This document shows, piece after piece, positions 1-62,855 of a stretch of 62,855 nt of DNA. This stretch comes from an uncultured Alphaproteobacteria bacterium (GTDB lineage: Bacteria > Pseudomonadota > Alphaproteobacteria > Micavibrionales > Micavibrionaceae), in assembly GCA_946480475.1 (NCBI GenBank), contig CAMLJM010000015.1:1-62855 (forward strand), written 5' to 3'. A program made the position numbers and the translations under genes. Within the stretch, counting starts at the first letter, position 1. The number at the start of each line of letters is the position of its first letter. The notes beneath the pieces are model-generated. The model had not been told where the DNA came from and did not search any database. It worked only from the letters and a program-made list of their open reading frames with translations.

Positions 1-705
1 GAGTTGGCTGTCTGTAACAAGCTGGCACGTTTCAAATCGCATGATTGCTTGCGGCATTTCGAGCAGGAAGGGGTTCTCCCCCCTGCCCTTACCATCATTA
101 ACGGGCAAGCAAAACTTCTGCTTTCTGATCTGAATATTCAAGTCAGTGAAGATGAACCGCTTTGGAAAGCCTTTGGCTATCACTTCGATAACGATCAAGA
201 ATCCGCTTATGATGCCATCCTGTCATTGACCGATGAGCAACTCGAAGCCTTCCTTGTGTTTCTGGAAGTCTGCGAATTCGGACAGGCTTTCGCGGACAGG
301 CTGGATACCCATGAGGGAAGTCTTTTCAATAAAATTGCTAAAGACCTCGCTGTGGATATGCGCGATTACTGGCGGCCTGATGAAGGGTTTTTGAAACGCC
401 GTAATAAAGTTCAGTTGCAGGCTTTGATGAACGAGTCAGGTGCATCTGCAAAGCTGGCGAGTGCTGCGGAATACAAGAAGGGTGAGTTGGTCAATAGTCT
501 GACCAAGTTTTTCCAGAGCGCAAAGAAATCTAAGAAGCCTACGGATAGCGACCGAAAAGCTAATGAATGGTTGCCGGAAGCCATGAGTTTTCCGGCAATC
601 GACCCTGACCGCAAGGATGAGCCGATGGAGTGCGAGGATTTCGAGGATGAGATTCTCGAAGAAGATGAATGCGCTTTTTCTGACGAGGAAGAAGATGCTG
701 CCTAA
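1..705 (+). CDS. parB: ParB-family partition protein, C-terminal part (gene continues from 61742)
   Basis: This is the last 234 codons of a 587-residue protein whose first 353 codons lie at 61742-62800. The reading frame is continuous across the circle junction, so there is no start codon here. The catalytic and DNA-binding motifs are in the N-terminal part. This half is mostly hydrophilic and helical and ends in a strongly acidic tail (residues DEEEDAA last). It is much longer than a typical 300-residue ParB, so the C-terminal half is an extension of unknown role. A strong terminator follows at 736-771. The family assignment rests on the N-terminal half. Confidence 0.85.
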   Translation, partial: ELAVCNKLARFKSHDCLRHFEQEGVLPPALTIINGQAKLLLSDLNIQVSEDEPLWKAFGYHFDNDQESAYDAILSLTDEQLEAFLVFLEVCEFGQAFADRLDTHEGSLFNKIAKDLAVDMRDYWRPDEGFLKRRNKVQLQALMNESGASAKLASAAEYKKGELVNSLTKFFQSAKKSKKPTDSDRKANEWLPEAMSFPAIDPDRKDEPMECEDFEDEILEEDECAFSDEEEDAA

Positions 706-735
706 TCTGGCATAGAACTAATCAAAACATTCTGC

Positions 736-771
736 AACCGCCTGGTCAAAGGAAGATCAGGCGGTTTTTTT
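736..771 (+). terminator. Rho-independent terminator after parB
   Basis: An inverted repeat CCGCCTG (738-744) and CAGGCGG (758-764), extended by A/T pairs on the outside, is followed directly by seven T residues. It lies 31 bases after the parB stop. Confidence 0.85.
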
Positions 772-800
772 AATGGATTTTGAAGTGCCGGGATGCGGAC

Positions 801-1040
801 GCCCCCTGAAAGGGGGCGATGTTTTGCTTTGCCCCCTTCGGGCCGGTTATCAAGACCCTCGCTTGCGCTCGCGCGTTGCGTTGATAGCCGGTCTCCCCAA
901 AATTTTTGTCGAAGAGAACAAAATTTTTGGGTGATCCCCCTCCGGCTATCAAGGCCGTGACAACCTCCCCCCGCTTTACAGGCCGCTTTGCGGCGCTTCT
1001 AGGGAAAGAAGCGCAACCCCATTTTTTAAGGAGCAAAGCC
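801..1040 (+). promoter_or_regulatory. Structured GC-rich leader upstream of ardC
   Basis: This 240-base non-coding leader is packed with hairpins. GCCCCCT-gaa-AGGGGGC is at 801-817 and a CCTTCGGG stem is near 831. Segment A (843-853, CCGGTTATCAA) can pair with B (881-891, TTGATAGCCGG). B can pair perfectly with C instead (942-952, CCGGCTATCAA). Between B and C lies a near-perfect 13-bp stem (897-909 with 918-930). GCCGC-ttt-GCGGC (982-994) and GCGCTTCT/AGAAGCGC (993-1000 with 1007-1014) follow, then a T-run and the AAGGAG ribosome site at 1028. The alternative A/B or B/C pairing resembles an attenuator. The parB leader shares its layout. Function is inferred. Confidence 0.5.
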
Positions 1041-1934
1041 ATGACCAACCGCGCAGACATTTATCAGACCGTGACCGACACCATCATTGCAGCGATTGAA
1101 AAGGGATTAGACGGCAAGTTTGAAATGCCGTGGCACCAGATTAACCGTATCCCGGAGAACGCAAAAACGGGCAATTGCTATCAGGGCATTAATGTACCCC
1201 TGCTCTGGGTTTATCAGATCAAGAAGGAGTACAGCCTTCCCGTATGGGCGACATACAAGCAATGGGCTGAAATGGGCGCACAGGTGAAACGTGGAGAAAA
1301 AGGCGCACCTGTCGTTTTTTACAAGACCTTTGAAATCGAATCCGAGGATGAAAAGGATGACCCGCAAACCCGCATTTTTGCCCGTCATTCCATCGTATTC
1401 AATGCCGCGCAGGTAGAGGGTTATGAAGGCACAGCCAGTGCAGAAGCCCCCTCCCCCGCCCTGATTGAGAACATCGAAAGTGCAGACAGGCTTGCACAAG
1501 AAAGCGGCGCAGATATTCGACATGGCAGCGATCAGGCTTATTACGTGCCCGCGCATGATTACATCATGATGCCCGCGCGTGAAAAATTCCGAGACACGAC
1601 AACCAGCACAGCGACTGAAAATTATTACAGCACCCTCTTTCACGAACTGACCCACTGGACGGGGGCGAAACACCGTCTCGACCGCTTGCGCCAAGATAAA
1701 TTTGGCAGTCAGGATTACGCTTTCGAGGAACTGGTAGCAGAGTTGGGGGCTGCTATGTGCTGCGCCTCAACAGGTGTTACCTCATCACCCCGCGAAGATC
1801 ACGCCCGTTATATCGAGAACTGGCTTCACGCTCTTAAAAGTGACAAGCGCTTTATTTTTACCGCTTCATCACAGGCGCAAAAGGCTGTCGATTTTCTGTT
1901 TTCCCCGCAACAGGCACAAGCACGCGCCGCCTGA
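1041..1934 (+). CDS. ardC: ArdC-like anti-restriction protein (DUF1738 plus zincin domain)
   Basis: The 297-residue protein has the two-domain layout of ArdC. An N-terminal DUF1738 single-strand DNA-binding domain (about 1-130, with PWHQINRIP and the NxxxYxGINVPLLW block) is followed by a metallopeptidase-like domain. HELTH at residues 201-205 gives the zinc ligands and catalytic Glu, and EELVAELGA near 229 supplies the third ligand. Known family members are delivered with or expressed early from conjugating plasmids and protect the entering DNA from restriction. The start at 1041 follows AAGGAG; an upstream in-frame TTG at 906 lies inside the structured leader and is unlikely. A hairpin at 1948-1984 separates it from the next gene. 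Family call is firm; the anti-restriction role is from family knowledge. Confidence 0.88.
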   Translation: MTNRADIYQTVTDTIIAAIEKGLDGKFEMPWHQINRIPENAKTGNCYQGINVPLLWVYQIKKEYSLPVWATYKQWAEMGAQVKRGEKGAPVVFYKTFEIESEDEKDDPQTRIFARHSIVFNAAQVEGYEGTASAEAPSPALIENIESADRLAQESGADIRHGSDQAYYVPAHDYIMMPAREKFRDTTTSTATENYYSTLFHELTHWTGAKHRLDRLRQDKFGSQDYAFEELVAELGAAMCCASTGVTSSPREDHARYIENWLHALKSDKRFIFTASSQAQKAVDFLFSPQQAQARAA

Positions 1935-1947
1935 TCCACCAGAAACA

Positions 1948-1984
1948 AAAGCAAGAGCCGGTCAGTGTCACTTGCTCTTGCTTT
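1948..1984 (+). terminator. Intercistronic hairpin after ardC
   Basis: AAAGCAAGAGC (1948-1958) and GCTCTTGCTTT (1974-1984) form a perfect 11-bp stem with a 15-base loop, followed by CTTGCTC rather than a clean T-run. It may be a partial terminator or an RNA-stabilising hairpin between ardC and the gene at 2011. Confidence 0.5.
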
Positions 1985-2010
1985 CTTGCTCACATCATAA
2001 GGAAATCACC

Positions 2011-2454
2011 ATGCAAAATTTAGAAACCCCTCCCCTGCAACCTTGCAGCCTGCTCTGGGATGAAGGCGCGTTAATAGATACAAGAGCAAATGAGTTTCTT
2101 GAATCAGGTCTCGCGCATACAGAAAGCGAAGCTCATGAAATGGCTTCGCTTGACCATGAATGTCTGGAATGGGAGTTCGAGGATTTTTTAGAACATCTCG
2201 ATAGTTTTCTTGAGCGCATCTCCCCTGCCCGCCTGTACCATATAGAAGGGCGTAATCTCGGCTGGCGGCATCGCTCGGGGTATCTTGATATCAAAGCCCC
2301 TGATGCGCGTTTCTTTGCCCAGAACGTCTTTCCCAAAACAGAGTGGCGGCTTCAAGGATATTTTCAGCCGCAGACTCTCACTTTAGAAATCCATCTCTAT
2401 CATCATGATGCTCCGACTGGCGAGTTATACATAATCACGAGAGGTGGCGGGTAA
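2011..2454 (+). CDS. Conserved-looking plasmid protein of unknown function, 147 aa
   Basis: I do not recognise the family. The product is soluble, acidic in its first half (LEWEFEDFLEHLDSFLERI near 50-70) and richer in aromatic residues and beta strand later (LYHIEGRNLGWRH, WRLQGYFQP). There is no signal peptide or membrane segment. The ATG at 2011 is preceded by ATAAGGAAA at proper spacing. Longer in-frame extensions upstream overlap the end of ardC and have no ribosome site. Its place directly after ardC and before the ParA locus suggests a plasmid-backbone gene, probably in the ardC transcript if the 1948-1984 hairpin is leaky. Confidence 0.6.
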   Translation: MQNLETPPLQPCSLLWDEGALIDTRANEFLESGLAHTESEAHEMASLDHECLEWEFEDFLEHLDSFLERISPARLYHIEGRNLGWRHRSGYLDIKAPDARFFAQNVFPKTEWRLQGYFQPQTLTLEIHLYHHDAPTGELYIITRGGG

Positions 2455-2458
2455 AGGA

Positions 2459-2512
2459 ATAGCGATAGGCGCCCCTCGTCGTTCCGCCTCGGGGGGGTGC
2501 GCCTATCGCTAT
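2459..2512. repeat. Long perfect inverted repeat before the ParA centromere region
   Basis: ATAGCGATAGGCGC (2459-2472) and its exact complement (2499-2512) form a 14-bp stem around a 26-base loop containing a G-run. No T-run follows, so it is not a standard terminator. It lies four bases after a stop codon and immediately before the TCTACA repeats. Confidence 0.6.
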
Positions 2513-2531
2513 AAGTCTATCGGGTCGGTTG

Positions 2532-2776
2532 TGTAGAAACTATCTACATAGAATCAATCTATCATCTACATTCAATATTGAATCTATAATCTATGTAGAT
2601 GGATTATAGATTGTGTCTGTCTTGTTTATTTATGGTCTCTACATAACCTGTAGTTACATACTTTATGTTCTCTGCATGATTTGTAGATTGGGTATTGATC
2701 GTATGCAGAAATCATCCTAGAATCTTTTTTGTAGTGATCATCACTGCTTCAACATCGTATCTACATTCTATCTACA
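2532..2776. promoter_or_regulatory. TCTACA repeat cluster: candidate centromere/operator for ParA locus
   Basis: At least eight copies of TCTACA or its complement TGTAGA lie in this AT-rich stretch. They start at 2532 (-), 2543 (+), 2565 (+), 2594 (-), 2638 (+), 2682 (-), 2760 (+) and 2771 (+). Larger dyads are built from them: ATCTACATAG (2542-2551) with CTATGTAGAT (2591-2600), ATCTATAATC (2582-2591) with GATTATAGAT (2602-2611), and TTCAATATTGAA at 2571-2582. Repeats just upstream of parA are the usual site bound by the small partner protein, serving both as centromere and repressor site. The role is inferred from position. Confidence 0.6.
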
Positions 2777-2796
2777 TCACATCCATAGAGGCCAGA

Positions 2797-3543
2797 ATGT
2801 CAGCAAAAACGCCAGTTATTGCCTTTGTTTCCCCGAAAGGCGGGGTTGGTAAAACAACCGCCGCCCTTACGCTTGCCGCTGAGTTATCGCACCAGATGGA
2901 GCGGGCGGTGACCATTATCGATGCCGACCCTAACCGTCCTTTCAAACGCTGGGTGGATCTTGGCAACTGCCCGAAACTTATCAATGTCGTTCTCGATGAT
3001 GATGAAACCACCATCCTCGATAATATCGAACGCGCCAAAGAGATTTCCCGCGCGGTCATCATCGATCTCGAAGGTACCAAGAACGTCCGCGTGACTTACG
3101 CCGTCAGCAAAGCCGATCTCGTGATTATCCCGATGGGTGGCTCTGCGCTCGAAGCTAATGAGGCCGGGGAGGCGATCAAGCTCATTCGCCAGGTCGAGCG
3201 CGGCTTTAACCGCAAAATCCCCTATGTCATCCTCTTCACCAAAATCCCGGCAGCCATTGTCTCACGCAACTTTAGCGATATCGCCCGTCAGTTGACACAA
3301 AACGGCATACCCACACTCTGTACGCGCCTGATTGACCGTGAAGCCTACCGCACCATGTTTGCGCTCGGAAAAACCCTGCACGATCTTAATGACCGCGAAG
3401 TAGGGGGCCTTGCCAAGGCGCGCGAGGATTCCTACGCGCTGGCCGAAGCTATCGTCGCCCAGATCAACCAGACACGTCACTCACAAGCCTCAGGGCAGCA
3501 GAATTCCCAAGAGCCTGCTCGTTCTGATGTTGCTGCAGCATAG
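2797..3543 (+). CDS. parA: ParA-family partition ATPase
   Basis: The 248-residue protein is a MinD/ParA-type ATPase. The deviant Walker A motif PKGGVGKTT is near residues 10-18, the motif around IIDADPNRPFKRW near 45-57, and a Walker B-like VIIDLEG near 85-91. It lacks the N-terminal helix-turn-helix of large ParA proteins, so it is the short type (VirC1/ParF-like), in which the partner protein does the DNA binding. The ATG at 2797 follows AGAGGCC; the longer in-frame extension to 2695 lies inside the repeat cluster and is rejected. It forms an operon with the gene at 3555, 11 bases downstream. Confidence 0.9.
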   Translation: MSAKTPVIAFVSPKGGVGKTTAALTLAAELSHQMERAVTIIDADPNRPFKRWVDLGNCPKLINVVLDDDETTILDNIERAKEISRAVIIDLEGTKNVRVTYAVSKADLVIIPMGGSALEANEAGEAIKLIRQVERGFNRKIPYVILFTKIPAAIVSRNFSDIARQLTQNGIPTLCTRLIDREAYRTMFALGKTLHDLNDREVGGLAKAREDSYALAEAIVAQINQTRHSQASGQQNSQEPARSDVAAA

Positions 3544-3554
3544 GAGATATCATT

Positions 3555-3947
3555 ATGACATCTGATAACACAACCGCCACCGCTCTTCGCCCCAAGCTCA
3601 ATTTTGCTTTCGATGATGACGTTCCGGAAACTCCGGAAGCTGTTGTCGCCAAAGTGGAAGAGATTAGCGAGAAAACGGGTTTTACGGCCCGTCCAGCGCG
3701 TTCTCCTCAGAAGGCTAAAAATGTACCTGAACCTAAATCAAACGCATCAGCGGCCAAAAATCGCCGCCGCTGGACGGGTCTGACAAGACCTGAAGCATTT
3801 AACACCAAATTGCGTGAAGGTTATCATCAGCGCATCATCGCGCTCGCTGATCTTGCCTCCGAACGCGAAGGCCGCATGGTGACACTGGCCGAGATCATCG
3901 AGCGCGCCACAGAACTTCTCGAAGCAGACATGAAACAGGCAGGGTAG
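3555..3947 (+). CDS. Small ParA partner, probable DNA-binding partition protein
   Basis: The 130-residue protein has a disordered, Pro/Lys-rich N-terminal half and a compact C-terminal part from about residue 72 (RRRWTGLTRPEAFNTKLREG onward) with two predicted helices (HQRIIALADLASEREG, TLAEIIERATELLEADMK). This fits a ribbon-helix-helix-like partner that stimulates a short ParA ATPase and binds the centromere. TAGGAGATATC upstream is a good ribosome site. It directly follows parA and is followed at once by the gene at 3952. The DNA-binding fold is inferred from size, charge and position. Confidence 0.6.
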   Translation: MTSDNTTATALRPKLNFAFDDDVPETPEAVVAKVEEISEKTGFTARPARSPQKAKNVPEPKSNASAAKNRRRWTGLTRPEAFNTKLREGYHQRIIALADLASEREGRMVTLAEIIERATELLEADMKQAG

Positions 3948-3951
3948 GGCC

Positions 3952-4569
3952 TTGAACGAAGCTTACCGTGCATGGTTTGGTCGTGGATTGGCAGGGTGGA
4001 TAACCCTGCCAATCCTTTTTCTGATCGTTTTGCTGGCACTTGCGGCCCAAATGGCAGGGAATGACGAGCTGGTGCAGGGCCTGGCAGCGGCCTGTGACCT
4101 TGTAGGGGTTTGTCTGGTCGCAGCCGATCTCTGGAATGTTTATGGCAAGCATAAGGTCGATACACCCTGGAAAAGACTTACCAATTATTTTTCAGATTTT
4201 CCGCTCCGGCAGCGCCCCAGAAATGCAGTTGTGAACGTTGAAACAGGACGTCTTACGCTGACAGGCCAAGGTGTCAGGATGAGGGTAGGGATTGCACCGG
4301 GAGCAACGCTGGAGCAGAAGGTGGATTTTCTCATGCGGCGCTTCGGCGAGACGGAAGAGGCACTCCACAATCTCAATCAGAATCTTGATGCGGCCGCGCG
4401 TCGTCTTTCCGGTGATATTGAGGCTGTATGTGCTGAACTGCAGGGCCATCAGTCACAAACCACGGCAAGACTGCGCGAGATTGAAATAGGCGATTTGTTC
4501 CTGGCACCCTTGGGCCTGCTTTATGTAGCCGTAGGGGCGGGCTTGAGTATGATCTCTTCCTTCTTCTGA
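3952..4569 (+). CDS. Membrane protein with central coiled coil, unknown function
   Basis: I do not recognise the family. The 205-residue product has a hydrophobic segment at about 13-35 (GWITLPILFLIVLLALAAQ), a second one near 45-60, a heptad-rich region at about 118-165 (ETEEALHNLNQNLDAAARRL) and a C-terminal hydrophobic segment. It is probably an inner-membrane protein with a coiled-coil loop. The TTG start at 3952 is five bases after the previous stop and follows AGGGTAGGG. Translational coupling to the ParA operon suggests a plasmid-maintenance role, but nothing in the sequence proves it. Confidence 0.6.
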   Translation: MNEAYRAWFGRGLAGWITLPILFLIVLLALAAQMAGNDELVQGLAAACDLVGVCLVAADLWNVYGKHKVDTPWKRLTNYFSDFPLRQRPRNAVVNVETGRLTLTGQGVRMRVGIAPGATLEQKVDFLMRRFGETEEALHNLNQNLDAAARRLSGDIEAVCAELQGHQSQTTARLREIEIGDLFLAPLGLLYVAVGAGLSMISSFF

Positions 4570-4794
4570 TCGGCGTGCCGGGATGTTCATCCCGTCAGGC
4601 TCTATGCCGCTAGGCTCACTTGTGTTCGCCAAGCTGCACCGAACCCCGTCGCAGCCGGGTTTCGGCCCATGCGGGTCACGATCCTTCACGCGGTTTTTTA
4701 AAAATCAGCGCGCAAATCACAGTTGAGATGATTTGCTTATAATTTTTCAGAGTCGCTGTCAATTCCATTAAGTAACTGTATTCACAGGAAAATT
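4570..4794. other. Non-coding stretch upstream of parS
   Basis: I find no convincing gene here. A small GGGATGttCATCCC hairpin lies near 4580, followed by GC-rich sequence to about 4690 and then an AT-rich tract. It may hold the transcript end of the ParA operon, but no T-run terminator is evident. Confidence 0.4.
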
Positions 4795-4810
4795 TGTTTC
4801 ACGTGAAACG
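4795..4810. promoter_or_regulatory. parS site (ParB binding)
   Basis: TGTTTCACGTGAAACG matches the canonical bacterial parS TGTTTCACGTGAAACA at 15 of 16 positions, including the whole central palindrome. It is the only copy I noticed. It is about 4.8 kb clockwise of the parB junction and could be bound by the plasmid ParB, the host chromosomal ParB, or both. Confidence 0.85.
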
Positions 4811-4860
4811 ATTCGCCAAGGAGACTTTTCCATCAGGCGATAGGGGCTGCATGTCAGGAT

Positions 4861-5128
4861 ACGCGCCTTAAAAAACTCCCGCACAATTCCTCAAAGGCAG
4901 ATCGTTCCTAAGGGCTTCGCCCTCGCGCGGTCAAGGGTAAAGGCGCTGACGCTTCCGGATGACCTGACAATTTTCCCCTTGCCCGCGTAAGAACGCGGGC
5001 AATTCCTCGCGCGCGCTGGCGCTCCAAAATTCTCAGGCCATCCGCCCTTAAGACCTTGCTACCCCACCCTCGGCGGGAGCCAAGGGTGCATGACGCACCC
5101 GTTAATTGATTTTTTTAAAGGAAACAAA
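4861..5128 (+). promoter_or_regulatory. Structured GC-rich leader upstream of the gene at 5129
   Basis: This is the third long hairpin-rich leader on the plasmid. It holds AGGGC-ttc-GCCCT (4911-4923), a perfect 8-bp stem GCCCGCGT/ACGCGGGC (4981-4988 with 4993-5000), and GGGTGC-atgac-GCACCC (5084-5100). A T7 run follows at 5110-5116, then AAAGGAAAC just before the ATG. A hairpin followed by a T-run and then a ribosome site is the pattern of an attenuator. It resembles the ardC and parB leaders in arrangement more than in base sequence. Confidence 0.4.
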
Positions 5129-5359
5129 ATGAACACCGCACTTCACATGAGCCAATCAAACCCGCAACTCAGCATCATCCCGCAGCCCAAAGGCCGCTAC
5201 GCCGTCCGCTTTCAGAAAACCGAACGGTTCAGTGTTGAAGTGCTGGCCCGCAATCCCGATGAAGCCTGTACCGAAGCCATCCGCGCCCTGCAACACAATC
5301 AAGGCAAAGTCAGGCTTCTGGATGCTTCCCTCGATTACTTCACCACCGAAACACTCTGA
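5129..5359 (+). CDS. Small plasmid protein of unknown function, 76 aa
   Basis: I do not recognise the family. The product is soluble, with a short beta-rich part (RYAVRFQKTERFSVEVLA) and a helix (PDEACTEAIRALQHNQG). The ATG at 5129 follows AAAGGAAAC at good spacing. An in-frame ATG at 5090 falls inside a hairpin loop of the leader and has no ribosome site. It begins a run of three genes (5129, 5400, 5799) closely spaced on the same strand. Confidence 0.55.
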   Translation: MNTALHMSQSNPQLSIIPQPKGRYAVRFQKTERFSVEVLARNPDEACTEAIRALQHNQGKVRLLDASLDYFTTETL

Positions 5360-5399
5360 AAAAACCAACACACACCCTTAACAGCAGGAAAGAAACATC

Positions 5400-5783
5400 A
5401 TGTCTGAATTTACTCTCACACCCAAAGCCGCCAGCATCAAAGCAACCCTGAACAGCTTCACCGGCACTGAAAACTGGTATAAACACCAGCTATTCCGGCA
5501 ATATCTCTACACAGACGGCGTTCAGTATCTCGCAAAAGAGGCGGAATGCTACTGGCTGCTCGATAGAATTTTTGCACTCCAGTATGAAAACCCGCATATC
5601 AGCGCCGAACCCTTCCAGTCATGGGTCTTGAACATCAATCCCGATCATTCCGCGCAGCTCATCTGCGAAGACGGCAATTATCAAGAGCTTCATAAAGAAA
5701 CCATCGCCTATACGGACTTTCCGCTGCCAACCATCGGATTCTTCCTGATTGACCGCGTTTTGCTTCTGCCGAGCGAATACTAG
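5400..5783 (+). CDS. DUF6876-like plasmid protein
   Basis: The 127-residue product looks like the DUF6876 family of small plasmid and phage-associated proteins. It has the block YTDGVQYLAKEAECYWLLDRIFALQ at about 36-60 (only part quoted as the key region) and a later FPLPTIGFFLIDRVLLLPSEY-type end. No enzymatic role is known for the family. The ATG at 5400 follows CAGGAAAGAAAC. It sits 40 bases after the gene at 5129 and 15 before the TOPRIM gene, probably in one operon. The family name is from memory and was not searched. Confidence 0.55.
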   Translation: MSEFTLTPKAASIKATLNSFTGTENWYKHQLFRQYLYTDGVQYLAKEAECYWLLDRIFALQYENPHISAEPFQSWVLNINPDHSAQLICEDGNYQELHKETIAYTDFPLPTIGFFLIDRVLLLPSEY

Positions 5784-5798
5784 GGAAAGGGGATGATT

Positions 5799-6710
5799 AT
5801 GCAAAAATATGATTTCGCTCACTTCAAGCAATCCATCAACTTAAGCCAGTACGCGGCAGCAAAGGGTTATGAACTGGCGTCAAAAAAATCGACCAGATCA
5901 TCTCTCGTCATGCGTCATGCAAACGGTGATAAAATCATCATTTCTAAAAAAGGCGCGAACTGGGTCTATTTTTCCGTTCATGACGATACAGATAACGGCA
6001 CCATTCTCGATTTTATCGAAAAGCGCACAGGTCAAAACCTTTCTGAAATCGGCGAAGAACTTGCGGCATGGTCAGGAGGCAGTGCAGCGACCACTTACAC
6101 CGCCCCTGAAATTCACGAGCAAACCCACGACCCCGAGCGCATCAAGTGGATTTATCAATGGCTTAAGCCGATTGGCACGCATCCCTATCTGACAGAAACC
6201 CGCAAAATCCCGCTCTTTATCCTGAGACATCACCGTTTTAGAGGTCAGATTTTTGAAGATCGTTACGGAAACGCGGTGTTTGCTCACAGAAACACAGCGG
6301 GCCTTTGCGGGCTTGAGCTTAAAAACCATGATAAGGGGGTGTTTCTAGGTGGCAGTGAAAAGGCCCTGTGGCTGGGCAATATCGAAGCAGGTGACCGGGT
6401 TTTGACCCTGGCAGAAGCCCCCATCGATGCTTTAAGCCATTTTACCCTCTTCAGACCACAACACACTGCATACGGCGCAGTTTCTGGCAGCATCCGGGAA
6501 AAGCAGCTCGATTATCTGCTGCAGGTTATTCAGAAAATGCCACAGCTTGAAACCATCATTCTGGCTGTCGATCATGACGAAGGCGGGGAGAAAATCGCCT
6601 GCAAAATTGAAAACTACCTGAAAGGGATATTTACCGGGGAGATCATCAGACATATCCCCGAAGTTAAAGGCATGGACTGGAATGATGTCCTTAAAAGTAA
6701 ATCAGGCTAG
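5799..6710 (+). CDS. TOPRIM-domain (DUF3991-like) primase-type protein
   Basis: The N-terminal part (about 1-90) resembles the non-catalytic domain of plasmid primase-like proteins (LSQYAAAKGYEL, DNGTILDFIEKRTGQNLSEI). The C-terminal part is a TOPRIM domain: a conserved Glu in LTLAEAPIDALSH near 207 and the acidic motif AVDHDEGGEKIA near 255. Such proteins are thought to act on DNA during plasmid replication or transfer. The start at 5799 has AAAGGGG six bases upstream; an ATG at 5793 would abut the ribosome site. A strong terminator follows at 6734-6766. Confidence 0.75.
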   Translation: MQKYDFAHFKQSINLSQYAAAKGYELASKKSTRSSLVMRHANGDKIIISKKGANWVYFSVHDDTDNGTILDFIEKRTGQNLSEIGEELAAWSGGSAATTYTAPEIHEQTHDPERIKWIYQWLKPIGTHPYLTETRKIPLFILRHHRFRGQIFEDRYGNAVFAHRNTAGLCGLELKNHDKGVFLGGSEKALWLGNIEAGDRVLTLAEAPIDALSHFTLFRPQHTAYGAVSGSIREKQLDYLLQVIQKMPQLETIILAVDHDEGGEKIACKIENYLKGIFTGEIIRHIPEVKGMDWNDVLKSKSG

Positions 6711-6733
6711 AATGAAAACGCTCACGAATTACG

Positions 6734-6766
6734 AAAGCCACTGGCAGCTTGTCAGTGGCTTTTTAT
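6734..6766. terminator. Terminator after the TOPRIM gene
   Basis: AAAGCCACTG (6734-6743) and CAGTGGCTTT (6753-6762) form a perfect 10-bp stem, and the T-run continues to 6766. It closes the 5129-6710 transcript. Confidence 0.8.
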
Positions 6767-6989
6767 CATGGGAAATATTCTTTAAGCAGGCCCTAAAAGG
6801 AAACGGCAGGAGAGTAAAAAGGCAGACAGAGGGAAGAGGGGGCGTGGAAACAAGATAAAAGATATAACTTTTAGTTATGCTATGGGGCTGTTTTTTCTCG
6901 TTATTTCGCAACTTCTAGCGTCTACGAAAAAGTTCCTAAAAGTTTTAACTTGAAGGCATTCACGACTTCAAAAAAGGAATACCTTTAAG
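6767..6989. other. Upstream region of relaxase, candidate oriT
   Basis: This 223-base non-coding region has a purine-rich tract (6800-6860), a small dyad ATAACT-ttt-AGTTAT (6864-6878), and a second AT-rich stretch before the relaxase ribosome site AAAAAAGGAA. Relaxase genes of this type often lie beside their nick site, so this is one candidate origin of transfer. I do not recognise a nick consensus in it. Confidence 0.3.
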
Positions 6990-9005
6990 ATGCTGATCGA
7001 CAAATATCTGCAAGCGGTTGCTAGATCTCAGGAAGAAAATCCGCTAATTGTCACCCCTGATAATCCCCGCAAGGCTGTCTTCAAGAAACTCAATCGTACC
7101 GGCATCGGCTCATCCGGAAAACAAACCAGACTCACAAGACGTGGCCTGATGCGGCGGGGTAATTCTTTTGTCGGCTACAAATCAGGTCAGCGTGTCATCG
7201 TCAAAATTCGCTACGTGAAACACAAGGCTGGTAAAGCAGGTGCCGGTGGCAGCGCCCCGGCCTTGCGTGATCACTTAAGATATATTTCCAGAAGCGGGGC
7301 GGGGCATGACGGCATAAAGGCAAGCCTGTTTGATGGCACGGATCAGGATCTTAAACGAAACGAGTTTCATGACCTCTGTGCCCAGGACCGCCATCATTTC
7401 CGTTTTATCATTTCACCGGAAAACGGGCATCAGATCGAAGACTTTCAAGGGTATGTCCGTAATGTGATGAAACTGGCATCCCGGGATCTCGGGACCAAGC
7501 TCACCTGGGTTGCGGCTGTCCATTACGATACGGATGATGTTCACGCCCACGTGATCGTCCGGGGCAAGACCGACCGGGGAGAAGATCTGGTCATCGGACA
7601 GGATTACATCAAGGAAGGCTTTCGATACCGGGCACAGGAAGTTGCCACCAAACTCTTAGGCGACCGCAGCCTTGATGATCTGCAAAAGAGTATGGGGCGG
7701 GAGGTTGAGGCCCTGCGGGTCACATCTCTGGATCGTTTTATTGAAGCTCACTTGAATTCAGAGCGTCTTATCGATGTGCAGCAGGCCAACAATTTCGGCA
7801 AATCCGTCCACTATGAAGGTCTTATCAAAGGGCGCCTGCGGTTTCTGGCCACTGCCGGCCTCGCGGAAAAGCAGGCGCCTGGGCTCTATTATATAAGTGA
7901 GGAATTCACGGATACGCTTCGGGATATAGCCACCAAGAATGATGTCGTTAAGCGGCTATATAATAAAGTGTCGATAGGACTGGATAGTATTTCCATATAT
8001 TCAATGGCAGGCGGGCAGGGGCCGACACTGGAAGGGCGGGTGGTCGCCAAAGGCTTCTTTGATGAAATCAGTGATCGCCATTATATCGTCATGCGGGAAA
8101 TGACCGGTGGCTTGCATTACGTTCCTGTCGGTTCATATAAATACTTTGATGATATTCAGGAAGGATCTCTTCTCAGAATCTCTGCAGGGGCTTCCGGATC
8201 AGGAAAAGCTGATTACAATATCGCGACACAGGCAAAGCTTCACCATGGCATTTACGATCCAGAACTTCACAAGGCTTATATTGAGCAGCAGCGACCGGAC
8301 ATCACAACAGAAGACCGGGCTGGATATATCGAAGCTCATTCGATCCGGCTGCGTACGCTTGAATACAACAAGGCCGTCGAACCGTTAGGTGATGGACGTT
8401 ATAAGGTCCCTGAGGACATCGTTGCGCGCGGACAAGAGATAGACAGGCTCATTGCCGAAAAAGAAAGAAAGCGCTTTTACCCGCGTGTGAGCATTCTTTC
8501 GAAATCAGTGCCTGAGCAGGATACGCAAGCGCAGCGTAGAACCTGGCTCGATACGGAGCTTCAAAAACTCACCACAGGAAAAGCCGCATCGCTTTATCAT
8601 GACGAAGCTATCAGAGACGCGCTTGAGGAGCGCAAGAGATGGCTGGTAGGTGAAGATCTGGCCCTCGTGCAATCCAACGGAGAATTCGCTTTACGTGATC
8701 GAGCACTCCAGAAGCTCGATAAGATGGAATTGTACGAGGCAGGTCAGAAACTTGCTCAGAAACTCAATCTGCAATTCAGCGATGAACTGGCAAAGCCGGA
8801 TACAGCCATGATCTATGAGGGATTTGTAAGTCTGGAAACAGGGACCTGGGCAGCAGCCTCACGCGGTCGGAGCCTGCAGTTTGTGTATTTAGCCAAAGAA
8901 CCGGAGATAAACAGAGGTGAGATGGTCATCTTTGAAAGAGGGGAGGGCAAAGCGCTCGAAATCAAGAGCATCGCCAAGAATAAAGAGCAGGAGCGGGAGT
9001 TATAA
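6990..9005 (+). CDS. Relaxase / mobilization nuclease with DUF3363 region
   Basis: The 671-residue protein is a relaxase that nicks DNA at oriT and pilots the strand into the recipient. The likely catalytic Tyr is Y98 in HLRYISRSG. The metal-binding histidines H178, H185 and H187 lie in VHYDTDDVHAHVIVRGK. The region after about residue 250 matches the long C-terminal extension typical of alphaproteobacterial DUF3363 relaxases (basic, helical, with QRRTWLDTELQKL near 520). It has a complete length and good ribosome site. The accessory gene starts three bases after its stop, and the matching coupling protein VirD4 is at 25206-27062. Confidence 0.9.
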   Translation: MLIDKYLQAVARSQEENPLIVTPDNPRKAVFKKLNRTGIGSSGKQTRLTRRGLMRRGNSFVGYKSGQRVIVKIRYVKHKAGKAGAGGSAPALRDHLRYISRSGAGHDGIKASLFDGTDQDLKRNEFHDLCAQDRHHFRFIISPENGHQIEDFQGYVRNVMKLASRDLGTKLTWVAAVHYDTDDVHAHVIVRGKTDRGEDLVIGQDYIKEGFRYRAQEVATKLLGDRSLDDLQKSMGREVEALRVTSLDRFIEAHLNSERLIDVQQANNFGKSVHYEGLIKGRLRFLATAGLAEKQAPGLYYISEEFTDTLRDIATKNDVVKRLYNKVSIGLDSISIYSMAGGQGPTLEGRVVAKGFFDEISDRHYIVMREMTGGLHYVPVGSYKYFDDIQEGSLLRISAGASGSGKADYNIATQAKLHHGIYDPELHKAYIEQQRPDITTEDRAGYIEAHSIRLRTLEYNKAVEPLGDGRYKVPEDIVARGQEIDRLIAEKERKRFYPRVSILSKSVPEQDTQAQRRTWLDTELQKLTTGKAASLYHDEAIRDALEERKRWLVGEDLALVQSNGEFALRDRALQKLDKMELYEAGQKLAQKLNLQFSDELAKPDTAMIYEGFVSLETGTWAAASRGRSLQFVYLAKEPEINRGEMVIFERGEGKALEIKSIAKNKEQEREL

Positions 9006-9008
9006 GAT

Positions 9009-9425
9009 ATGGCAACACGCAGAGTGCGGCAGGGAAAGACCGTCCAGAAGACAATTCATTTTGAAGCGGATGTCTGGGAAGCTCTTGAGAAGCACATGAG
9101 CCGCGAAAGGCTTGATAACGCATCAGCAGCCGCAAATGATGCTGTCCGATATGCCTTGTTTGCGGAACATCGAGATGACCGGAACGGTGAGGTTCTGAAA
9201 TTACTTCATCAAGTCCAGGCGTCTCTCACAGAGCATCGCAAGAAAACCAGCCGAGATTTGTCGATCTTGCAGGAGGTCACTTTACAATTTCTGCGGCAGT
9301 TCCTAGTGCATACGAAGGTAGTACCAAAAACGGAGCGTGCCGCCGCAGAGACACAGGCCAACACGAGATTGGATCAGCTGATGGAAAATGTTATGAGGAA
9401 TATAGGAAAGATAATGAATAATTAG
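9009..9425 (+). CDS. Small probable mobilization accessory protein
   Basis: The 138-residue product begins with a basic ribbon-like strand and helix pair (KTVQKTIHFEADVWEALEKH, then ASAAANDAVRYALF), consistent with a ribbon-helix-helix DNA-binding fold, followed by a long helix with heptad character. It begins three bases after the relaxase stop, so the two are almost certainly co-translated. An oriT-binding accessory role is the natural inference; I cannot assign a named family. Confidence 0.55.
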   Translation: MATRRVRQGKTVQKTIHFEADVWEALEKHMSRERLDNASAAANDAVRYALFAEHRDDRNGEVLKLLHQVQASLTEHRKKTSRDLSILQEVTLQFLRQFLVHTKVVPKTERAAAETQANTRLDQLMENVMRNIGKIMNN

Positions 9426-9450
9426 CCCCAGCTAATATACGGACTACTTC

Positions 9451-10539
9451 ATGCCCCGAAAGCTACCGCCCGCCCCGACCGGATTTCCCTGGACAGGAAA
9501 ATTTACTGAAGTCGTTCAGCTAAAGAAGTACTTTGCGGCGGAAAAACTGCAGTGCCTTTTGTGCGGAAGAGAGTATGGCAATCTGGGCCTTCATGTAACG
9601 CGCGGCCACAAGGTTAGTCATGATGATTACAAGGCGAGGTTTGGTATACCCTGGACTTATGGATTGGCAGGGGCGAGCTTTAAGGCTGTTAGTTCCAAAC
9701 GTTTCAAAAAGATGATCAAGCAAGGAAAGATCAAGAAGCCATCTAAAGAGCACATCGCCAGGCTTCATAAATCCCACAGGAAATCACGGCCAGCTGTGGA
9801 GGCGTTCAGAAACGAAAGTCGAAGAAAGATCCTTGAGCAACAAGGACGAGAAGAAAAGTGGCAGATAGCAGACTATGAGGAGTTTATAAAAAGAATAGGG
9901 CATGGGCGAACCCCTTACGAAGTAGGGCAGGACAAAGATATGCCCAGCAAGGGCGCTTTCATGAAATTTATAAAGGCACATCCAAAACTTTCACGGGAAT
10001 ATAAACGAGTGTGGGATTCTCAACCCCATGCGGTTCATGCACGAGCAGGCCATCTATCTGAGAAATTCTATAATCAGGTTTTAAAGCTGCGTCGCCAAGA
10101 TAAAACCTGGCCCGAAATAGCTGAAGAGCTGGACGTAACAGTGGCTGCCGCCAGAGGTGCCTGGCATAAATGGAAGGCTGAGGGAAAACTGAAGGCGTCA
10201 GATACGAAGCACGAATGGAAACGTTATACCCGCGCCGATTATGATGAGTACCTAAGGCGTATTTCAACAGGTCGCATGATTAGCGAGGTTGGTAAAGACA
10301 CAGACATGCCTCAAACCGACCTGTTCTACATCTATATGAGACAGCATCAGGATTACAGGAAGAAGTTCAGGGATATGTGGGAGAGGCTGCCTTATAGTGT
10401 TCAGGCTAGGAGCAAGCGTATGGGAAAGACCTTTAGGCGGGATATTATGAAATTGCTGCGTGCAGGTAAGGACACATCTGATATTGCTGCAATACTTGAT
10501 GTTAGAGAGTCACTGATTAAAGCGCATATAACTAAGTAG
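9451..10539 (+). CDS. Ros/MucR-type zinc-finger regulator with duplicated C-terminal module
   Basis: The N-terminus carries the Ros/MucR signature. C35-x2-C38 and H48-x4-H53 form the zinc site, followed by SHDDYKARFGIPWTYGLAG, the hallmark block of this alphaproteobacterial family. Normal MucR proteins are about 140 residues; this one is 362. The extra part contains two tandem copies (about 130-235 and 250-355) of a module with Y-x-E-[FY], GR, EVG-x-D-x-DMP, a W near the middle, and a helix-turn-helix-like end (WPEIAEELDVTVAAARG; TSDIAAILDVRESLIKA). It follows the relaxase operon and may control it. The combination of domains is unusual. Confidence 0.75.
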   Translation: MPRKLPPAPTGFPWTGKFTEVVQLKKYFAAEKLQCLLCGREYGNLGLHVTRGHKVSHDDYKARFGIPWTYGLAGASFKAVSSKRFKKMIKQGKIKKPSKEHIARLHKSHRKSRPAVEAFRNESRRKILEQQGREEKWQIADYEEFIKRIGHGRTPYEVGQDKDMPSKGAFMKFIKAHPKLSREYKRVWDSQPHAVHARAGHLSEKFYNQVLKLRRQDKTWPEIAEELDVTVAAARGAWHKWKAEGKLKASDTKHEWKRYTRADYDEYLRRISTGRMISEVGKDTDMPQTDLFYIYMRQHQDYRKKFRDMWERLPYSVQARSKRMGKTFRRDIMKLLRAGKDTSDIAAILDVRESLIKAHITK

Positions 10540-10615
10540 TAACAAGCAAGATTAGATTGGCGTGTCTCTGACATCATACCTATGTATGTTTTAATATGTG
10601 AATCAATAATCAGTT

Positions 10616-10630
10616 ATAACCAGTGGTTAT
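10616..10630. promoter_or_regulatory. 15-bp dyad upstream of the lipoprotein-RTX operon
   Basis: ATAACCAGTGGTTAT is a perfect palindrome around a single central G. It is followed by TTCTAATATAAAAG, which contains a plausible -10 element. It could be an operator for the gene at 10818; the rest of 10540-10817 shows nothing I can name apart from the weak terminator at 10756. Confidence 0.4.
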
Positions 10631-10755
10631 GTTCTAATATAAAAGTCGTGTTAGGCCTTGCTGTTGATCGAATCAGTCCGTAACATGAGCAAAGCTATGC
10701 TTAGGGACAGGGGTTAGGATTGGGAGATATAGCACATGTGAATTGCCAGAGGGTT

Positions 10756-10784
10756 TGCCCAAATAAACGGGGCAGGCCTTTTTT
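10756..10784 (+). terminator. Weak terminator-like element
   Basis: TGCCC (10756-10760) pairs with GGGCA (10770-10774), then GGCC and six T residues. The stem is short and the T-run is four bases away, so this is tentative. It could end the relaxase-MucR transcript. Confidence 0.3.
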
Positions 10785-10817
10785 ATTATTATCAAACGTT
10801 CCGGAGTATGTAGTAGT

Positions 10818-12128
10818 ATGACGTCCTCATTCTCGTCTTTGAATAGAAAATCTACCTTCATCCTAGCTGTGGCAGTCATGCTTCTTTTATCTGCTTGCAA
10901 GCAGAGTGCTGAGGCGCAGGAATATAAATATATTACGCCTGATTTTCAGAGTGCTATTCACGGAATCAATATCGAATACTTTCTTACGCCTCCGAAACCA
11001 GAGAATAATGATCTTAAAGATTTTTATTTAGCTGATCAGTATGAAGAGTATAGAACATCGAAACTGGCAGAGGCTGAAACTGCCTATGAGCATTATCCTA
11101 GTTTAGGAGATAAGCTTTGTGAGCCGATTGCAAAAGCTTATGAAGTGATGCTGAACGTTCCCCTGAAGGGTTCCGACTCAGCATATAAGTTTGATGCGGA
11201 ATTGCTCAAGGTTATGCGCAACGCAGGGGCATATGTGCTCCCTATTTCTTCGGACCGCGGTAGAGTCGATGGCACCTTTATTGTTAAAGATGCCGAGAAG
11301 ATGAAATCAGAATATTTTAAGTCTTTTGATGAATCAGAAAAATTGTCAAACGCTCCCAAATATGAACCAGATAACAAGGTTTTATTTGTTGTGGGAACGG
11401 GCGATTATGTAAGATTCAATGAATTTAGAGATGCAATAAAACGGTATGATCTTCAAGGCCTCTCAAAATTTGATTTCGACTTTAAGTTTGTACGAAGCTT
11501 TCTGTTTGTTCTAGGCGATACAGCCTCACTCAATGGCGAACGAATATATCTCTATGTAGAGTTGCCATACAAAATCAACGGCACCCGCTTTGGCGAGATT
11601 GATGAATTACAGTATGTGCCGGGGCCTAATCTTGGTGAACAAGTCAAATGCTATGCCTATTCCAAAACAGGACTTTATTACAATGGAATAATTCATAAGA
11701 AGAAATTTATAGATAGAGGTATGGCCATAGCACCCATCTTTGATCTTGAACCATTATCCATTCCCCTGCATTCCCAATATTCCGATGATGAAGTTCGTCG
11801 TGATGACGGTCAGAAGGGTTTCAGAAAGAATTACTACAAACTCGAGAAATCGGAAATTTCTGAGCAGTCTTTGGAGTGCTGGATGCTAGCTGTAGGTTTT
11901 GCATCTGGCGACATCAAAAAATGTCAAAATTCTGAATATGCCGATGAATATTTAAAAATGCTCAACGCTAATATCTGCGTTTGGAAGGATAAAACTGTTG
12001 AGGCTCCAAAAATAGAGTACCCCCTTACTGTCGATGCGGCATTGCATAGGGCAGATTATATGAGACTAAATTTGTCATACAGCAATCGCTGCAATCCTGA
12101 AACATTGCCAGAGAATATGAAAGAATAA
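10818..12128 (+). CDS. Predicted lipoprotein upstream of the RTX gene, unknown function
   Basis: The 436-residue product has a lipoprotein signal: a basic start, a hydrophobic stretch (TFILAVAVMLLL) and the lipobox LSAC with Cys27. The mature part is acidic, rich in Tyr and Asp, and shows no domain I recognise; several scattered Cys residues (CEPIA, VKCYAYS, LECWML) could form disulphides if periplasmic. It ends three bases before the giant RTX gene, so the two are probably one operon, and the lipoprotein may help export, anchor or protect against the RTX product. That link is inference from spacing alone. Confidence 0.65.
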   Translation: MTSSFSSLNRKSTFILAVAVMLLLSACKQSAEAQEYKYITPDFQSAIHGINIEYFLTPPKPENNDLKDFYLADQYEEYRTSKLAEAETAYEHYPSLGDKLCEPIAKAYEVMLNVPLKGSDSAYKFDAELLKVMRNAGAYVLPISSDRGRVDGTFIVKDAEKMKSEYFKSFDESEKLSNAPKYEPDNKVLFVVGTGDYVRFNEFRDAIKRYDLQGLSKFDFDFKFVRSFLFVLGDTASLNGERIYLYVELPYKINGTRFGEIDELQYVPGPNLGEQVKCYAYSKTGLYYNGIIHKKKFIDRGMAIAPIFDLEPLSIPLHSQYSDDEVRRDDGQKGFRKNYYKLEKSEISEQSLECWMLAVGFASGDIKKCQNSEYADEYLKMLNANICVWKDKTVEAPKIEYPLTVDAALHRADYMRLNLSYSNRCNPETLPENMKE

Positions 12129-12131
12129 ATT

Positions 12132-15100
12132 ATGGCTGATAATTTTTACGCTACGACCACTATTGAAGATGTTCGTGCAAGACTGGAAACTGACATCCAG
12201 AGCATACTTACGCCGTTGCTGCCTAATATTAACGATACTACTACACTTAATTTCCTTTCGGCTGTTTTCGCAGGTTGGACCCTGGAAAATGTTGAAATCA
12301 AGACGGTCGGGGAGAACGAATATACTTATACCTTGCCTGGTGGATCACCTGTCGTAGGTCTGGATATGGCGGGTTTGCTGGATGCAATTCTGGAGGATAT
12401 TCTGCCCGAACGTTACCAGTTTTTGAGATTATTCTCAGAGGTAAGTAGCAATTGGTTTTCACCCGATTATGAATCAGATTTCCGATTGGTCGATTCAGAA
12501 GGTGACGATATCGGTGGTTTGGCATCGACTGACTCTTTGAATCCTGCAAATTATTTGGCAAAAATTCAGAGCCTTCTTGATTATGCCGATAATGAGGAAT
12601 GGCCGCTGGAAGGCCATTTTAAGGTTGAAATTAGGAATGGCGCAGATCAATTCCAGACAGCATATACCGTGATTAATTCCGAGATTCTTACTGAAGCATT
12701 GGGTGTAGATTTTGATACGTTCATAGATTGGACAAATGGCACGATCATAAATAGGGATATTAAAGTTAGTACTGACGAGTATGAATTTTTAGTTTTAGAT
12801 TCTATCTCAGCACAGAAAATTGTTCTTCAATACACCGTTAATGGTGCCAACGAGATACGTGTGGCATCTTGGTCTGAAATTGATCTTTCTGGTTCAGAGC
12901 ACTCCGCATCCCACAGGGTTTTTCTGGAGAGTTATACGGGTAGCTCAGGCAATGATCTAATATATGGCTCTAGCGATAACGATGAGATTACGGGCGCGGC
13001 AGGTTCTGATACCTTACTGGGACATGGTGGAGACGACACCTTCCTTTATGACGGTGCCGCAAGATCAGATGTTGATGCCGATATCATAGATGGCGGCGAT
13101 GATGAGGATACGCTTGATTACGCTGCCTTTACACCGTCATCCGGGGATAATGGCGTTTCTGTCAATCTTGAAACGCACGTAATAACCAAAGTTGGCGGCG
13201 GAACAAATACAAGTTATGCCTATAATATCGAGAATATCGTAGGTTCAAATTATAAGGATGTTCTGGTTGGCAACGATCAAAAGAACGAAATCACAGGCGG
13301 AGGTGGGTTTGACCTTCTTTACGGCGGTGATGACGATGATATCTTTTATGGTTCGACTTCAGCTACCGGAGTTTTTGAAGGTGACAGCTATGATGGTGGT
13401 GTAGGTGATCATGATGTTGTTTCATATGAAAAACTCTCTGCCGGACTTTTCTTTAATATTGCAGCCTCTTTGACGACTGTTTCTGCTACGTCAGCATTTA
13501 CTGATAATTCAGATAGTTTCATTGAAATTGAAGAGATTAAGGGTACAGATACCAGAGATGTATTTAAGTTTTCCGGAAATCTGTCAAATAACAATGTGAT
13601 TTATGACGCGGGCGGAGAAGGGAATAACTACGACCTTGCCGATTTTAGCTCGTACTCGACTAGCGTTGTTATTAATGAAGACGGATCTGTGGATGATGCT
13701 GGTATTACACTCGTTGATTTTGAGGAATTTAAAGGTGGTTCTGCGAACGATGAAATTCACGGTAATGATAAAAATAATATCCTCCGTGGAGGAGCCGGGA
13801 GCGATGAGCTTTATGGCGAAGAGGGCAGAGACATTTTCTATGGCGGAGCGGGTGACGATGAGCTCTATGGCGGTGGAGGAGTAGGTGACCCAGACGGCGA
13901 TGTCGCGTCTTATGAAGATATTGGAAATGGCATAATAGTTCTAACTTCTGGGGGAGAGGATCCGGCATCGGTACAGGCAGGATTGGCAGGAGGTCAAGAT
14001 ACGCTTAACTCCATTGAGATTATCAAAGGATCTAATCATAGTGATACTTTTGCTTTTTCTGGTACTCTGACAGGTAGCAACACCATGGGTTACTACGGTG
14101 CTGGCTCTGGCGCAGGAAAGGACATTGCTGATTTTTCTTTAGTCACCGGCAATGTTGATATTTCTGACGGCGTATCTATCAAGGGTACGCAGATATATCT
14201 TTACGATATAGAGCATTACATAGGCAGTAATCAGACTGATAAAGTCAGGGCTACCGGTAAGCTGGATGCGCCTGGTGGTAATTATGGCGGTTTCATAAAA
14301 GTAGACACTGGTAATGGTAATGATGAGGTATGGGCTACCGGACGTGGCATTACAGTCGATTTAGGTGATGGTGAAGACAAGGCACACAATCTTGGGTATT
14401 CAACTGTGATTTACACCGGCACCGGAGATGGTGATAAAGATGTCGTTCAACTATCGCAGTATGCTTATGTTATGGATGCTGGGATTGAAGATAGAATTGA
14501 AGGCATCAATGGCTATCTTAGCGGAGGAGGAAAATCCCACTTTTCAGAGAAACAGTGGACATATAGTAATGGCGCCTACTATACCATCAATACTAACGGC
14601 GATCTTGTTGTCTGTTCTCTGATTAAGAACCCAATAACGGGTCAGAACTGGACTACCTATATTGCGAACTACACAACGGTGCTACATGGTTCAGCTGGCA
14701 ATACAGCGGGCATTCTGCTTTATGAATACGATTATGAGGTATTTCGTATTGGTGAAATTACCAGTGCACCTGCCAACTATTATTGGTTAAATGGAACGCT
14801 TCTTAAAGCAATCCTTGAATCATCCTTGGGTGACAGATATACCCCTGCGGATGGAGATCCCATCGTATTCGACCTTGATAATGATGGTCTTGAGGTTAGA
14901 CCTGAAAATATCCTGAGTCCTCATTTCGACATGAATGGCGACGGCTTTGCCGAGCGCGTGGGTTGGATCGGCAGCGGCGATGCGTTCCTGGTGCGTGATC
15001 TGAATGCCAATGGCCAGATTGATAATATAACGGAGATGTTCGGCACGGCTACCATGGACGGCTATGCCCATATGGCCACATTGGATCTCAACAGCGACGG

Positions 15101-18100
15101 CGTGCTCAATCATCTGGATGCGGCCTGGTCTGATCTGAAGCTCTGGCGGGATATCGACGGCGATGCGGTGACAGATGCTGGGGAACTGCTCACGCTTTCA
15201 TCCCAGAATATTGTTTCAATATCAGTAACTGCCTCTAGCACGACTCCGGTTTCTGACTCGGGTTATGTCATTACGGCACAAGGTGAATTCACACGCGGGG
15301 ATAGCAGTACGGGTACTACAGGCAATATCATCTACCGCAACAACCTGCATGATACAAAATGGCTTACGGATGTAAGTGTGAGCGCTGAAGCGCAGGCGCT
15401 GCCCGATATCATGGGCCGCGGCACAATTCCTGATCTCCGTGCGGCTATGACGGTGGATGGGGACCTGCTTGAGCTCGTTGAAGAGACCTTGCCGTTACTG
15501 AATACGCCGGATCTGCAGGTGCTGCTCGCTGCGGTTTTGCCGGTTCTCACCGCGTGGCGTGATGTTGCGGAGCTTCCGGCGGGGCAGCCGGGCACCGAAA
15601 CGCGCAGCGATATATACCTGCTGGTGCGCCCGACGATTGAGGGCGGCACGGAAGTGCTGAATTATAGCGTGTTGCAGGAAGATGGCAGCGGGACATATTA
15701 TAAGCTCGCGGATAACAGCAGCATTAACGCGCCGGGCGGCGGGGCGATTGTACGCCCGACAGCTGCGGATATTCTGGCGGATAATTCCCATAGTGATGCG
15801 TCATGGGTGGTATTGAAGGGCGATGCTGTACAATTTCTGGAGCGCTGGCTAGGTACAAGCATGCCGCTCGGTGAAGTGGGTACGGCGACAGGTGGTGCCG
15901 CGCATGAGGCGGGCCTTGCGCTGCTGAATGAGATGTATGGGCAGCTGAACCAGATCGTTATCCGGATTGCGGCGCAGAGCGATGCCGCCTTGGGTGAGTT
16001 CTTTGAGGGTATTACCTATGACGTGGACTCGGAAGTATTCCGCCCGACGACGGATTACCAGTTGTCGCCGATGCTGGAAAAGCTGTTTACGGAAGCCCCT
16101 GCCGATGCGGCGGGGGCCTATGACTACATGCTGTCATGGAAACCTCTCCTTGATGTTTTCATGAATAATTTTGACCGGGGCGGTGGCCTGTTCCCGACTT
16201 TTGGATTTCTGTTCAAGAATATCGTGACAGCGTTCGAGAATGTTGGTTTTGCAGGCGGTCTGACCGCGGCGGCGAAGATATTCGATATCCCGGAAGAAGC
16301 GATCTATATGGGCTCGGAAACTCTCTCGGGCAGCAACGATGCTGATATCATTTATTTAGGTGAGGGTAATCAGACTGCTAAAGGAAATGGCGGTTACGAT
16401 AATTTTGTTATTGGCCGCAATTTTGGCCAGGACAAGATTATCGAGATTGATAGTGCTGCTGGTACAGATGCTGATGACACGGTGCGTTTTGCGCATGCGC
16501 TTGCAAGCGATGTTACAGCTACACGTGTAGGTAACGATCTGATTATTACTGTGGATGCCACAGGCGATGCGCTTACTATTGTTGATCAGTTCAAGGCAAG
16601 GCCGCCCTCTTTAACGCTGGGATATGCTGATTTTGCGCGCGGTGTTACCGAAATTATCTTCGCCGACGGCCAGGTATGGGATCAGGTGGATATTGCTTAT
16701 GCGGTATCCCATGTGTCATCAGCCTCTGAGACTTTGTACGGCACGGGCCGTATTGATGTAATGGATGGCGGTGCTGGCAATGATACATTGCGTGGTGGTG
16801 GGGACGGGGACGTCTACATCTATGACGTTGGCTATGGCAATGACCTTGTGAAGGATACCCAGGATGATGTTCTGATTGCCAATCCCGATTATGTGGCCTT
16901 TGGTGCCAATGTCAGTATTGATGATGTGACATTCACACGTAGTGGCGGATCAAATGACCTCATTGTCACTATTGTCAGTACCGGTGAAACACTGACCATT
17001 GAAGGTCAGTTTAACGCGAGTTACACGGGCATTATGGGCAAACAATGGTTCCAGCGCGTGGAGATGTTTGCCTTTGCTGATGGAGCTTCCGTAAAATGGA
17101 GTGATATAATTCTTGATTTGCCTGCGTCTCTAAAGACTACTGGCAATGACACGATCTATGGCTTCAGCTGGGAAGACACGCTGGATGGAGGTGCTGGCGA
17201 TGATTATTTAAGCGGGGGTAATGAGAACGACACGTATCTCTTTGGTTTGGGTTATGGTCACGATACGATTCGTGACAAGCAAATGGATGCTATTGGCGTT
17301 GATAGTATAGATACGGTCCAGTTCCTGGAAGGTATTGATCCCAATGAGGTGACAGTTACGCGTGATGGCGATTCAAGTAATCTGGTTATTACTCTGATCG
17401 ATGGTAGCACGCTCACTATTGAGCGCCAGTTCCACGTCGATTATGCCGGTATTGGCGGTGTGCAGAAGTTCGATCAGATTGAATATTTTAAGTTCTCGGA
17501 TGAGGAGGAGACCGTCTGGACGGCAGCCCAACTGATAGAGCGCGTTATTGACGATACGATTACATCAGGTAATGATGAAACATATGGCTTCAAGCGCGAA
17601 GACACGTTTGCGGCTTCTGCTGGTGATGACCACATTGAAGGCGGTGCAGAGGGCGATGACTACCACTTTGGCCGTGGTTCCGGTCACGATACAATTTATG
17701 ATGAGGCTGATGCTATCGATATAGGCGACGGAATTGACAGGATCGTGATGGCATCCGATATCCTGACCACTGACATCGAGTTGATTTCTGGCCCGGGAAG
17801 CTATGACCTGACCTTAAGGATCAAGGATACGGGCGATACGATTACAATCGAAAACCAGAACAGAAAATACATCATCGGCCCGATGATCCACAGTATCGAG
17901 CAGATTGTATTTGCGGATAGCACGACATGGACCGCCCAGGATCTGCGCGATATGTACATCGCGAATGCTGCCACTTCAGGCAATGATACGATTTATGGCT
18001 ACTGGTATGCCGATACAATTGAGGGCGGTACTGGTGATGACTATATGGCGGGCGGCGGTGGCGGGGACACTTACCTCTGGGGCCCCGGCGCGGGCGATGA

Positions 18101-21100
18101 CATCATTCACGATTATATCCAGTATATCACCTGGAATCAGGCCGATAAGATCGTATTTGATTCAGCAATAGACTCAACGGACGCCATTTATACTAAAGTA
18201 GGCGATGATCTCGTCATTGAGCTGACCGGTTATACGGACAGTTTAACAGTTGATAAGTTCTTCAATAGTACAGGCTATTACGCTATTGAACTCTTCGAAT
18301 TTAGCGATGTTACCCTCTCTAAGGGTGATGTTTACACGCTGACAGTGGGCAGTGCCCATCGTGTAGGAACTAGCGCTAATGACTCTCTTACCGGTACAGC
18401 TGGCAATGATCTGCTGGAAGGTATGGCTGGTAACGATACTTTAAGCGGCTCTGATGGTGATGATACTATAGATGGCGGCGCAGGGGACGATTACCTGATC
18501 GGTGGTACCGGTGGTGATACTTTTATAGCAAGCGAAGGCATCGATACGATTGATGAGTTGGGCGGCTTTGATGAGATTTTATTCGGCCCTGGCATTACCC
18601 TCGAAGATCTTCATATTTACCGTTATTACGGTTCCTACCCATACCAGCATATGGCTATTGAATGGGGTGATGGCAATAAGATCATTGTTCTCGGTCAATA
18701 TTACGGGGGTAGCCCTGTTGAGCAGATCAGGTTTGATGATGATACGACCTATAGCCTGATTGATAATGATGTGCTGACTGTGGGGACCAGCGGCAATGAC
18801 AATATTGGTGGTGGTGTTGGCAGCGGGAACGACATACTTGAAGGTTTTGCTGGGAATGATGATATTTCCAGTGGCGGCGGAAACGATATACTTGATGGCG
18901 GCGAAGGTAACGATATATTAAGCGGTGGCACGGGTAATGACATATATGTCGCAAGCCCTGGCACTGATTACATTGATGAAGACGGCGGTGTTGATACCAT
19001 CGTCTTTGGTGAAGGCATCGCCCTTCAAGATCTGACTTTCAGAAAGGTGAACGATTATCCATACAGCCATCTCAATATTTATTGGGGTGCCGGTAATCTG
19101 ATCAGTGTAAGAGATTTCTACGCGCCGAATATTTCAAGCGATACCCGTCAGGTTGAGCTCCTGCAATTTGCTGACGGTTCAACATTTGATCTTCTCAATT
19201 CTTTTATCACCCAGCAGGGTACATCGGGGAACGATACCCTCTCTGGTGTCGGTACAAACGATCATGAGATTAATACGTCTGACATCATTTATGGCCTCGC
19301 AGGCAATGATAGCATAACCGCAAATGCGGGCGATGATACCGTCTATGGCGGCGCAGGGGATGATTATATCGAAGCCGGATCAGGAAACGACATCGTTGAA
19401 GGTAATGAAGATGCGGATACCATCTATGGCGAAGATGGTAATGACACCATTTACGGTAATGAGGGTAATGATGCTCGTCTTGATGGCGGTAATGGTGAGG
19501 ATATAGTTTACGGCGGGACCGGTAATGATCTTATTTATGGTGGTGCTGCTAATGACACCCTGTTTGGTGAAGAAGGTAATGATACTGTCTATGGTGGATC
19601 AGGAAATGATTACATCGAAGGCGGCGACGGCGATGATACCCTCAATGGTGAAGCCGATATTGACCGCCTGATGGGTGGACTGGGTAATGACACCTTGAGT
19701 GGCGGCACAGGTAATGATTACCTGCTGGGTGAAGCTGGTACAGATACCCTGAATGGCAATGACGGCGATGACATCCTGGATGGTGGTGCCGGTAATGACA
19801 CGCTGAATGGTGGCAATAATAACGATACTATTTTTGGCGGTGACGGGGATGATATTATAAATCCGGGCACAGGGAATGATTATGTCTATGCTGGCAGTGG
19901 CAACGACCAGGTAACTGATGCCGCCAGCTCTTCTTCCAGCCAGAAGTATGTTCATGGTGAAGATGGTGATGACACGATCTCGCTCGGTGATTCAAATGAC
20001 TTCATATATGGCGGTAATGGTAATGACGTTATCAGTGGTGGCTCTGGTAACGATTTTATTGATGGCGGTGAAGGCAATGATACGCTCAACGGTAACAGCT
20101 TCAATGACACAATATATGGCGGTGCCGGTGATGACACCATAAACCCTGGTACAGGCAACGATACCGTATATGCCGGATCCGGGAACGACATTATTCAGGC
20201 AACTGTTGCTTCAGGTTCAGACGACGATATTAAGTATATCTACGGCGAATCTGGCAACGACTTTATCTCTATGGCCGATGCTGCAGATCACATTTATGGC
20301 GGCGACGGCGATGATGTTATCGTGGGTAACGGCGGTGATGACATCATGGATGGCGGGCTGGGAGACGACCAGTACCGCTATATCTATGGAGATGATGAAG
20401 ATTTTATCACGGATGCTGGTGGATATGACGTTATAGAATTTACGGATACAACCACGCCAGAAAATCTGGATTTCTTCACTGAAAACCATGACGCCGGATC
20501 GGTTGCTGATGACGTCAAAGTTGACTTTAACAACACAAGCACGCAAGAGATCGTTGTTTATAATCAGGTTAGCTCTACTCATACCAATAACAAGATCGAA
20601 GAACTGAGATTCTCTGATCAGTTCTCTCTTAACTTTAGTCGCTATGGAACCTCTCAGTGGGTGCAAATTGGCAACTCAACAACGACACATGACTCGAGCG
20701 CTGCTGCAGAAGCTAGGACTATTCTTGGCGGCACAAATGCCAACACGATAACGGGCAGTGCCTTTGCCGATGAAATCCATGCCGATACAGGTAATGACAC
20801 TGTGTATGGTGGCGCTGGCGATGACAGGCTCCATGGCGGCACTGGCACAGATACCGTAAACGGTGATGCCGGGGATGATTTAATCTGGGGTGGTGCCGGG
20901 AATGATACATTGCGTGGCGGAAATGATAATGATCTTATCATGGGGGGTGCCGGTAATGACCTTCAGGAAGGCGGTAATGGCGATGATGAGTATCGCTATA
21001 CGCTAGGAGAAGGTCACGACACCATCGAAGATGTAGATGGCTATGACACAATTATGGTCTATAACGTCGATCCTTCTGACGTTGATTTTGATCATGTTGG

Positions 21101-24100
21101 TAATAACCTGGTTATCAACCTTGATGCCGCGTACACCAGCACCATTACTGTTAAAAACTTCTTTACTTCTGGGGATAGCGTAGAACGTCTGTATCTGGAC
21201 AACGATAGCACGGGCTATTTTGATCTTGTCGCGCAGGCTTGGATTCCTGCTAATACGGCTCCTGTCATTAATTCGAATGGGGGTGGCTCTAGCGCTTCTG
21301 TTCAGGTTACCGAAGGTAATACGGCTGTTACAACAGTAGTGGCTACGGACATCGATTTTGGCACAACCCTGACCTACTCAATTTCTGGCGGGGCGGATGC
21401 GGCTAAATTCTCCATTAACAGCAGTACGGGCGCATTGTCATTCATCTCAGCCCCGGATTATAGCAATCCTACAGACGATGACTCTGATAGTGTTTATGAA
21501 GTTGAGGTTTCAGCCTCCGACGGCAGCCTGACGGATACGCAAGCTATAAGCGTTACTGTTCTTGATTTGTCCACGATTAATGGTACCGGTTCTGCGGATA
21601 CCCTGACCGGCACAAGTGCTGCCGATATCATAAGCGGACTTGGTGGTAATGATAATATCAGTGCTGGTGACGGCGATGATCTGATCGAAGGTGGCACTGG
21701 TGATGACACCATAAATGGTGGTAATGGCATTGATACCGTTTCCTATGCGAATGCGTCAGGAACCGTATCCGTCAATATTGGCAGCAACTTTGCGTCTGGT
21801 GCTGATGGTAACGATACGATCAGCAATGTTGAAAACATTATTGGCTCAGCTTATGCCGATAATATCTCCGGTACTGCAGGATCAAACGTCCTGCGTGGTG
21901 GGGCTGGTAATGACCAGTTCTTCCCAGGCGGCGGTGGCGGCGACCATATTTATGGTGAAGATGGCAATGACTATGTGTTGGGATACGCTGGCAATGATTT
22001 TATCGATGGTGGCAGTGGTACAGATGCTGTTGACTACTGGAACATAGGATCTGCTGTTACTGCCAATCTAGTAACAGGTACTACTTCGGGTGGGGCCGGA
22101 AGCGATACGCTGGTCTCTATCGAAAATCTTTATGGCACTTCTTATGCCGACAGCTTTGTAGGCAACGCTTCTGTGAATACTCTTAATGGCGGAGCCGGTA
22201 ACGACTACATTGAAGGGGGAGCTGGTAATGACTCCTTATCAGGAGGCGACGGCATAGATACGCTTGGTTACGCGAATGCCACCTCTGCTGTAACTGTTAA
22301 TCTTACTGCCGGGACTGCTACTGGCGGGGATGGTACGGACACTATCACCGGATTTGAGAATGTCACAGGCTCTGCTTACAATGATACAATCACTGGCAAT
22401 TATATGAACAACGTCATAGATGGCGGCGAGGGTGAGGATAGCTTCGTGGCTAGTACCGGCACGGATTCATATTATGGCGGCTATGGCAGCGATACAGTTG
22501 ATTACTCAGCTATGAGTTACACATCAACGATTGATCTGTCTTCTAATTATGCCACGATAGCAGGAAAGACGGATTATCTGGAAAATATCGAGAATGTCAA
22601 AGGTGGTACGCAGGCGGATAACATCACAGGTGATGGTGCTGCTAATATTCTTGATGGAGGTTCCGGGCATGACACGATCTCTGGCCTGGGTGGTCAGGAC
22701 TACCTGAAAGGTGGCACGGGCAATGATACGCTGACAGGCGGTGATGGCGATGATACCCTCGAAGGCGGAATTGGTTCAGACACCCTTCATGGCGGTGATG
22801 GAAGCGATCGTGCCTATTACACCGGTGCCAGCACCAATTTCATCATTTACCGTGATCATGCCGATTACCTTATCGTCAAGGATTTGGGCAATACCAATGA
22901 TGCATTTGGTTATGGCGGGGACAAAATCTATAATGACATTGAAAGTGTGCAGTTTAGCGATATCACCGTTGATCTGACAACGACGACATTTGCACTGAAT
23001 GGTGATGGCTGGGGTTCATACTCTATAACCCTGACATCCGGAACATCGCAGCCTTACTATGGTTATAATGCGCGCGATATTATCAATGGCTATGCAGGCA
23101 ATGATACTGTTTATGGTTATCTCGGTAATGATGATATTTATGGCAATGATGGCGTAGATACACTCTATGGCGGTGCCGGTAACGATAACCTCTATGGGGG
23201 AAATGGCAACGATACGTTGGACGGTGGTGATGGCGATGATGCCCTTGATGGCGGCGCTGGTACTGCCGATGTTGTCAGCTATGCTTCGGCATCAGCTGCT
23301 GTAATAATCAATCTGACCACGGGTACGGCAACAGGTGCTGGTAATGATACTCTCACAAATATTGAGAATGTTACGGCGTCTGCTTATGCTGATACAATAA
23401 CAACTAATTCGGTCGCTAATGTGATTAATGCGGGCGACGGTGATGATACGATTATTGTAACAGATGACTCTGTTGCTGATACTTATAACGGCGGCAATGG
23501 AATAGACACGCTCAGTTTCGTCAACGCTACAGCCAGCGTATCTCTCAATACAACCTACGTGACGGGAAGCTCGATCAATACTGATTGGCATAGCGGAATC
23601 GAGAACTTCATAGGCACAGCATATAACGACTCTCTGACTGGCACGACAGCGAATAATACGATCTGGGGCGGCGCTGGAAACGACACCATGAATGGCGGAG
23701 ATGGTAACGATACGCTCTATGGTGAAGCTGGTGATGATTACTTTACCGGCGGCGCCGGTGATGACGTCATTGATGGTGGAGCTAATACAGATGCTGTTGA
23801 TTATTCATCGGCAGGATCGGGCATTACTGGAAACTTGGCAACGGGTGTTGTCACAGGCGGCGCAGGCAACGATACTTTAAGTAACATTGAGCGCCTATAT
23901 GGTAGTGCATATGCTGATACATTAACGGGCAGTGCCGCTGCCAATATTATTAATGGCAATAATGGCGATGATATCATAGACGGTGGGGATGGTAACGATA
24001 CGCTAAATGGCGGTAGTAATTCCGATACCGTCAGTTATGTGTCCGCATCAGCTTATGTCACTGTCAGTCTGACTTCCAATACTGCAACAGGAGGTGCTGG

Positions 24101-24866
24101 CAGCGATACGTTATCCGGATTTGAGAATATTACCGGTTCTGCTTATGGCGATAGTCTGACAGGTGACTGGCAGAACAATGTCATTAATGGTGGAGATGGT
24201 AATGATATCATTACGGGCTTAGGGGGCTCTGACGCCATGAACGGCGGTGCTGGAGACGATACATTCGTTAGTGGCAATGCTAGTGATGTAATGGACGGGG
24301 GTGATGGTATAGATACCCTTAACTACGTTGCTGACTACGCAGTCACCGTTAACCTCTCGGCAGGAACTACAACAGGCAATAGTGGAAACCACACTCATAG
24401 CAATATCGAAAATGTGAAAGGTTCTATCTACAATGATACGATTACCGGTAGTAGCGGTGCTAATGCCTTAAGAGGACATTCTGGCAACGATACGCTCTAT
24501 GGCGGTGATGGTAATGACACTCTGTATGGTGAAGCAGGCACAGACACTCTGAATGGGGGTGCTGGAGCGGATACATTCGTATTTGAATCTGCTAGTGCCT
24601 TTAGTAATGTAGATACAGTTTCAGACTTCACAACAGGAGATGGGGATGCCATCAATCTTGTTGATGTCTTAAGTCTGTATGATCCTATGAACGATGCCAT
24701 TACTGATTTTGTTCAGATGAGCACAAGTGGTAGCGATACACATTTGTCTGTGGACAGGGATGGCACCGGTACCACTTACGGCTGGACACAAATTGCGACA
24801 ATTACAGGCGTAACAGGTCTGACAGATGAGGCAGCTCTAGTTACAAACGGAAACTTGATAGTTTAA
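12132..24866 (+). CDS. Giant RTX protein, 4,244 aa, type I-secreted adhesin/toxin-like
   Basis: Residues 1-270 are unique. First RTX blocks (GGxGxDxLxGxxGxD nonapeptides) occupy about 270-900. A calcium-binding dockerin/EF-hand-like segment follows at about 905-1020 ([26 protein letters not shown]). A non-repeat helical part covers 1070-1390. Nine haemolysin-related modules ending in xLTIxxQF lie between about 1450 and 3000, a cadherin-like domain at 3040-3147, and dense RTX repeats fill 2080-3030 and 3150-4130. The C-terminus ([19 protein letters not shown] onward) is a type I secretion target of the VCA0849 kind. Such proteins fold in calcium outside the cell, as adhesins, surface layers or toxins. 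No lipase, protease or pore-forming domain is evident, and no type I exporter genes are on the plasmid. Confidence 0.92.
18370..21000 (+). repeat. Dense RTX nonapeptide array, first block
   Basis: Near-continuous coding repeats of the GGxGNDxLx type recur at about 27-base spacing, with codons for GNDT and GGAGND reappearing throughout. They form calcium-binding beta-rolls in the product. Their DNA similarity makes this a likely site of recombination or assembly collapse. Confidence 0.85.
21580..24590 (+). repeat. Second RTX array with nine higher-order units
   Basis: About every 240-290 bases the RTX repeats are broken by a 55-residue unit of the form D-x-[VL]-x-Y ... V-x-[VI]-x-L ... GxGxDTL-xx-[IF]-EN ... 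GSAYAD-x-[IL]-xG. Copies begin near 21730, 22025, 22257, 22494, 23270, 23505, 23790, 24027 and 24312. They look like products of tandem duplication that have since diverged. Confidence 0.75.
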
Positions 24867-24885
24867 TTAGGTATGTAGATAGTAC

Positions 24886-25200
24886 ATGACGTACACAGTG
24901 AAAACATACAATGGTGGTGAAGAGCAGATAAGAAAATTTGAGCATCTTATCGAAACGGCTGTAAATATAGTTGATGAGTATTTCTTGGATTCTTACCAGG
25001 ATATAGTTCGTTCCAAGTCTTATTCGACACAACAAATTGCTGCTGCTTATATTTATCTTGGATACTATGCGCTCAGGCGGACAGGTCCTGTTGGAAGCAC
25101 AAGTGATCTCTTTGATTTAATAGCGCACTGTGCCAAAGAGCAGACCGAGGCCTTGATTGGCAAGACAGGAAAGGACCCTTTTATAAAAAGAATGACATAG
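24886..25200 (+). CDS. Small protein of unknown function downstream of the RTX gene
   Basis: The 104-residue product is soluble and mostly helical (EEQIRKFEHLIETAVNIV, YSTQQIAAAYIYLGYYALRR). I recognise no family. It starts 19 bases after the RTX stop on the same strand, so it may be the third gene of that operon. The ribosome site is weak. Its stop lies only five bases from the convergent virD4 stop, with no terminator between them. Confidence 0.5.
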   Translation: MTYTVKTYNGGEEQIRKFEHLIETAVNIVDEYFLDSYQDIVRSKSYSTQQIAAAYIYLGYYALRRTGPVGSTSDLFDLIAHCAKEQTEALIGKTGKDPFIKRMT

Positions 25201-25205
25201 CGGTG

Positions 25206-27062
25206 CTATTGTCCATCGCTTATTCCGGATAAAAGCTTCATTATCAGCGCTGTTTCGTCCTGTGCATCTTCGCTAATATCTTGTTCTTTTCTAAATGCTG
25301 CGGCGTCATCGAGCCAACTTGATAGATCGGATTTCAGAGCTTTGTTTTGATGTTGAGCTATACTTTGCTCAGTATATTTGGGTTCCTTTATAAAATTTTC
25401 TTTTGCTACAGGAATATCAAACTGTGGAATCCCGTAATTAATTATTCTGAGCTTCGGCACCTTGGGTGGCTCCATCTGACGCCCAGAGAATCCTTTATCC
25501 TGATAGTAGGCAATCTTCTCTGCTTTAATGGGTACGGAAGATTCAGTAATGATAATTTCCTGATGTCTAGATAGCTGTTTAACCTTCTCCTTAGAGATAA
25601 GTGGACGCGCGCGGCTACTTATGTTCTTGCCTGGTGGCTCAAATCTTGCCGCACCTCGTTGAGAGGTTGAAACAGTTTTCACAGTTCTTTCACCGCAAGA
25701 ATTGCTGACATAAGTAGCTGTTTCTAAGTCATTGGCGGCAAAAAATATCTGGTGGGCGCAGCATGAAAGAATGCCATCGCGCTTATCCCGGCCGTAAACA
25801 TCATCCAGCCATTTTAAGCCCTGAACCACGGCGAGAACGCGGCAGTTATAGCCTGCCAGTAGTGTAAAGGCAGATGTCATGGATGCCATTTCGCCCAGCA
25901 TATGGAACTCATCGAGCATCATGAGAACTTTATAGGGTTCATCCGGCCCGGGTTCACGCATGGATAGGATTGTAATCACCTGCTCAAAGAAAATGCGGAG
26001 CAGGGGGGCCAGTGTGCCGATCTGTCCGGTAAGCACCCCTACATAAATAGAGGTTTTCCGGCGACGCAGATCCTTGATGCTAAAATCGCTGGTGGATGTG
26101 GCAGCGTCGATCACAGGATTGTCCCATAGATTGATAGCCTGGTTCAGGCTGGACTTTACGCCGCTACGCTCCTTGGCAGCTTTGTTAGCAAAGTTCATAA
26201 GGGATTTTTTGACCGTATCTGATAGCTCGCTATGGGTCTGTACGATATGGCGGGCCACTTCTCCTAAATCCTGCTCAGTCCCCAGCAGGCGATTGATTGA
26301 CCCTATTGTAGGGGGCATATCAGGACTATCCATAACATAAAGCGCCAGGCCCACAAACAAGGCACGAGCTTCCGAAGCCCAGACGGGGTCGCTCTTGGGA
26401 GGGTTTTTAATAAGAATGTTGGCGATGACCTGTATATCGCTTACCCGCTGGTGAGGATCGCTGCTGATGGCATCCAGTGGGTTGTAGCGATGGGAACAGC
26501 CATCCGGGTCAAGCGGCGACCACATGAAAACCTCATGGCCGTGTGCGTGTCTGTAGCCTGCTGTCTTTCTGAAATTTTCGTTCTTAACGTCAAGGCATAA
26601 TATGGAATCTGACCAGTTAAGCAGGTTGGGGATGACCAAACCAACACCTTTCCCGGAACGCGTTGGGGCAATCAGCATGGCATGGGTGGGCTGATCGCTT
26701 ACCAGATAACGCCCTCTATACTTTCCCAAGATCAGACCATTGCCAGAGAAGAGGCCTGCCTTGCTGATTTCTTGCCATGTTGCCCAATGTGCGTCCCCAT
26801 ATTCCGCCTCCGGCTTTCTAGAAAGAGAGATGGCAGCGCCCACGATCAGCCCGTGAGGTAGAAGCAATGATACCCAGAAACGGTTTTTAAGGGCAGGGGA
26901 GTGGAGGGCATCAATATGCTGCCATATCGACCAGGGCCTTATCTCTGCAGCTGCAAACCCTGATAGGCTCATAAACAGGGCAGAGGCTATAAAGGATGCT
27001 ATCAGCAGGCCAAAACACAGGCTCAATGTCAGGAAGATAATCTGTGCCTTAGAGATCGGCAT
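25206..27062 (-). CDS. virD4: VirD4 type IV coupling protein
   Basis: The 618-residue protein is the coupling ATPase that links the relaxase-DNA complex to the transfer channel. It has two N-terminal membrane segments (about 8-35 and 62-80), a Walker A motif in APTRSGKGVGLVIPNLL near 130-146, and Walker B in LMMLDEFHMLGEMAS near 370. It is the last gene of the virB operon; its start overlaps the end of virB11 by 14 bases. It resembles VirD4/TraG of Agrobacterium-type systems in length and motif order. Confidence 0.95.
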   Translation of the reverse strand: MPISKAQIIFLTLSLCFGLLIASFIASALFMSLSGFAAAEIRPWSIWQHIDALHSPALKNRFWVSLLLPHGLIVGAAISLSRKPEAEYGDAHWATWQEISKAGLFSGNGLILGKYRGRYLVSDQPTHAMLIAPTRSGKGVGLVIPNLLNWSDSILCLDVKNENFRKTAGYRHAHGHEVFMWSPLDPDGCSHRYNPLDAISSDPHQRVSDIQVIANILIKNPPKSDPVWASEARALFVGLALYVMDSPDMPPTIGSINRLLGTEQDLGEVARHIVQTHSELSDTVKKSLMNFANKAAKERSGVKSSLNQAINLWDNPVIDAATSTSDFSIKDLRRRKTSIYVGVLTGQIGTLAPLLRIFFEQVITILSMREPGPDEPYKVLMMLDEFHMLGEMASMTSAFTLLAGYNCRVLAVVQGLKWLDDVYGRDKRDGILSCCAHQIFFAANDLETATYVSNSCGERTVKTVSTSQRGAARFEPPGKNISSRARPLISKEKVKQLSRHQEIIITESSVPIKAEKIAYYQDKGFSGRQMEPPKVPKLRIINYGIPQFDIPVAKENFIKEPKYTEQSIAQHQNKALKSDLSSWLDDAAAFRKEQDISEDAQDETALIMKLLSGISDGQ

Positions 27063-28074
27063 GAGGGTACCAGATTTCAGTGATGACGCGCTTGCCTTTT
27101 ACGCGCTTCAACTGAATGACAATATCAACGATTGATTGGATATATTGCATAATTTCTTCATGCTTCAAGCCGAGATTAGCCTGCATTACCATCAAAGCGA
27201 TCTGCTCTATGGCGCCGTAGGGAGTATCTGCATGGATCGTTGTGATTGAGCCCGGATGGCCGGTGTTGACAGCTCTTAGGAAGGTATAGGCTTCCTTACC
27301 TCTTAGCTCGCCTAGTAGAATGCGATCCGGGCGCAATCTAAGAGAAGCTTCAAGCAGATCCTGAATTGTCACTCTGGCTGTTCCCTGTTCGCCTTTTGAT
27401 GCCAGCAGAGATAACCAGTTAGGATGAGGGGGAGAAATTTCAGGGGTATCTTCAATCGTGATAATACGCTCGTGGGTATCAATATCCTGCAAAATAGCGT
27501 TCAGGAGTGTTGTTTTGCCGGTCGAAGTACCCCCGGAAATAATAATGTTTTTACGTTCGCGCGCTGCAAGACCGATAAACTGCCTGTAATCTTTAGATTT
27601 TGCCAACGCCTTCAGTTCGGCTGACATGGTCTTTCCCAGTGGCTCTGCGGAAAAGCAGATATTCTCAAATGTGCCCTGCTTACTAAGGTCATCCAATCCC
27701 AGGTTCTGAACCGTCTGCTTACGAATGGAGAGCGATATTCCATGGCGCGATGCTGGCGGAATAATAATCTGAATACGTTCTCCTGATGGCAGGTTGGCCG
27801 ACAGGATGGGCTTTTGAGAATTTATCTCCTGCTTGGTTGTACGGGCGATCTGTTCAGCAAGATTCAATAGGTCTTCCGCACTCATCAGATTATTACTCTG
27901 ATGTTCCATGTGTGTCTGGCCTATACGTTCTATCCAAAGACTTCCGCCTTGATTAATACATATCTCGGATACCGTCTGATCACCTAGAAAGCGATAAAAC
28001 GGCTGCAGATAGTGATGAACAAAGACGTTCTCTTTCTCTAACGGTAAAGATCCTTGGAGGTGAGCTGGCTTCAT
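27049..28074 (-). CDS. virB11: VirB11 traffic ATPase
   Basis: The 341-residue protein is the hexameric ATPase that switches the channel between pilus building and DNA transfer. Walker A is SGGTSTGKTTLLNAIL near 180, followed by ITIEDTPEI (Asp box), LRLRPDRILLGELRG (Walker B region) and GHPGSITTIHAD (His box). All family motifs are present and in order. The start at 28074 lies five bases after the virB10 stop. Confidence 0.95.
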   Translation of the reverse strand: MKPAHLQGSLPLEKENVFVHHYLQPFYRFLGDQTVSEICINQGGSLWIERIGQTHMEHQSNNLMSAEDLLNLAEQIARTTKQEINSQKPILSANLPSGERIQIIIPPASRHGISLSIRKQTVQNLGLDDLSKQGTFENICFSAEPLGKTMSAELKALAKSKDYRQFIGLAARERKNIIISGGTSTGKTTLLNAILQDIDTHERIITIEDTPEISPPHPNWLSLLASKGEQGTARVTIQDLLEASLRLRPDRILLGELRGKEAYTFLRAVNTGHPGSITTIHADTPYGAIEQIALMVMQANLGLKHEEIMQYIQSIVDIVIQLKRVKGKRVITEIWYPHADL

Positions 28075-28078
28075 ATTT

Positions 28079-29212
28079 TTACCTCCGGGTCAGATTCCCT
28101 GCAACTTGAGAGAAATCAAGATCCTTGGCGACAAAGACTTTGATTTTGGTGCCTTGATCGACATTGATTGTAGGAGGAATGGCGATAGCATTATCCAGGG
28201 CGATTTCTGCTGATTTTGAGAAATCGCTGCCTGATTCCAGAGCGACAGTGGCGCTATTCTCATTATCAAGAGAATTGACACCTATCTGCAGACCAGCATC
28301 GATGAGGGATAGTAAGATAGAGGAGCCGAACCGCTCAAAGAAGTGCGTATCAAGATCGCCTGCCAAGCCCGAGCGGCCCAGATCATCGGTGCCCATAGAG
28401 CCAATATTCACACTGACGCCATCCTGTCTCAGTATGCGATTCCAGATTACAAAAATTCTGGATTGGCCACGGACGAGGCCAGAGCGGTAGCGGCCTATAA
28501 TACGCGCCCCTTGCGGGATTAAAATGTGCGAACCATCATGACTATAGACAGGTTCACTGACGATCGCGCGCACCATGCCTGGTAAGTCACTCTGGATGGC
28601 TGTTTCCAGGATGCCGGAGATCATGGTTCCCTGTGCTATCAAGGTTGATAAGTTCGCAATCTGTGAGGCCTGAGCTGTTTCGACATCAAGACTACCATAC
28701 TGCTGAGCAAACGCCGTATTGCTATCGCTGTTACCAGCCACCAGATTTCCTTCTCCTGCAGAGGTTCCTACAGTGTGAGCTTTAGCGCTCGACTTCTGAT
28801 CAATAATAAGCTGCGGTGATCGCAAGCGTTCATCCTTTCTTTTTTGCTGTTCCTTTGCTAGGCGCAAGGCCTCGGCCTGCATCATTCTTTCTCTTTCCAG
28901 CTCATAAGGATCAATAGTATTGGCCGCCTCTGCAATAACCACAGGCTCGGGTTGAGCGGCGGCAGGCTCGATATAAGGGGCAGGAGTAGAATTGAGGCTT
29001 TTGAAAGTAATTTCCTCTGGTGTTACGAGCGAGGGAGGCGCATCCTTTTTGATGCCGTCAATGACGACAAAAATCATTGCCATGGCTGCCAGACCTAACA
29101 GCAGGCCTATAAAGAGAGTACGGCTCTTAGGAGCGGCGGCGACCGAGGGGATCTCGCGATCAACGGGAATATTGTTCTCTTGATCAGGCTTGTTTTCATG
29201 TGATTCATTCAT
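28079..29212 (-). CDS. virB10: VirB10 channel scaffold protein
   Basis: The 377-residue protein spans both membranes. It has a cytoplasmic N-terminus, one membrane segment at about 31-52 (TLFIGLLLGLAAMAMIFVV), a Pro-rich periplasmic linker and the conserved TrbI/VirB10 C-terminal domain (LIPQGARIIGRYRSG, GRSGLAGDLDTHFFERFG). The ATG at 29212 is preceded by AGAAGGAA; a longer in-frame extension to 29278 overlaps virB9 and is rejected. It is 14 bases downstream of virB9. Confidence 0.93.
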   Translation of the reverse strand: MNESHENKPDQENNIPVDREIPSVAAAPKSRTLFIGLLLGLAAMAMIFVVIDGIKKDAPPSLVTPEEITFKSLNSTPAPYIEPAAAQPEPVVIAEAANTIDPYELERERMMQAEALRLAKEQQKRKDERLRSPQLIIDQKSSAKAHTVGTSAGEGNLVAGNSDSNTAFAQQYGSLDVETAQASQIANLSTLIAQGTMISGILETAIQSDLPGMVRAIVSEPVYSHDGSHILIPQGARIIGRYRSGLVRGQSRIFVIWNRILRQDGVSVNIGSMGTDDLGRSGLAGDLDTHFFERFGSSILLSLIDAGLQIGVNSLDNENSATVALESGSDFSKSAEIALDNAIAIPPTINVDQGTKIKVFVAKDLDFSQVAGNLTRR

Positions 29213-29226
29213 AATGATTATTCCTT

Positions 29227-30186
29227 CTAGGGATTGAGGTCTTTTGTAAGAACAGGCCTTGCTCCGAGTGTGTCCCACGCCGATTTCACTTCGGGTAAAT
29301 AGATAGGATTTTCCTTGACTTCAGGGCCGTAGGAAGAGGGTTTCTTCGCAGGTATTACACGCGCTTGCTTGTCTGGTTTTGTCTTGGCGTTATCAGCAAT
29401 CTTGGCTTTCTGGGTCTGCTTCCCGGACTTACCTTGATAGGCCTCATTAAAAATGCAGGTGGCAATATCACCATCGCGCAGTGTGAATTGCTTCCCGATG
29501 CGTTCTATTATGAGATAAGTGCCTTGGACATTAAAATTGACGAGACTTTCCTTACCTTTCGAATCTGCAGTAAAGACAGCGGGCATCGTGTCTTGTTTGC
29601 TGAATTCGAGATAGGTAAAGGTGCCGTCGTCAAAGGCTCGTATAGGGCGTAATTGTTTATCGCCGGAATACGCATAATCGAAATTCCAGCCTGATGAATC
29701 CTGCTCCTGCAGGGGGTCATATTTCTCAGGTTTGCGTGCTCTGGTGCTGGTATTTTCCTCATCGGGGTAAATAAAGCGCACGCGGAAGGCTAGATCATCT
29801 GATCTGCTGGAGCTTGCCATGCCAGCTGTCATTTCAAAAGCATATATCCGTTTGTCGGTCAGTACTGTCATATTGGTGTCCGCATTCGGCTCCAGCGGTT
29901 TTATGAACAGCACGTTCCCGCGTTGATCAGAAGGGTGAACCTGCCAGGCTTCAGAATCTCCTATAGAAGCCGTTTCAATACGCTCTTTGGTAGAAAACTC
30001 AATGAGGGTTGTGAACCCGTAATGTCCTTGAAGTTCAAAAACATCATTGTCCCGGTAGGTGAGTGTTTTCACCCGCGCATCTGCTTTGCCTTTCTGAGGC
30101 TCTGTAAGGGCGTGGGCCGGATGGCTCAGGATTATGGCGGCAAGGCCTGCCATTAAATATTGAAGAAAAATTCGATTGTTTTTCAT
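29227..30186 (-). CDS. virB9: VirB9 outer-membrane complex protein
   Basis: The 319-residue protein begins with a signal peptide (cleavage predicted after SHPAHA, about residue 26) and has the VirB9/CagX fold: the N-terminal block with VFELQGHYGFTTLIEFS, and the C-terminal domain near 190-250 (PIRAFDDGTFTYLEFSKQ, FNVQGTYLIIERIGKQFTLR). With VirB7 and VirB10 it forms the outer core ring. The start codon overlaps the virB8 stop by four bases (ATGA). Confidence 0.93.
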   Translation of the reverse strand: MKNNRIFLQYLMAGLAAIILSHPAHALTEPQKGKADARVKTLTYRDNDVFELQGHYGFTTLIEFSTKERIETASIGDSEAWQVHPSDQRGNVLFIKPLEPNADTNMTVLTDKRIYAFEMTAGMASSSRSDDLAFRVRFIYPDEENTSTRARKPEKYDPLQEQDSSGWNFDYAYSGDKQLRPIRAFDDGTFTYLEFSKQDTMPAVFTADSKGKESLVNFNVQGTYLIIERIGKQFTLRDGDIATCIFNEAYQGKSGKQTQKAKIADNAKTKPDKQARVIPAKKPSSYGPEVKENPIYLPEVKSAWDTLGARPVLTKDLNP

Positions 30187-30869
30187 GGTGTACTCTCCAT
30201 TACTTCAGGATTGATACGGTAGCTAATGACTTGAAAGCCTAAGGGATTGTTGAATCTGTCGATCATTCTCATAGGCTTTTGCACATACTGAAACTCTATG
30301 ACCGCATTCCAGATACTGGTGCGTGTCAGGTTTGCTTCATGTAATTCCTTAATGAACCTGATGGAGGCAACTTTCTCGTTTAGGAAAGAAACAGACTGTA
30401 TCTTGATATCGATGACATTCTTGTGTCCCAGCTTTACGGATGGGTTCTCTGGATTATTGCCATCCCATAACTCCTGATACTCTTTCAAGGCATTTCCGCT
30501 GGAAAGAAGTGATATAAGATCATAATTCTGGCGCAGTACGCTTTGAACGGGATTATAGGACTCTCTGGCGCTCAGATAGCGTACCAGATTGGCTTGTGTG
30601 AGAGCTTCATCTTCGGAAAGATGGCTGCTGTATAGACCTTTCGTGACTTCGAGATAGCCTGTATTGCGATCGACACTGACAACAAAGGGTTCAAAAGTCT
30701 TGAGGGGTAGCAGCATAGTCATCGCCAGCACAGAAACCAGAGCTATAGCCATGCTTATGAAGGTCAGCGCCCATGCGCGATTACGCGATCTTTTCATGTT
30801 CTGGTATATCTGCCCTTCCCAGCTCAGGCCGTCTTTATAGTAAGACTCATCTGCATTCAGGTTTGTCAT
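30183..30869 (-). CDS. virB8: VirB8 inner-membrane assembly protein
   Basis: The 228-residue protein has a single membrane anchor at about 35-57 (ALTFISMAIALVSVLAMTML) and a periplasmic NTF2-like domain with VSVDRNTGYLEVTKGL and the conserved ESYNPVQSVLRQNYDLI. It nucleates assembly of the transfer channel. It overlaps virB6 upstream and virB9 downstream by four bases each, showing translational coupling. Confidence 0.92.
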   Translation of the reverse strand: MTNLNADESYYKDGLSWEGQIYQNMKRSRNRAWALTFISMAIALVSVLAMTMLLPLKTFEPFVVSVDRNTGYLEVTKGLYSSHLSEDEALTQANLVRYLSARESYNPVQSVLRQNYDLISLLSSGNALKEYQELWDGNNPENPSVKLGHKNVIDIKIQSVSFLNEKVASIRFIKELHEANLTRTSIWNAVIEFQYVQKPMRMIDRFNNPLGFQVISYRINPEVMESTP

Positions 30870-31879
30870 TCTTTGACCTCTCTATTGCCTTTGATGATGT
30901 TTTGCAGGTAGGTTCTTGCCTGCTTTCCCTTATTGCTGACACTATTGTTCAGGCGATCTCTAGGGGCTTTCGTTGCCTGCCAAGACCATGAACCGGCTCC
31001 TTTGACTTTGCCTGTAATCCAGCGCGGGCCGCCCATGGTGGAGAGTGATAAACCTCCGGTGACGGATGCCGACATATTCATGGCTTGCATAAGGAGAAGC
31101 ACAGAGATGAATGTCATCAAGCAAAAAGGGGCCATGCCGTTCATGAATCCATCATCTGTGGCGCTTTGTTGCTCCAGATTCTCTAGAGGATGCTCTGCCA
31201 GTGCCAGCAGGAATGCCAGCAGCGTGTAAACGAAGATGGGGATGACGGAATAATTCAGTAAAGTTCTAAGCCAACCTTCAAAAAGACCACGCGTATTCGT
31301 GAATATCAGCAGAAGAATAAAGATCGGGCCCACTGCTAGCAGAATCGCTACTGCAATTTTTGAAAGAATGATCAGCATACCGGCATAGCCAGCGAACCCA
31401 ACAGTGCCGAGAAATACTGCTCCTGCGTAGAAGTACAGGCCCATATCGGTAAGCCCTGCCCCTTCAAGCATACGCTGCACGACGGTCATGCCTCGATCAT
31501 AGAATTGGGACAGCCCGGCATTGGCTGAAGCTTGGTCGCCTGGTTGCCCTGCAGAAGCAAGGTTGCTTGCTGAGCCTTCTAGGATTTGCCCGGCAATATC
31601 AGAAGGTAAGTCCGTTACCATATTATAGACAATCAGGAAGAACGTGTCCCACTGTGTGGCAACGGCCAGTAAAACTATGATTTTAAGGCAGTGTACGATG
31701 AGGTCGGGTGCTGAAAATCGACCGCTGATCAAGGTTTTGTAGCCATAGACCGCGATAAATACCACGAACATGAGCTGCCATAATATGCTTACGGCATCGC
31801 TCAAAGACCCAAAAGACCCCTGTACGAACCCTAAAATTATGCTGTCCACGTTGTTAATCAGCGTTTCAATGGCACCCAT
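30866..31879 (-). CDS. virB6: VirB6 polytopic inner-membrane channel protein
   Basis: The 337-residue product has about six membrane segments and the TrbL/VirB6 features: an N-terminal GFVQGSFGSLSDAVS region, a central periplasmic loop and later hydrophobic pairs (GMLIILSKIAVAILLAVGPIF). The ATG at 31879 follows TATAGGAAG; the extension to 31924 would overlap the VirB7-like gene and looks unlike a membrane protein. The basic C-terminal tail probably faces the cytoplasm. Confidence 0.9.
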   Translation of the reverse strand: MGAIETLINNVDSIILGFVQGSFGSLSDAVSILWQLMFVVFIAVYGYKTLISGRFSAPDLIVHCLKIIVLLAVATQWDTFFLIVYNMVTDLPSDIAGQILEGSASNLASAGQPGDQASANAGLSQFYDRGMTVVQRMLEGAGLTDMGLYFYAGAVFLGTVGFAGYAGMLIILSKIAVAILLAVGPIFILLLIFTNTRGLFEGWLRTLLNYSVIPIFVYTLLAFLLALAEHPLENLEQQSATDDGFMNGMAPFCLMTFISVLLLMQAMNMSASVTGGLSLSTMGGPRWITGKVKGAGSWSWQATKAPRDRLNNSVSNKGKQARTYLQNIIKGNREVKE

Positions 31880-31889
31880 AGCAAGCTTC

Positions 31890-32072
31890 CTATACCAGGC
31901 TGTTCTTCGCCGGCACCGACGCAAAGTTTATGGGGATTAGTTCACAAGGATTATTACCGGTAGAGGCCATAGGAGAGCAGGGAGCCATCTTCTCCTTCAT
32001 GATTGTATGGCTGCAGGCAGACAGACTGAATGCCGCTAGGGTTATTAATATGGCTGTGATGAAAGATTTCAT
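31890..32072 (-). CDS. virB7: VirB7-like lipoprotein
   Basis: This 60-residue product has a short basic start, a hydrophobic core (FITAILITLAAFSLSAC) and a lipobox with Cys20. A further Cys pair in the mature part could bond with VirB9. Its size, position between virB5 and virB6, and lipobox match VirB7, which anchors the outer core ring. The primary sequence is otherwise too short for firm homology. Confidence 0.75.
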   Translation of the reverse strand: MKSFITAILITLAAFSLSACSHTIMKEKMAPCSPMASTGNNPCELIPINFASVPAKNSLV

Positions 32073-32075
32073 GTT

Positions 32076-32819
32076 TTAGTCCTCACGTTTAAAGGCGTTA
32101 GCTGCGACAGCGGGATCAAATTTATGTATTTTCTGACCGCGCGTATAATCACTGATAATCTGGTTATCCTTTGCCGCGGATTGCTGTATCTGGATGGCAT
32201 TCAGCCTCATGACTTCATTGAGAGCCATTCCGTTTTCTGCTGAAATGCGGGCGAGCAAATCTATGGACGCCTTCACGTCCTGGGTATTATCAAGCTCGGC
32301 GAGAAGGCTTTCATAAGTACTCATACGCTGGGGGATGCTATCGAAAGCCTCTTCTCCGGCCGCCATCGCTGCAAATGTGGTACTGACCCGGCGATCATAG
32401 GCGCGGGCTGCTGTACTGTTGGGGTTGGAGACCATAAGAGCGGCACCCGGCGCAGGCTCATAGCTTGTATAAAGATTGCTATATGTCTTTTGTGTTTGAA
32501 GGCCTGCCCCTGACAATCCAGAGGTATTCATAATATTCATGGTTTCCTGCCATGTGTTGGGCAGGTAACGCCTCATACTCGCCTCTAACGGGCTATTCAT
32601 AAGGCTACCCATCTCCCGTGAACCCGTGAGCGCGTTGGTCTGCTTCATGGCTTCTTCGAGCTGTTCGATTTGCTTTTGATAATCCTGTGCCATTTTATCA
32701 AGCTGCGTCAGGAATTGACCGAAACTTGCGGCATCATAGACAGGAATACCTTGTGCGTGCGCAGGTAAGGGGAGGGATAGCAGCCATCCTGCTACGAAGA
32801 TTCTTCTTACCAACATCAT
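32076..32819 (-). CDS. virB5: VirB5 minor pilus protein
   Basis: The 247-residue product has a signal peptide (cleaved about after LPAHA) and the helical layout of VirB5/TrbJ pilus-tip proteins (FGQFLTQLDKMAQDYQKQIE, NMMLNEVMRLN-like end). The ATG at 32819 overlaps the virB4 stop (ATGA) and follows GAGGAAAG. The longer in-frame extension into virB4 is rejected. Confidence 0.88.
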   Translation of the reverse strand: MMLVRRIFVAGWLLSLPLPAHAQGIPVYDAASFGQFLTQLDKMAQDYQKQIEQLEEAMKQTNALTGSREMGSLMNSPLEASMRRYLPNTWQETMNIMNTSGLSGAGLQTQKTYSNLYTSYEPAPGAALMVSNPNSTAARAYDRRVSTTFAAMAAGEEAFDSIPQRMSTYESLLAELDNTQDVKASIDLLARISAENGMALNEVMRLNAIQIQQSAAKDNQIISDYTRGQKIHKFDPAVAANAFKRED

Positions 32820-35221
32820 TCTTTCCTCATCCTCTGGAAGTGGGGCAGCCACTGATCCGGGATGTCCCCGTAGTTTTCAATTAATTTGTGCATGAGCTGT
32901 ACGGTTTCGGTACGGCCTGAAAGGACTGCGATGTAATCATCGAGGCCTGTAAGATCGAGGCGCGCCACAACGGAATCTGTCCCATGACGTATCAAAAAGC
33001 AGCGCGATTGCGGTGTCAGTTCTCGAATGAGCGTCAATTCATGATGCGATAATCCAAAGCCTCTACAGTAATCTTCTTCATTCGCGCGTGGATTAGGGAG
33101 AAAGATCTGCGTGGGTGATTGCTCTATAATGGCATCGCCAACAGAGCTTCTTAAAGAATCTCGCACGGACTGCGTGGCAAACCCTACAATTCCATTTTGC
33201 TTACGGATAGTCTTCATCCAGTCTTTGATGCGTGCAGAAAAAGCAGGGTCATCCAGCATTTTCCAGCCTTCATCGAGCATGATGATGACCTTCTGACCGT
33301 CAAACAGAGCGTTTATGCGGTGAAATATATACATGAGCCAGGGTGTGCGGCTCTTGGGATCGTCCAGGATGGAGGTAAGATCAAACCCAATCGTCTGCTT
33401 ATCTAAACTCAAGGAATCTCGTACATTGTCGAATAGCCAAGCGCGTTCTCCGGAGCCATGCCACATAGCCATTCTGGATACGAGAGAGTTGCCTTGATCA
33501 ATTTTATGCCCGCCCAGATGTTCGACTAAGACCGATAGTCTTCTGTGCTCCGGTGGTAACGTATATATAGCCTTAACCGCTCTCGTGATAACATCAATGT
33601 CCGCGGCATCAAGCGCGCCATTATCTTCTGTATCAAGAAGAACTTTAACCCAGTCACGTAAGAATGCTTGATTTTCAGGAGTATCCGGTAACTGCAGAGG
33701 GTTCAGGCCTGTGGGCTGGCCTGCGTTTACCACCGTATAGCTTGCACCGATGGTTCTTAAATAGATTTCAGCACCTCGATCCTTGTCAAAATAAACGGAT
33801 TTTGGTGCCATACGCTGTGCTTGCGCGTGAAGGAAAGTTAGCAACACAGTCTTTCCTGAACCCGTCGGCCCGATCACTGTAAAATTACCAACATCCCGTT
33901 CATGAAAATTGAACCAGTAAGCTGTACCAGAAGTCGTTTCCAGCCTTGTAATGGGTGTACCCCAATGATTCCCAGAGTGTTTACCGCTTGGGAATGTATG
34001 CAGGCTCGCAAAACCGGCAAAATTCCTGTTGGATATCAAGGATCGACGCGCGATATATGAAAAATTTCCAGGGAGTCTGGCCCAGAAGGCCGGCTCCATA
34101 TTAAGATCCTCGCGTACGGCAACGATGCCTAGATTGATTAATGCGGCCATAGAGTCGCTGATGACCCTATCTAGCTCTGCCCCATTTTTGCCGATGGCTG
34201 TCACTGTAAGATGATGTTCCCCAAAAGAGCTGCGCCCAGATGCAAGATCGTCAATCGCATCGTCCATATCTGACTCCAGCGATATGGCCCCTTGTTCGCT
34301 GGCAATCATTTTACGTTTTATATCGCGCATGGAATTTAAGGCGGCTTGCCGATCAACAAATCCAAATGATTGCGTGATGATGAATTCGTGTGGCAGTCGG
34401 AGCAACCCATCGAGCATTCCCGGGCCTGTGCCTTCTGTGTATTCCTTCAGGGATAGGATGGCACCGAGCTTTACATCACTGCTGGCGGCGCCGCGCACTT
34501 CAAAGGTTTCCTTGCCAAAGGAAATACGTTTGCAGGGTAAGTACTGATCCAAGGCCATGCGCGGAAGCGCAACCGGCTTATCGACCAGATTAATGAGATA
34601 GGAGAGGAAAGAAAGCGGTTCCGAGAATGAACCGTTATCCATCTCCTTGACCCCGAGGATTCTAGGGTTATAGGGGGAGAGCGTTGCTAGAATATGTGCA
34701 CTGGCCTCATTGAGTGCTTTATGGTTCTCTGCTTCCTGCTGGGCGCTAATATTTTTATCCATTTTTCTGAAAGCTGTGCGGCCCAATTCTGCCATAAGGC
34801 CTATCGCTCCCTGCGCAGGTCTGCGGACGATGGTTAAATACTGCTCATTGATGAACATACGCTTGGTGGATAGTTTCTTTTGATATGCTCTATCCAGATC
34901 ACCGCACCATTCATTTTCAAAGAAGCTATAAAGTCCCTTTGACACTTCTTTTCTTATGATGTGGTGATATACGGCAAACCGGCTGTTGGACATGCCTTTC
35001 AGCATTGCTGCCCTGATCTGCTTGCGTTGATTAAGCTCAAGCTGATCCTGGGTTTCAAACGGCAATCCGTCTATTTTTATAATCTTTAAGAGATAGCCGT
35101 CTTTTGTTTTGATGGTTGTGCGATCAATATGGCGCGTGTATGGAATGAAGGTACTGGCCGGCTTTTCAGCGAGCACTATTTTTTCCGGTCGCATTTGTGG
35201 CTTTAAGGCTGTTATGATCAT
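32816..35221 (-). CDS. virB4: VirB4 transfer ATPase
   Basis: The 801-residue protein is the large ATPase of the inner-membrane complex. The N-terminal CagE/VirB4 domain (about 1-400, with NEQYLTIVRRP) is followed by Walker A VIGPTGSGKTVLLTFL near 448 and Walker B KVIIMLDEGWKMLDDPAF near 640, then the RKQNGIVGFATQS segment typical of the family. Length is normal. Confidence 0.95.
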   Translation of the reverse strand: MIITALKPQMRPEKIVLAEKPASTFIPYTRHIDRTTIKTKDGYLLKIIKIDGLPFETQDQLELNQRKQIRAAMLKGMSNSRFAVYHHIIRKEVSKGLYSFFENEWCGDLDRAYQKKLSTKRMFINEQYLTIVRRPAQGAIGLMAELGRTAFRKMDKNISAQQEAENHKALNEASAHILATLSPYNPRILGVKEMDNGSFSEPLSFLSYLINLVDKPVALPRMALDQYLPCKRISFGKETFEVRGAASSDVKLGAILSLKEYTEGTGPGMLDGLLRLPHEFIITQSFGFVDRQAALNSMRDIKRKMIASEQGAISLESDMDDAIDDLASGRSSFGEHHLTVTAIGKNGAELDRVISDSMAALINLGIVAVREDLNMEPAFWARLPGNFSYIARRSLISNRNFAGFASLHTFPSGKHSGNHWGTPITRLETTSGTAYWFNFHERDVGNFTVIGPTGSGKTVLLTFLHAQAQRMAPKSVYFDKDRGAEIYLRTIGASYTVVNAGQPTGLNPLQLPDTPENQAFLRDWVKVLLDTEDNGALDAADIDVITRAVKAIYTLPPEHRRLSVLVEHLGGHKIDQGNSLVSRMAMWHGSGERAWLFDNVRDSLSLDKQTIGFDLTSILDDPKSRTPWLMYIFHRINALFDGQKVIIMLDEGWKMLDDPAFSARIKDWMKTIRKQNGIVGFATQSVRDSLRSSVGDAIIEQSPTQIFLPNPRANEEDYCRGFGLSHHELTLIRELTPQSRCFLIRHGTDSVVARLDLTGLDDYIAVLSGRTETVQLMHKLIENYGDIPDQWLPHFQRMRKE

Positions 35222-35234
35222 TATAATCCCCCTG

Positions 35235-35540
35235 TTAAGGCATGTAGCTATTGCTTCTCCAATGAACGCGATTACGCGTTGGAGGGCATTTATTATATTT
35301 TGTTAAGAATATCCTCATCCAATGAGGGTCTTTTTCAGTCGCCAGATAGCCCAAAGCATGAAGAGGTAGAATGACGACTGCAATAAACACGATCTTACTG
35401 GACAGGGTTGTGAACATGATAAACCCGATTCCAAAGATAATGAAATTGATGCCGAAGAACTCCATAGGAACACCTAAAACCAGAGGCGGCATAGTCATTC
35501 CTAGAAATAACGGATCTATATCTACCGCTTCATCAACCAT
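35235..35540 (-). CDS. virB3: VirB3 inner-membrane protein
   Basis: The 101-residue product has two adjacent hydrophobic segments (about 22-62) and the VirB3 opening pattern D-PLFLGMTMPPLVLGVP. The C-terminal part with DPHWMRIFLTKYNKC is also typical. It starts one base after virB2 and works with VirB4 in pilus assembly. Confidence 0.9.
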   Translation of the reverse strand: MVDEAVDIDPLFLGMTMPPLVLGVPMEFFGINFIIFGIGFIMFTTLSSKIVFIAVVILPLHALGYLATEKDPHWMRIFLTKYNKCPPTRNRVHWRSNSYMP

Positions 35541-35885
35541 CTAAATTGACCCGGTAATGCTATCTACAATCGCAGGCGCGCCCATGACGAGGATAATCCC
35601 GACGCAAACTGAGAGTGCAAGTTGCATGGAGATCCTGCCGAACATCCATGCAAAGCCAAGAAAGACAACAGCGCAAATGGCGACAATTCTAGCCCATACG
35701 GATGTTAGAAGGTCTTCCAGCGCTGTCAGGAAGTTTGTTCCTGAATCAAAAAGCGCCTGTGCGTGCGCGTCTTGAGGTAATATGAGCAGTAATGCTGTGA
35801 TTCCAATGGCTACAGCAATATTGTTTATTTTTGATCGGGTAGGAGTAAACATAGCTATCCTCTTGTTCATCATTAACCGCGCCAT
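35541..35885 (-). CDS. virB2: VirB2 major pilin
   Basis: From the ATG at 35885 (ribosome site AAAGGACG) the product is 114 residues. It has a long signal region ending QDAHAQA, then the mature pilin with two hydrophobic helices (VWARIVAICAVVFLGFAWMF and LALSVCVGIILVMGAPAIV). A later ATG at 35852 after AAGAGGAT is an equally possible start. It is the first gene of the virB2-virD4 run. Confidence 0.88.
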   Translation of the reverse strand: MARLMMNKRIAMFTPTRSKINNIAVAIGITALLLILPQDAHAQALFDSGTNFLTALEDLLTSVWARIVAICAVVFLGFAWMFGRISMQLALSVCVGIILVMGAPAIVDSITGSI

Positions 35886-36027
35886 TATTGGCGTCCTTTG
35901 GTTTTGGAACTTGTGCGGTAGAGGAAGCTTAAGCCGATCTATTACCAGAACTGCAAGAATGAATTGTGAGTCAGAGCTATTATGCAACCAGCGGATTTAT
36001 AATCTTTCGAATCAGTAGAACTAATGG

Positions 36028-36423
36028 TTATGCTTCTTCTTTCTTAACCATCGTTTCTATGAGATGGATCACCGCATCTTTTTGAGAACGACTTTCAAGT
36101 GCATCTAGTAGATTCAGAACATGACGCCGATATTCGTATTCGTTATTGCTGATCGGCAATCTGTTTCCGAAGGGATCATCTGTGAAAAGTAATAGATAGT
36201 TGATATCTACATCTAGATACTCTGCGATTTTCTTGAGCATTGTAGCGCTGACGCGGTTGATCCCGGACTCATATTTGCCGAGTTGCTGATAGCTGCTATC
36301 CATTGCAGCGGCAAGATCAACTTTGGTTTTGTTTCTCAGTACACGTGCTTTATATATCCGTGTGCCAATCTCAACATCTTCCTTTGTCACCCTCTTTCCG
36401 GGCGCCTTCATCTGGTTAGTCAT
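36028..36423 (-). CDS. XRE-family regulator upstream of the virB operon
   Basis: The 131-residue product has an N-terminal Cro/cI helix-turn-helix (about 15-70: RIYKARVLRNKTKVDLAAAM, QLGKYESGINRVSATMLKKI) and a short C-terminal region. Such compact XRE proteins repress their own promoter and neighbouring operons. It lies 142 bases upstream of virB2 on the same strand, so it is a good candidate for control of the transfer genes. A hairpin at 36474-36507 lies in its upstream region. Confidence 0.8.
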   Translation of the reverse strand: MTNQMKAPGKRVTKEDVEIGTRIYKARVLRNKTKVDLAAAMDSSYQQLGKYESGINRVSATMLKKIAEYLDVDINYLLLFTDDPFGNRLPISNNEYEYRRHVLNLLDALESRSQKDAVIHLIETMVKKEEA

Positions 36424-36473
36424 GATTCTTCTCTCAGGCTATAAATGTTTCTTTCTCTCCATTTTTTTTAAGG

Positions 36474-36507
36474 CCACACATACAGTTTTCAGTGCTGTAC
36501 TGTGTGG
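36474..36507. promoter_or_regulatory. Dyad upstream of the minus-strand XRE gene
   Basis: CCACACA-TACAG (36474-36485) pairs with CTGTA-c-TGTGTGG (36495-36507), a 12-bp stem with one bulged base. It is 50 bases upstream of the XRE start and could be its operator. There is no T-run, so it is not a terminator. Confidence 0.35.
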
Positions 36508-36752
36508 CGGATCGCCTGGAAGTTTAGATCTGTCCAATGAGAAGTGAGCCATGATGCGTAAACCGTCAATTTAGGCTCACGATTTCGGGCAGGGCTATGC
36601 TTTGTTTTTTCCTGTTCAAACATTTTAAATTTTCCATTTGTTAACCCGCCCCAAGGGGCCGGAGCGCACATCAAGGCTAGTTATGCTAGGCGTGGGGTGC
36701 CTGTCATAGCTGGCCGTGGCTCCGGCATTCTCAGTCTAGGGGAGGTTGAGAA

Positions 36753-36851
36753 TTACTGTATTGTCTGATCCCTTAATGCTGCTCTGGTAAACCCAAGGAG
36801 GGCTGAAAGCATAAAGGTTAATACTGCTGCTAAAGCTGCTTGATGTTCCAT
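36753..36851 (-). CDS. Small hydrophobic peptide, 32 aa
   Basis: An ATG at 36851 with GGAG seven bases upstream opens a 33-codon frame ending in TAA. The peptide begins MEHQAALAAV and has one hydrophobic segment (VLTFMLSALLGF) followed by a short polar tail, so it would be a single-pass membrane peptide. A 7-bp dyad ATTCTCA/TGAGAAT (36727-36753) overlaps its stop. I recognise no family. The good ribosome site and clean membrane profile support it, but its length is short enough for chance. Confidence 0.4.
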   Translation of the reverse strand: MEHQAALAAVLTFMLSALLGFTRAALRDQTIQ

Positions 36852-36885
36852 TTTCTGTCTCCACACACATTAAGCTTTGTTAATA

Positions 36886-37005
36886 TTTGCAAACTTACCC
36901 TCTTGTTTCCCCAGAGCAAGTTTGATAAAGTGCAAATCAATTGCAACATTTGCAAACTATATTCGCTTTAACATAAAGTCAATGAAAAAATTGCATAATA
37001 TGCAA
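36886..37005. promoter_or_regulatory. TTTGCAAA operator cluster upstream of the CDPS cassette
   Basis: Two copies of TTTGCAAAC (from 36886 and 36949) and a TTGCAA (36941) precede a perfect 15-bp dyad TTGCATAATATGCAA (36991-37005). All lie within 210 bases upstream of the regulator gene at 37090 in an AT-rich stretch. They fit binding sites for that XRE regulator, or a shared divergent control region with the peptide at 36851. Confidence 0.5.
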
Positions 37006-37089
37006 ATAGAAATCACTTTTTTGTTGTGGCGCGTTAAACTTTGTATTAAGTAAAACAAAACTTAGATCAAGACCAAGTTGGAGACTCAG

Positions 37090-37740
37090 GTGCCTGACCC
37101 TCATTCCAGACTACGATCTCAAATACGGGCGGCGAGAGAACTTCTAATGCTTAAGCAGGTGGAGTTGGCTGAGAACTTGGGAATATCACTTTCCAAGCTT
37201 TCTCGCGTTGAGAACGGCGATACCAAGAGTGGCGATATACTTTTAGAAGTGAAGCATGGTCTTGAGAAATTGGGCGTTCGCTTCCTTGCTAATGGTGTTG
37301 AACTTGTTCAAAGCCATTTAGAAATTATTGAGGGGGAAGGGTGCTATCAGAAGCTACTTGATGATGTCTTTCAGACCCTTATCAAGTCTGAAGAGAAAAC
37401 TTTATACATCATGTTTGCCTCCGATAGAGTTTCACCACCAGAGGTCAACTATCGATATCGGCTTATGCGAAATGCTGGCATTACTATGAAGCAGCTTATT
37501 GAAGAAGGCGATACTTATATTCTTGGTGAATTAGAAGAGTATCGCTCAATACCTTCGAGATATTTTAGTAATATTGTCACTCTAGTTTATGCTGATAAGG
37601 TCGCCCAGGTAAACGGTTCGGAAAGCCTTATTACTATTCAAAACGATCATCAGTTGGCCATACATGAGAAGGGGTTATTTTCTCACTTTTGGGATACGGG
37701 CAAAAAGCCTGAATTCTCTAATGCTCCGGAGCGATTCTAA
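37090..37740 (+). CDS. XRE regulator with C-terminal sensor domain, partner of CDPS
   Basis: The 216-residue product has a Cro/cI helix-turn-helix at about 8-60 (QVELAENLGISLSKLSRVEN) and a 150-residue C-terminal domain. That domain has alternating strands and helices (KTLYIMFASDRVSPPEVNYR, FSNIVTLVYADKVAQVNG, HEKGLFSHFWDTGKKPE) and resembles the PLD-like effector domains of TrmB-type regulators, so it may sense a small ligand. The GTG at 37090 follows GGAG at proper spacing; a TTG at 37078 has no ribosome site. It ends one base before the CDPS gene, so the two are co-transcribed. Ligand identity is unknown. Confidence 0.7.
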   Translation: MPDPHSRLRSQIRAARELLMLKQVELAENLGISLSKLSRVENGDTKSGDILLEVKHGLEKLGVRFLANGVELVQSHLEIIEGEGCYQKLLDDVFQTLIKSEEKTLYIMFASDRVSPPEVNYRYRLMRNAGITMKQLIEEGDTYILGELEEYRSIPSRYFSNIVTLVYADKVAQVNGSESLITIQNDHQLAIHEKGLFSHFWDTGKKPEFSNAPERF

Positions 37741-37741
37741 A

Positions 37742-38509
37742 ATGAGATCTGTTCAATATCCAGCACAGACAGGATTCTACGCTGTCAAAGTCAAATCAGA
37801 GCAAAGCTTTGATAATTGGCAGCAATTTAATACCGCAAGATTGCAGATTAGTGTGGGACAAGAATATCATGAAGACCATAAGATGCTTGCTACTCTTGAA
37901 TGGTTGAAGCCTCGGTTCTCTGAGATTCATATCTGCATTAATGATACATTACAGCGATTTAACATCATGTTCGAGAAGGGGCTCTCTCTAGAACTGGCAT
38001 CTATGGTTTGTGAAAAAGCGGGAAGAGAGTGGTACGGAAGATATGAAAGCGATATTAAAAAGCTTGCCAATTCCAAAGTCCATTACTGGTGTGAATGGCT
38101 TTCCCATCCGCAATATAGTGAGATTTATGAAAGTATAATAAACCTTTATAAAGGCAATGCTCAATTTTCTCATCTAGTTAATCAGAATATTAACGAGATC
38201 TGGAATAGGCGAGTGACTAAGAATCCTACACTTTATACAAGTGCAAGGTATTCTGAGTTTTTTGATCTATCTAAGGCCTATTTGCTGGAAGAGATCTCTG
38301 TTTTTTCTCTTATGTACGAGCATAACAACGCTATTGATATATACCCGGGAACGACAATTTTTGCGGCTACTGTCTTACAAGGCACTAGCTTGCCTGGAGC
38401 ACCTGTAGGTTTAGGCAAGGGGCATTTTTGTAGAATCGATTTTACTAAAAGAACTAACCCTGCAATCGGTATTGCGGTCGTGCAATATAAACCAAAGCTG
38501 GCTTCGTAG
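37742..38509 (+). CDS. Probable tRNA-dependent cyclodipeptide synthase (XYP subfamily)
   Basis: The 255-residue product fits the CDPS family, which joins two aminoacyl groups taken from charged tRNAs into a 2,5-diketopiperazine. The catalytic Ser appears as S37 in LQISVGQEYHE, matching Ser37 of AlbC. Position 40 is Gln, not Asn. The active-site pair Y180-x3-E184 lies in AYLLEEISVF (AlbC Tyr178/Glu182). Y201-P202 in DIYPG mark the XYP rather than NYH subfamily. The middle part (CINDTLQRFN, AGREWYGRYESDI, VHYWCEWLSHP) also fits the family pattern. No oxidase, methyltransferase or P450 for tailoring is adjacent. The start has GGAGCG upstream and is coupled to the regulator. Specificity cannot be read from the sequence. 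Confidence 0.82.
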   Translation: MRSVQYPAQTGFYAVKVKSEQSFDNWQQFNTARLQISVGQEYHEDHKMLATLEWLKPRFSEIHICINDTLQRFNIMFEKGLSLELASMVCEKAGREWYGRYESDIKKLANSKVHYWCEWLSHPQYSEIYESIINLYKGNAQFSHLVNQNINEIWNRRVTKNPTLYTSARYSEFFDLSKAYLLEEISVFSLMYEHNNAIDIYPGTTIFAATVLQGTSLPGAPVGLGKGHFCRIDFTKRTNPAIGIAVVQYKPKLAS

Positions 38510-38512
38510 AAA

Positions 38513-39076
38513 TTACTGTAGGTCCAGTAAGTTCTCGATTCTTTTCACATACAAAATCGTTTCCTGATAGGGGGGAATACCGCCATATTTATCAACTGCT
38601 CCTTCACCGGCATTATAAGCTGCCGCCGCTAATCTGATATTATTGTCGTATCGATCCAAGAGAAACTTCAGGTATTTTGTACCTGCTTCTATATTTTCTT
38701 CCGGATCGAAGGCATCTATAGCCCCAAATCTTTCTGCTGTCGCCGGCATCAGCTGCATCAGGCCTTGAGCCCCTTTAGATGACTGAGCATTGGCATTCCA
38801 TGACGATTCACAATTTATGATCGCTGCAATTATCTTGGGATTTACCTTATGCCGTTCGCTGGAGATACGAATAAAATCATCATATATAACCGCAGGTTTC
38901 GCTAAAATTGATTTAGGTATAACTGACGGTTTCATTCGTGCGCGGCGTTCATGTGCAAGATAGTCACTTGCCGGGTAACTTGTTACTTTTCCGTTACCAT
39001 GAAATTCGATCACGGTGGCCCGCGTTTCTGCAGGGAAACAGAGGATAACAAGTATGCAAAGGGTCAATATCCTCAT
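38513..39076 (-). CDS. virB1: VirB1-like lytic transglycosylase
   Basis: The 187-residue product has a signal peptide (RILTLCILVILCFPAETRA) and an SLT domain with the catalytic Glu in NCESSWNANAQSSKGAQGLM and the downstream QLMPATAERFG and AAAAYNAGEGAVDKYGG blocks. It opens the cell wall for assembly of the transfer channel. The ATG at 39076 follows AAGAGAG. It is separated from virB2 by the CDPS cassette and two regulators, unlike the usual contiguous virB1-virB2 order. Its stop is convergent with the CDPS gene, three bases apart. Confidence 0.88.
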   Translation of the reverse strand: MRILTLCILVILCFPAETRATVIEFHGNGKVTSYPASDYLAHERRARMKPSVIPKSILAKPAVIYDDFIRISSERHKVNPKIIAAIINCESSWNANAQSSKGAQGLMQLMPATAERFGAIDAFDPEENIEAGTKYLKFLLDRYDNNIRLAAAAYNAGEGAVDKYGGIPPYQETILYVKRIENLLDLQ

Positions 39077-39137
39077 TGCTCTCTTGATCCGTATATCCGC
39101 GATCGATGACAGAGGTAAATGTTTTTTGCAAGAAAAA

Positions 39138-39623
39138 ATGGATTTTATGATGCGCCTGATAGCCGTGTTTATTTTTGTTCTTGGTATTTTTACCGCGATA
39201 AATACCAAAACTTCCTATGCTGAGTCAGAAGCCGACTGTGCAATCTGGATCTGTCTGCCAGGAGGGTTTCCTACAGGATGTAGCGCAGCATACAGTGCCT
39301 TCCGTGATCGGATTAAGCACAGGAAGCCGCCGCTTCCAGATTTATCATCTTGCACGAGTGGCCCAAACGGAGAGAGGGTTGCCGGCAACTATGATCTTGG
39401 TCGAGAGACTTTTGAGACCTGCAGGGGTGGGTACGTTTTGAGAGAAAAAATCCGCAACGGTTTTCCGATGGGGAGGTGTTACCTCTCTCAGTGCGCCCCG
39501 GAAAGATATTTAGATGTTAACGAAACCTATTGTCAAAATTATGAGGCAGTAAGACGGAAGAAACAGAGCTATGTAAAAATGTGGGTTGATGGCGACTATT
39601 TAGGACAATTCTGGTATCAATAA
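39138..39623 (+). CDS. Secreted Cys-rich protein of unknown role beside the T4SS
   Basis: The 161-residue product has an N-terminal signal peptide (about 1-28, ending SYA) and a mature part with eight or more Cys residues. It includes the block ADCAIWICLPGGFPTGCSAAY and a second cluster (FETCRGGY, GRCYLSQCAPERY). This pattern recalls small exported proteins found near type IV transfer genes, but I cannot name the family. The start is uncertain (39138, 39147 or 39150). It is divergent from virB1, and the genes at 39649 and 40099 follow on the same strand. Confidence 0.6.
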   Translation: MDFMMRLIAVFIFVLGIFTAINTKTSYAESEADCAIWICLPGGFPTGCSAAYSAFRDRIKHRKPPLPDLSSCTSGPNGERVAGNYDLGRETFETCRGGYVLREKIRNGFPMGRCYLSQCAPERYLDVNETYCQNYEAVRRKKQSYVKMWVDGDYLGQFWYQ

Positions 39624-39648
39624 AAAGAGAATTGTAAGGAAGAAGGCT

Positions 39649-40062
39649 ATGGCAGCATGTAGCAGTTGTTCAGGAAGTGGCAGCATAGTGTCACAGAGGA
39701 TGGTTTACGCATCACAGGGATCTTACCAAACCCTTATCTATGATCCGTGCACAAGGTGCGGGGGATCGGGGAGTATTAAGGATCGCAATCAGAATATAGC
39801 GCCTATGGGCTTTATTGATTCTCTGTCAGCTATAATCACGCTTACGACCTCTCTCTTTATTTGCTTGAATATCAGTCAAACAGAAATCTATTCTGAGCTC
39901 ACTATGAATGGGAAATTCACCATCATGGTGGTCAGCTTTATTTTTAGTTTTTTCGGCGCATCCGTAGTTATCACATTTCCATTCGTTCAAAAAATGATGA
40001 GCTGGGTTGTCGGATTGGCTGTACTGTTTGTTGGACTTGCGATCCTGACCAGCCTTGCCTGA
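39649..40062 (+). CDS. Membrane protein with DnaJ-type zinc-finger motifs
   Basis: The 137-residue product starts with two CxxCxGxG motifs (CSSCSGSGS at 4-12 and CTRCGGSGS near 34-42), the metal-binding pattern of DnaJ central domains. Three hydrophobic segments follow (about 54-75, 88-108 and 117-136). It probably sits in the inner membrane with a small zinc knuckle in the cytoplasm. AAGGAAG upstream is a strong ribosome site. No J domain is present. Role unknown. Confidence 0.6.
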   Translation: MAACSSCSGSGSIVSQRMVYASQGSYQTLIYDPCTRCGGSGSIKDRNQNIAPMGFIDSLSAIITLTTSLFICLNISQTEIYSELTMNGKFTIMVVSFIFSFFGASVVITFPFVQKMMSWVVGLAVLFVGLAILTSLA

Positions 40063-40098
40063 TGCCCTTGGGGGCCATTTTTAATTGATGAGGTAAGT

Positions 40099-40659
40099 TT
40101 GGACCTAAAGAAAATTCAAGCCAGGCTTAAGACGTACGAGAGAAAGTTCAAAGATCGTGAATATCGTGATGGATCGGGTACGCGGTTTCTCATGGGGCCG
40201 TATTATCTCCTGCTGAATGATGTTCAAGGTGCTGTCGGTCATTACCAATGGTTTTCTAAACTGTTCCCAGATAGTGCGGATGAGGCGTTTCATGCTCTCG
40301 GCTGGTCAATCACGGAACTGAGGCTGGGTCATGAGGATGAGGCACTCTATCGACTACGCAGGACTCATGCTGCTAATGTCTACCTGATACCTTATATTTT
40401 GGATATCCCTCATGAGGAACCGGACATACGGAGATTCTCAAAGTGGCAATATCCGGACTACATTACCGGAGCACCAGAGGAATTGCTGAATTTTTGTTCA
40501 GAAAGCGATCTCTCTTGGTTGCGCTTGGTGTGGGAGGAGAAGTCTTTTAAAGATTTCGTAGATAAATATCGCTGCCTGCAGGTTCAGGTTTCAAAAGAGC
40601 AAGTCGGGCCTAAAAGGAATTTTCTTCTCGATGAACTGATGGGTTTGACGGAAAGATAA
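40099..40659 (+). CDS. TPR-like protein of unknown function
   Basis: The 186-residue product has a central helical pair that reads like one or two tetratricopeptide-type repeats (LLLNDVQGAVGHYQWFSKLF, EAFHALGWSITELRLGHEDE) with a Trp-rich end. I recognise no specific family. The TTG start at 40099 follows GATGAGGTAAG. A strong dyad at 40683-40708 closes this transcript and the convergent gene at 40734. Confidence 0.5.
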   Translation: MDLKKIQARLKTYERKFKDREYRDGSGTRFLMGPYYLLLNDVQGAVGHYQWFSKLFPDSADEAFHALGWSITELRLGHEDEALYRLRRTHAANVYLIPYILDIPHEEPDIRRFSKWQYPDYITGAPEELLNFCSESDLSWLRLVWEEKSFKDFVDKYRCLQVQVSKEQVGPKRNFLLDELMGLTER

Positions 40660-40682
40660 AATCTTTACTTGCGATAATTTAA

Positions 40683-40708
40683 AAATGGACCCCTTTGAGG
40701 GTCCATTT
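40683..40708. terminator. Bidirectional terminator between convergent genes
   Basis: AAATGGACCC (40683-40692) and GGGTCCATTT (40699-40708) form a perfect 10-bp stem with a six-base loop. A-rich and T-rich flanks on both sides suit termination from either direction. Confidence 0.75.
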
Positions 40709-40733
40709 CGGTTTAGGTTGTCATGGGATGACA

Positions 40734-41402
40734 TCAAGCAATCACAGCTGAGACAGGATATCTCTTAAGCAGTTCTTCATCGCTATATTTTCTTGCCCCT
40801 CCCGAGTAACGGGTTTCTCTAATCTTTGGTGTGCCATAACCAATATTAGCTGCGAGACGGGGTAGATTTATATCGACTTTGAAATGTCTGAGACGTTCTC
40901 CTGTACCTGTATGATAATCAAAAGATACCATTATCAGTATTTCAGCATCTAAAACTTGTGTAGACACGTCTGTAATCCAGTTCAAGGCTTTGGGGTTCAT
41001 TCCCAATGTTTTCATCTGCTGGCGCAAACGCTCTTCAGCAAGAAATAAAGCCCAGTCACGCAAGCTTGGCTGAATTTTCTCCAAAAGCTCTTTATTACTT
41101 GTGATGACGGGATAAACCCCCTCAGCCAAAATGTAGCTGGGCGGCAAGTCAGGAGATAACCCTTCAAGGGTTTTAAGGCGCTGGTCAACGAAGGGGGTGG
41201 GTGGATCGAGCAGGATCAGTTCTGCCTGGTTCAAACTACTGATTGGGTGTTTTTTATCTGCCAGCATGGATATGCGGGATTTATAGCCAAAGAACGCCGC
41301 CACGATTTCATGGGCGTGGCCCGACTTCAGTTTGATGCCGTGTTTGTCGTTGAGATAACTGCGCAGGGAATCTGCGCAAAGTTTGGTGATATCATGTTGC
41401 AT
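40734..41402 (-). CDS. Plasmid protein of unknown function, 222 aa
   Basis: I do not recognise the family with confidence. The N-terminal block (KLCADSLRSYLNDKHGI, then SGHAHEIVAAFFGYKSRISM) is a pattern I associate with proteins of plasmid and conjugative-element neighbourhoods. The rest is soluble and mixed. The ATG at 41402 has GGAG seven bases upstream; the TTG at 41408 is less likely. It lies between the transfer-associated genes and the defence island. Confidence 0.5.
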   Translation of the reverse strand: MQHDITKLCADSLRSYLNDKHGIKLKSGHAHEIVAAFFGYKSRISMLADKKHPISSLNQAELILLDPPTPFVDQRLKTLEGLSPDLPPSYILAEGVYPVITSNKELLEKIQPSLRDWALFLAEERLRQQMKTLGMNPKALNWITDVSTQVLDAEILIMVSFDYHTGTGERLRHFKVDINLPRLAANIGYGTPKIRETRYSGGARKYSDEELLKRYPVSAVIA

Positions 41403-41816
41403 GAGCAATCTCCGGTTAAAAGCTGGGCTTGCAGTCGCCGAGAGTGTTTAAAGACAACCATGCCAGCAGGTTTAACGAAGAGTTGCTGTTAAGGTAGTCG
41501 GTATTGGTATTTCCTCACGTTTCGGTCACTCACAACCTAGGCGCTTGATTCCTGTATCCGAACATATGGCAAAAAATTGAAGGCTTCAAGCCTGATTTTT
41601 GGCGGGTCAAAATACTGTTCATGCCAGTTAAGAATGATCTAAATGTTCGGTTTGTCATTCATAAATATATAATTAAATCATAGTGTTAGATGTTCTCTGG
41701 CATTGAAAAACAGGGCATAAATGTCCGGTGGGATGCTTGTAAAAGCTTAGTATTTAATTGTCATTAAATGGCAATAAATGGCATAATATTTTATGTAGAT
41801 TGAGGAGAACAAAGTT
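41403..41816. other. Non-coding stretch before the ParDE module
   Basis: I see no gene here. It holds a short hairpin AGGCT-tca-AGCCT (41581-41593) followed by GATTTTT, which reads as a weak plus-strand terminator with no obvious transcript, and then AT-rich sequence leading to the toxin-antitoxin promoter. Confidence 0.4.
41765..41783. promoter_or_regulatory. Direct-repeat operator of the ParDE module
   Basis: TAAATGGCA occurs twice (41765-41773 and 41775-41783), spaced one helical turn apart, and runs into TAATAT, a likely -10 element. This fits autoregulation by the ribbon-helix-helix antitoxin. Confidence 0.5.
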
Positions 41817-42059
41817 ATGACAACAATGAATGTGTCTTTACCTGATCAGATGAAAGACTGGATAGAGAACCGCATAAAGGCAGGGCAATACCACAATGCG
41901 AGCGAATATGTCCGTGACCTTATCCGCAAAGATCAAGCTGATGCTGAGAAGGCGATGGCGTTTCGTGCGGCCATAGAATACGGACGAAGCAGCGGCATAG
42001 AGGATCGCAGTTTTAACAAAATCGTTGCCGATGCAAAATCAAAGGCTAAGCGATCCTAG
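41817..42059 (+). CDS. parD: ParD-family antitoxin
   Basis: The 80-residue product has the ribbon-helix-helix start MTTMNVSLPDQMKDWIENRI and the downstream GQYHNASEYVRDLIRKD typical of ParD/CopG antitoxins, then a toxin-binding tail. TTGAGGAGAAC upstream is a strong ribosome site. It is paired with the toxin gene two bases downstream. Confidence 0.9.
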   Translation: MTTMNVSLPDQMKDWIENRIKAGQYHNASEYVRDLIRKDQADAEKAMAFRAAIEYGRSSGIEDRSFNKIVADAKSKAKRS

Positions 42060-42061
42060 AT

Positions 42062-42355
42062 ATGAAATTCAAAATCTCGAAGGCGGCTTCTCAGGACATT
42101 GAGAATATTTATCTTTATGGCTTTCTCACTTTTGGGGAAAATCAGGCTGATACTTATATGGCTGCCTTGAAAGATCTCTTTGATCTACTGTGTTCAAATC
42201 CAGAAATCGGTCGCCTTGATGCTAGAGTCAATCCAGCAGTAAGGCGTTTTGATTTTGAAAGTCATGTAATTTTCTATGATGCGGAAGAGGACCATATTCT
42301 TGTTGTGAGAGTTCTTCACAAATCTATGGATTTTGTTAAGCATCTCTCAGCTTAA
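42062..42355 (+). CDS. parE: ParE-family toxin
   Basis: The 97-residue product has the RelE/ParE fold pattern (ISKAASQDIENIYLYGFLTFG, then DLLCSNPEIGRLDARVNPAVRRF and VIFYDAEEDHILVVRVLHKSMD). ParE toxins poison DNA gyrase. It is coupled to parD and likely acts as a plasmid addiction module. An AT-only dyad AAAATAG/CTATTTT (42354-42370) overlaps its stop and may be a weak terminator. Confidence 0.88.
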   Translation: MKFKISKAASQDIENIYLYGFLTFGENQADTYMAALKDLFDLLCSNPEIGRLDARVNPAVRRFDFESHVIFYDAEEDHILVVRVLHKSMDFVKHLSA

Positions 42356-42644
42356 AATAGAGCCTATTTTCACCAGATGTCGCACCTCATTTTTGAATCC
42401 ACCCGGCTACAAATTCTGAGGTGATAATATAGATTACGAAAAATAATAGTATTTTATTTATTCTATTTCAATGGATTGTCGTCAATGTCATAGTTTATTG
42501 TATGGTAATATATTGAATAAAGTCACCCTGATATCTCGGTATTAAAAATTTCTATACCGAATGGCGTCTAACAAATTTTTGGGATTATCAAAGGAAATGT
42601 AAGGCCTTTTACGGTCTGTGCTGCTGGAGAGCAGAAAGTGGTAA

Positions 42645-44309
42645 TTATGCGGCTTCTAACTCCCAGGCCTTGGACATAACTTCGAGCAAGTCTTTCTGGC
42701 GTTTTGTTAGGGTATCCTGGTTCCAAGTATCTGTGTTCAGAACTTGAGTAGTTAAGGCGTAGGAAGAGACATTATTTTTGCCTACGAAATACTTCTCTTT
42801 TTTTGTTTTAAAGTCATAGTTGCTTGCCGCTGAATTCCTTTGCTTATTCAAAGGAACAAGGTTGGAAATTTTGTGAACCCAATTTCTATGTATTTCTGCA
42901 TCGGGCCAAATCTTTGCCCACTCGCTATCTGGGTTAATGGTTTGAGGTAAGACATGTTCAACCGTTAACTTACTTGCATCGTAATAAGCGGCTTGATCCG
43001 CTATGAAGGAGTCCAATCGAAGAATGATGTAATTTCTTCTGCGCGCTGTCATGTCATAAACATTTCCATCAAGAGCAATTTTCATTTCCTGTTTTTCTAT
43101 GTCTTTTAACTCAACATGCTGTGCGTCTGAAAGGACTTCAGCGTAACGGGTAATGCGTTCATTGATGTTTTTTGCGCATACGTGTAGATATGCTGCTAAA
43201 CGCTCTAGCTTCGTGAAAAACCATAGAGTGCGTTCTGAATCGTTCTTGTTCTGAGATAAGAAAAAAATAGCTGGCGGAATCCAGTCTGAATTATCAATGT
43301 GATTAAGCCATTTCAAACAATCACTAATTTCCTCAGCATTTGCAGACGAGACATACTCTTTTCTTTTAATTATTGATAAAGATTCGGCATAAGGCTCAAG
43401 AATGTTTTCAATTAACTTTATTGGAGAGCTTTCTTTAGATAAAACGTGCTCACGGAATTCTTGAAGGATCGAATACTTTGGTTTGTCTTTAGCATAAATC
43501 ATCCTGACATAAGAGAACAACTCATTGAATGGCTCACGGCCTAGATTAACTTCCATATCTTCCCAACGTTCACTGTAAGCGTCTTTTTGCGCGCCCCCTT
43601 CTATTTTGCCAATAGTATCAGCCTTTATTATATCTGTAGATTGTAGGCTTAGTCCCCGCGTATTCATCACAGAGAAAACACGGAAAGCAGATTCTTGCGT
43701 TGGTGTGGAAACGGCAACAAGATAGCAGCGTTGCAATATGAAGCTTGCAAAGCTGCCCAAAGATTTCATGTCGTCCCCGAATTTCTCATTCAGGCGAGAG
43801 CAAATGGAGTAGCTGTTTTTGCGAATATTTTTTTGCGCTTCATTGGAAAGACTTTCTGGGTCAATAGCCAGAAGGCTATTGAAATCAAGAGACTGTACAT
43901 ATTTTTCAAAGAAATCTTTATCACGATCTCTTAAGGTCAAGCGTGGCTTTGGCTGCAAATTTTCAAAGGGGTTACCAGGCTCTCTGATATATTTTTTAAG
44001 AAGGTTTTGTTCATCAGTGGTCATTTTTGAAGCTATTGCAGCTAATAAAATCGTCAGAGTTGTCAGGCGTTGTTGGCCATCAATTACTTCAGCTCGAGCC
44101 TTATTTTCTTCTTTGATAAGAACAATGCTTCCGAGAAAATATCCCTCATCTGTGGCAGATTTATAAAAATCATATAGGTCATCAAATAAGTCATATGCTT
44201 GAACAATGCTCCAAGCATATGGACGCTGATATGACGGGATAGTGTACTCAAAATCGGAACTGAAAATTTTAGAAATTGGGTGTTCTGCGGCACTAATTTT
44301 TTTTGACAT
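42645..44309 (-). CDS. GmrSD-like DUF262/DUF1524 restriction protein
   Basis: The 554-residue protein joins a DUF262 (ParB/Srx-like NTPase) domain, with FLGSIVLI and VIDGQQRLTTLTILLAAI near 60-92, to a C-terminal DUF1524 HNH-type nuclease. The latter has LTVEHVLPQTINPDSEWAK, then ISNLVPLNKQRNSAASNYDF. This is the single-chain layout of GmrSD, a type IV enzyme that cuts sugar-modified phage DNA using NTP. All key motifs are present. It is divergent from the SIR2 gene across a 294-base gap, in which I see only AT-rich promoter-like sequence. Confidence 0.85.
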   Translation of the reverse strand: MSKKISAAEHPISKIFSSDFEYTIPSYQRPYAWSIVQAYDLFDDLYDFYKSATDEGYFLGSIVLIKEENKARAEVIDGQQRLTTLTILLAAIASKMTTDEQNLLKKYIREPGNPFENLQPKPRLTLRDRDKDFFEKYVQSLDFNSLLAIDPESLSNEAQKNIRKNSYSICSRLNEKFGDDMKSLGSFASFILQRCYLVAVSTPTQESAFRVFSVMNTRGLSLQSTDIIKADTIGKIEGGAQKDAYSERWEDMEVNLGREPFNELFSYVRMIYAKDKPKYSILQEFREHVLSKESSPIKLIENILEPYAESLSIIKRKEYVSSANAEEISDCLKWLNHIDNSDWIPPAIFFLSQNKNDSERTLWFFTKLERLAAYLHVCAKNINERITRYAEVLSDAQHVELKDIEKQEMKIALDGNVYDMTARRRNYIILRLDSFIADQAAYYDASKLTVEHVLPQTINPDSEWAKIWPDAEIHRNWVHKISNLVPLNKQRNSAASNYDFKTKKEKYFVGKNNVSSYALTTQVLNTDTWNQDTLTKRQKDLLEVMSKAWELEAA

Positions 44310-44603
44310 ATTTGAAACTATCCTATTTTCTTTTCGAAAGTCCGACTTAAATAGGCGACTTTAAATTATAGTTATTTTAGACCAAATTCAGCAAATTATG
44401 ATTTATATGGCAGAATAAGATCTTCATGATTCTGTTAGAATTTTTGAGTATTTCTCTACAACATGCTCCGGAACATTCTCAAACTTGTGAGGATCAAGGC
44501 CCCGGTCTGTCCATGAGAATAAACCGAGTATATATTGGAATAATAGAATCGAAAATACAATGAGTTTACGAAATTTGCTGCTGGGGCTTTTAAGAGGAAG
44601 ATT
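44310..44603. other. Divergent promoter region between GmrSD-like and SIR2 genes
   Basis: This AT-rich non-coding region must contain the promoters of both flanking genes. I do not see a clear dyad or a small gene in it. The SIR2 gene is preceded by AGGAAG at 44596. Confidence 0.35.
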
Positions 44604-47600
44604 ATGCGCTTTATTGAAAATGGCCCTATTTTACCAGATGACTTATTAAATGCCCAAGATGAGGGGCAAGTTATCTTCTTTTGCGGAGCGGGAGTTTCAA
44701 TAGCTGATGCTGCACTTCCAAGCTTCTCCGGTTTAGCCGAAGCCGTTCTGAAGAAACTTGGTGCAACTGAGGACAGTCCTGCTAAGAAACTTCTTATAGC
44801 ATCACAGGAATTAGAAAATACACACGATTTAAGAGGCGTACTATCAGCAGATCAAATTTTTGGGAAGCTTTCTAGAAGCTTCGACTCTCACGATATTAAT
44901 CGTGTGGTTGCTGAAAGCCTCAGACCACGCAAGAAAAGCAGTCTTCCCGCACATAAAACCATTTTAAAGTTGGCACGGCTTAAAGGGGGACAAACAAGAT
45001 TAGTAACCACCAACTTTGACCTGCTTTTTGAAGAGGCATGTAAAAACTCAATAGAATCTCGAACGCGATCAAACCTCCCTAGGATAGAATACTCTGATAA
45101 CGATTGGGGTATTATTCATCTGCATGGGAGAGTAAAGCCGGATTATTCTGGCCCAGATTCAGACGGTTTTGTACTTTCGAGCGCCGAGTTTGGAGATGCT
45201 TATTTAGCACAAGGTTGGGCAAGAAGCTTTGTTCAGAACATTTTAGATCGCTACATAGCAGTTTTCATTGGCTACTCAGCAGACGATCCTCCAATTCGAT
45301 ATTTGTTGGAGGGGCTACAACAAACTAAATCATTCAAGAATAAACTATATGCCTTCCAAGCTGAAAATGATGATGAAGCCGTTGCACAATGGGATGATAA
45401 AGGCGTTGAATCTATTATTTATGAATTAGGAGACAATAACGATCATAGTCCGTTGTGGAATACCCTTGAAGCATGGGCTGCACGATCAAAAGATCCTACA
45501 GCATGGAAACAGAAGGTCTTAAAACGGGCAAAAAAAGGCCCCACTAAGCTCTTGCCTCATGAAAGAGGAATGGTCGCACACTTAGTTAAGTCTTTGACAG
45601 GGGCTAGAGCTTTTGCACAGGAAACGCCAGCAATACCTGCAGAGTGGCTTTGCGTATTCGATGAATCTATTAGGCTAAAACAACCTGAAAAAAACGATCC
45701 TTTTTTCTCAGAAGAAAAAATTATAAACCCATATCAGTTATACTCTTTAGATGATGATCCTCCTCCCTCAGGAAGAAATGAGACATATAGTCCAGTACCA
45801 ATAGAAACCTGGAGTGCCTTCAGGCTAGATAAAAAGGATCTGGATTCTGTTGATGATAAAAATTTATCTTCTATAAGCGGATTCCAAGCCAGCACAACAT
45901 CTGCACTAGTGCCGCGCTTAAGCTACATAACACAATGGATAGGACAAGTTTCTCATCAAAGAATCGCCATCTGGTGGGCTGGGCAGCAAAGAGCATTGCA
46001 TCCAACCCTAATAAAGAACGTTCTTTATAAAGCTTCCAGCGACAAAGATGGCAAATTAACAAAAGAAGCAAAAATTGCTTGGAATATTATACTTGAGCTT
46101 AATAGCTCTTCGGAAAGAGAAAAACATGATGGGTATGAATTTCTGATCCGCGTGAAATCATTAGGATGGAATACTACTACAGCAAGAGAATATGTAAGCC
46201 TTTTTTCTCCATTTCTTCATAAAGGAACGCTTTACCGCTCGATTCCTAGGGACAATCGAGAAAAATTTGAAGCTCGTGCTTTTGTTAAGGCGGATATTAG
46301 ATATCCAGAAGGTATGAACGATGTCCTTATACCGGATGAATATCTTCCAAAGATAATTAATGGTCTTCGCTTCAACATAGAGAAGGCTGTCGATATGAAA
46401 TTGGATTATTCTTACTGGCTCGATCTCTGCTCAATTGAACCTGAGGACGATGATGATGATGAACAACGCTATGAGAGAAGAAGCGATATCTCGGGATATG
46501 TGCTACATTTTGTTTCTCTCTACAAAAGGCTCGTTCAGCTAGATATAAAAGCCGCAAAACAAGAATATAAATCGTGGAGATATGATCCTATCTTTATAAG
46601 ACTGCGTATATGGGCTTGCGGACAAGATGGGATAACAGACGAAACTGAATTTATGAAGGAAATCTTATCTTTAGAAGGTGAGGATTTCTGGTCTTTTAAA
46701 GGGGAAAGAGACTTATTGTTATGCTTGAAAAAAAATTGGAGCCGTCTTTCTGAAAACAACCGAAGTCTTATAGAAACAAAGATTATGGAGGGGCCGCCTA
46801 GGCCAAAAAAAATATCGCAGCAAGAACATGCTAGCCGTTCGGCCCATGGCAGATTGAATAGGCTTCATTGGTTAAATGACAACGGATGTCCTTTGATCCT
46901 TGATTTGGATGCAGTTACAACGGCATTGCAAGCAGATGATCCAGATTGGAAACCAGAATATGCAAGAAAGGCCGCTGAGAGTAATGACGGGCGCAGTGGC
47001 TGGGTGAAGACCGATACCGACTGGACTCTGCTGAAAAATACACCCTTATCCGAAATCCTATCTAAATCTGAAAATACGAAAGGTCGCGACTACTCTCTAT
47101 TGGTCGAATACGCCCCATTCTCAGGTTTATGTGATGATGCTCCATTAAGAGCAATAGGCGCATTATCTCTGGAGTTAAAAACGGACAATTTCCGTGAAAA
47201 ATTTTGGGAAACATTCCTATCTAGAGATAAACGTAAGGATGATTCTTTACGCCTGAAACTTCTTATCGGTGGCCGGATATCTCAAATTCCAAACCATAAT
47301 TTTAAAGAAATTCTGCTAACGGCATCTAGATGGTACGAAAAGGTTGGGCCAGAGTTGAGACAAGCTTACCCTGACCTGTTCCATAGACTATGGGATAAAT
47401 TCATCGAAACTATAGCGGCAAATGAGGAGTCTTCTGCCTCTGCCTTAGTTCGGCAAAAAGGGAAAGACATTGATTGGACAATGGAAGCCATTAATTCACC
47501 CTCTGGTAATCTTGCCCAACTACACATGACAGATCCTAGTAAGGACAGACATAAGAATGGCAAAGGATACCCTAAAGATTGGCTTAAAGGAATTAATCAA

Positions 47601-48425
47601 CTATTAGCACTGCCCGGCGATCCTCATAGGTACGCAATGGTTATCTTCTCTTTTAACCTATCTTGGTTTTACAGTATCGACCCTAAATGGACATCGTCTC
47701 ACATTCTCAAAGTATTAGAGTCAGAAGACTCTAATAGCTTAGATAGAGAAGCGATATGGGCTGGCTTTATGTGGGGAGCTAAAATTCCCCAAGCTGATTT
47801 GTTTATGAGACTAAAGCCCCTCTTATTAAGTATGGCTCATGATACACCTGCGGAACGTAAAGTTCGTCACACTGAGATATTGGCAGGATTACTTCTGGCT
47901 GGTTGGGGATCTAAAGATAGTGAGAAGAAGAGATATATATCGGATGAAGAGTTTAGAAATGTCTTATTAAACTCTGAAGATAGCTTCAGAACGCAAGTTC
48001 TATGGAACTTAGAGAAGTGGTCAGGCGGTAAAAAACTACAATGGGATAAAAAAATAATTCCGTTCTTAAAGCATGTTTGGCCTAAGCATAAAAAGGTTAG
48101 AACTGCCAAAGCCTCTGCAAGATTGTGTGATATCGCCCTTGCGCAGGAAACTAATTTCCCCGCGGTTAGCAAGCTTGTATCTCAACTTGTATCTAAAATT
48201 AGCAACGAACACTTTTATCTCCCAGAAATGAAAAGATCGGGAAATGATCTGGCATCAAAATATCCGGAAGAATTATTAGATCTTTTATATGCAATTCTTC
48301 CAGAGAGACCTGAGAGATGGCCCTATGGAACACAAGAAGCATTAAAAGGCATAGAAATATCTATGCCGCAGCTACTAAATGATCCTCGGTTGATTGAGTT
48401 GAAATCTAGGCTTAACGATTCATGA
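44604..48425 (+). CDS. Large SIR2-domain anti-phage protein, 1,273 aa
   Basis: The N-terminal 270 residues are a SIR2-like NAD-binding domain: FFCGAGVSIADAALPSF near 28-44, TTNFDLLFEEA near 134, the catalytic-type His in IIHLHGRVKP near 170, and FIGYSADDPPIRYLL near 216. The other 1,000 residues are helical and AT-rich in DNA, with no motif I can name. Large SIR2 proteins of this design are anti-phage NAD-depleting enzymes; length and layout recall Dsr-type or DUF4020-type proteins. It is a single gene, so it may act alone. Base use is more AT-rich than the plasmid backbone, which suggests transfer. Confidence 0.82.
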   Translation: MRFIENGPILPDDLLNAQDEGQVIFFCGAGVSIADAALPSFSGLAEAVLKKLGATEDSPAKKLLIASQELENTHDLRGVLSADQIFGKLSRSFDSHDINRVVAESLRPRKKSSLPAHKTILKLARLKGGQTRLVTTNFDLLFEEACKNSIESRTRSNLPRIEYSDNDWGIIHLHGRVKPDYSGPDSDGFVLSSAEFGDAYLAQGWARSFVQNILDRYIAVFIGYSADDPPIRYLLEGLQQTKSFKNKLYAFQAENDDEAVAQWDDKGVESIIYELGDNNDHSPLWNTLEAWAARSKDPTAWKQKVLKRAKKGPTKLLPHERGMVAHLVKSLTGARAFAQETPAIPAEWLCVFDESIRLKQPEKNDPFFSEEKIINPYQLYSLDDDPPPSGRNETYSPVPIETWSAFRLDKKDLDSVDDKNLSSISGFQASTTSALVPRLSYITQWIGQVSHQRIAIWWAGQQRALHPTLIKNVLYKASSDKDGKLTKEAKIAWNIILELNSSSEREKHDGYEFLIRVKSLGWNTTTAREYVSLFSPFLHKGTLYRSIPRDNREKFEARAFVKADIRYPEGMNDVLIPDEYLPKIINGLRFNIEKAVDMKLDYSYWLDLCSIEPEDDDDDEQRYERRSDISGYVLHFVSLYKRLVQLDIKAAKQEYKSWRYDPIFIRLRIWACGQDGITDETEFMKEILSLEGEDFWSFKGERDLLLCLKKNWSRLSENNRSLIETKIMEGPPRPKKISQQEHASRSAHGRLNRLHWLNDNGCPLILDLDAVTTALQADDPDWKPEYARKAAESNDGRSGWVKTDTDWTLLKNTPLSEILSKSENTKGRDYSLLVEYAPFSGLCDDAPLRAIGALSLELKTDNFREKFWETFLSRDKRKDDSLRLKLLIGGRISQIPNHNFKEILLTASRWYEKVGPELRQAYPDLFHRLWDKFIETIAANEESSASALVRQKGKDIDWTMEAINSPSGNLAQLHMTDPSKDRHKNGKGYPKDWLKGINQLLALPGDPHRYAMVIFSFNLSWFYSIDPKWTSSHILKVLESEDSNSLDREAIWAGFMWGAKIPQADLFMRLKPLLLSMAHDTPAERKVRHTEILAGLLLAGWGSKDSEKKRYISDEEFRNVLLNSEDSFRTQVLWNLEKWSGGKKLQWDKKIIPFLKHVWPKHKKVRTAKASARLCDIALAQETNFPAVSKLVSQLVSKISNEHFYLPEMKRSGNDLASKYPEELLDLLYAILPERPERWPYGTQEALKGIEISMPQLLNDPRLIELKSRLNDS

Positions 48426-48459
48426 GCATGTTTAGTGCCTATGAAACTCTTATAATAAG

Positions 48460-49641
48460 CTATCCTCGCTCTACTATCTTTCCGGCCTTTGCCTCATAGC
48501 AGAAATTCACGATTGAGCCGAATTTAATTTTCTCTACTGCTTCATCAATGATGAATAGTGGGACCAGGAACCACTCGCGTGGAACTATAGGGTTTCCAAA
48601 GCGATCCTTGATTTCAATATTTAACTTGGCTGGTTCAAAAAATCTATGAATCAGATTTTCAAGTTTCACGCGGTTAATATTGGATAGTTTATAGGTAGCG
48701 ACAACCTCAACATCCGCCATTAGGAATGTCGGATCAAGTTTGGCGTTAGCTATGCGCCTATCTACATCATTACCAGTAACGCCAATTTTATGGACGACCT
48801 CCCTATGCTCCTTAATCAGGGGGTGGTCTGACTTGCTTCTTAATACATAAATTGTTCCACTTTCTAAATCACCCTCTTCTGCTTCATCAGAGAATAGCGG
48901 CCCCGCCGATGGGTCTGTTATTCTCCGTCCGGCTTCGTCTTTATATAAAGCCCTCTGGAGCGACCGCATAAGCAAGTCGCTTTCTGTTCCGTTATCATAG
49001 ATGATGCGAAGACGGGCATCTGTTGCCCCATTAGGTGCTTTGATAACTTCACCCATTTCAGCTACATAGACTTTCTGCCCTCCTAGGATGAAAAACTCTC
49101 CTTGTTTAATCTGGGCATCTTCTTTGAAACGGCGGCTTTGTCGAACGCCTGATTTCAGATCTTCCTGTATCTGCATGAAGAGAGGCTTAAACTTGGCAAA
49201 GTCTAAACAGGGAGCGCGTTTCGCTATTTCCTCAGCTGCCTTGATTTCGGCGCGCGTGCGAACATGGGTCAACTTGGTAATGTCATTATTGCCAGTATTC
49301 AGTGCGCCAAGCTCTGCTAAAATCTCATCATCATCAAGGTCATCAGACAGATCATTCTTGACAGTAGGCTGTCCTTCTAAAAGGCCGTGCTTATCCAGTC
49401 CTGCTAACACAGAGCTGCATTCTTCGCTGGAACGGATTTTATCAAGCCGCACGGCATAAAGGCGCTCAAAAATATCATTGCCCTCACCTTGTGCCGGAGG
49501 GCGGCCATGCTGTTCAAAAAACCGCTCTATATCTTCAAACCCAGCAATGATCCGTTCTTCACGCGGGGAGGGTGCTGAGGGATCTTTTTTTGCGGTGTGG
49601 AAATCACCTAGTTCATCATAGAGTTCGTCAAGTTCTTTCAT
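48460..49641 (-). CDS. GIY-YIG nuclease of the T5orf172/MUG113 type
   Basis: From the ATG at 49641 (after GAGGGGCG) the product is 393 residues. The C-terminal third is a GIY-YIG domain: GTIYVLRSKSD, then VHKIGVTGNDVDRRIANA with the catalytic Arg, KLENLIHRFF with the conserved Glu, and the trailing NPIVPREWFLVPL block. The first 250 residues are helical and acidic. The start overlaps the helicase stop by 14 bases, so it is the last gene of the five-gene operon and the best candidate for its DNA-cutting subunit. An extension to 49815 lies inside the helicase and is rejected. Confidence 0.85.
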   Translation of the reverse strand: MKELDELYDELGDFHTAKKDPSAPSPREERIIAGFEDIERFFEQHGRPPAQGEGNDIFERLYAVRLDKIRSSEECSSVLAGLDKHGLLEGQPTVKNDLSDDLDDDEILAELGALNTGNNDITKLTHVRTRAEIKAAEEIAKRAPCLDFAKFKPLFMQIQEDLKSGVRQSRRFKEDAQIKQGEFFILGGQKVYVAEMGEVIKAPNGATDARLRIIYDNGTESDLLMRSLQRALYKDEAGRRITDPSAGPLFSDEAEEGDLESGTIYVLRSKSDHPLIKEHREVVHKIGVTGNDVDRRIANAKLDPTFLMADVEVVATYKLSNINRVKLENLIHRFFEPAKLNIEIKDRFGNPIVPREWFLVPLFIIDEAVEKIKFGSIVNFCYEAKAGKIVERG

Positions 49642-51688
49642 AACGCCCCTCATCTTTGTAACGGACAAAGGCGGCAGCGCCTTCAGCCATGCGCTTCTCC
49701 CACGGGTCTTGAGAGTCGAGTGCAGGCAAACGGCCACGCTCTTTTTTAAATTGAACAGCACGGGCAGCAAGCCCCTTGGCTTCTTCTGGTGATAGCTTAG
49801 TTTTTTTGCCAGCAATCACGTTAGCGACCTGCTTCAGACTATCCTCATTCATTGCCTTAGATAAAATGGCATAGGCCTCACCGAACGGATTGATCCTGTC
49901 AATCAGGTCAATATCGAGGTCTTTCACATCCATCGAAAACTTGCGAACGCCATCAATCAGGGCGGTGTTGCCAGCTTTCTGCATTTCAGGGCTGTTCAGC
50001 ATTTCCTTTGCTTTTTGCGTCAGGTTCAAGGCTGCAACAGCATGTTGGCGCACGGCTTCCTGATCTTCATCATCCAGCTCGGGGTATTTGTCCTTAATGA
50101 TCTTGCCCATGCGGACTTGGGTTAGCTCTTCAGGGATCATTTCAGAGTCGAACAAGCCGCGTTCAAGTGCGGTCTTGTCTTGAACGAAGGCTGCAATGAC
50201 TTCATTCAAATCCTCTTGGCAAATGCGAGAGGCTTCTTTGCTTTTGGGTTCAGCCAGACCTTTAATTTCAATTTGGAACTGGCCAGTGCTTTGATTGAAG
50301 CCGATATTCTCCTTATTGGGGTCATACCCCCCTTCCCCATAGTCAAAACCCTCAATCGGGCCATTATTAGGATTTTTCGGCATGAAATTGAATTTGGGCG
50401 CAAGAACCTGTTCCATCAACAGACTTGCGGCAATGGCTTTCAGCGTATCGTTCACAGCATCCGTCACTTTTTCTTCGGAAGCATCCGGTTCAGCAATCAA
50501 ATTAGTAAAGCGCGAACGGGTCTTGCCTTTGGCATCCCGTGTGGCACGGCCAATAATCTGGATAATTTCGGTCAAGCTGGAGCGATAACCGATGGTCAGG
50601 GCGTGTTCACACCAAATCCAGTCAAATCCTTCCTTGGCCATGCCTAGCGCGATAATAACATCCACATGGTCACGATTATCTTTTTGGGTAGGGTCTTTCA
50701 GCGAGGTCAAAACCTTGGAATGCCGCTCAGGGCCATCATCCACAAGGTCTGCCACTTTCAGAATGCGGCCATCTGCGCGCTCAACAAGATCAAAGCCCGT
50801 GGCGGGGTCTTTGCCTTTCCATGCCCCCATCGTGTCCATTATTTCACTGACTTCAGTAGTTTTACCGCGCTGCGTGCTTTCTCGGGAATTCACGTTCGGG
50901 ATATGGATGATGGTTTTTAAGTTCGTATCGAGAACATCCGCGATTTCGTCAATATAAGAGCCAGAATAGAAATAATAGCCAATATCAAGCTGCTTTAGAT
51001 ACTGATAGCCATTGAGTTGCTCATAGTAGGTATAGGTGACAGGCTCAAATTTTTCTTCATCCTGTGACAGCAAGACAGGCACGGCATCGCCACGGAAATA
51101 TGATCCTGTCATGGCGAGAATATGCGTCTTATCCCGCGCAATCAGCTTGGAGATAATGCCTCCGAGAATATTGTCTTCAGCGGCGCTCACATGATGGAAT
51201 TCATCCACGGCAATCAGGCAATCATCAAAGGCTTCAATGCCAAAACGATCCACCGAGAAGCGGAACGTGGCATGGGTGCAAACCAGAACGCGATCAGGGC
51301 TATCAAGAAAGACTTTAACGGAGCCAACCTTACCACCGTTATCATCCCCCGGCGCATTGCACAAGTTCCATTGCGGAGCCACTTCCCAATCTGCCCAAAA
51401 GCCGAATTTAGAAAGCGGCTCGTCATTAAAGCTGGAGCCGATGGATTTTTCCGGTACAACGATAATCGCCTTTTTCAGTCCTTGGTTATACAGCTTATCC
51501 AACGCGATAAACATCAAGGCGCGGCTTTTGCCAGAGGCAGGTGGCGATTTAATCAGCAGATATTGTTCCCCGCGCTTTTCATAGGCGCGTTCCTGCATGA
51601 CACGCATTCCCATTTCATTTGCCTTGGTCGAACTACCATTGGAAGCGTATTTAACGGAAACGGAAGGGATGGATTTAATGTCTGTCAT
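49628..51688 (-). CDS. DEAD/DEAH-box helicase of the methyltransferase operon
   Basis: The 686-residue protein has Walker A LLIKSPPASGKSRALMF near 50, the DEAH-type box LIAVDEFHHVSA near 160, AMTGSYFRGDAVPV (motif III) and the C-terminal QIIGRATRDAKGKTRSRF (motif VI). It is a superfamily 2 translocase like those of type I and III restriction systems. It overlaps the ATPase gene upstream (ATGA) and the nuclease gene downstream. Confidence 0.9.
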   Translation of the reverse strand: MTDIKSIPSVSVKYASNGSSTKANEMGMRVMQERAYEKRGEQYLLIKSPPASGKSRALMFIALDKLYNQGLKKAIIVVPEKSIGSSFNDEPLSKFGFWADWEVAPQWNLCNAPGDDNGGKVGSVKVFLDSPDRVLVCTHATFRFSVDRFGIEAFDDCLIAVDEFHHVSAAEDNILGGIISKLIARDKTHILAMTGSYFRGDAVPVLLSQDEEKFEPVTYTYYEQLNGYQYLKQLDIGYYFYSGSYIDEIADVLDTNLKTIIHIPNVNSRESTQRGKTTEVSEIMDTMGAWKGKDPATGFDLVERADGRILKVADLVDDGPERHSKVLTSLKDPTQKDNRDHVDVIIALGMAKEGFDWIWCEHALTIGYRSSLTEIIQIIGRATRDAKGKTRSRFTNLIAEPDASEEKVTDAVNDTLKAIAASLLMEQVLAPKFNFMPKNPNNGPIEGFDYGEGGYDPNKENIGFNQSTGQFQIEIKGLAEPKSKEASRICQEDLNEVIAAFVQDKTALERGLFDSEMIPEELTQVRMGKIIKDKYPELDDEDQEAVRQHAVAALNLTQKAKEMLNSPEMQKAGNTALIDGVRKFSMDVKDLDIDLIDRINPFGEAYAILSKAMNEDSLKQVANVIAGKKTKLSPEEAKGLAARAVQFKKERGRLPALDSQDPWEKRMAEGAAAFVRYKDEGRYERT

Positions 51689-53241
51689 GCGGCTTCTCTC
51701 TCAGCTTGACCAATATTCTGTTTATTTTGAATAAACGCTCGCATCTCTTGAATGGATGTTAGCAACTGCGCTGGCGTATATTTGTCATTACGTGCGTTTT
51801 CAGGATGATGAATCTGGTGGCGCACATAAACGCTCAATATCACTTGCTCTGAAACGACATTGCCGTTTCTTTCCTTGAAATACTGCATGGTTGTTCTTCC
51901 TGTTATATATTCATTGAGCCAGCCTTCGTGCTCAATGAAGCCATAAAGTTCATTATGATATTCTTGGTTGGCCTCAGCAAATGCTATGAAATTAACTTCA
52001 TTCAAAGAAGGATATGGCAACTCATGAGGCTCAACCTCAATAATCTCTTTTGATCCCTCTCTATTCTGAACCAGTTTTAAATGTTCAAAATTTAACATTT
52101 TCACAAGAGATGGGCTGTGTGTCGTTAAGATAACCTGAGTATGTTCCGCCTGTGAAAGTGAAATCAAGGCTTCGATAAGTTTCTTTTGATGGTCTGGGTG
52201 TTGTGAGGTTTCCGGCTCTTCTATCGCATAGATTACATCAGGAACATTTCTGTCTGTTTTTCTTCTTTCGGCTTCTGCCCTAAAGAAATTGAGAAGAACG
52301 AGTCGCTTAACACCGCTGCCTCGTTTATTTAGCGGGATATCATCGTCTCCAGAAATAGATACATTTTTAAAAACGTCTAACCATTTTAAAGTATCAGATG
52401 GGGGAATGACAGGGTTTAGCGTTTCCGCAATTTCAGGATTCATTTCTCTTAGTTTTTCACATGTTCCGTCAGCCACTTCTTTAAGCTTCCCGTTTACCTT
52501 CGTTGCCACTTCATTCAATGCGGTAATTATATCTAGGTCTTTGAGTATTTCTTGTACCGCCAGCTTCATAGGGTCTTGTATTTCACTATCCCCATCACTG
52601 TTTTTTCTATCAGACTGGAACAATGAATAAAGCGGCATATAACTTTTAAGCTGGGTCCATATATTTTTTACGTCTTCTTTAGTCACGTCAATTTCCACTG
52701 CGGCTAGTTGAAGATCGGTGCTGTAAAATCTCCAAATCGCTTGTCGCATAGATGCGTTTTTATTCTTATCAACATTTGTAATATTTTTAGCATCAATAAT
52801 CTTTCTCAAGTCTGCCTGCTTCTTATGCAACAGTTCGGCACATTCAGGATTGGTTGGATGATGTGCTTTAATTAGCACCTTCTCTTTTCCCGCACTTGGA
52901 TAGATCTTAAGAATTTCCAACTTGCCGTCATTCGTTAGTAGATACTCATCAGCGAGAGTTGTTGCGTTGCTTTCATCAATTACAATATTTGTCGGAAGAT
53001 TTTCAAACACAACAGAAATTGCAATGTCTTGATTTCCGCTCTCTGAGCATTTTTTGTTGATATCGTCTTTGTCTAACTTAATGACTCCTTTTCCTTCATT
53101 AAAAAATATATCAAGGGCTTCGAGAACCGTTGACTTGCCAACATCATTTTTTCCAACAAAAGCGGTTAGATCATTGAAATCAATAACCACCTCATCTGAA
53201 TATGAACGAAAGTTTGAAATTTTTACTTGTGATATTTTCAT
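51685..53241 (-). CDS. AAA ATPase (RecF/OLD-like) without TOPRIM domain
   Basis: The 518-residue protein begins with the RecF/OLD pattern KISNFRSYSDEVVIDFND and Walker A FVGKNDVGKSTVLEALDIFF. The central part has a coiled region, and the C-terminal ATPase half has VIYAIEEPETSQHPDHQKK (Walker B) and VILTTHSPSLV. Classical OLD nucleases end in a TOPRIM domain; here the tail has none that I can see, but does have LSVYVRHQIHHPENARND, an R-x4-H type motif reminiscent of HEPN-like proteins. It overlaps both neighbours by four bases. Confidence 0.85.
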   Translation of the reverse strand: MKISQVKISNFRSYSDEVVIDFNDLTAFVGKNDVGKSTVLEALDIFFNEGKGVIKLDKDDINKKCSESGNQDIAISVVFENLPTNIVIDESNATTLADEYLLTNDGKLEILKIYPSAGKEKVLIKAHHPTNPECAELLHKKQADLRKIIDAKNITNVDKNKNASMRQAIWRFYSTDLQLAAVEIDVTKEDVKNIWTQLKSYMPLYSLFQSDRKNSDGDSEIQDPMKLAVQEILKDLDIITALNEVATKVNGKLKEVADGTCEKLREMNPEIAETLNPVIPPSDTLKWLDVFKNVSISGDDDIPLNKRGSGVKRLVLLNFFRAEAERRKTDRNVPDVIYAIEEPETSQHPDHQKKLIEALISLSQAEHTQVILTTHSPSLVKMLNFEHLKLVQNREGSKEIIEVEPHELPYPSLNEVNFIAFAEANQEYHNELYGFIEHEGWLNEYITGRTTMQYFKERNGNVVSEQVILSVYVRHQIHHPENARNDKYTPAQLLTSIQEMRAFIQNKQNIGQAEREAA

Positions 53242-56018
53242 TGTGTAGCTCCCCTTTTCTTTGCATAAGGCTTTTTCTGTTCGGCAGTCATTTTGGTGTA
53301 TAGATCGAATAATTTTTCCAGACGTTCGGTATCGTTTTTGAAGCGGCGACCGATATAGATACGCTCAAGCACTTCATCATTGCGCTCATGGGCATGGCGC
53401 AGATTTTCAGGCATGTTTTCTGGATCGTAAAGCTCTGCGATAGTGGCGGGGAAATGCGCCTCCCGCGCCAGTAGAATATCCTCGGCACAGCGAGTCAGGT
53501 CAGCTTTATTTTTTTCAGTAAGTTGAGGAACAGGAAACGTATTCCATCCCATAGTGTTTGAATAGTTGAAGCGAGTTTCTAACTTTCCACAAACAGCATC
53601 AATCCAAACATAATGAAATTTTGATGATAAAATTGCGAGGTTCCACAGTGGCGCATCATATAAAGCAAAATTTCGATTTGTAATTGTGGAGCGATTGTCA
53701 AGCAGTCCGATTTGAAACCATTCTCTTTTTTCTGATGAAACAGCAGGAATAATGATTGTATGGCTTCGACCTATATTCATCTCACGCATCTGGTGGGCAC
53801 GTTTCGCCATGTCGTTTGCGCTTTTATCACGACTAGAAAGGCGCATCTCGCGCACACCTTGAACGCGTTGATGGATAGCGGGAATGGCGAGGGCTTCATC
53901 CAAATACCGATCTTCAATCCACAGACAGTAGCGTTCTTTGCCGCTAATGAATTCTTCGGAACCATAAATACGGCGTATAAATCGCTTTTCTTGAGCTGGC
54001 GTTAAGCCAAGTAATTTTAATTCATTAGAACAAAGAAGAAGGTTTCCGCCATCAACAGGCTTATTTCCAAAGCTCATATCGGAAACTTCAGTCATAGGTC
54101 TAGATTGTTTTTCTACCACAACATCTGCGCCCGAAACTAAATAGGCATTTATATACTCTGATTCTTTTAAAACAAATCCACCATCATCTGCGATAGAAAA
54201 TAGTTTCCGCAATCTTCCTGCATGATTTGATATACCAACTATAACCACAGTGACCCCTGCATTGTAGCTTGCAAGGTTTGCCCATTTGAAGCTGGTATGG
54301 GCAAAGGAGATTTCATGTCCTGTTTTAAAAATCAGTGGCCAAAGGATAGGCACTTGCTGGCCTTGGCAGATGGAATTAGTAGATACGAACGCGGCAACAG
54401 CATTGGTTTTCGTACCGTAATCCGCCGCCTTCATGAACCATCCGGCAACATAGTCTAATGACTTCCAAGTTTTGGTACGATGATCGAATATCGCTTTCAG
54501 ATCATTCTTCTGTTCATCAGATTGCCAAGTTGAACCTAAGTACGGCGGATTGCCGCAGATATAAGTTTCCCCACCTTCATTTTCAAAATCAATCTGCGCT
54601 TGATCTAATGGTGTATTGAACAGATCATCACCGTGTAGTTTTACGCCTTTACCAGTGGGCGGACAGATGGAAAGCCAATCAAGCCGCAAAGCATTGCCAC
54701 AGGTAATCCAGTTTTGTTCATCCAGCGGCAGAAATTCTGCCAAGGCCTCTTTCTGGCCGCGATATGTGACATCGCATTGGTATTCCGCGATGATAAGAGC
54801 CAGCCGTGCAATTTCCGCCGGAAAATCACGTAGCTCTATTCCACGGAAATTTGTAATCGGAATTTCTGTGCGACGGTCAGGTTCACCGCGCCGTATGTTG
54901 ATTTCCGCCTCAATCGCCCGCATTTCCTTATAGGCAATGACAAGGAAGTTGCCGGAGCCGCAGGCGGGGTCAAATACCCTGATCCGCGCCATGCGCTTTC
55001 TTAGGTTCAAAAGTTTTTGCGGGCTATCACCAGCCGCTTCCAGTTGTTCACGCAGGTCATCAAGGAATAGCGGGTTCAGAACCTTCAGGATATTGGGGAC
55101 GCTGGTATAGTGCATGCCCAATGCGCCGCGCTCTTCATCATCGGCCACAGCCTGAATCATGGAACCGAAAATATCAGGATTGATTTTCTTCCAGTCCAGA
55201 TTGCCAACATGGAGCAGGTAGCTACGGGCAATCTTGGTAAAGCGCGGGGTTTCTGTGCTGCCAGAGAATAAGCCGCCGTTCACATAGGGGAAGGTATCAG
55301 CCCAGCGGGGCAGCTTTGCACAGGCGCGATCTTGCAGCTTTGTATTCATGGCACGGAAGACTTCGCTGATAACCTCATGCGTGTTTGAGGAATCTTTCGC
55401 GCTCATTTGTTCAACGGTATCGGTGAATAAGCCTGCACCATTGAAAATGTCGGTATCTTCCGCAAAGAAACAGAAAATCAGTCGCGCCATGAAATGGTTC
55501 ATTTCCGGGCGGCGTTTTTCGGTTCCCCAATCAGGGTTATCTTTAAGTAATTCAACATAGAGCCGGTTCAGGCGGCTGGTGGCCCGAATATCAAAGGCAT
55601 TGTCGCTGATCTGCTTGACCGTGCTGATGCCTGCCAGCGGCAGGAAGAAGCCAAAATGATTTGGGAAGTCTTTAAAGTCACATGAAACGGTATCACCGCT
55701 TGTCAGGTCTTCTGCCTGAAAGTCATCACCATCGGTGGCAAGGATAAATTTGGCCTTTTGCTTGGACGTAGCAGGGCTGGCTTTCAGTTTTTCTAGCGTC
55801 TTTAGCACTTCACCTTTGGGGCTAACCGCTAGATGAATGTTGTTGTATTGAAGGACAGCATCCTCAATATCAGTTTTGTTTGTATTTCCGCTTCTTAAAC
55901 GCTGGATCGTTGTAGCTTTGTTCCCGAACGCTTCAAGAAACCCATACGGGAATTCAGCCGCATCAAATGGCTGTTCCGCGAACCTCGATATTGCCTCTTC
56001 AATTTCAACGGCATTCAT
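53238..56018 (-). CDS. MmeI-like DNA adenine methyltransferase
   Basis: The 926-residue protein has the MmeI/YeeA layout: an N-terminal domain (about 1-230, with FCFFAEDTDIFNGAGLF), a helical spacer, an N6-adenine methyltransferase domain with FDPACGSGNFLVIAYKEM near 349 (motif I) and CGNPPYLGS near 488 (motif IV), and a target-recognition region after about 600. MmeI itself has a D-ExK nuclease site at its N-terminus; I do not see one here, so this protein probably only methylates. The ATG at 56018 is 19 bases after the upstream HTH gene; a longer frame to 56105 overlaps that gene. Confidence 0.88.
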   Translation of the reverse strand: MNAVEIEEAISRFAEQPFDAAEFPYGFLEAFGNKATTIQRLRSGNTNKTDIEDAVLQYNNIHLAVSPKGEVLKTLEKLKASPATSKQKAKFILATDGDDFQAEDLTSGDTVSCDFKDFPNHFGFFLPLAGISTVKQISDNAFDIRATSRLNRLYVELLKDNPDWGTEKRRPEMNHFMARLIFCFFAEDTDIFNGAGLFTDTVEQMSAKDSSNTHEVISEVFRAMNTKLQDRACAKLPRWADTFPYVNGGLFSGSTETPRFTKIARSYLLHVGNLDWKKINPDIFGSMIQAVADDEERGALGMHYTSVPNILKVLNPLFLDDLREQLEAAGDSPQKLLNLRKRMARIRVFDPACGSGNFLVIAYKEMRAIEAEINIRRGEPDRRTEIPITNFRGIELRDFPAEIARLALIIAEYQCDVTYRGQKEALAEFLPLDEQNWITCGNALRLDWLSICPPTGKGVKLHGDDLFNTPLDQAQIDFENEGGETYICGNPPYLGSTWQSDEQKNDLKAIFDHRTKTWKSLDYVAGWFMKAADYGTKTNAVAAFVSTNSICQGQQVPILWPLIFKTGHEISFAHTSFKWANLASYNAGVTVVIVGISNHAGRLRKLFSIADDGGFVLKESEYINAYLVSGADVVVEKQSRPMTEVSDMSFGNKPVDGGNLLLCSNELKLLGLTPAQEKRFIRRIYGSEEFISGKERYCLWIEDRYLDEALAIPAIHQRVQGVREMRLSSRDKSANDMAKRAHQMREMNIGRSHTIIIPAVSSEKREWFQIGLLDNRSTITNRNFALYDAPLWNLAILSSKFHYVWIDAVCGKLETRFNYSNTMGWNTFPVPQLTEKNKADLTRCAEDILLAREAHFPATIAELYDPENMPENLRHAHERNDEVLERIYIGRRFKNDTERLEKLFDLYTKMTAEQKKPYAKKRGATQ

Positions 56019-56037
56019 AGAATTTACTTTTACCCGA

Positions 56038-56571
56038 TTATGAAGCTTTTGAGAATTTGAAGGGCCACCAGGATTTCTTGGAGGTTTGCTGCTGCTGCAG
56101 TTCAAGAAGCGTTTTGACGGCGGTTTCCATCTCGGAAAAGCGTTTTATCTGTTCCTCTTCCCTGTCGGCATGTTTTTCTGCGGAAGTGCGCTGATCGGTC
56201 AGCTGGGCTGTTACCTTCCCTACGACCTCCTGCTCTTTCTTGAGCAGTTCCTGCAGATTTTCGATCTGTTCTGATAGCTGCCGCCTCTCCCTCTCCCGCT
56301 CAATCTCTGACGTCTTCAGTCTCTCCCGAAGAACGGCAACCTCCGTTACCAGATCTGGATTGTTGGCAGTCAGCTTTGATGCTTTAGCGGCTGCAAGTTG
56401 GTCCGGAGGCGTTACCTTATCGCCGTAGACGCGCACAAGCTCGGACACATCAATTTTAGGCCGTTTGGTTTTAGCATCAATTACGGAAATGCTCTTCTCT
56501 CTTATATGTGCATAGAGAGTGGATCTCGTAATTCCAACCATTTTTGCTGCTTCTGAAAGGGAAACCTGCAT
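56038..56571 (-). CDS. Helix-turn-helix protein with long coiled coil, first gene of the operon
   Basis: The 177-residue product has an excisionase/MerR-like helix-turn-helix (VSLSEAAKMVGITRSTLYAH, then a wing to about 50) and a long coiled coil from about 75 to 160 (LRERLKTSEIERERERRQLS). It ends in a Trp-Trp-Pro-Phe motif and a basic tail. Plasmid proteins of this type bind DNA and often regulate replication or partition genes. It lies between the origin and the methyltransferase, so it may belong to the replication region, to the defence operon as its regulator, or to both. Confidence 0.65.
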   Translation of the reverse strand: MQVSLSEAAKMVGITRSTLYAHIREKSISVIDAKTKRPKIDVSELVRVYGDKVTPPDQLAAAKASKLTANNPDLVTEVAVLRERLKTSEIERERERRQLSEQIENLQELLKKEQEVVGKVTAQLTDQRTSAEKHADREEEQIKRFSEMETAVKTLLELQQQQTSKKSWWPFKFSKAS

Positions 56572-56828
56572 GTGTATCTCTTTGTATGATTGAACAGTCA
56601 GTTAAGCAATTTTGCAGCAAAATCACTGATTAGCAAGGGGTGTATAAAGGTCTTACAGAGATTGTATAATAAGTGTTCGAACCTACGACTGTATAGGCCT
56701 GTAAGATCATCCATACAGTTATACTGAAGAACTGTTCACCGACCGATTCGAGAATCATCAGGACTGAGCGATTCTCTCCCACTAAATTTCAACGGGACGT
56801 CTCAGCTTATACGGAATCCCCGCTCTTC

Positions 56829-56912
56829 TGTGAATAAGTGTCTAAACGACTCGGAGTCTCCTGCCAAATAGCTGTGCATAAGACAATTTTTGGACAGTCT
56901 GATTGTGGATAA
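56829..56912. promoter_or_regulatory. Three DnaA boxes in the same orientation
   Basis: TGTGAATAA (56829-56837), TGTGCATAA (56873-56881) and TGTGGATAA (56904-56912) all match TGTGNATAA, the complement of the DnaA box TTATNCACA. The third is the perfect consensus. Their clustering just upstream of repC supports a DnaA-assisted origin. Confidence 0.75.
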
Positions 56913-57085
56913 CAAAACTGTATGTTACCTTTTTTATCGGACAGTTGTTCTTACAGTACAATTGTCTGTCTAACGGACTGACTTTGCTCTGTTCATGAGT
57001 GAGGGCTGTCTGTATCAAGCCCGTTCCGGGCGATTTGAGCAAGATTAACATCAAACGAGAAAGGAGACGCATCACCTAGACCCTG

Positions 57086-57146
57086 AAAAAGCAAAAACCG
57101 CAGTTGGCGCTGCGGCTGCTTTAAAAGCGGTGTTCGTAATCTCTTA
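57086..57146 (-). ncRNA. Antisense copy-control RNA (ctRNA), repABC-like
   Basis: On the minus strand a promoter-like pair (TTGATG at 57181-57176, TAGATT at 57158-57153, spacer 17) is followed by about 60 bases. They end in a rho-independent terminator: CCGCAG (57115-57110) and CTGCGG (57103-57098) around a six-base loop, then a T-rich run to 57086. Size, orientation and position just upstream of repC match the countertranscribed RNAs that limit RepC synthesis on repABC plasmids. The transcription start is estimated. Confidence 0.7.
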
Positions 57147-57152
57147 ACAACG

Positions 57153-57181
57153 AATCTACCGCAATCCGAATCGGGCATCAA
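57153..57181 (-). promoter_or_regulatory. Promoter of the antisense RNA
   Basis: -35 TTGATG and -10 TAGATT are separated by 17 bases on the minus strand, 35-60 bases before the terminator of the RNA. Confidence 0.55.
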
Positions 57182-57248
57182 GCGAAAAAGTAATTTTTCG
57201 TGACGATTTTTTGTTGCCTGATTAAAGGGCCTGGATAAGCGAATACCC

Positions 57249-58607
57249 ATGGAAAATGTCAGTTTTTATGAACCGCCGGTTGGCGGGAGGATAAACTCAC
57301 CCAAATTGCGGGGTATTGCTCAGTTTGTCAGCACTTTTGAGGGGTTGCCGGCTGGCGTTTCCCGCTTTGACTTACTAAAGCTCGTCAAAAATGCAGGGCC
57401 GATTGCCGGATTTACGCCCAAAATGATCCAGCTTCTGGAATATTACATTCTCTTTACCCGCGATTGCGATTGGACGGCAAACAGCCAGCCGATCGTGTTT
57501 CAGGCTTTATCGAAAACAGCCCAGCACTTTGGCGTGTCAGAGCGCCAGATCCAAAGACTTGAAAATGATCTATTCAAGATCGGTGCCCTCACCTGGAATG
57601 ATTCAGGCAATCACAGAAGATACGGGGTTCGCTCTGAAGATGGAGAAATCATGCATGCCTTCGGGGTGGATTTGACCCCCCTCGCCGCTTTACGAGCATC
57701 CCTAGAGAGCAAGTTGGTCGAGAAGCAGCGGCTCGATGCCGCCTGGATGGAAACTAAGAGACAGATCTCCTGGTATCGCCGGCAGCTAAATGGCTTGATC
57801 AGTGAAGCGGGCGAATATGCATCTCTTGATCAAATTCGCTTCGAAACCGAGGCTGCCTATAAAGAGGTCGCCGTCCCCATTCGCGTGTATATGACGATCG
57901 AAAACCTACATAACTTGCTTAAAGCGCACAAAGCACTGCATAGCAGGCTTCTTGAAGCTGTGAGAGCGGCTGTTAATTTAGCGCTGGATGCTGAAATTGC
58001 CGCTGAGCAGAGGGGGCAGTCTGAAGTCATAGATGTTCAATTTACTCAAAATCCGTCATCCATGGACGACAGTATTGACGTCAACAAATACTCTACAACC
58101 TATAATCAATTTGATAAATCAAATCTTAGTAGTCAGAAAGACAAGTGGGCTTCCGAAAGAAGCGTAGTCGAACCTCAAGCGCCTAAAACCCAAGAAGGTG
58201 CCGATAGCCAAGAACAGCGGGATCAAAAAGCCGCTGAAATCGCCGAAGAGATCAGCAACATCACGATCAAACAGGTGCTTTATGCTGCCTCCGAGCGGTT
58301 CAAAACTCATTTGCCAGTTAGGGGCCGACAGGATTTCCCTGAAATTGTCGAAGCGGCCAGCTCGCTATTGCCTGCCTTGGGGATTCATAAATCAGCATGG
58401 GCTGAAGCCTGCAAGGTTCTCGGTCGAAACGGTGCCGCCATATGTGTTCTGATTATCGATCAGAAACTGCAAGACCCCCATCACCGTGTCCGAAATCCGG
58501 GCGGGTACTTACGTGAAATGACTGCAAGGGCTGGTCGTGGAGAGCTTAACCTTCACAGATCGGTCTTTGGCTTGCTAAAACGCGGTGAGAGGAAACACGA
58601 TGCCTGA
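57249..58607 (+). CDS. repC: RepC-type replication initiator
   Basis: The 452-residue protein has the RepC N-terminal domain with winged helix (SKTAQHFGVSERQIQRLEND, LFKIGALTWNDSGNHRRYGV, then EIMHAFGVDLTPLAALR), a helical middle (QISWYRRQLNGLI) and the conserved C-terminal domain after about 330. RepC proteins are confined to alphaproteobacterial repABC-type plasmids and initiate replication in cis. Here repA and repB are not upstream; the HTH/coiled-coil gene stands there instead, and partition genes are elsewhere. The leader carries the antisense RNA target. Confidence 0.88.
   Translation: MENVSFYEPPVGGRINSPKLRGIAQFVSTFEGLPAGVSRFDLLKLVKNAGPIAGFTPKMIQLLEYYILFTRDCDWTANSQPIVFQALSKTAQHFGVSERQIQRLENDLFKIGALTWNDSGNHRRYGVRSEDGEIMHAFGVDLTPLAALRASLESKLVEKQRLDAAWMETKRQISWYRRQLNGLISEAGEYASLDQIRFETEAAYKEVAVPIRVYMTIENLHNLLKAHKALHSRLLEAVRAAVNLALDAEIAAEQRGQSEVIDVQFTQNPSSMDDSIDVNKYSTTYNQFDKSNLSSQKDKWASERSVVEPQAPKTQEGADSQEQRDQKAAEIAEEISNITIKQVLYAASERFKTHLPVRGRQDFPEIVEAASSLLPALGIHKSAWAEACKVLGRNGAAICVLIIDQKLQDPHHRVRNPGGYLREMTARAGRGELNLHRSVFGLLKRGERKHDA
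58069..58140 (+). other. AT-rich segment inside repC, alternative origin
   Basis: About 70 bases in the middle of repC are markedly AT-rich and encode a low-complexity Ser/Asn linker (STTYNQFDKSNLSSQK). In repABC plasmids the origin lies in such a segment within repC, so this is a second candidate for the unwinding site. Confidence 0.45.
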
Positions 58608-58643
58608 TTTTTGTGGTCCTCATACAAAATCACGGTGGAAAGT

Positions 58644-59258
58644 ATGATACTGACTGAAATGCTTGGAGGTGATAGCACGATAGAATTTATCGTCTCGGTA
58701 TTTGTTCTTTTCTTGTTGATCGCTAGTTTTCTTGTGACGGGCGTTTTCTTCAAAAACCGTCATAGCCGCGCGAAGTGGGAAAAGGTGCTGTTGCGTAACA
58801 GGAAAGGCCGTCGCCAGCTAATGCGCTCCATCAGATTTCTTCCAGCTTGGGCCATTATTGCCGTTTCTTTACTGATGGTTTTTGCTGGAATTCCAGCCTA
58901 TGAGACGTATTTACCAGAGCTATCATCTTCTGGTGACGTAATAACCTGTGAAAACCCGGAGATCATCGATGGAGATACGTTCACCTGCGCAGGCGAGCGC
59001 ATTCGGCTTTCCAGTATAGATGCTCCTGAGATGCCGGGACACTGTCGCGCGGGGAGAGAGTGTACAAAAGGTGATCCTTATGCTGCACAAGATTATCTGA
59101 GCTCATTAACCAGAGGAGAGGTTATTTGCAGGCGAAAAGATACAGATCATTATGGTAGGACGGTCGCCAGATGCCAGTCATTCGGTAAGGATATTTCCTG
59201 TGAAATGATCGCCGCCGGGCATGCTGTTGAGCGCTATGGATATTTATTTTGCTTATAG
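58644..59258 (+). CDS. Membrane-anchored SNase-like (thermonuclease family) nuclease
   Basis: The 204-residue product has two hydrophobic segments (about 14-36 and 66-86) and a C-terminal staphylococcal-nuclease fold: IIDGDTFTCAGERIRLSSID near 107-126, then APEMPGHCR, an Arg-containing HYGRTVARCQ and the helix CEMIAAGHAVERYG. The catalytic Asp and Arg pattern appears intact, and several Cys residues suggest a periplasmic location. The ATG at 58644 follows GGTGGAAAG; a TTG at 58611 lies close to repC. Similar genes are common on alphaproteobacterial plasmids, role unknown. It is convergent with hipA. Confidence 0.8.
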   Translation: MILTEMLGGDSTIEFIVSVFVLFLLIASFLVTGVFFKNRHSRAKWEKVLLRNRKGRRQLMRSIRFLPAWAIIAVSLLMVFAGIPAYETYLPELSSSGDVITCENPEIIDGDTFTCAGERIRLSSIDAPEMPGHCRAGRECTKGDPYAAQDYLSSLTRGEVICRRKDTDHYGRTVARCQSFGKDISCEMIAAGHAVERYGYLFCL

Positions 59259-59267
59259 ATCCATAAG

Positions 59268-60506
59268 CTATTTTGTAAGGACTGCCTGAATTTCTTCTGT
59301 TTTTTCTTTACTGACGTCAACTTCTTTTGCCAATTTCTTCCAATTTGCTAACGCGCCTTGGCATTGATCAATGATCTCTTTGGCTTTTTTACCCTGAATG
59401 CTTGCCGATCGTGCCAGCTCAAGCAGGTGAGCCATACCAGGATTTCTGCCCTCACCTTCAACCATCGTACTTTGCTCACCGCCGGGGCCGGCGGAATAGA
59501 TCAGATCATACGCGGGGCTTAACCGCCACTGCCCTCTATTATCCATCAGGTATGAAAAATTCTTGCCGTGATCATCACGGTTATGGGCCAGCACATTAAA
59601 TACGGCCAGGCGGAACATCTTTTCCACGTCCACCATGTCGCGGGTGATAAAGAGCGTCAGCTTTATAAGGTCCTTATAATCTAGTGCGGGCTGTCTGAAA
59701 TTTGAATGCAATAACCCCGAAGCTGTATGAAGGTGCAGTCGCTTGTTTTTTATACGGTCGAAGCGTTTGGTGCCGAAATATCCTGGCGAATTCTGGCTTG
59801 AGAAGAGATGGGTTTCCATCATATCCAATCCAGCCTCTTTGGCCATTTGTGCATATACATACTCGACCGCGCCGCTATCCCGACCATCTGTTGAATTCGG
59901 GAATTTTACGAGCCAGTGTTCAAACTCGTCTGGCAGATCGTGCACACCATGAATAATCTGGGATTTATCGATATTTACGCCAATCATGGCCTTCGGTCTG
60001 GCACCGGCCGAAGATCCGTTGAGGGCGACGAGTTCCTCTAGAACTGTATTGGTTGAGCCCTCTAATATTTCCTGAGCCTGTGTCGCCAGAGCGTCGAGGT
60101 TGAGTTCATGCTCCCTACCCGGCTTATCTTTATAATCAGGCTCATAAACGAGTGCGCCCATGCCGGATTGTCCCACATGCGCTAGCCTGTCTAAGCTTGT
60201 CAGGTTTTCAGGTTTAACATTCTTTGTACGCAAGACCCGATCAAGGATCAGCCTTCCCCATCCGTCCGGCAGTGAGTCATGAAATACACCTGGTAATCCC
60301 TCAAAGAACGGCAGATCGAAAGTCTGTAGTCCAGCGCTTACTGGCAGTTTGTACGGTGATATCTCCAGACCTTTTGATAGAAAGTCCACTTCATATTCAA
60401 AATGAATGACCCTGTTTTTAAGAGCCAGCCTGCCAACTGGTATTGTCTCCTTATCAAAGACAAGTCCCACATGGACAAGCTCGACGGCGGCATATTGCTG
60501 TTTCAT
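59268..60506 (-). CDS. hipA: HipA-family kinase toxin
   Basis: The 412-residue product has the HipA N-terminal domain (IGRLALKN-like start, PVSAGLQTFDLPFFEGLPGV) and the kinase core: GARPKAMIGV (substrate/ATP loop), EHWLVKFPNS, GYFGTKRFDRIKNKRLHLH, the catalytic loop AHNRDDHGKNFSYLMD and the metal-binding LSPAYDLIYS. HipA toxins phosphorylate aminoacyl-tRNA synthetases and induce dormancy. The start overlaps the hipB stop (ATGA). Confidence 0.9.
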   Translation of the reverse strand: MKQQYAAVELVHVGLVFDKETIPVGRLALKNRVIHFEYEVDFLSKGLEISPYKLPVSAGLQTFDLPFFEGLPGVFHDSLPDGWGRLILDRVLRTKNVKPENLTSLDRLAHVGQSGMGALVYEPDYKDKPGREHELNLDALATQAQEILEGSTNTVLEELVALNGSSAGARPKAMIGVNIDKSQIIHGVHDLPDEFEHWLVKFPNSTDGRDSGAVEYVYAQMAKEAGLDMMETHLFSSQNSPGYFGTKRFDRIKNKRLHLHTASGLLHSNFRQPALDYKDLIKLTLFITRDMVDVEKMFRLAVFNVLAHNRDDHGKNFSYLMDNRGQWRLSPAYDLIYSAGPGGEQSTMVEGEGRNPGMAHLLELARSASIQGKKAKEIIDQCQGALANWKKLAKEVDVSKEKTEEIQAVLTK

Positions 60507-60814
60507 GATATTTTACTTGCCCTTACCCTCATGCGTTTTGTCTTCTTGTCTTGCTTAAGCAGGTCGTCAAGAGAAGCAGGTTGCTCTTGAGTTTCAAGGC
60601 AGTCCATTATTTCATCCAATATCCCTAGCACTGTTGCCAGCTTGAAAAAGGACTCCAATGAAATTAACCCCGTACGCTCAAATTTGCGCAGCGTTGCTAA
60701 GGCTACGCCTGATTTACGAGCAAGATCCTCTTGCGTGAGGCTTTGACGAATGCGGTGCTGCCTAATAGCTTCCGCTGATTTTCTAAGTGCCTCACTTGGC
60801 GTTATAAATATCAC
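60503..60814 (-). CDS. hipB: HipB-family antitoxin / repressor
   Basis: The 103-residue product is a Cro/cI helix-turn-helix protein (AIRQHRIRQSLTQEDLARKS, GVALATLRKFERTGLISLES), the usual partner of HipA. The GTG start at 60814 follows AAAGGGC. Two palindromes upstream are likely its operators. Confidence 0.85.
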   Translation of the reverse strand: MIFITPSEALRKSAEAIRQHRIRQSLTQEDLARKSGVALATLRKFERTGLISLESFFKLATVLGILDEIMDCLETQEQPASLDDLLKQDKKTKRMRVRASKIS

Positions 60815-60833
60815 TATAATGCCCTTTAAATTA

Positions 60834-60864
60834 AATAATAAGTTATTATTGATATAATAATATC
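60834..60864. promoter_or_regulatory. Palindromic operators upstream of hipBA
   Basis: AATAATAAGTTATTATT (60834-60850) is a perfect 17-bp palindrome around a central G, and GATAT-aata-ATATC follows at 60851-60864. Both lie 20-50 bases upstream of hipB, the place where HipB-type repressors bind. Confidence 0.55.
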
Positions 60865-60944
60865 ATTTATAAGACTTGTCAAAATATTACAGGTATAATA
60901 GTCGAGTCTATTTTGTTCTTGATTTGTTCTAATTATTTGGGTCA

Positions 60945-61271
60945 ATGTGCCCTATGAGCAAAAGCACCCCATATTTCAGTTTTAATGGTTTAGCATTTCA
61001 GACACCTGGCGATGAGGTAGAGAGACATATGAACCTCAAAATCGCCATGGCACGTTTAGAGCGCTACGTTCTGGGCAAAGGCCAGCAGGATGAAGCCATG
61101 ACGGCGCTCGCCTTTATAGAGGACCTCCGCCCGTCTTTGGAATCTCTGTGTGATGATATACGCATCGCTTTTCTTCTTGATGATTTTGAAGACTATGACC
61201 TTAAACAACGTTTCATCAGACGGGCATATAACCGGATTGTAGATCGTCTCAACGGTGTTCCGCTTCGCTAA
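60945..61271 (+). CDS. Small plasmid protein of unknown function, 108 aa
   Basis: I recognise no family. The product is soluble and helical (MNLKIAMARLERYVLGKG, EAMTALAFIEDLRPSLESL, LKQRFIRRAYNRIVDRLN). The start may be 60945 or 60954; neither has a clear ribosome site. The next gene begins three bases after its stop. Confidence 0.5.
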   Translation: MCPMSKSTPYFSFNGLAFQTPGDEVERHMNLKIAMARLERYVLGKGQQDEAMTALAFIEDLRPSLESLCDDIRIAFLLDDFEDYDLKQRFIRRAYNRIVDRLNGVPLR

Positions 61272-61274
61272 GAT

Positions 61275-61475
61275 ATGGGACGGATGAAGGAACGCTATTA
61301 TGTCTGGCAACTGGCAGAAAGGAATGAAGTACTGGAGGTTGTCTGTGAGAAATGTGGCTATAAAGGCCGTATTTATACGCAAGGACTGACAGACAACCAA
61401 AAACAAAAGCCAGTACAATCACTACGCTTTAGGTGTACTCAGTGCGGATCGAACTCTGTCTGCTGTAATGCATAG
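61275..61475 (+). CDS. Small zinc-ribbon protein, 66 aa
   Basis: Two Cys pairs, CEKCGYKGRIY near 24-34 and CTQCGSNSVCC near the end, form a zinc-ribbon pattern. The product would be a compact metal-binding protein, possibly nucleic-acid binding. It is coupled to the gene at 60945. An alternative start is 61284. Confidence 0.5.
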   Translation: MGRMKERYYVWQLAERNEVLEVVCEKCGYKGRIYTQGLTDNQKQKPVQSLRFRCTQCGSNSVCCNA

Positions 61476-61515
61476 CCATCTCTAGTCCTTCACTGAAAAG
61501 CACATATTAGTTTTG

Positions 61516-61741
61516 GCCCCCTTCGGGCCCTTTTTCAAGAACCCCCTGGCGGGTCGCTGACGCGCTCCCGCGCCGGTATCCCCATCTTCCGCGCTTCGCT
61601 TGTGCAGACGGGTGATACCCCTCCGGCGCGTCCGGATCTTGAAAAATTCCTCCCCGCTGTAAGGCCGCATGCATGCGGCCCGTAGGAAAAGAAGTGCGGC
61701 GCGATTGTCGTGTTGCATTTCAACCTAATAAGGAGCCTAAA
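61516..61741 (+). promoter_or_regulatory. Structured GC-rich leader upstream of parB
   Basis: This leader shares its plan with that of ardC: a GCCCCCTTCGGGC stem (61515-61528), GGGTGATACCCCTCCGG (ardC has GGGTGATCCCCCTCCGG), CCTCCCCGCTGTAAGGCCGC (ardC CCCCCCGCTTTACAGGCCGC), and an AAGGAG ribosome site. TTTTTCAAGA (61531-61540) pairs perfectly with TCTTGAAAAA (61637-61646), closing a large domain. GGCCGCATGCATGCGGCC (61663-61680) is an 18-bp perfect palindrome. The conserved order suggests a common regulatory RNA or protein site. Confidence 0.5.
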
Positions 61742-62855
61742 ATGACTATTCAGACACTGACCCACGCTCAAATCCAGCCTTCCGTTCTGAACCCACGCAA
61801 AGTTTTTAACGACACTTCAATTGCAGAACTGGCGCAGTCCATCAAGACCGATGGGCTTTTGCAAAACCTCGTGGTTTTGAAGCCTAAAGGCAAGAGCAAG
61901 AAGTACAACATTATTGCAGGAGAGCGCCGTTTTCGCGCTATCTCTCACCTGATTGAAAAAGGAGACCTGGACAAGGATTTTCCTGTGCGTGTTGAAATCA
62001 AAGAAAATCTGACCACAGAAGAAGCCCTGCGGATAGCGACCGTTGAGAACGTGCAGCGTGAAAATCTCTCCCCTCTGGAAGAAGCGGATGCGCTGTCTTC
62101 TCTGGTTAAAAACGGTGAAGAACTGGATAACATTGTCGCGCAGACAGGGCTATCCGTGGCAACTATCCGCCGCCGCCTGATGCTTTTGACCTTGAGCGAT
62201 AAAGTTAAAGAGGCTTTATCTGAAAAGAAAATTACCCTGTCCCAAGCTGAAGCCCTTGCCATAGGCAAGCAGGAAGATCAGGACGAGGTTCTGGATGATG
62301 TGATCGATGGCTATTATACTACAGCCGAGGAGATCAAAGACAAGCTAGTTGGTGAACTACCTACCCTGTCTATAGCGATTTTTCCAAAAGAACAATATAC
62401 GGGAACGTTCACCAAGGACTTGCTTGCCACGGAAGATGCAACCTACTTCGATGATGTGGAGCAGTTTGAAACCCTGCAAAAACAGGCCGCAGAGCAAAAA
62501 GTGGCTGAATATGCCCAAACCCATGATTGGTCTGTTCTGGAAGAAGGGTATCGCTTCAGCAGTTGGGAGTATGGAGAAGCCGAAGAAGGCGAGAAAGGCG
62601 GCGTGGTCGTGTTTCTTTCCCATTCAGGTCATGTGACCATTCACGAGGCTTTGACCAGAACTAAGGCTACGTCATCCACCACGAAAGCGCTGAAAGCCAA
62701 GGTGAAGGATTTTTATCCAACCCCGCTTCGCCGCTATATGGGGATGCACAAGAGTCTTGCGGTGCAAGCCGCCCTATTCGGCAATCCCCGCAAGGCCAAA
62801 GAGTTGGCTGTCTGTAACAAGCTGGCACGTTTCAAATCGCATGATTGCTTGCGGC
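61742..62855 (+). CDS. parB: ParB-family partition protein, N-terminal part (continues at 1)
   Basis: The gene starts at the ATG at 61742, after AAGGAG, and reads through the circle junction at 62800 to the stop at 705, giving 587 residues. The N-terminal ParB/Spo0J domain has the CTPase and DNA-clamp motifs AGERRFRA (59-66) and TVENVQRENLSPLEEADAL (100-118), followed by a helix-turn-helix (about 125-150: IVAQTGLSVATIRRRLML). It loads at parS and forms the partition complex. Bases 62801-62855 repeat 1-55 and should be counted once. No ParA gene is adjacent; the plasmid's only ParA is at 2797. Confidence 0.88.
   Translation, partial: MTIQTLTHAQIQPSVLNPRKVFNDTSIAELAQSIKTDGLLQNLVVLKPKGKSKKYNIIAGERRFRAISHLIEKGDLDKDFPVRVEIKENLTTEEALRIATVENVQRENLSPLEEADALSSLVKNGEELDNIVAQTGLSVATIRRRLMLLTLSDKVKEALSEKKITLSQAEALAIGKQEDQDEVLDDVIDGYYTTAEEIKDKLVGELPTLSIAIFPKEQYTGTFTKDLLATEDATYFDDVEQFETLQKQAAEQKVAEYAQTHDWSVLEEGYRFSSWEYGEAEEGEKGGVVVFLSHSGHVTIHEALTRTKATSSTTKALKAKVKDFYPTPLRRYMGMHKSLAVQAALFGNPRKAKELAVCNKLARFKSHDCLR
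62801..62855. repeat. Terminal overlap identical to bases 1-55
   Basis: The last 55 bases equal the first 55 exactly. This is the typical sign of a circular contig closed by a k-mer assembler, not a biological direct repeat. True circle length is 62,800 bp. Confidence 0.95.

What the first reader, a model, noticed from the sequence alone, without database searches (positions are those of the whole stretch)
37090..38509. Sensor-type XRE regulator plus cyclodipeptide synthase as plasmid cargo
The 255-residue protein has Ser37, Gln40, Tyr180/Glu184 and Tyr201-Pro202 at almost the same positions as the AlbC catalytic residues, which points to an XYP-type CDPS. It is translationally coupled to a regulator with a C-terminal ligand-binding-like domain, and no tailoring enzymes are nearby. 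A self-contained two-gene circuit, in which the regulator might sense the cyclodipeptide, would be a new kind of plasmid signalling or competition module.
Basis: partly seen in the sequence, partly recalled or inferred. Interest (0 to 1): 0.78.

Follow-up and report, generated by a model that had tools for sequence, protein, structure and literature searches.

The report
Plasmid-borne regulator and cyclodipeptide-synthase pair
A circular bacterial plasmid carries a two-gene unit, a DNA-binding sensor protein joined to a likely cyclic-dipeptide-making enzyme, and the same pair recurs on other bacterial and phage-like DNA, so it may be a compact small-molecule circuit that has not been described before.

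The parts
36887..37005 (.). Candidate operator: array of TTGCA/TGCAA words (9 in the 250 bp before the regulator start)
   Evidence: Dinucleotide shuffles average 2.38 words, 0 of 1000 reach 9; the aligned core recurs upstream of the L001 and L002 pairs; the only other cluster of 4 or more words in 90 bp on the plasmid is at 43731, inside a gene
37090..37740 (+). XRE-PLD regulator, 216 aa (HTH residues about 8-60; PLD-fold sensor domain residues about 74-209)
37742..38509 (+). XYP-type cyclodipeptide synthase, 255 aa (alternative in-frame ATG at 37721)
36028..36423 (-). Small divergent XRE protein (131 aa) between the pair and virB2
   Evidence: HTH_3 50 bits; weak relatives lie beside the pair in L006 and L011
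38513..39208 (-). VirB1-like transglycosylase, convergent to the CDPS gene
   Evidence: Pfam SLT 106.7 bits
25206..35987 (-). VirD4/VirB11-VirB2 conjugation gene cluster next to the pair
   Evidence: Pfam T4SS-DNA_transf, T2SSE, TrbI, CagX, VirB8, TrbL, TrbC; VirB4 homologues
1..55 (+). 55-nt repeat identical to 62801-62855: the record is a closed circle

Best explanation
The two genes form a self-contained, mobile, autoregulated one-component circuit. The XRE domain binds the TGCAA array in its own promoter. The C-terminal PLD-fold domain, which lacks the catalytic HKD motif and resembles the TrmB sugar sensor, binds a small amino-acid-type ligand, most likely the cyclodipeptide that the downstream enzyme makes from two aminoacyl-tRNAs, and sets the expression of the two-gene operon. 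The cyclodipeptide is used unmodified. Shown by computation: the CDPS fold and active site, the sensor fold, the recurring pair, the co-divergence of sensor and CDPS, the operator-like array. Inferred: enzyme activity, binding to the array, direction of regulation, ligand identity.
For: CDPS identity. Sensor fold; HKD pattern absent in 86 of 87 regulators. 26 pairs among 89 unique regulators. In a class survey of 385 genomes, 11 CDPS hits: 7 directly behind the regulator, 1 more with the regulator cut by the contig end, 3 without; leaving out the two seed genomes, 5 of 8. The 26 CDPS-coupled regulators lie in one group of 28 rows, SH-aLRT 95. Distances over 26 pairs: PLD-CDPS r 0.69, partial given HTH 0.685, 0 of 2000 permutations; HTH-CDPS 0.14, partial given PLD -0.05, 1300 of 2000; over all 26 pairs, 53-column subsamples of the PLD domain do not fall below 0.44, so length alone does not explain it. 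Operator array. No close same-strand tailoring gene in the 25 pairs with room after the CDPS.
Against: No wet evidence. The PLD domain lies between HTH and CDPS in gene order, so swapping of the HTH segment could give the same correlations without ligand matching. In the 15-member clade the margin is smaller (PLD 0.54, subsample minimum 0.30, HTH 0.22). Seven pairs of related regulators with EgtD-like methyltransferases show no such correlation (PLD 0.12, HTH 0.22), so co-divergence is not a rule of the wider family, though n is small. Related regulators precede other enzymes, so the ligand could be a general amino-acid cue. The score is under Pfam's CDPS cut-off (18 against 27). Two regulators inside the group (L129, L132) have no CDPS behind them, and one counted pair (L017) has a shortened regulator of 173 aa with stops in its wider frame. 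L002's word count is only 37 of 1000 against shuffles. Position 35 of the CDPS varies widely among pairs, so no single product is predicted.
Confidence: 0.5

Rival explanations
1. Local metabolic switch: the regulator senses a substrate-side or stress cue (an amino acid, dipeptide or host metabolite), as XRE-cupin regulators of Pseudomonas do, and the CDPS makes an effector molecule (competition, host interaction, osmolyte) that the regulator itself does not sense.
For: XRE-cupin regulators are local repressors of neighbouring enzymes, with dipeptides and polyamines as known signals (PMC7901475, passages). Related XRE-PLD regulators precede unrelated single enzymes: EgtD-like methyltransferase 8, GNAT 5, formyltransferase-like 3, LPG-synthase-type 3, and one each of YaaA, aminotransferase, 2-hydroxyacid dehydrogenase and another methyltransferase.
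Against: In the CDPS group the partner is kept (26 of 28, the other 2 without a partner found), and only the sensor domain co-diverges with the CDPS, which a shared general cue would not predict.
Confidence: 0.3
2. Toxin-antitoxin or abortive-infection unit: the CDPS drains aminoacyl-tRNA and the regulator restrains it until triggered.
For: The pair sits on a plasmid and on integrase-bearing DNA (L011, L050); several partner families (CDPS, LPG-type transferase, GNAT, formyltransferase-like) contain members that use aminoacyl-tRNA (general knowledge); sensor-CDPS co-divergence also fits protein-protein contact.
Against: No PADLOC model matches the CDPS. CDPSs are characterised by expression in E. 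coli (PMC5816076, passages). The 130-residue PLD domain is a ligand-sensor fold, not a short neutralising tail (inference). Partners such as EgtD-like methyltransferases and YaaA are not known to attack tRNA (general knowledge).
Confidence: 0.12
3. Hitchhiking: the two genes are neighbours by operon drift only, with no functional link.
For: CDPSs of other clades lack this regulator: none was found in 33 of the 48 genome-scan loci, as far as the contigs reach.
Against: 8 of 11 CDPS hits in 385 genomes adjoin a regulator matched in only 22 of those genomes; the pair recurs on this plasmid, on viral contigs and on genome contigs.
Confidence: 0.03

Closest known systems
XYP-type CDPSs: Nbra-CDPS (5MLQ), Fdum-CDPS (5OCD), Rgry-CDPS (5MLP)
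   Different: 18-24% identity; P1-pocket positions that correspond to AlbC 33 and 35 (residue numbers from PMC5816076; my mapping through) are Arg33 and Gln35, a pair that I did not see among the P1 motifs printed in the passages read (part of a table); dedicated XRE-PLD regulator; no tailoring genes beside it
XRE-cupin regulators of Pseudomonas (ErfA, PsdR, PauR)
   Same: XRE domain plus C-terminal ligand sensor, local control of a neighbouring enzyme gene, several paralogues per genome with different partners (PMC7901475, passages)
   Different: Sensor is a PLD fold, not a cupin; here the enzyme gene directly follows and often overlaps the regulator gene
TrmB and TrmBL2 of archaea
   Same: PLD-fold domain in a transcription regulator or chromatin protein
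   Different: Different DNA-binding domain (general knowledge); about 6-15% identity; TrmB's domain binds sugar (PDB title)
PchR (YvmB) and the yvmC-cypX pulcherriminic-acid genes of Bacillus subtilis
   Same: A regulator of CDPS gene expression (PMC4992311, search listing and start of abstract only)
   Different: MarR-like regulator; tailoring enzyme CypX present
LuxI/LuxR pairs (general knowledge, no call)
   Same: One-enzyme synthase beside a cognate one-component regulator
   Different: Unrelated proteins; diffusible signal and reception not shown here

Membership tests
Cyclodipeptide synthase, XYP subfamily | CDPS fold (class-I aaRS-like) | tested here: met
Cyclodipeptide synthase, XYP subfamily | Catalytic Ser, Tyr, Glu and cyclising Tyr | tested here: met
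   Ser37, Tyr180, Glu184, Tyr201 by sequence alignment; 3D superposition of side chains not measured
Cyclodipeptide synthase, XYP subfamily | X at 40, Tyr-Pro at 202-203 (AlbC numbering) | tested here: met
   Gln40, Tyr201-Pro202; rule from passages of PMC5935735
Cyclodipeptide synthase, XYP subfamily | Curated profile cut-offs | tested here: inconclusive
   NCBIfam TIGR04539 57 against 45, met; Pfam PF16715 18 against 27, not met
Cyclodipeptide synthase, XYP subfamily | Makes a cyclodipeptide from aminoacyl-tRNAs | not testable with these tools
   Needs expression and LC-MS
XRE-type regulator | HTH_3 domain | tested here: met
   32.3 bits against 23
PLD-fold, TrmB-like sensor domain | PLD fold | tested here: met
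Catalytic PLD superfamily enzyme | HKD motif | tested here: not met
   HxKxxxxD absent in 86 of 87 regulators of the set, the window's included; the one hit is on L170
LuxI/LuxR-like signalling pair | Product is released and bound by the regulator | not testable with these tools
   Only indirect: co-divergence
Type II toxin-antitoxin pair | Second gene toxic, first gene neutralises it | not testable with these tools
   No PADLOC model hit for the CDPS

The most novel reading that the evidence does not exclude
XRE-PLD regulators are receptors of a family of exchangeable two-gene communication units in which a single enzyme makes an amino-acid-derived signal: CDPS, EgtD-like methyltransferase, LPG-synthase-type transferase, formyltransferase-like or GNAT. 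Plasmids and temperate phages carry the cyclodipeptide version, which on this plasmid sits between virB1 and virB2 and on phage-like contig L050 lies about 0.8 kb from an integrase and 0.4 kb from an endolysin, so that it could let mobile elements count each other, as arbitrium peptides do for phages.
Probability: 0.15. Interest if true: 0.92.

Novelty: new variant of a known kind. Interest (0 to 1): 0.7.

Why it matters
CDPSs are known mainly from biosynthetic clusters with tailoring enzymes, and what plain cyclodipeptides do for bacteria is an open question. A two-gene unit with a dedicated sensor that co-diverges with the enzyme gives a direct assay: purify the regulator, offer it the product of its own CDPS, and read out binding or promoter activity. 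If it responds, cyclodipeptides are genuine intracellular or intercellular signals and the XRE-PLD family gives ready-made biosensors. The wider family, with other single enzymes behind the same kind of regulator, would then be a source of further unknown signals.

Tried and rejected
Single-sequence scan of genome contigs found nothing; the alignment scan then gave 48 loci. No CDPS match in 50,697 phage records; only four Endohaliclona plasmid records at 27% identity; no regulator match in the plasmid records. No tRNA and no Rfam family at gathering threshold in the window. Promoter and terminator scan no better than shuffles. Clusters of the operator word were sought over the whole plasmid and none was found before the virB genes other than the array itself, so direct control of conjugation is not supported, although the array lies in the intergenic region shared with the divergent XRE-virB genes. 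Product prediction from pocket residues was given up: position 35 varies among pairs. Toxin-antitoxin and chance-neighbour readings are kept as rivals. Equal longest-contig lengths tie 10 of the 30 regulator hits to a CDPS hit; this is indirect and was not counted. L006 is filed under Flavobacteriales but is a 3.7-kb contig with an ArdC-like gene, so its host is doubtful. The correlation test was repeated on 7 EgtD-like pairs and failed there. Trees are quick IQ-TREE runs with many weak branches. The spacings use the start codon nearest the regulator stop, so they are approximate. Paper searches were too broad to be informative: the 20 papers listed do not hold the term 'cyclodipeptide synthase'.

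Full report

2. The carrier. The last 55 bases of the window repeat the first 55, and dropping one copy gives an open 610-aa frame across the junction, so the record is a complete circle of 62,800 bp; the part of that frame at the window's end has ParB_N and HTH_ParB domains. The plasmid carries RepC, ArdC, a DUF3363 protein with sub-threshold relaxase matches, and VirB/VirD4 genes. VirB4's matches among the 5000 plasmid records kept are all under 60% identical, and the 25 rows listed are alphaproteobacterial by their names. The pair lies between a VirB1-like transglycosylase (convergent, 3 nt away) and a small XRE gene followed by virB2.

4. The pair is a recurrent unit. A word-based CDPS scan of the species-genome collection gave 48 loci: 15 of 48 have the regulator directly upstream, 11 of the 12 best-ranked. 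The single viral CDPS locus (L049) has the regulator before it; of 49 viral loci found with the regulator, the only near-full-length match, L050, has a CDPS behind it. L050 carries an integrase and an endolysin, L011 an integrase beside a tRNA-Gly, L049 a RusA-like resolvase. L010 has a conjugative coupling protein just upstream, and L009 and L012 hold weaker VirD4 relatives; L001, L003 and L005 have housekeeping neighbours such as DHQ synthase and shikimate kinase. With further genome searches I hold 89 unique regulators; 26 are followed by a CDPS (window 1, genome scan 15, viral 2, other genome searches 8), 17 with overlapping genes and 9 with exactly 14 nt. One of the 26, L017, has a shortened regulator. 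In a survey of 385 genomes of the class of G001, 22 have a regulator match at E 1e-15 (4 of them over part of the model only) and 10 have a CDPS match at E 1e-6 (11 hits). Of these hits 7 are directly behind the regulator, one more has the regulator cut by the contig end, and 3 have none, one of them a 97-aa fragment; without the two seed genomes, 5 of 8. In the same survey only 4 of 40 regulators from non-seed genomes precede a CDPS. Of the 26 pairs, one (L112) has no room after the CDPS; in the other 25 the only same-strand frames of at least 90 aa within 60 nt are an RsmB-like rRNA methyltransferase (L002) and a Gp49-like protein (L126), neither a known tailoring enzyme.

5. Phylogeny. The 26 CDPS-coupled regulators fall in a group of 28 of 87 rows (SH-aLRT 95; two of the 89 were dropped for low score), whose other two members have no CDPS. 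In a tree of 60 CDPSs the label 'coupled' needs 6 changes against 19.3 in shuffles; 17 coupled rows lie in one group of 19 and 6 in a group of 7, two elsewhere, while 30 CDPSs of Legionella, Photorhabdus, Pseudomonas, actinobacteria and others form an all-solo group (support 81). Two rows labelled solo are not truly so: L109 is the same gene as coupled L019, and L193 has its regulator cut off by the contig end. L004 (Marichromatium) lies inside the coupled group but lacks the regulator.

6. Sensor and enzyme co-diverge. Over 26 pairs, p-distances of PLD domain and CDPS correlate at 0.69, HTH and CDPS at 0.14-0.15, HTH and PLD at 0.26-0.27. Partial PLD-CDPS given HTH is 0.685 (0 of 2000 permutations), HTH-CDPS given PLD is -0.05 (1300 of 2000). 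The two halves of the CDPS correlate at 0.67; PLD subsamples of the HTH's length average 0.62 (minimum 0.45; 0.44 with BLOSUM distances). The pattern holds in the 15-member clade, with a smaller margin (PLD 0.54-0.63, subsample minimum 0.30-0.38, HTH 0.19-0.22), and without five truncated or odd pairs (PLD 0.71-0.73, HTH 0.07-0.10). This is what a sensor matched to the enzyme's product predicts, but HTH swapping or protein contact would give it too. Seven EgtD-like pairs of the wider family show no correlation (PLD 0.12, HTH 0.22).

7. Operator. The 250 bp before the regulator hold 9 TGCAA/TTGCA words (shuffle mean 2.38, 0 of 1000 reach it); L001 holds 6 (1 of 1000) and L002 5 (37 of 1000). 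A core of the form TGCAA..TTGCA..TG.A at about -170 to -135 aligns in all three. On the plasmid the only other cluster of 4 or more words in 90 bp is at 43731, inside the DUF262-like gene. The regulator therefore probably controls chiefly its own operon; activator or repressor is open.

8. The wider family. The 12 genomes searched hold 1-7 matches each. Other coupled partners are EgtD-like Methyltransf_33 (7 by Pfam, 1 by BLAST), GNAT (5, one just under cut-off), formyltransferase-like (2 by Pfam, 1 by BLAST), LPG_synthase_C (2 by Pfam, 1 by BLAST), and single cases of YaaA, aminotransferase, 2-hydroxyacid dehydrogenase and another methyltransferase. The remaining 38 of 87 have no coupled gene found, or one that I did not name. 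Several of these families act on amino acids or aminoacyl-tRNA (general knowledge), which suggests that the regulators serve one-enzyme small-molecule units in general.

9. Literature. Full-text searches for 'cyclodipeptide synthase' with XRE (1 paper, a Pseudomonas genome report), with helix-turn-helix (1 paper, PchR/YvmB) and with prophage (17 papers, none with such a title) list no such pair (listings only). The global CDPS survey PMC5767969 (section 9 read; passages) names PAS sensors near CDPSs and suggests quorum sensing, but no XRE regulator in what I read. PMC2922099 (passages) describes other CDPS operons; the terms HTH and phage do not occur in its main text. The library lacks most subscription journals.

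10. Verdict. An XYP-type CDPS with a dedicated XRE-PLD regulator, as a recurrent unit on this plasmid, on phage-like contigs and on bacterial genome contigs, is well supported. Product sensing is the best-supported mechanism at about even odds. Signalling between cells or mobile elements is possible and untested.

Noticed in passing
window 42645-56105: Defence-rich stretch: DUF262/Orf5-like protein, Dsr1-like SIR2 protein, AriA-like ATPase (PADLOC) and an MmeI-like restriction-modification protein.
   Followed up: partly
window 12132-24866: Giant 4244-aa open frame; its first 1666 residues carry RTX calcium-binding repeats; a homologue lies near the CDPS pair in L012.
   Followed up: partly
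window 41817-42355: ParD/ParE-type toxin-antitoxin pair.
   Followed up: yes
L123, L143, L164, L165, L175, L176, L182 (and L162): Related XRE-PLD regulators directly precede EgtD-like Methyltransf_33 enzymes, a second recurrent pairing of the same regulator family.
   Followed up: partly
L135, L149, L155: Related regulators precede proteins of the LPG_synthase_C family (two by Pfam, L155 by BLAST).
   Followed up: partly
L019 6433-8313: CDPS fused to about 380 further residues without a Pfam match, with a class-I (W/Y) tRNA-synthetase gene convergent to it.
   Followed up: partly
L197 3866-6506 (Endohaliclona plasmid MK748464.1): A distant CDPS on a symbiont plasmid is followed directly by a putative sensor histidine kinase: another CDPS-sensor neighbourhood of a different kind.
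   Followed up: no
genomes G003, G005, G007, G009: Two or three different regulator-CDPS pairs in one genome.
   Followed up: partly
L010 5293-8826: Conjugative coupling-protein gene directly upstream of a chromosome-sized contig's regulator-CDPS pair, perhaps an integrated conjugative element.
   Followed up: no
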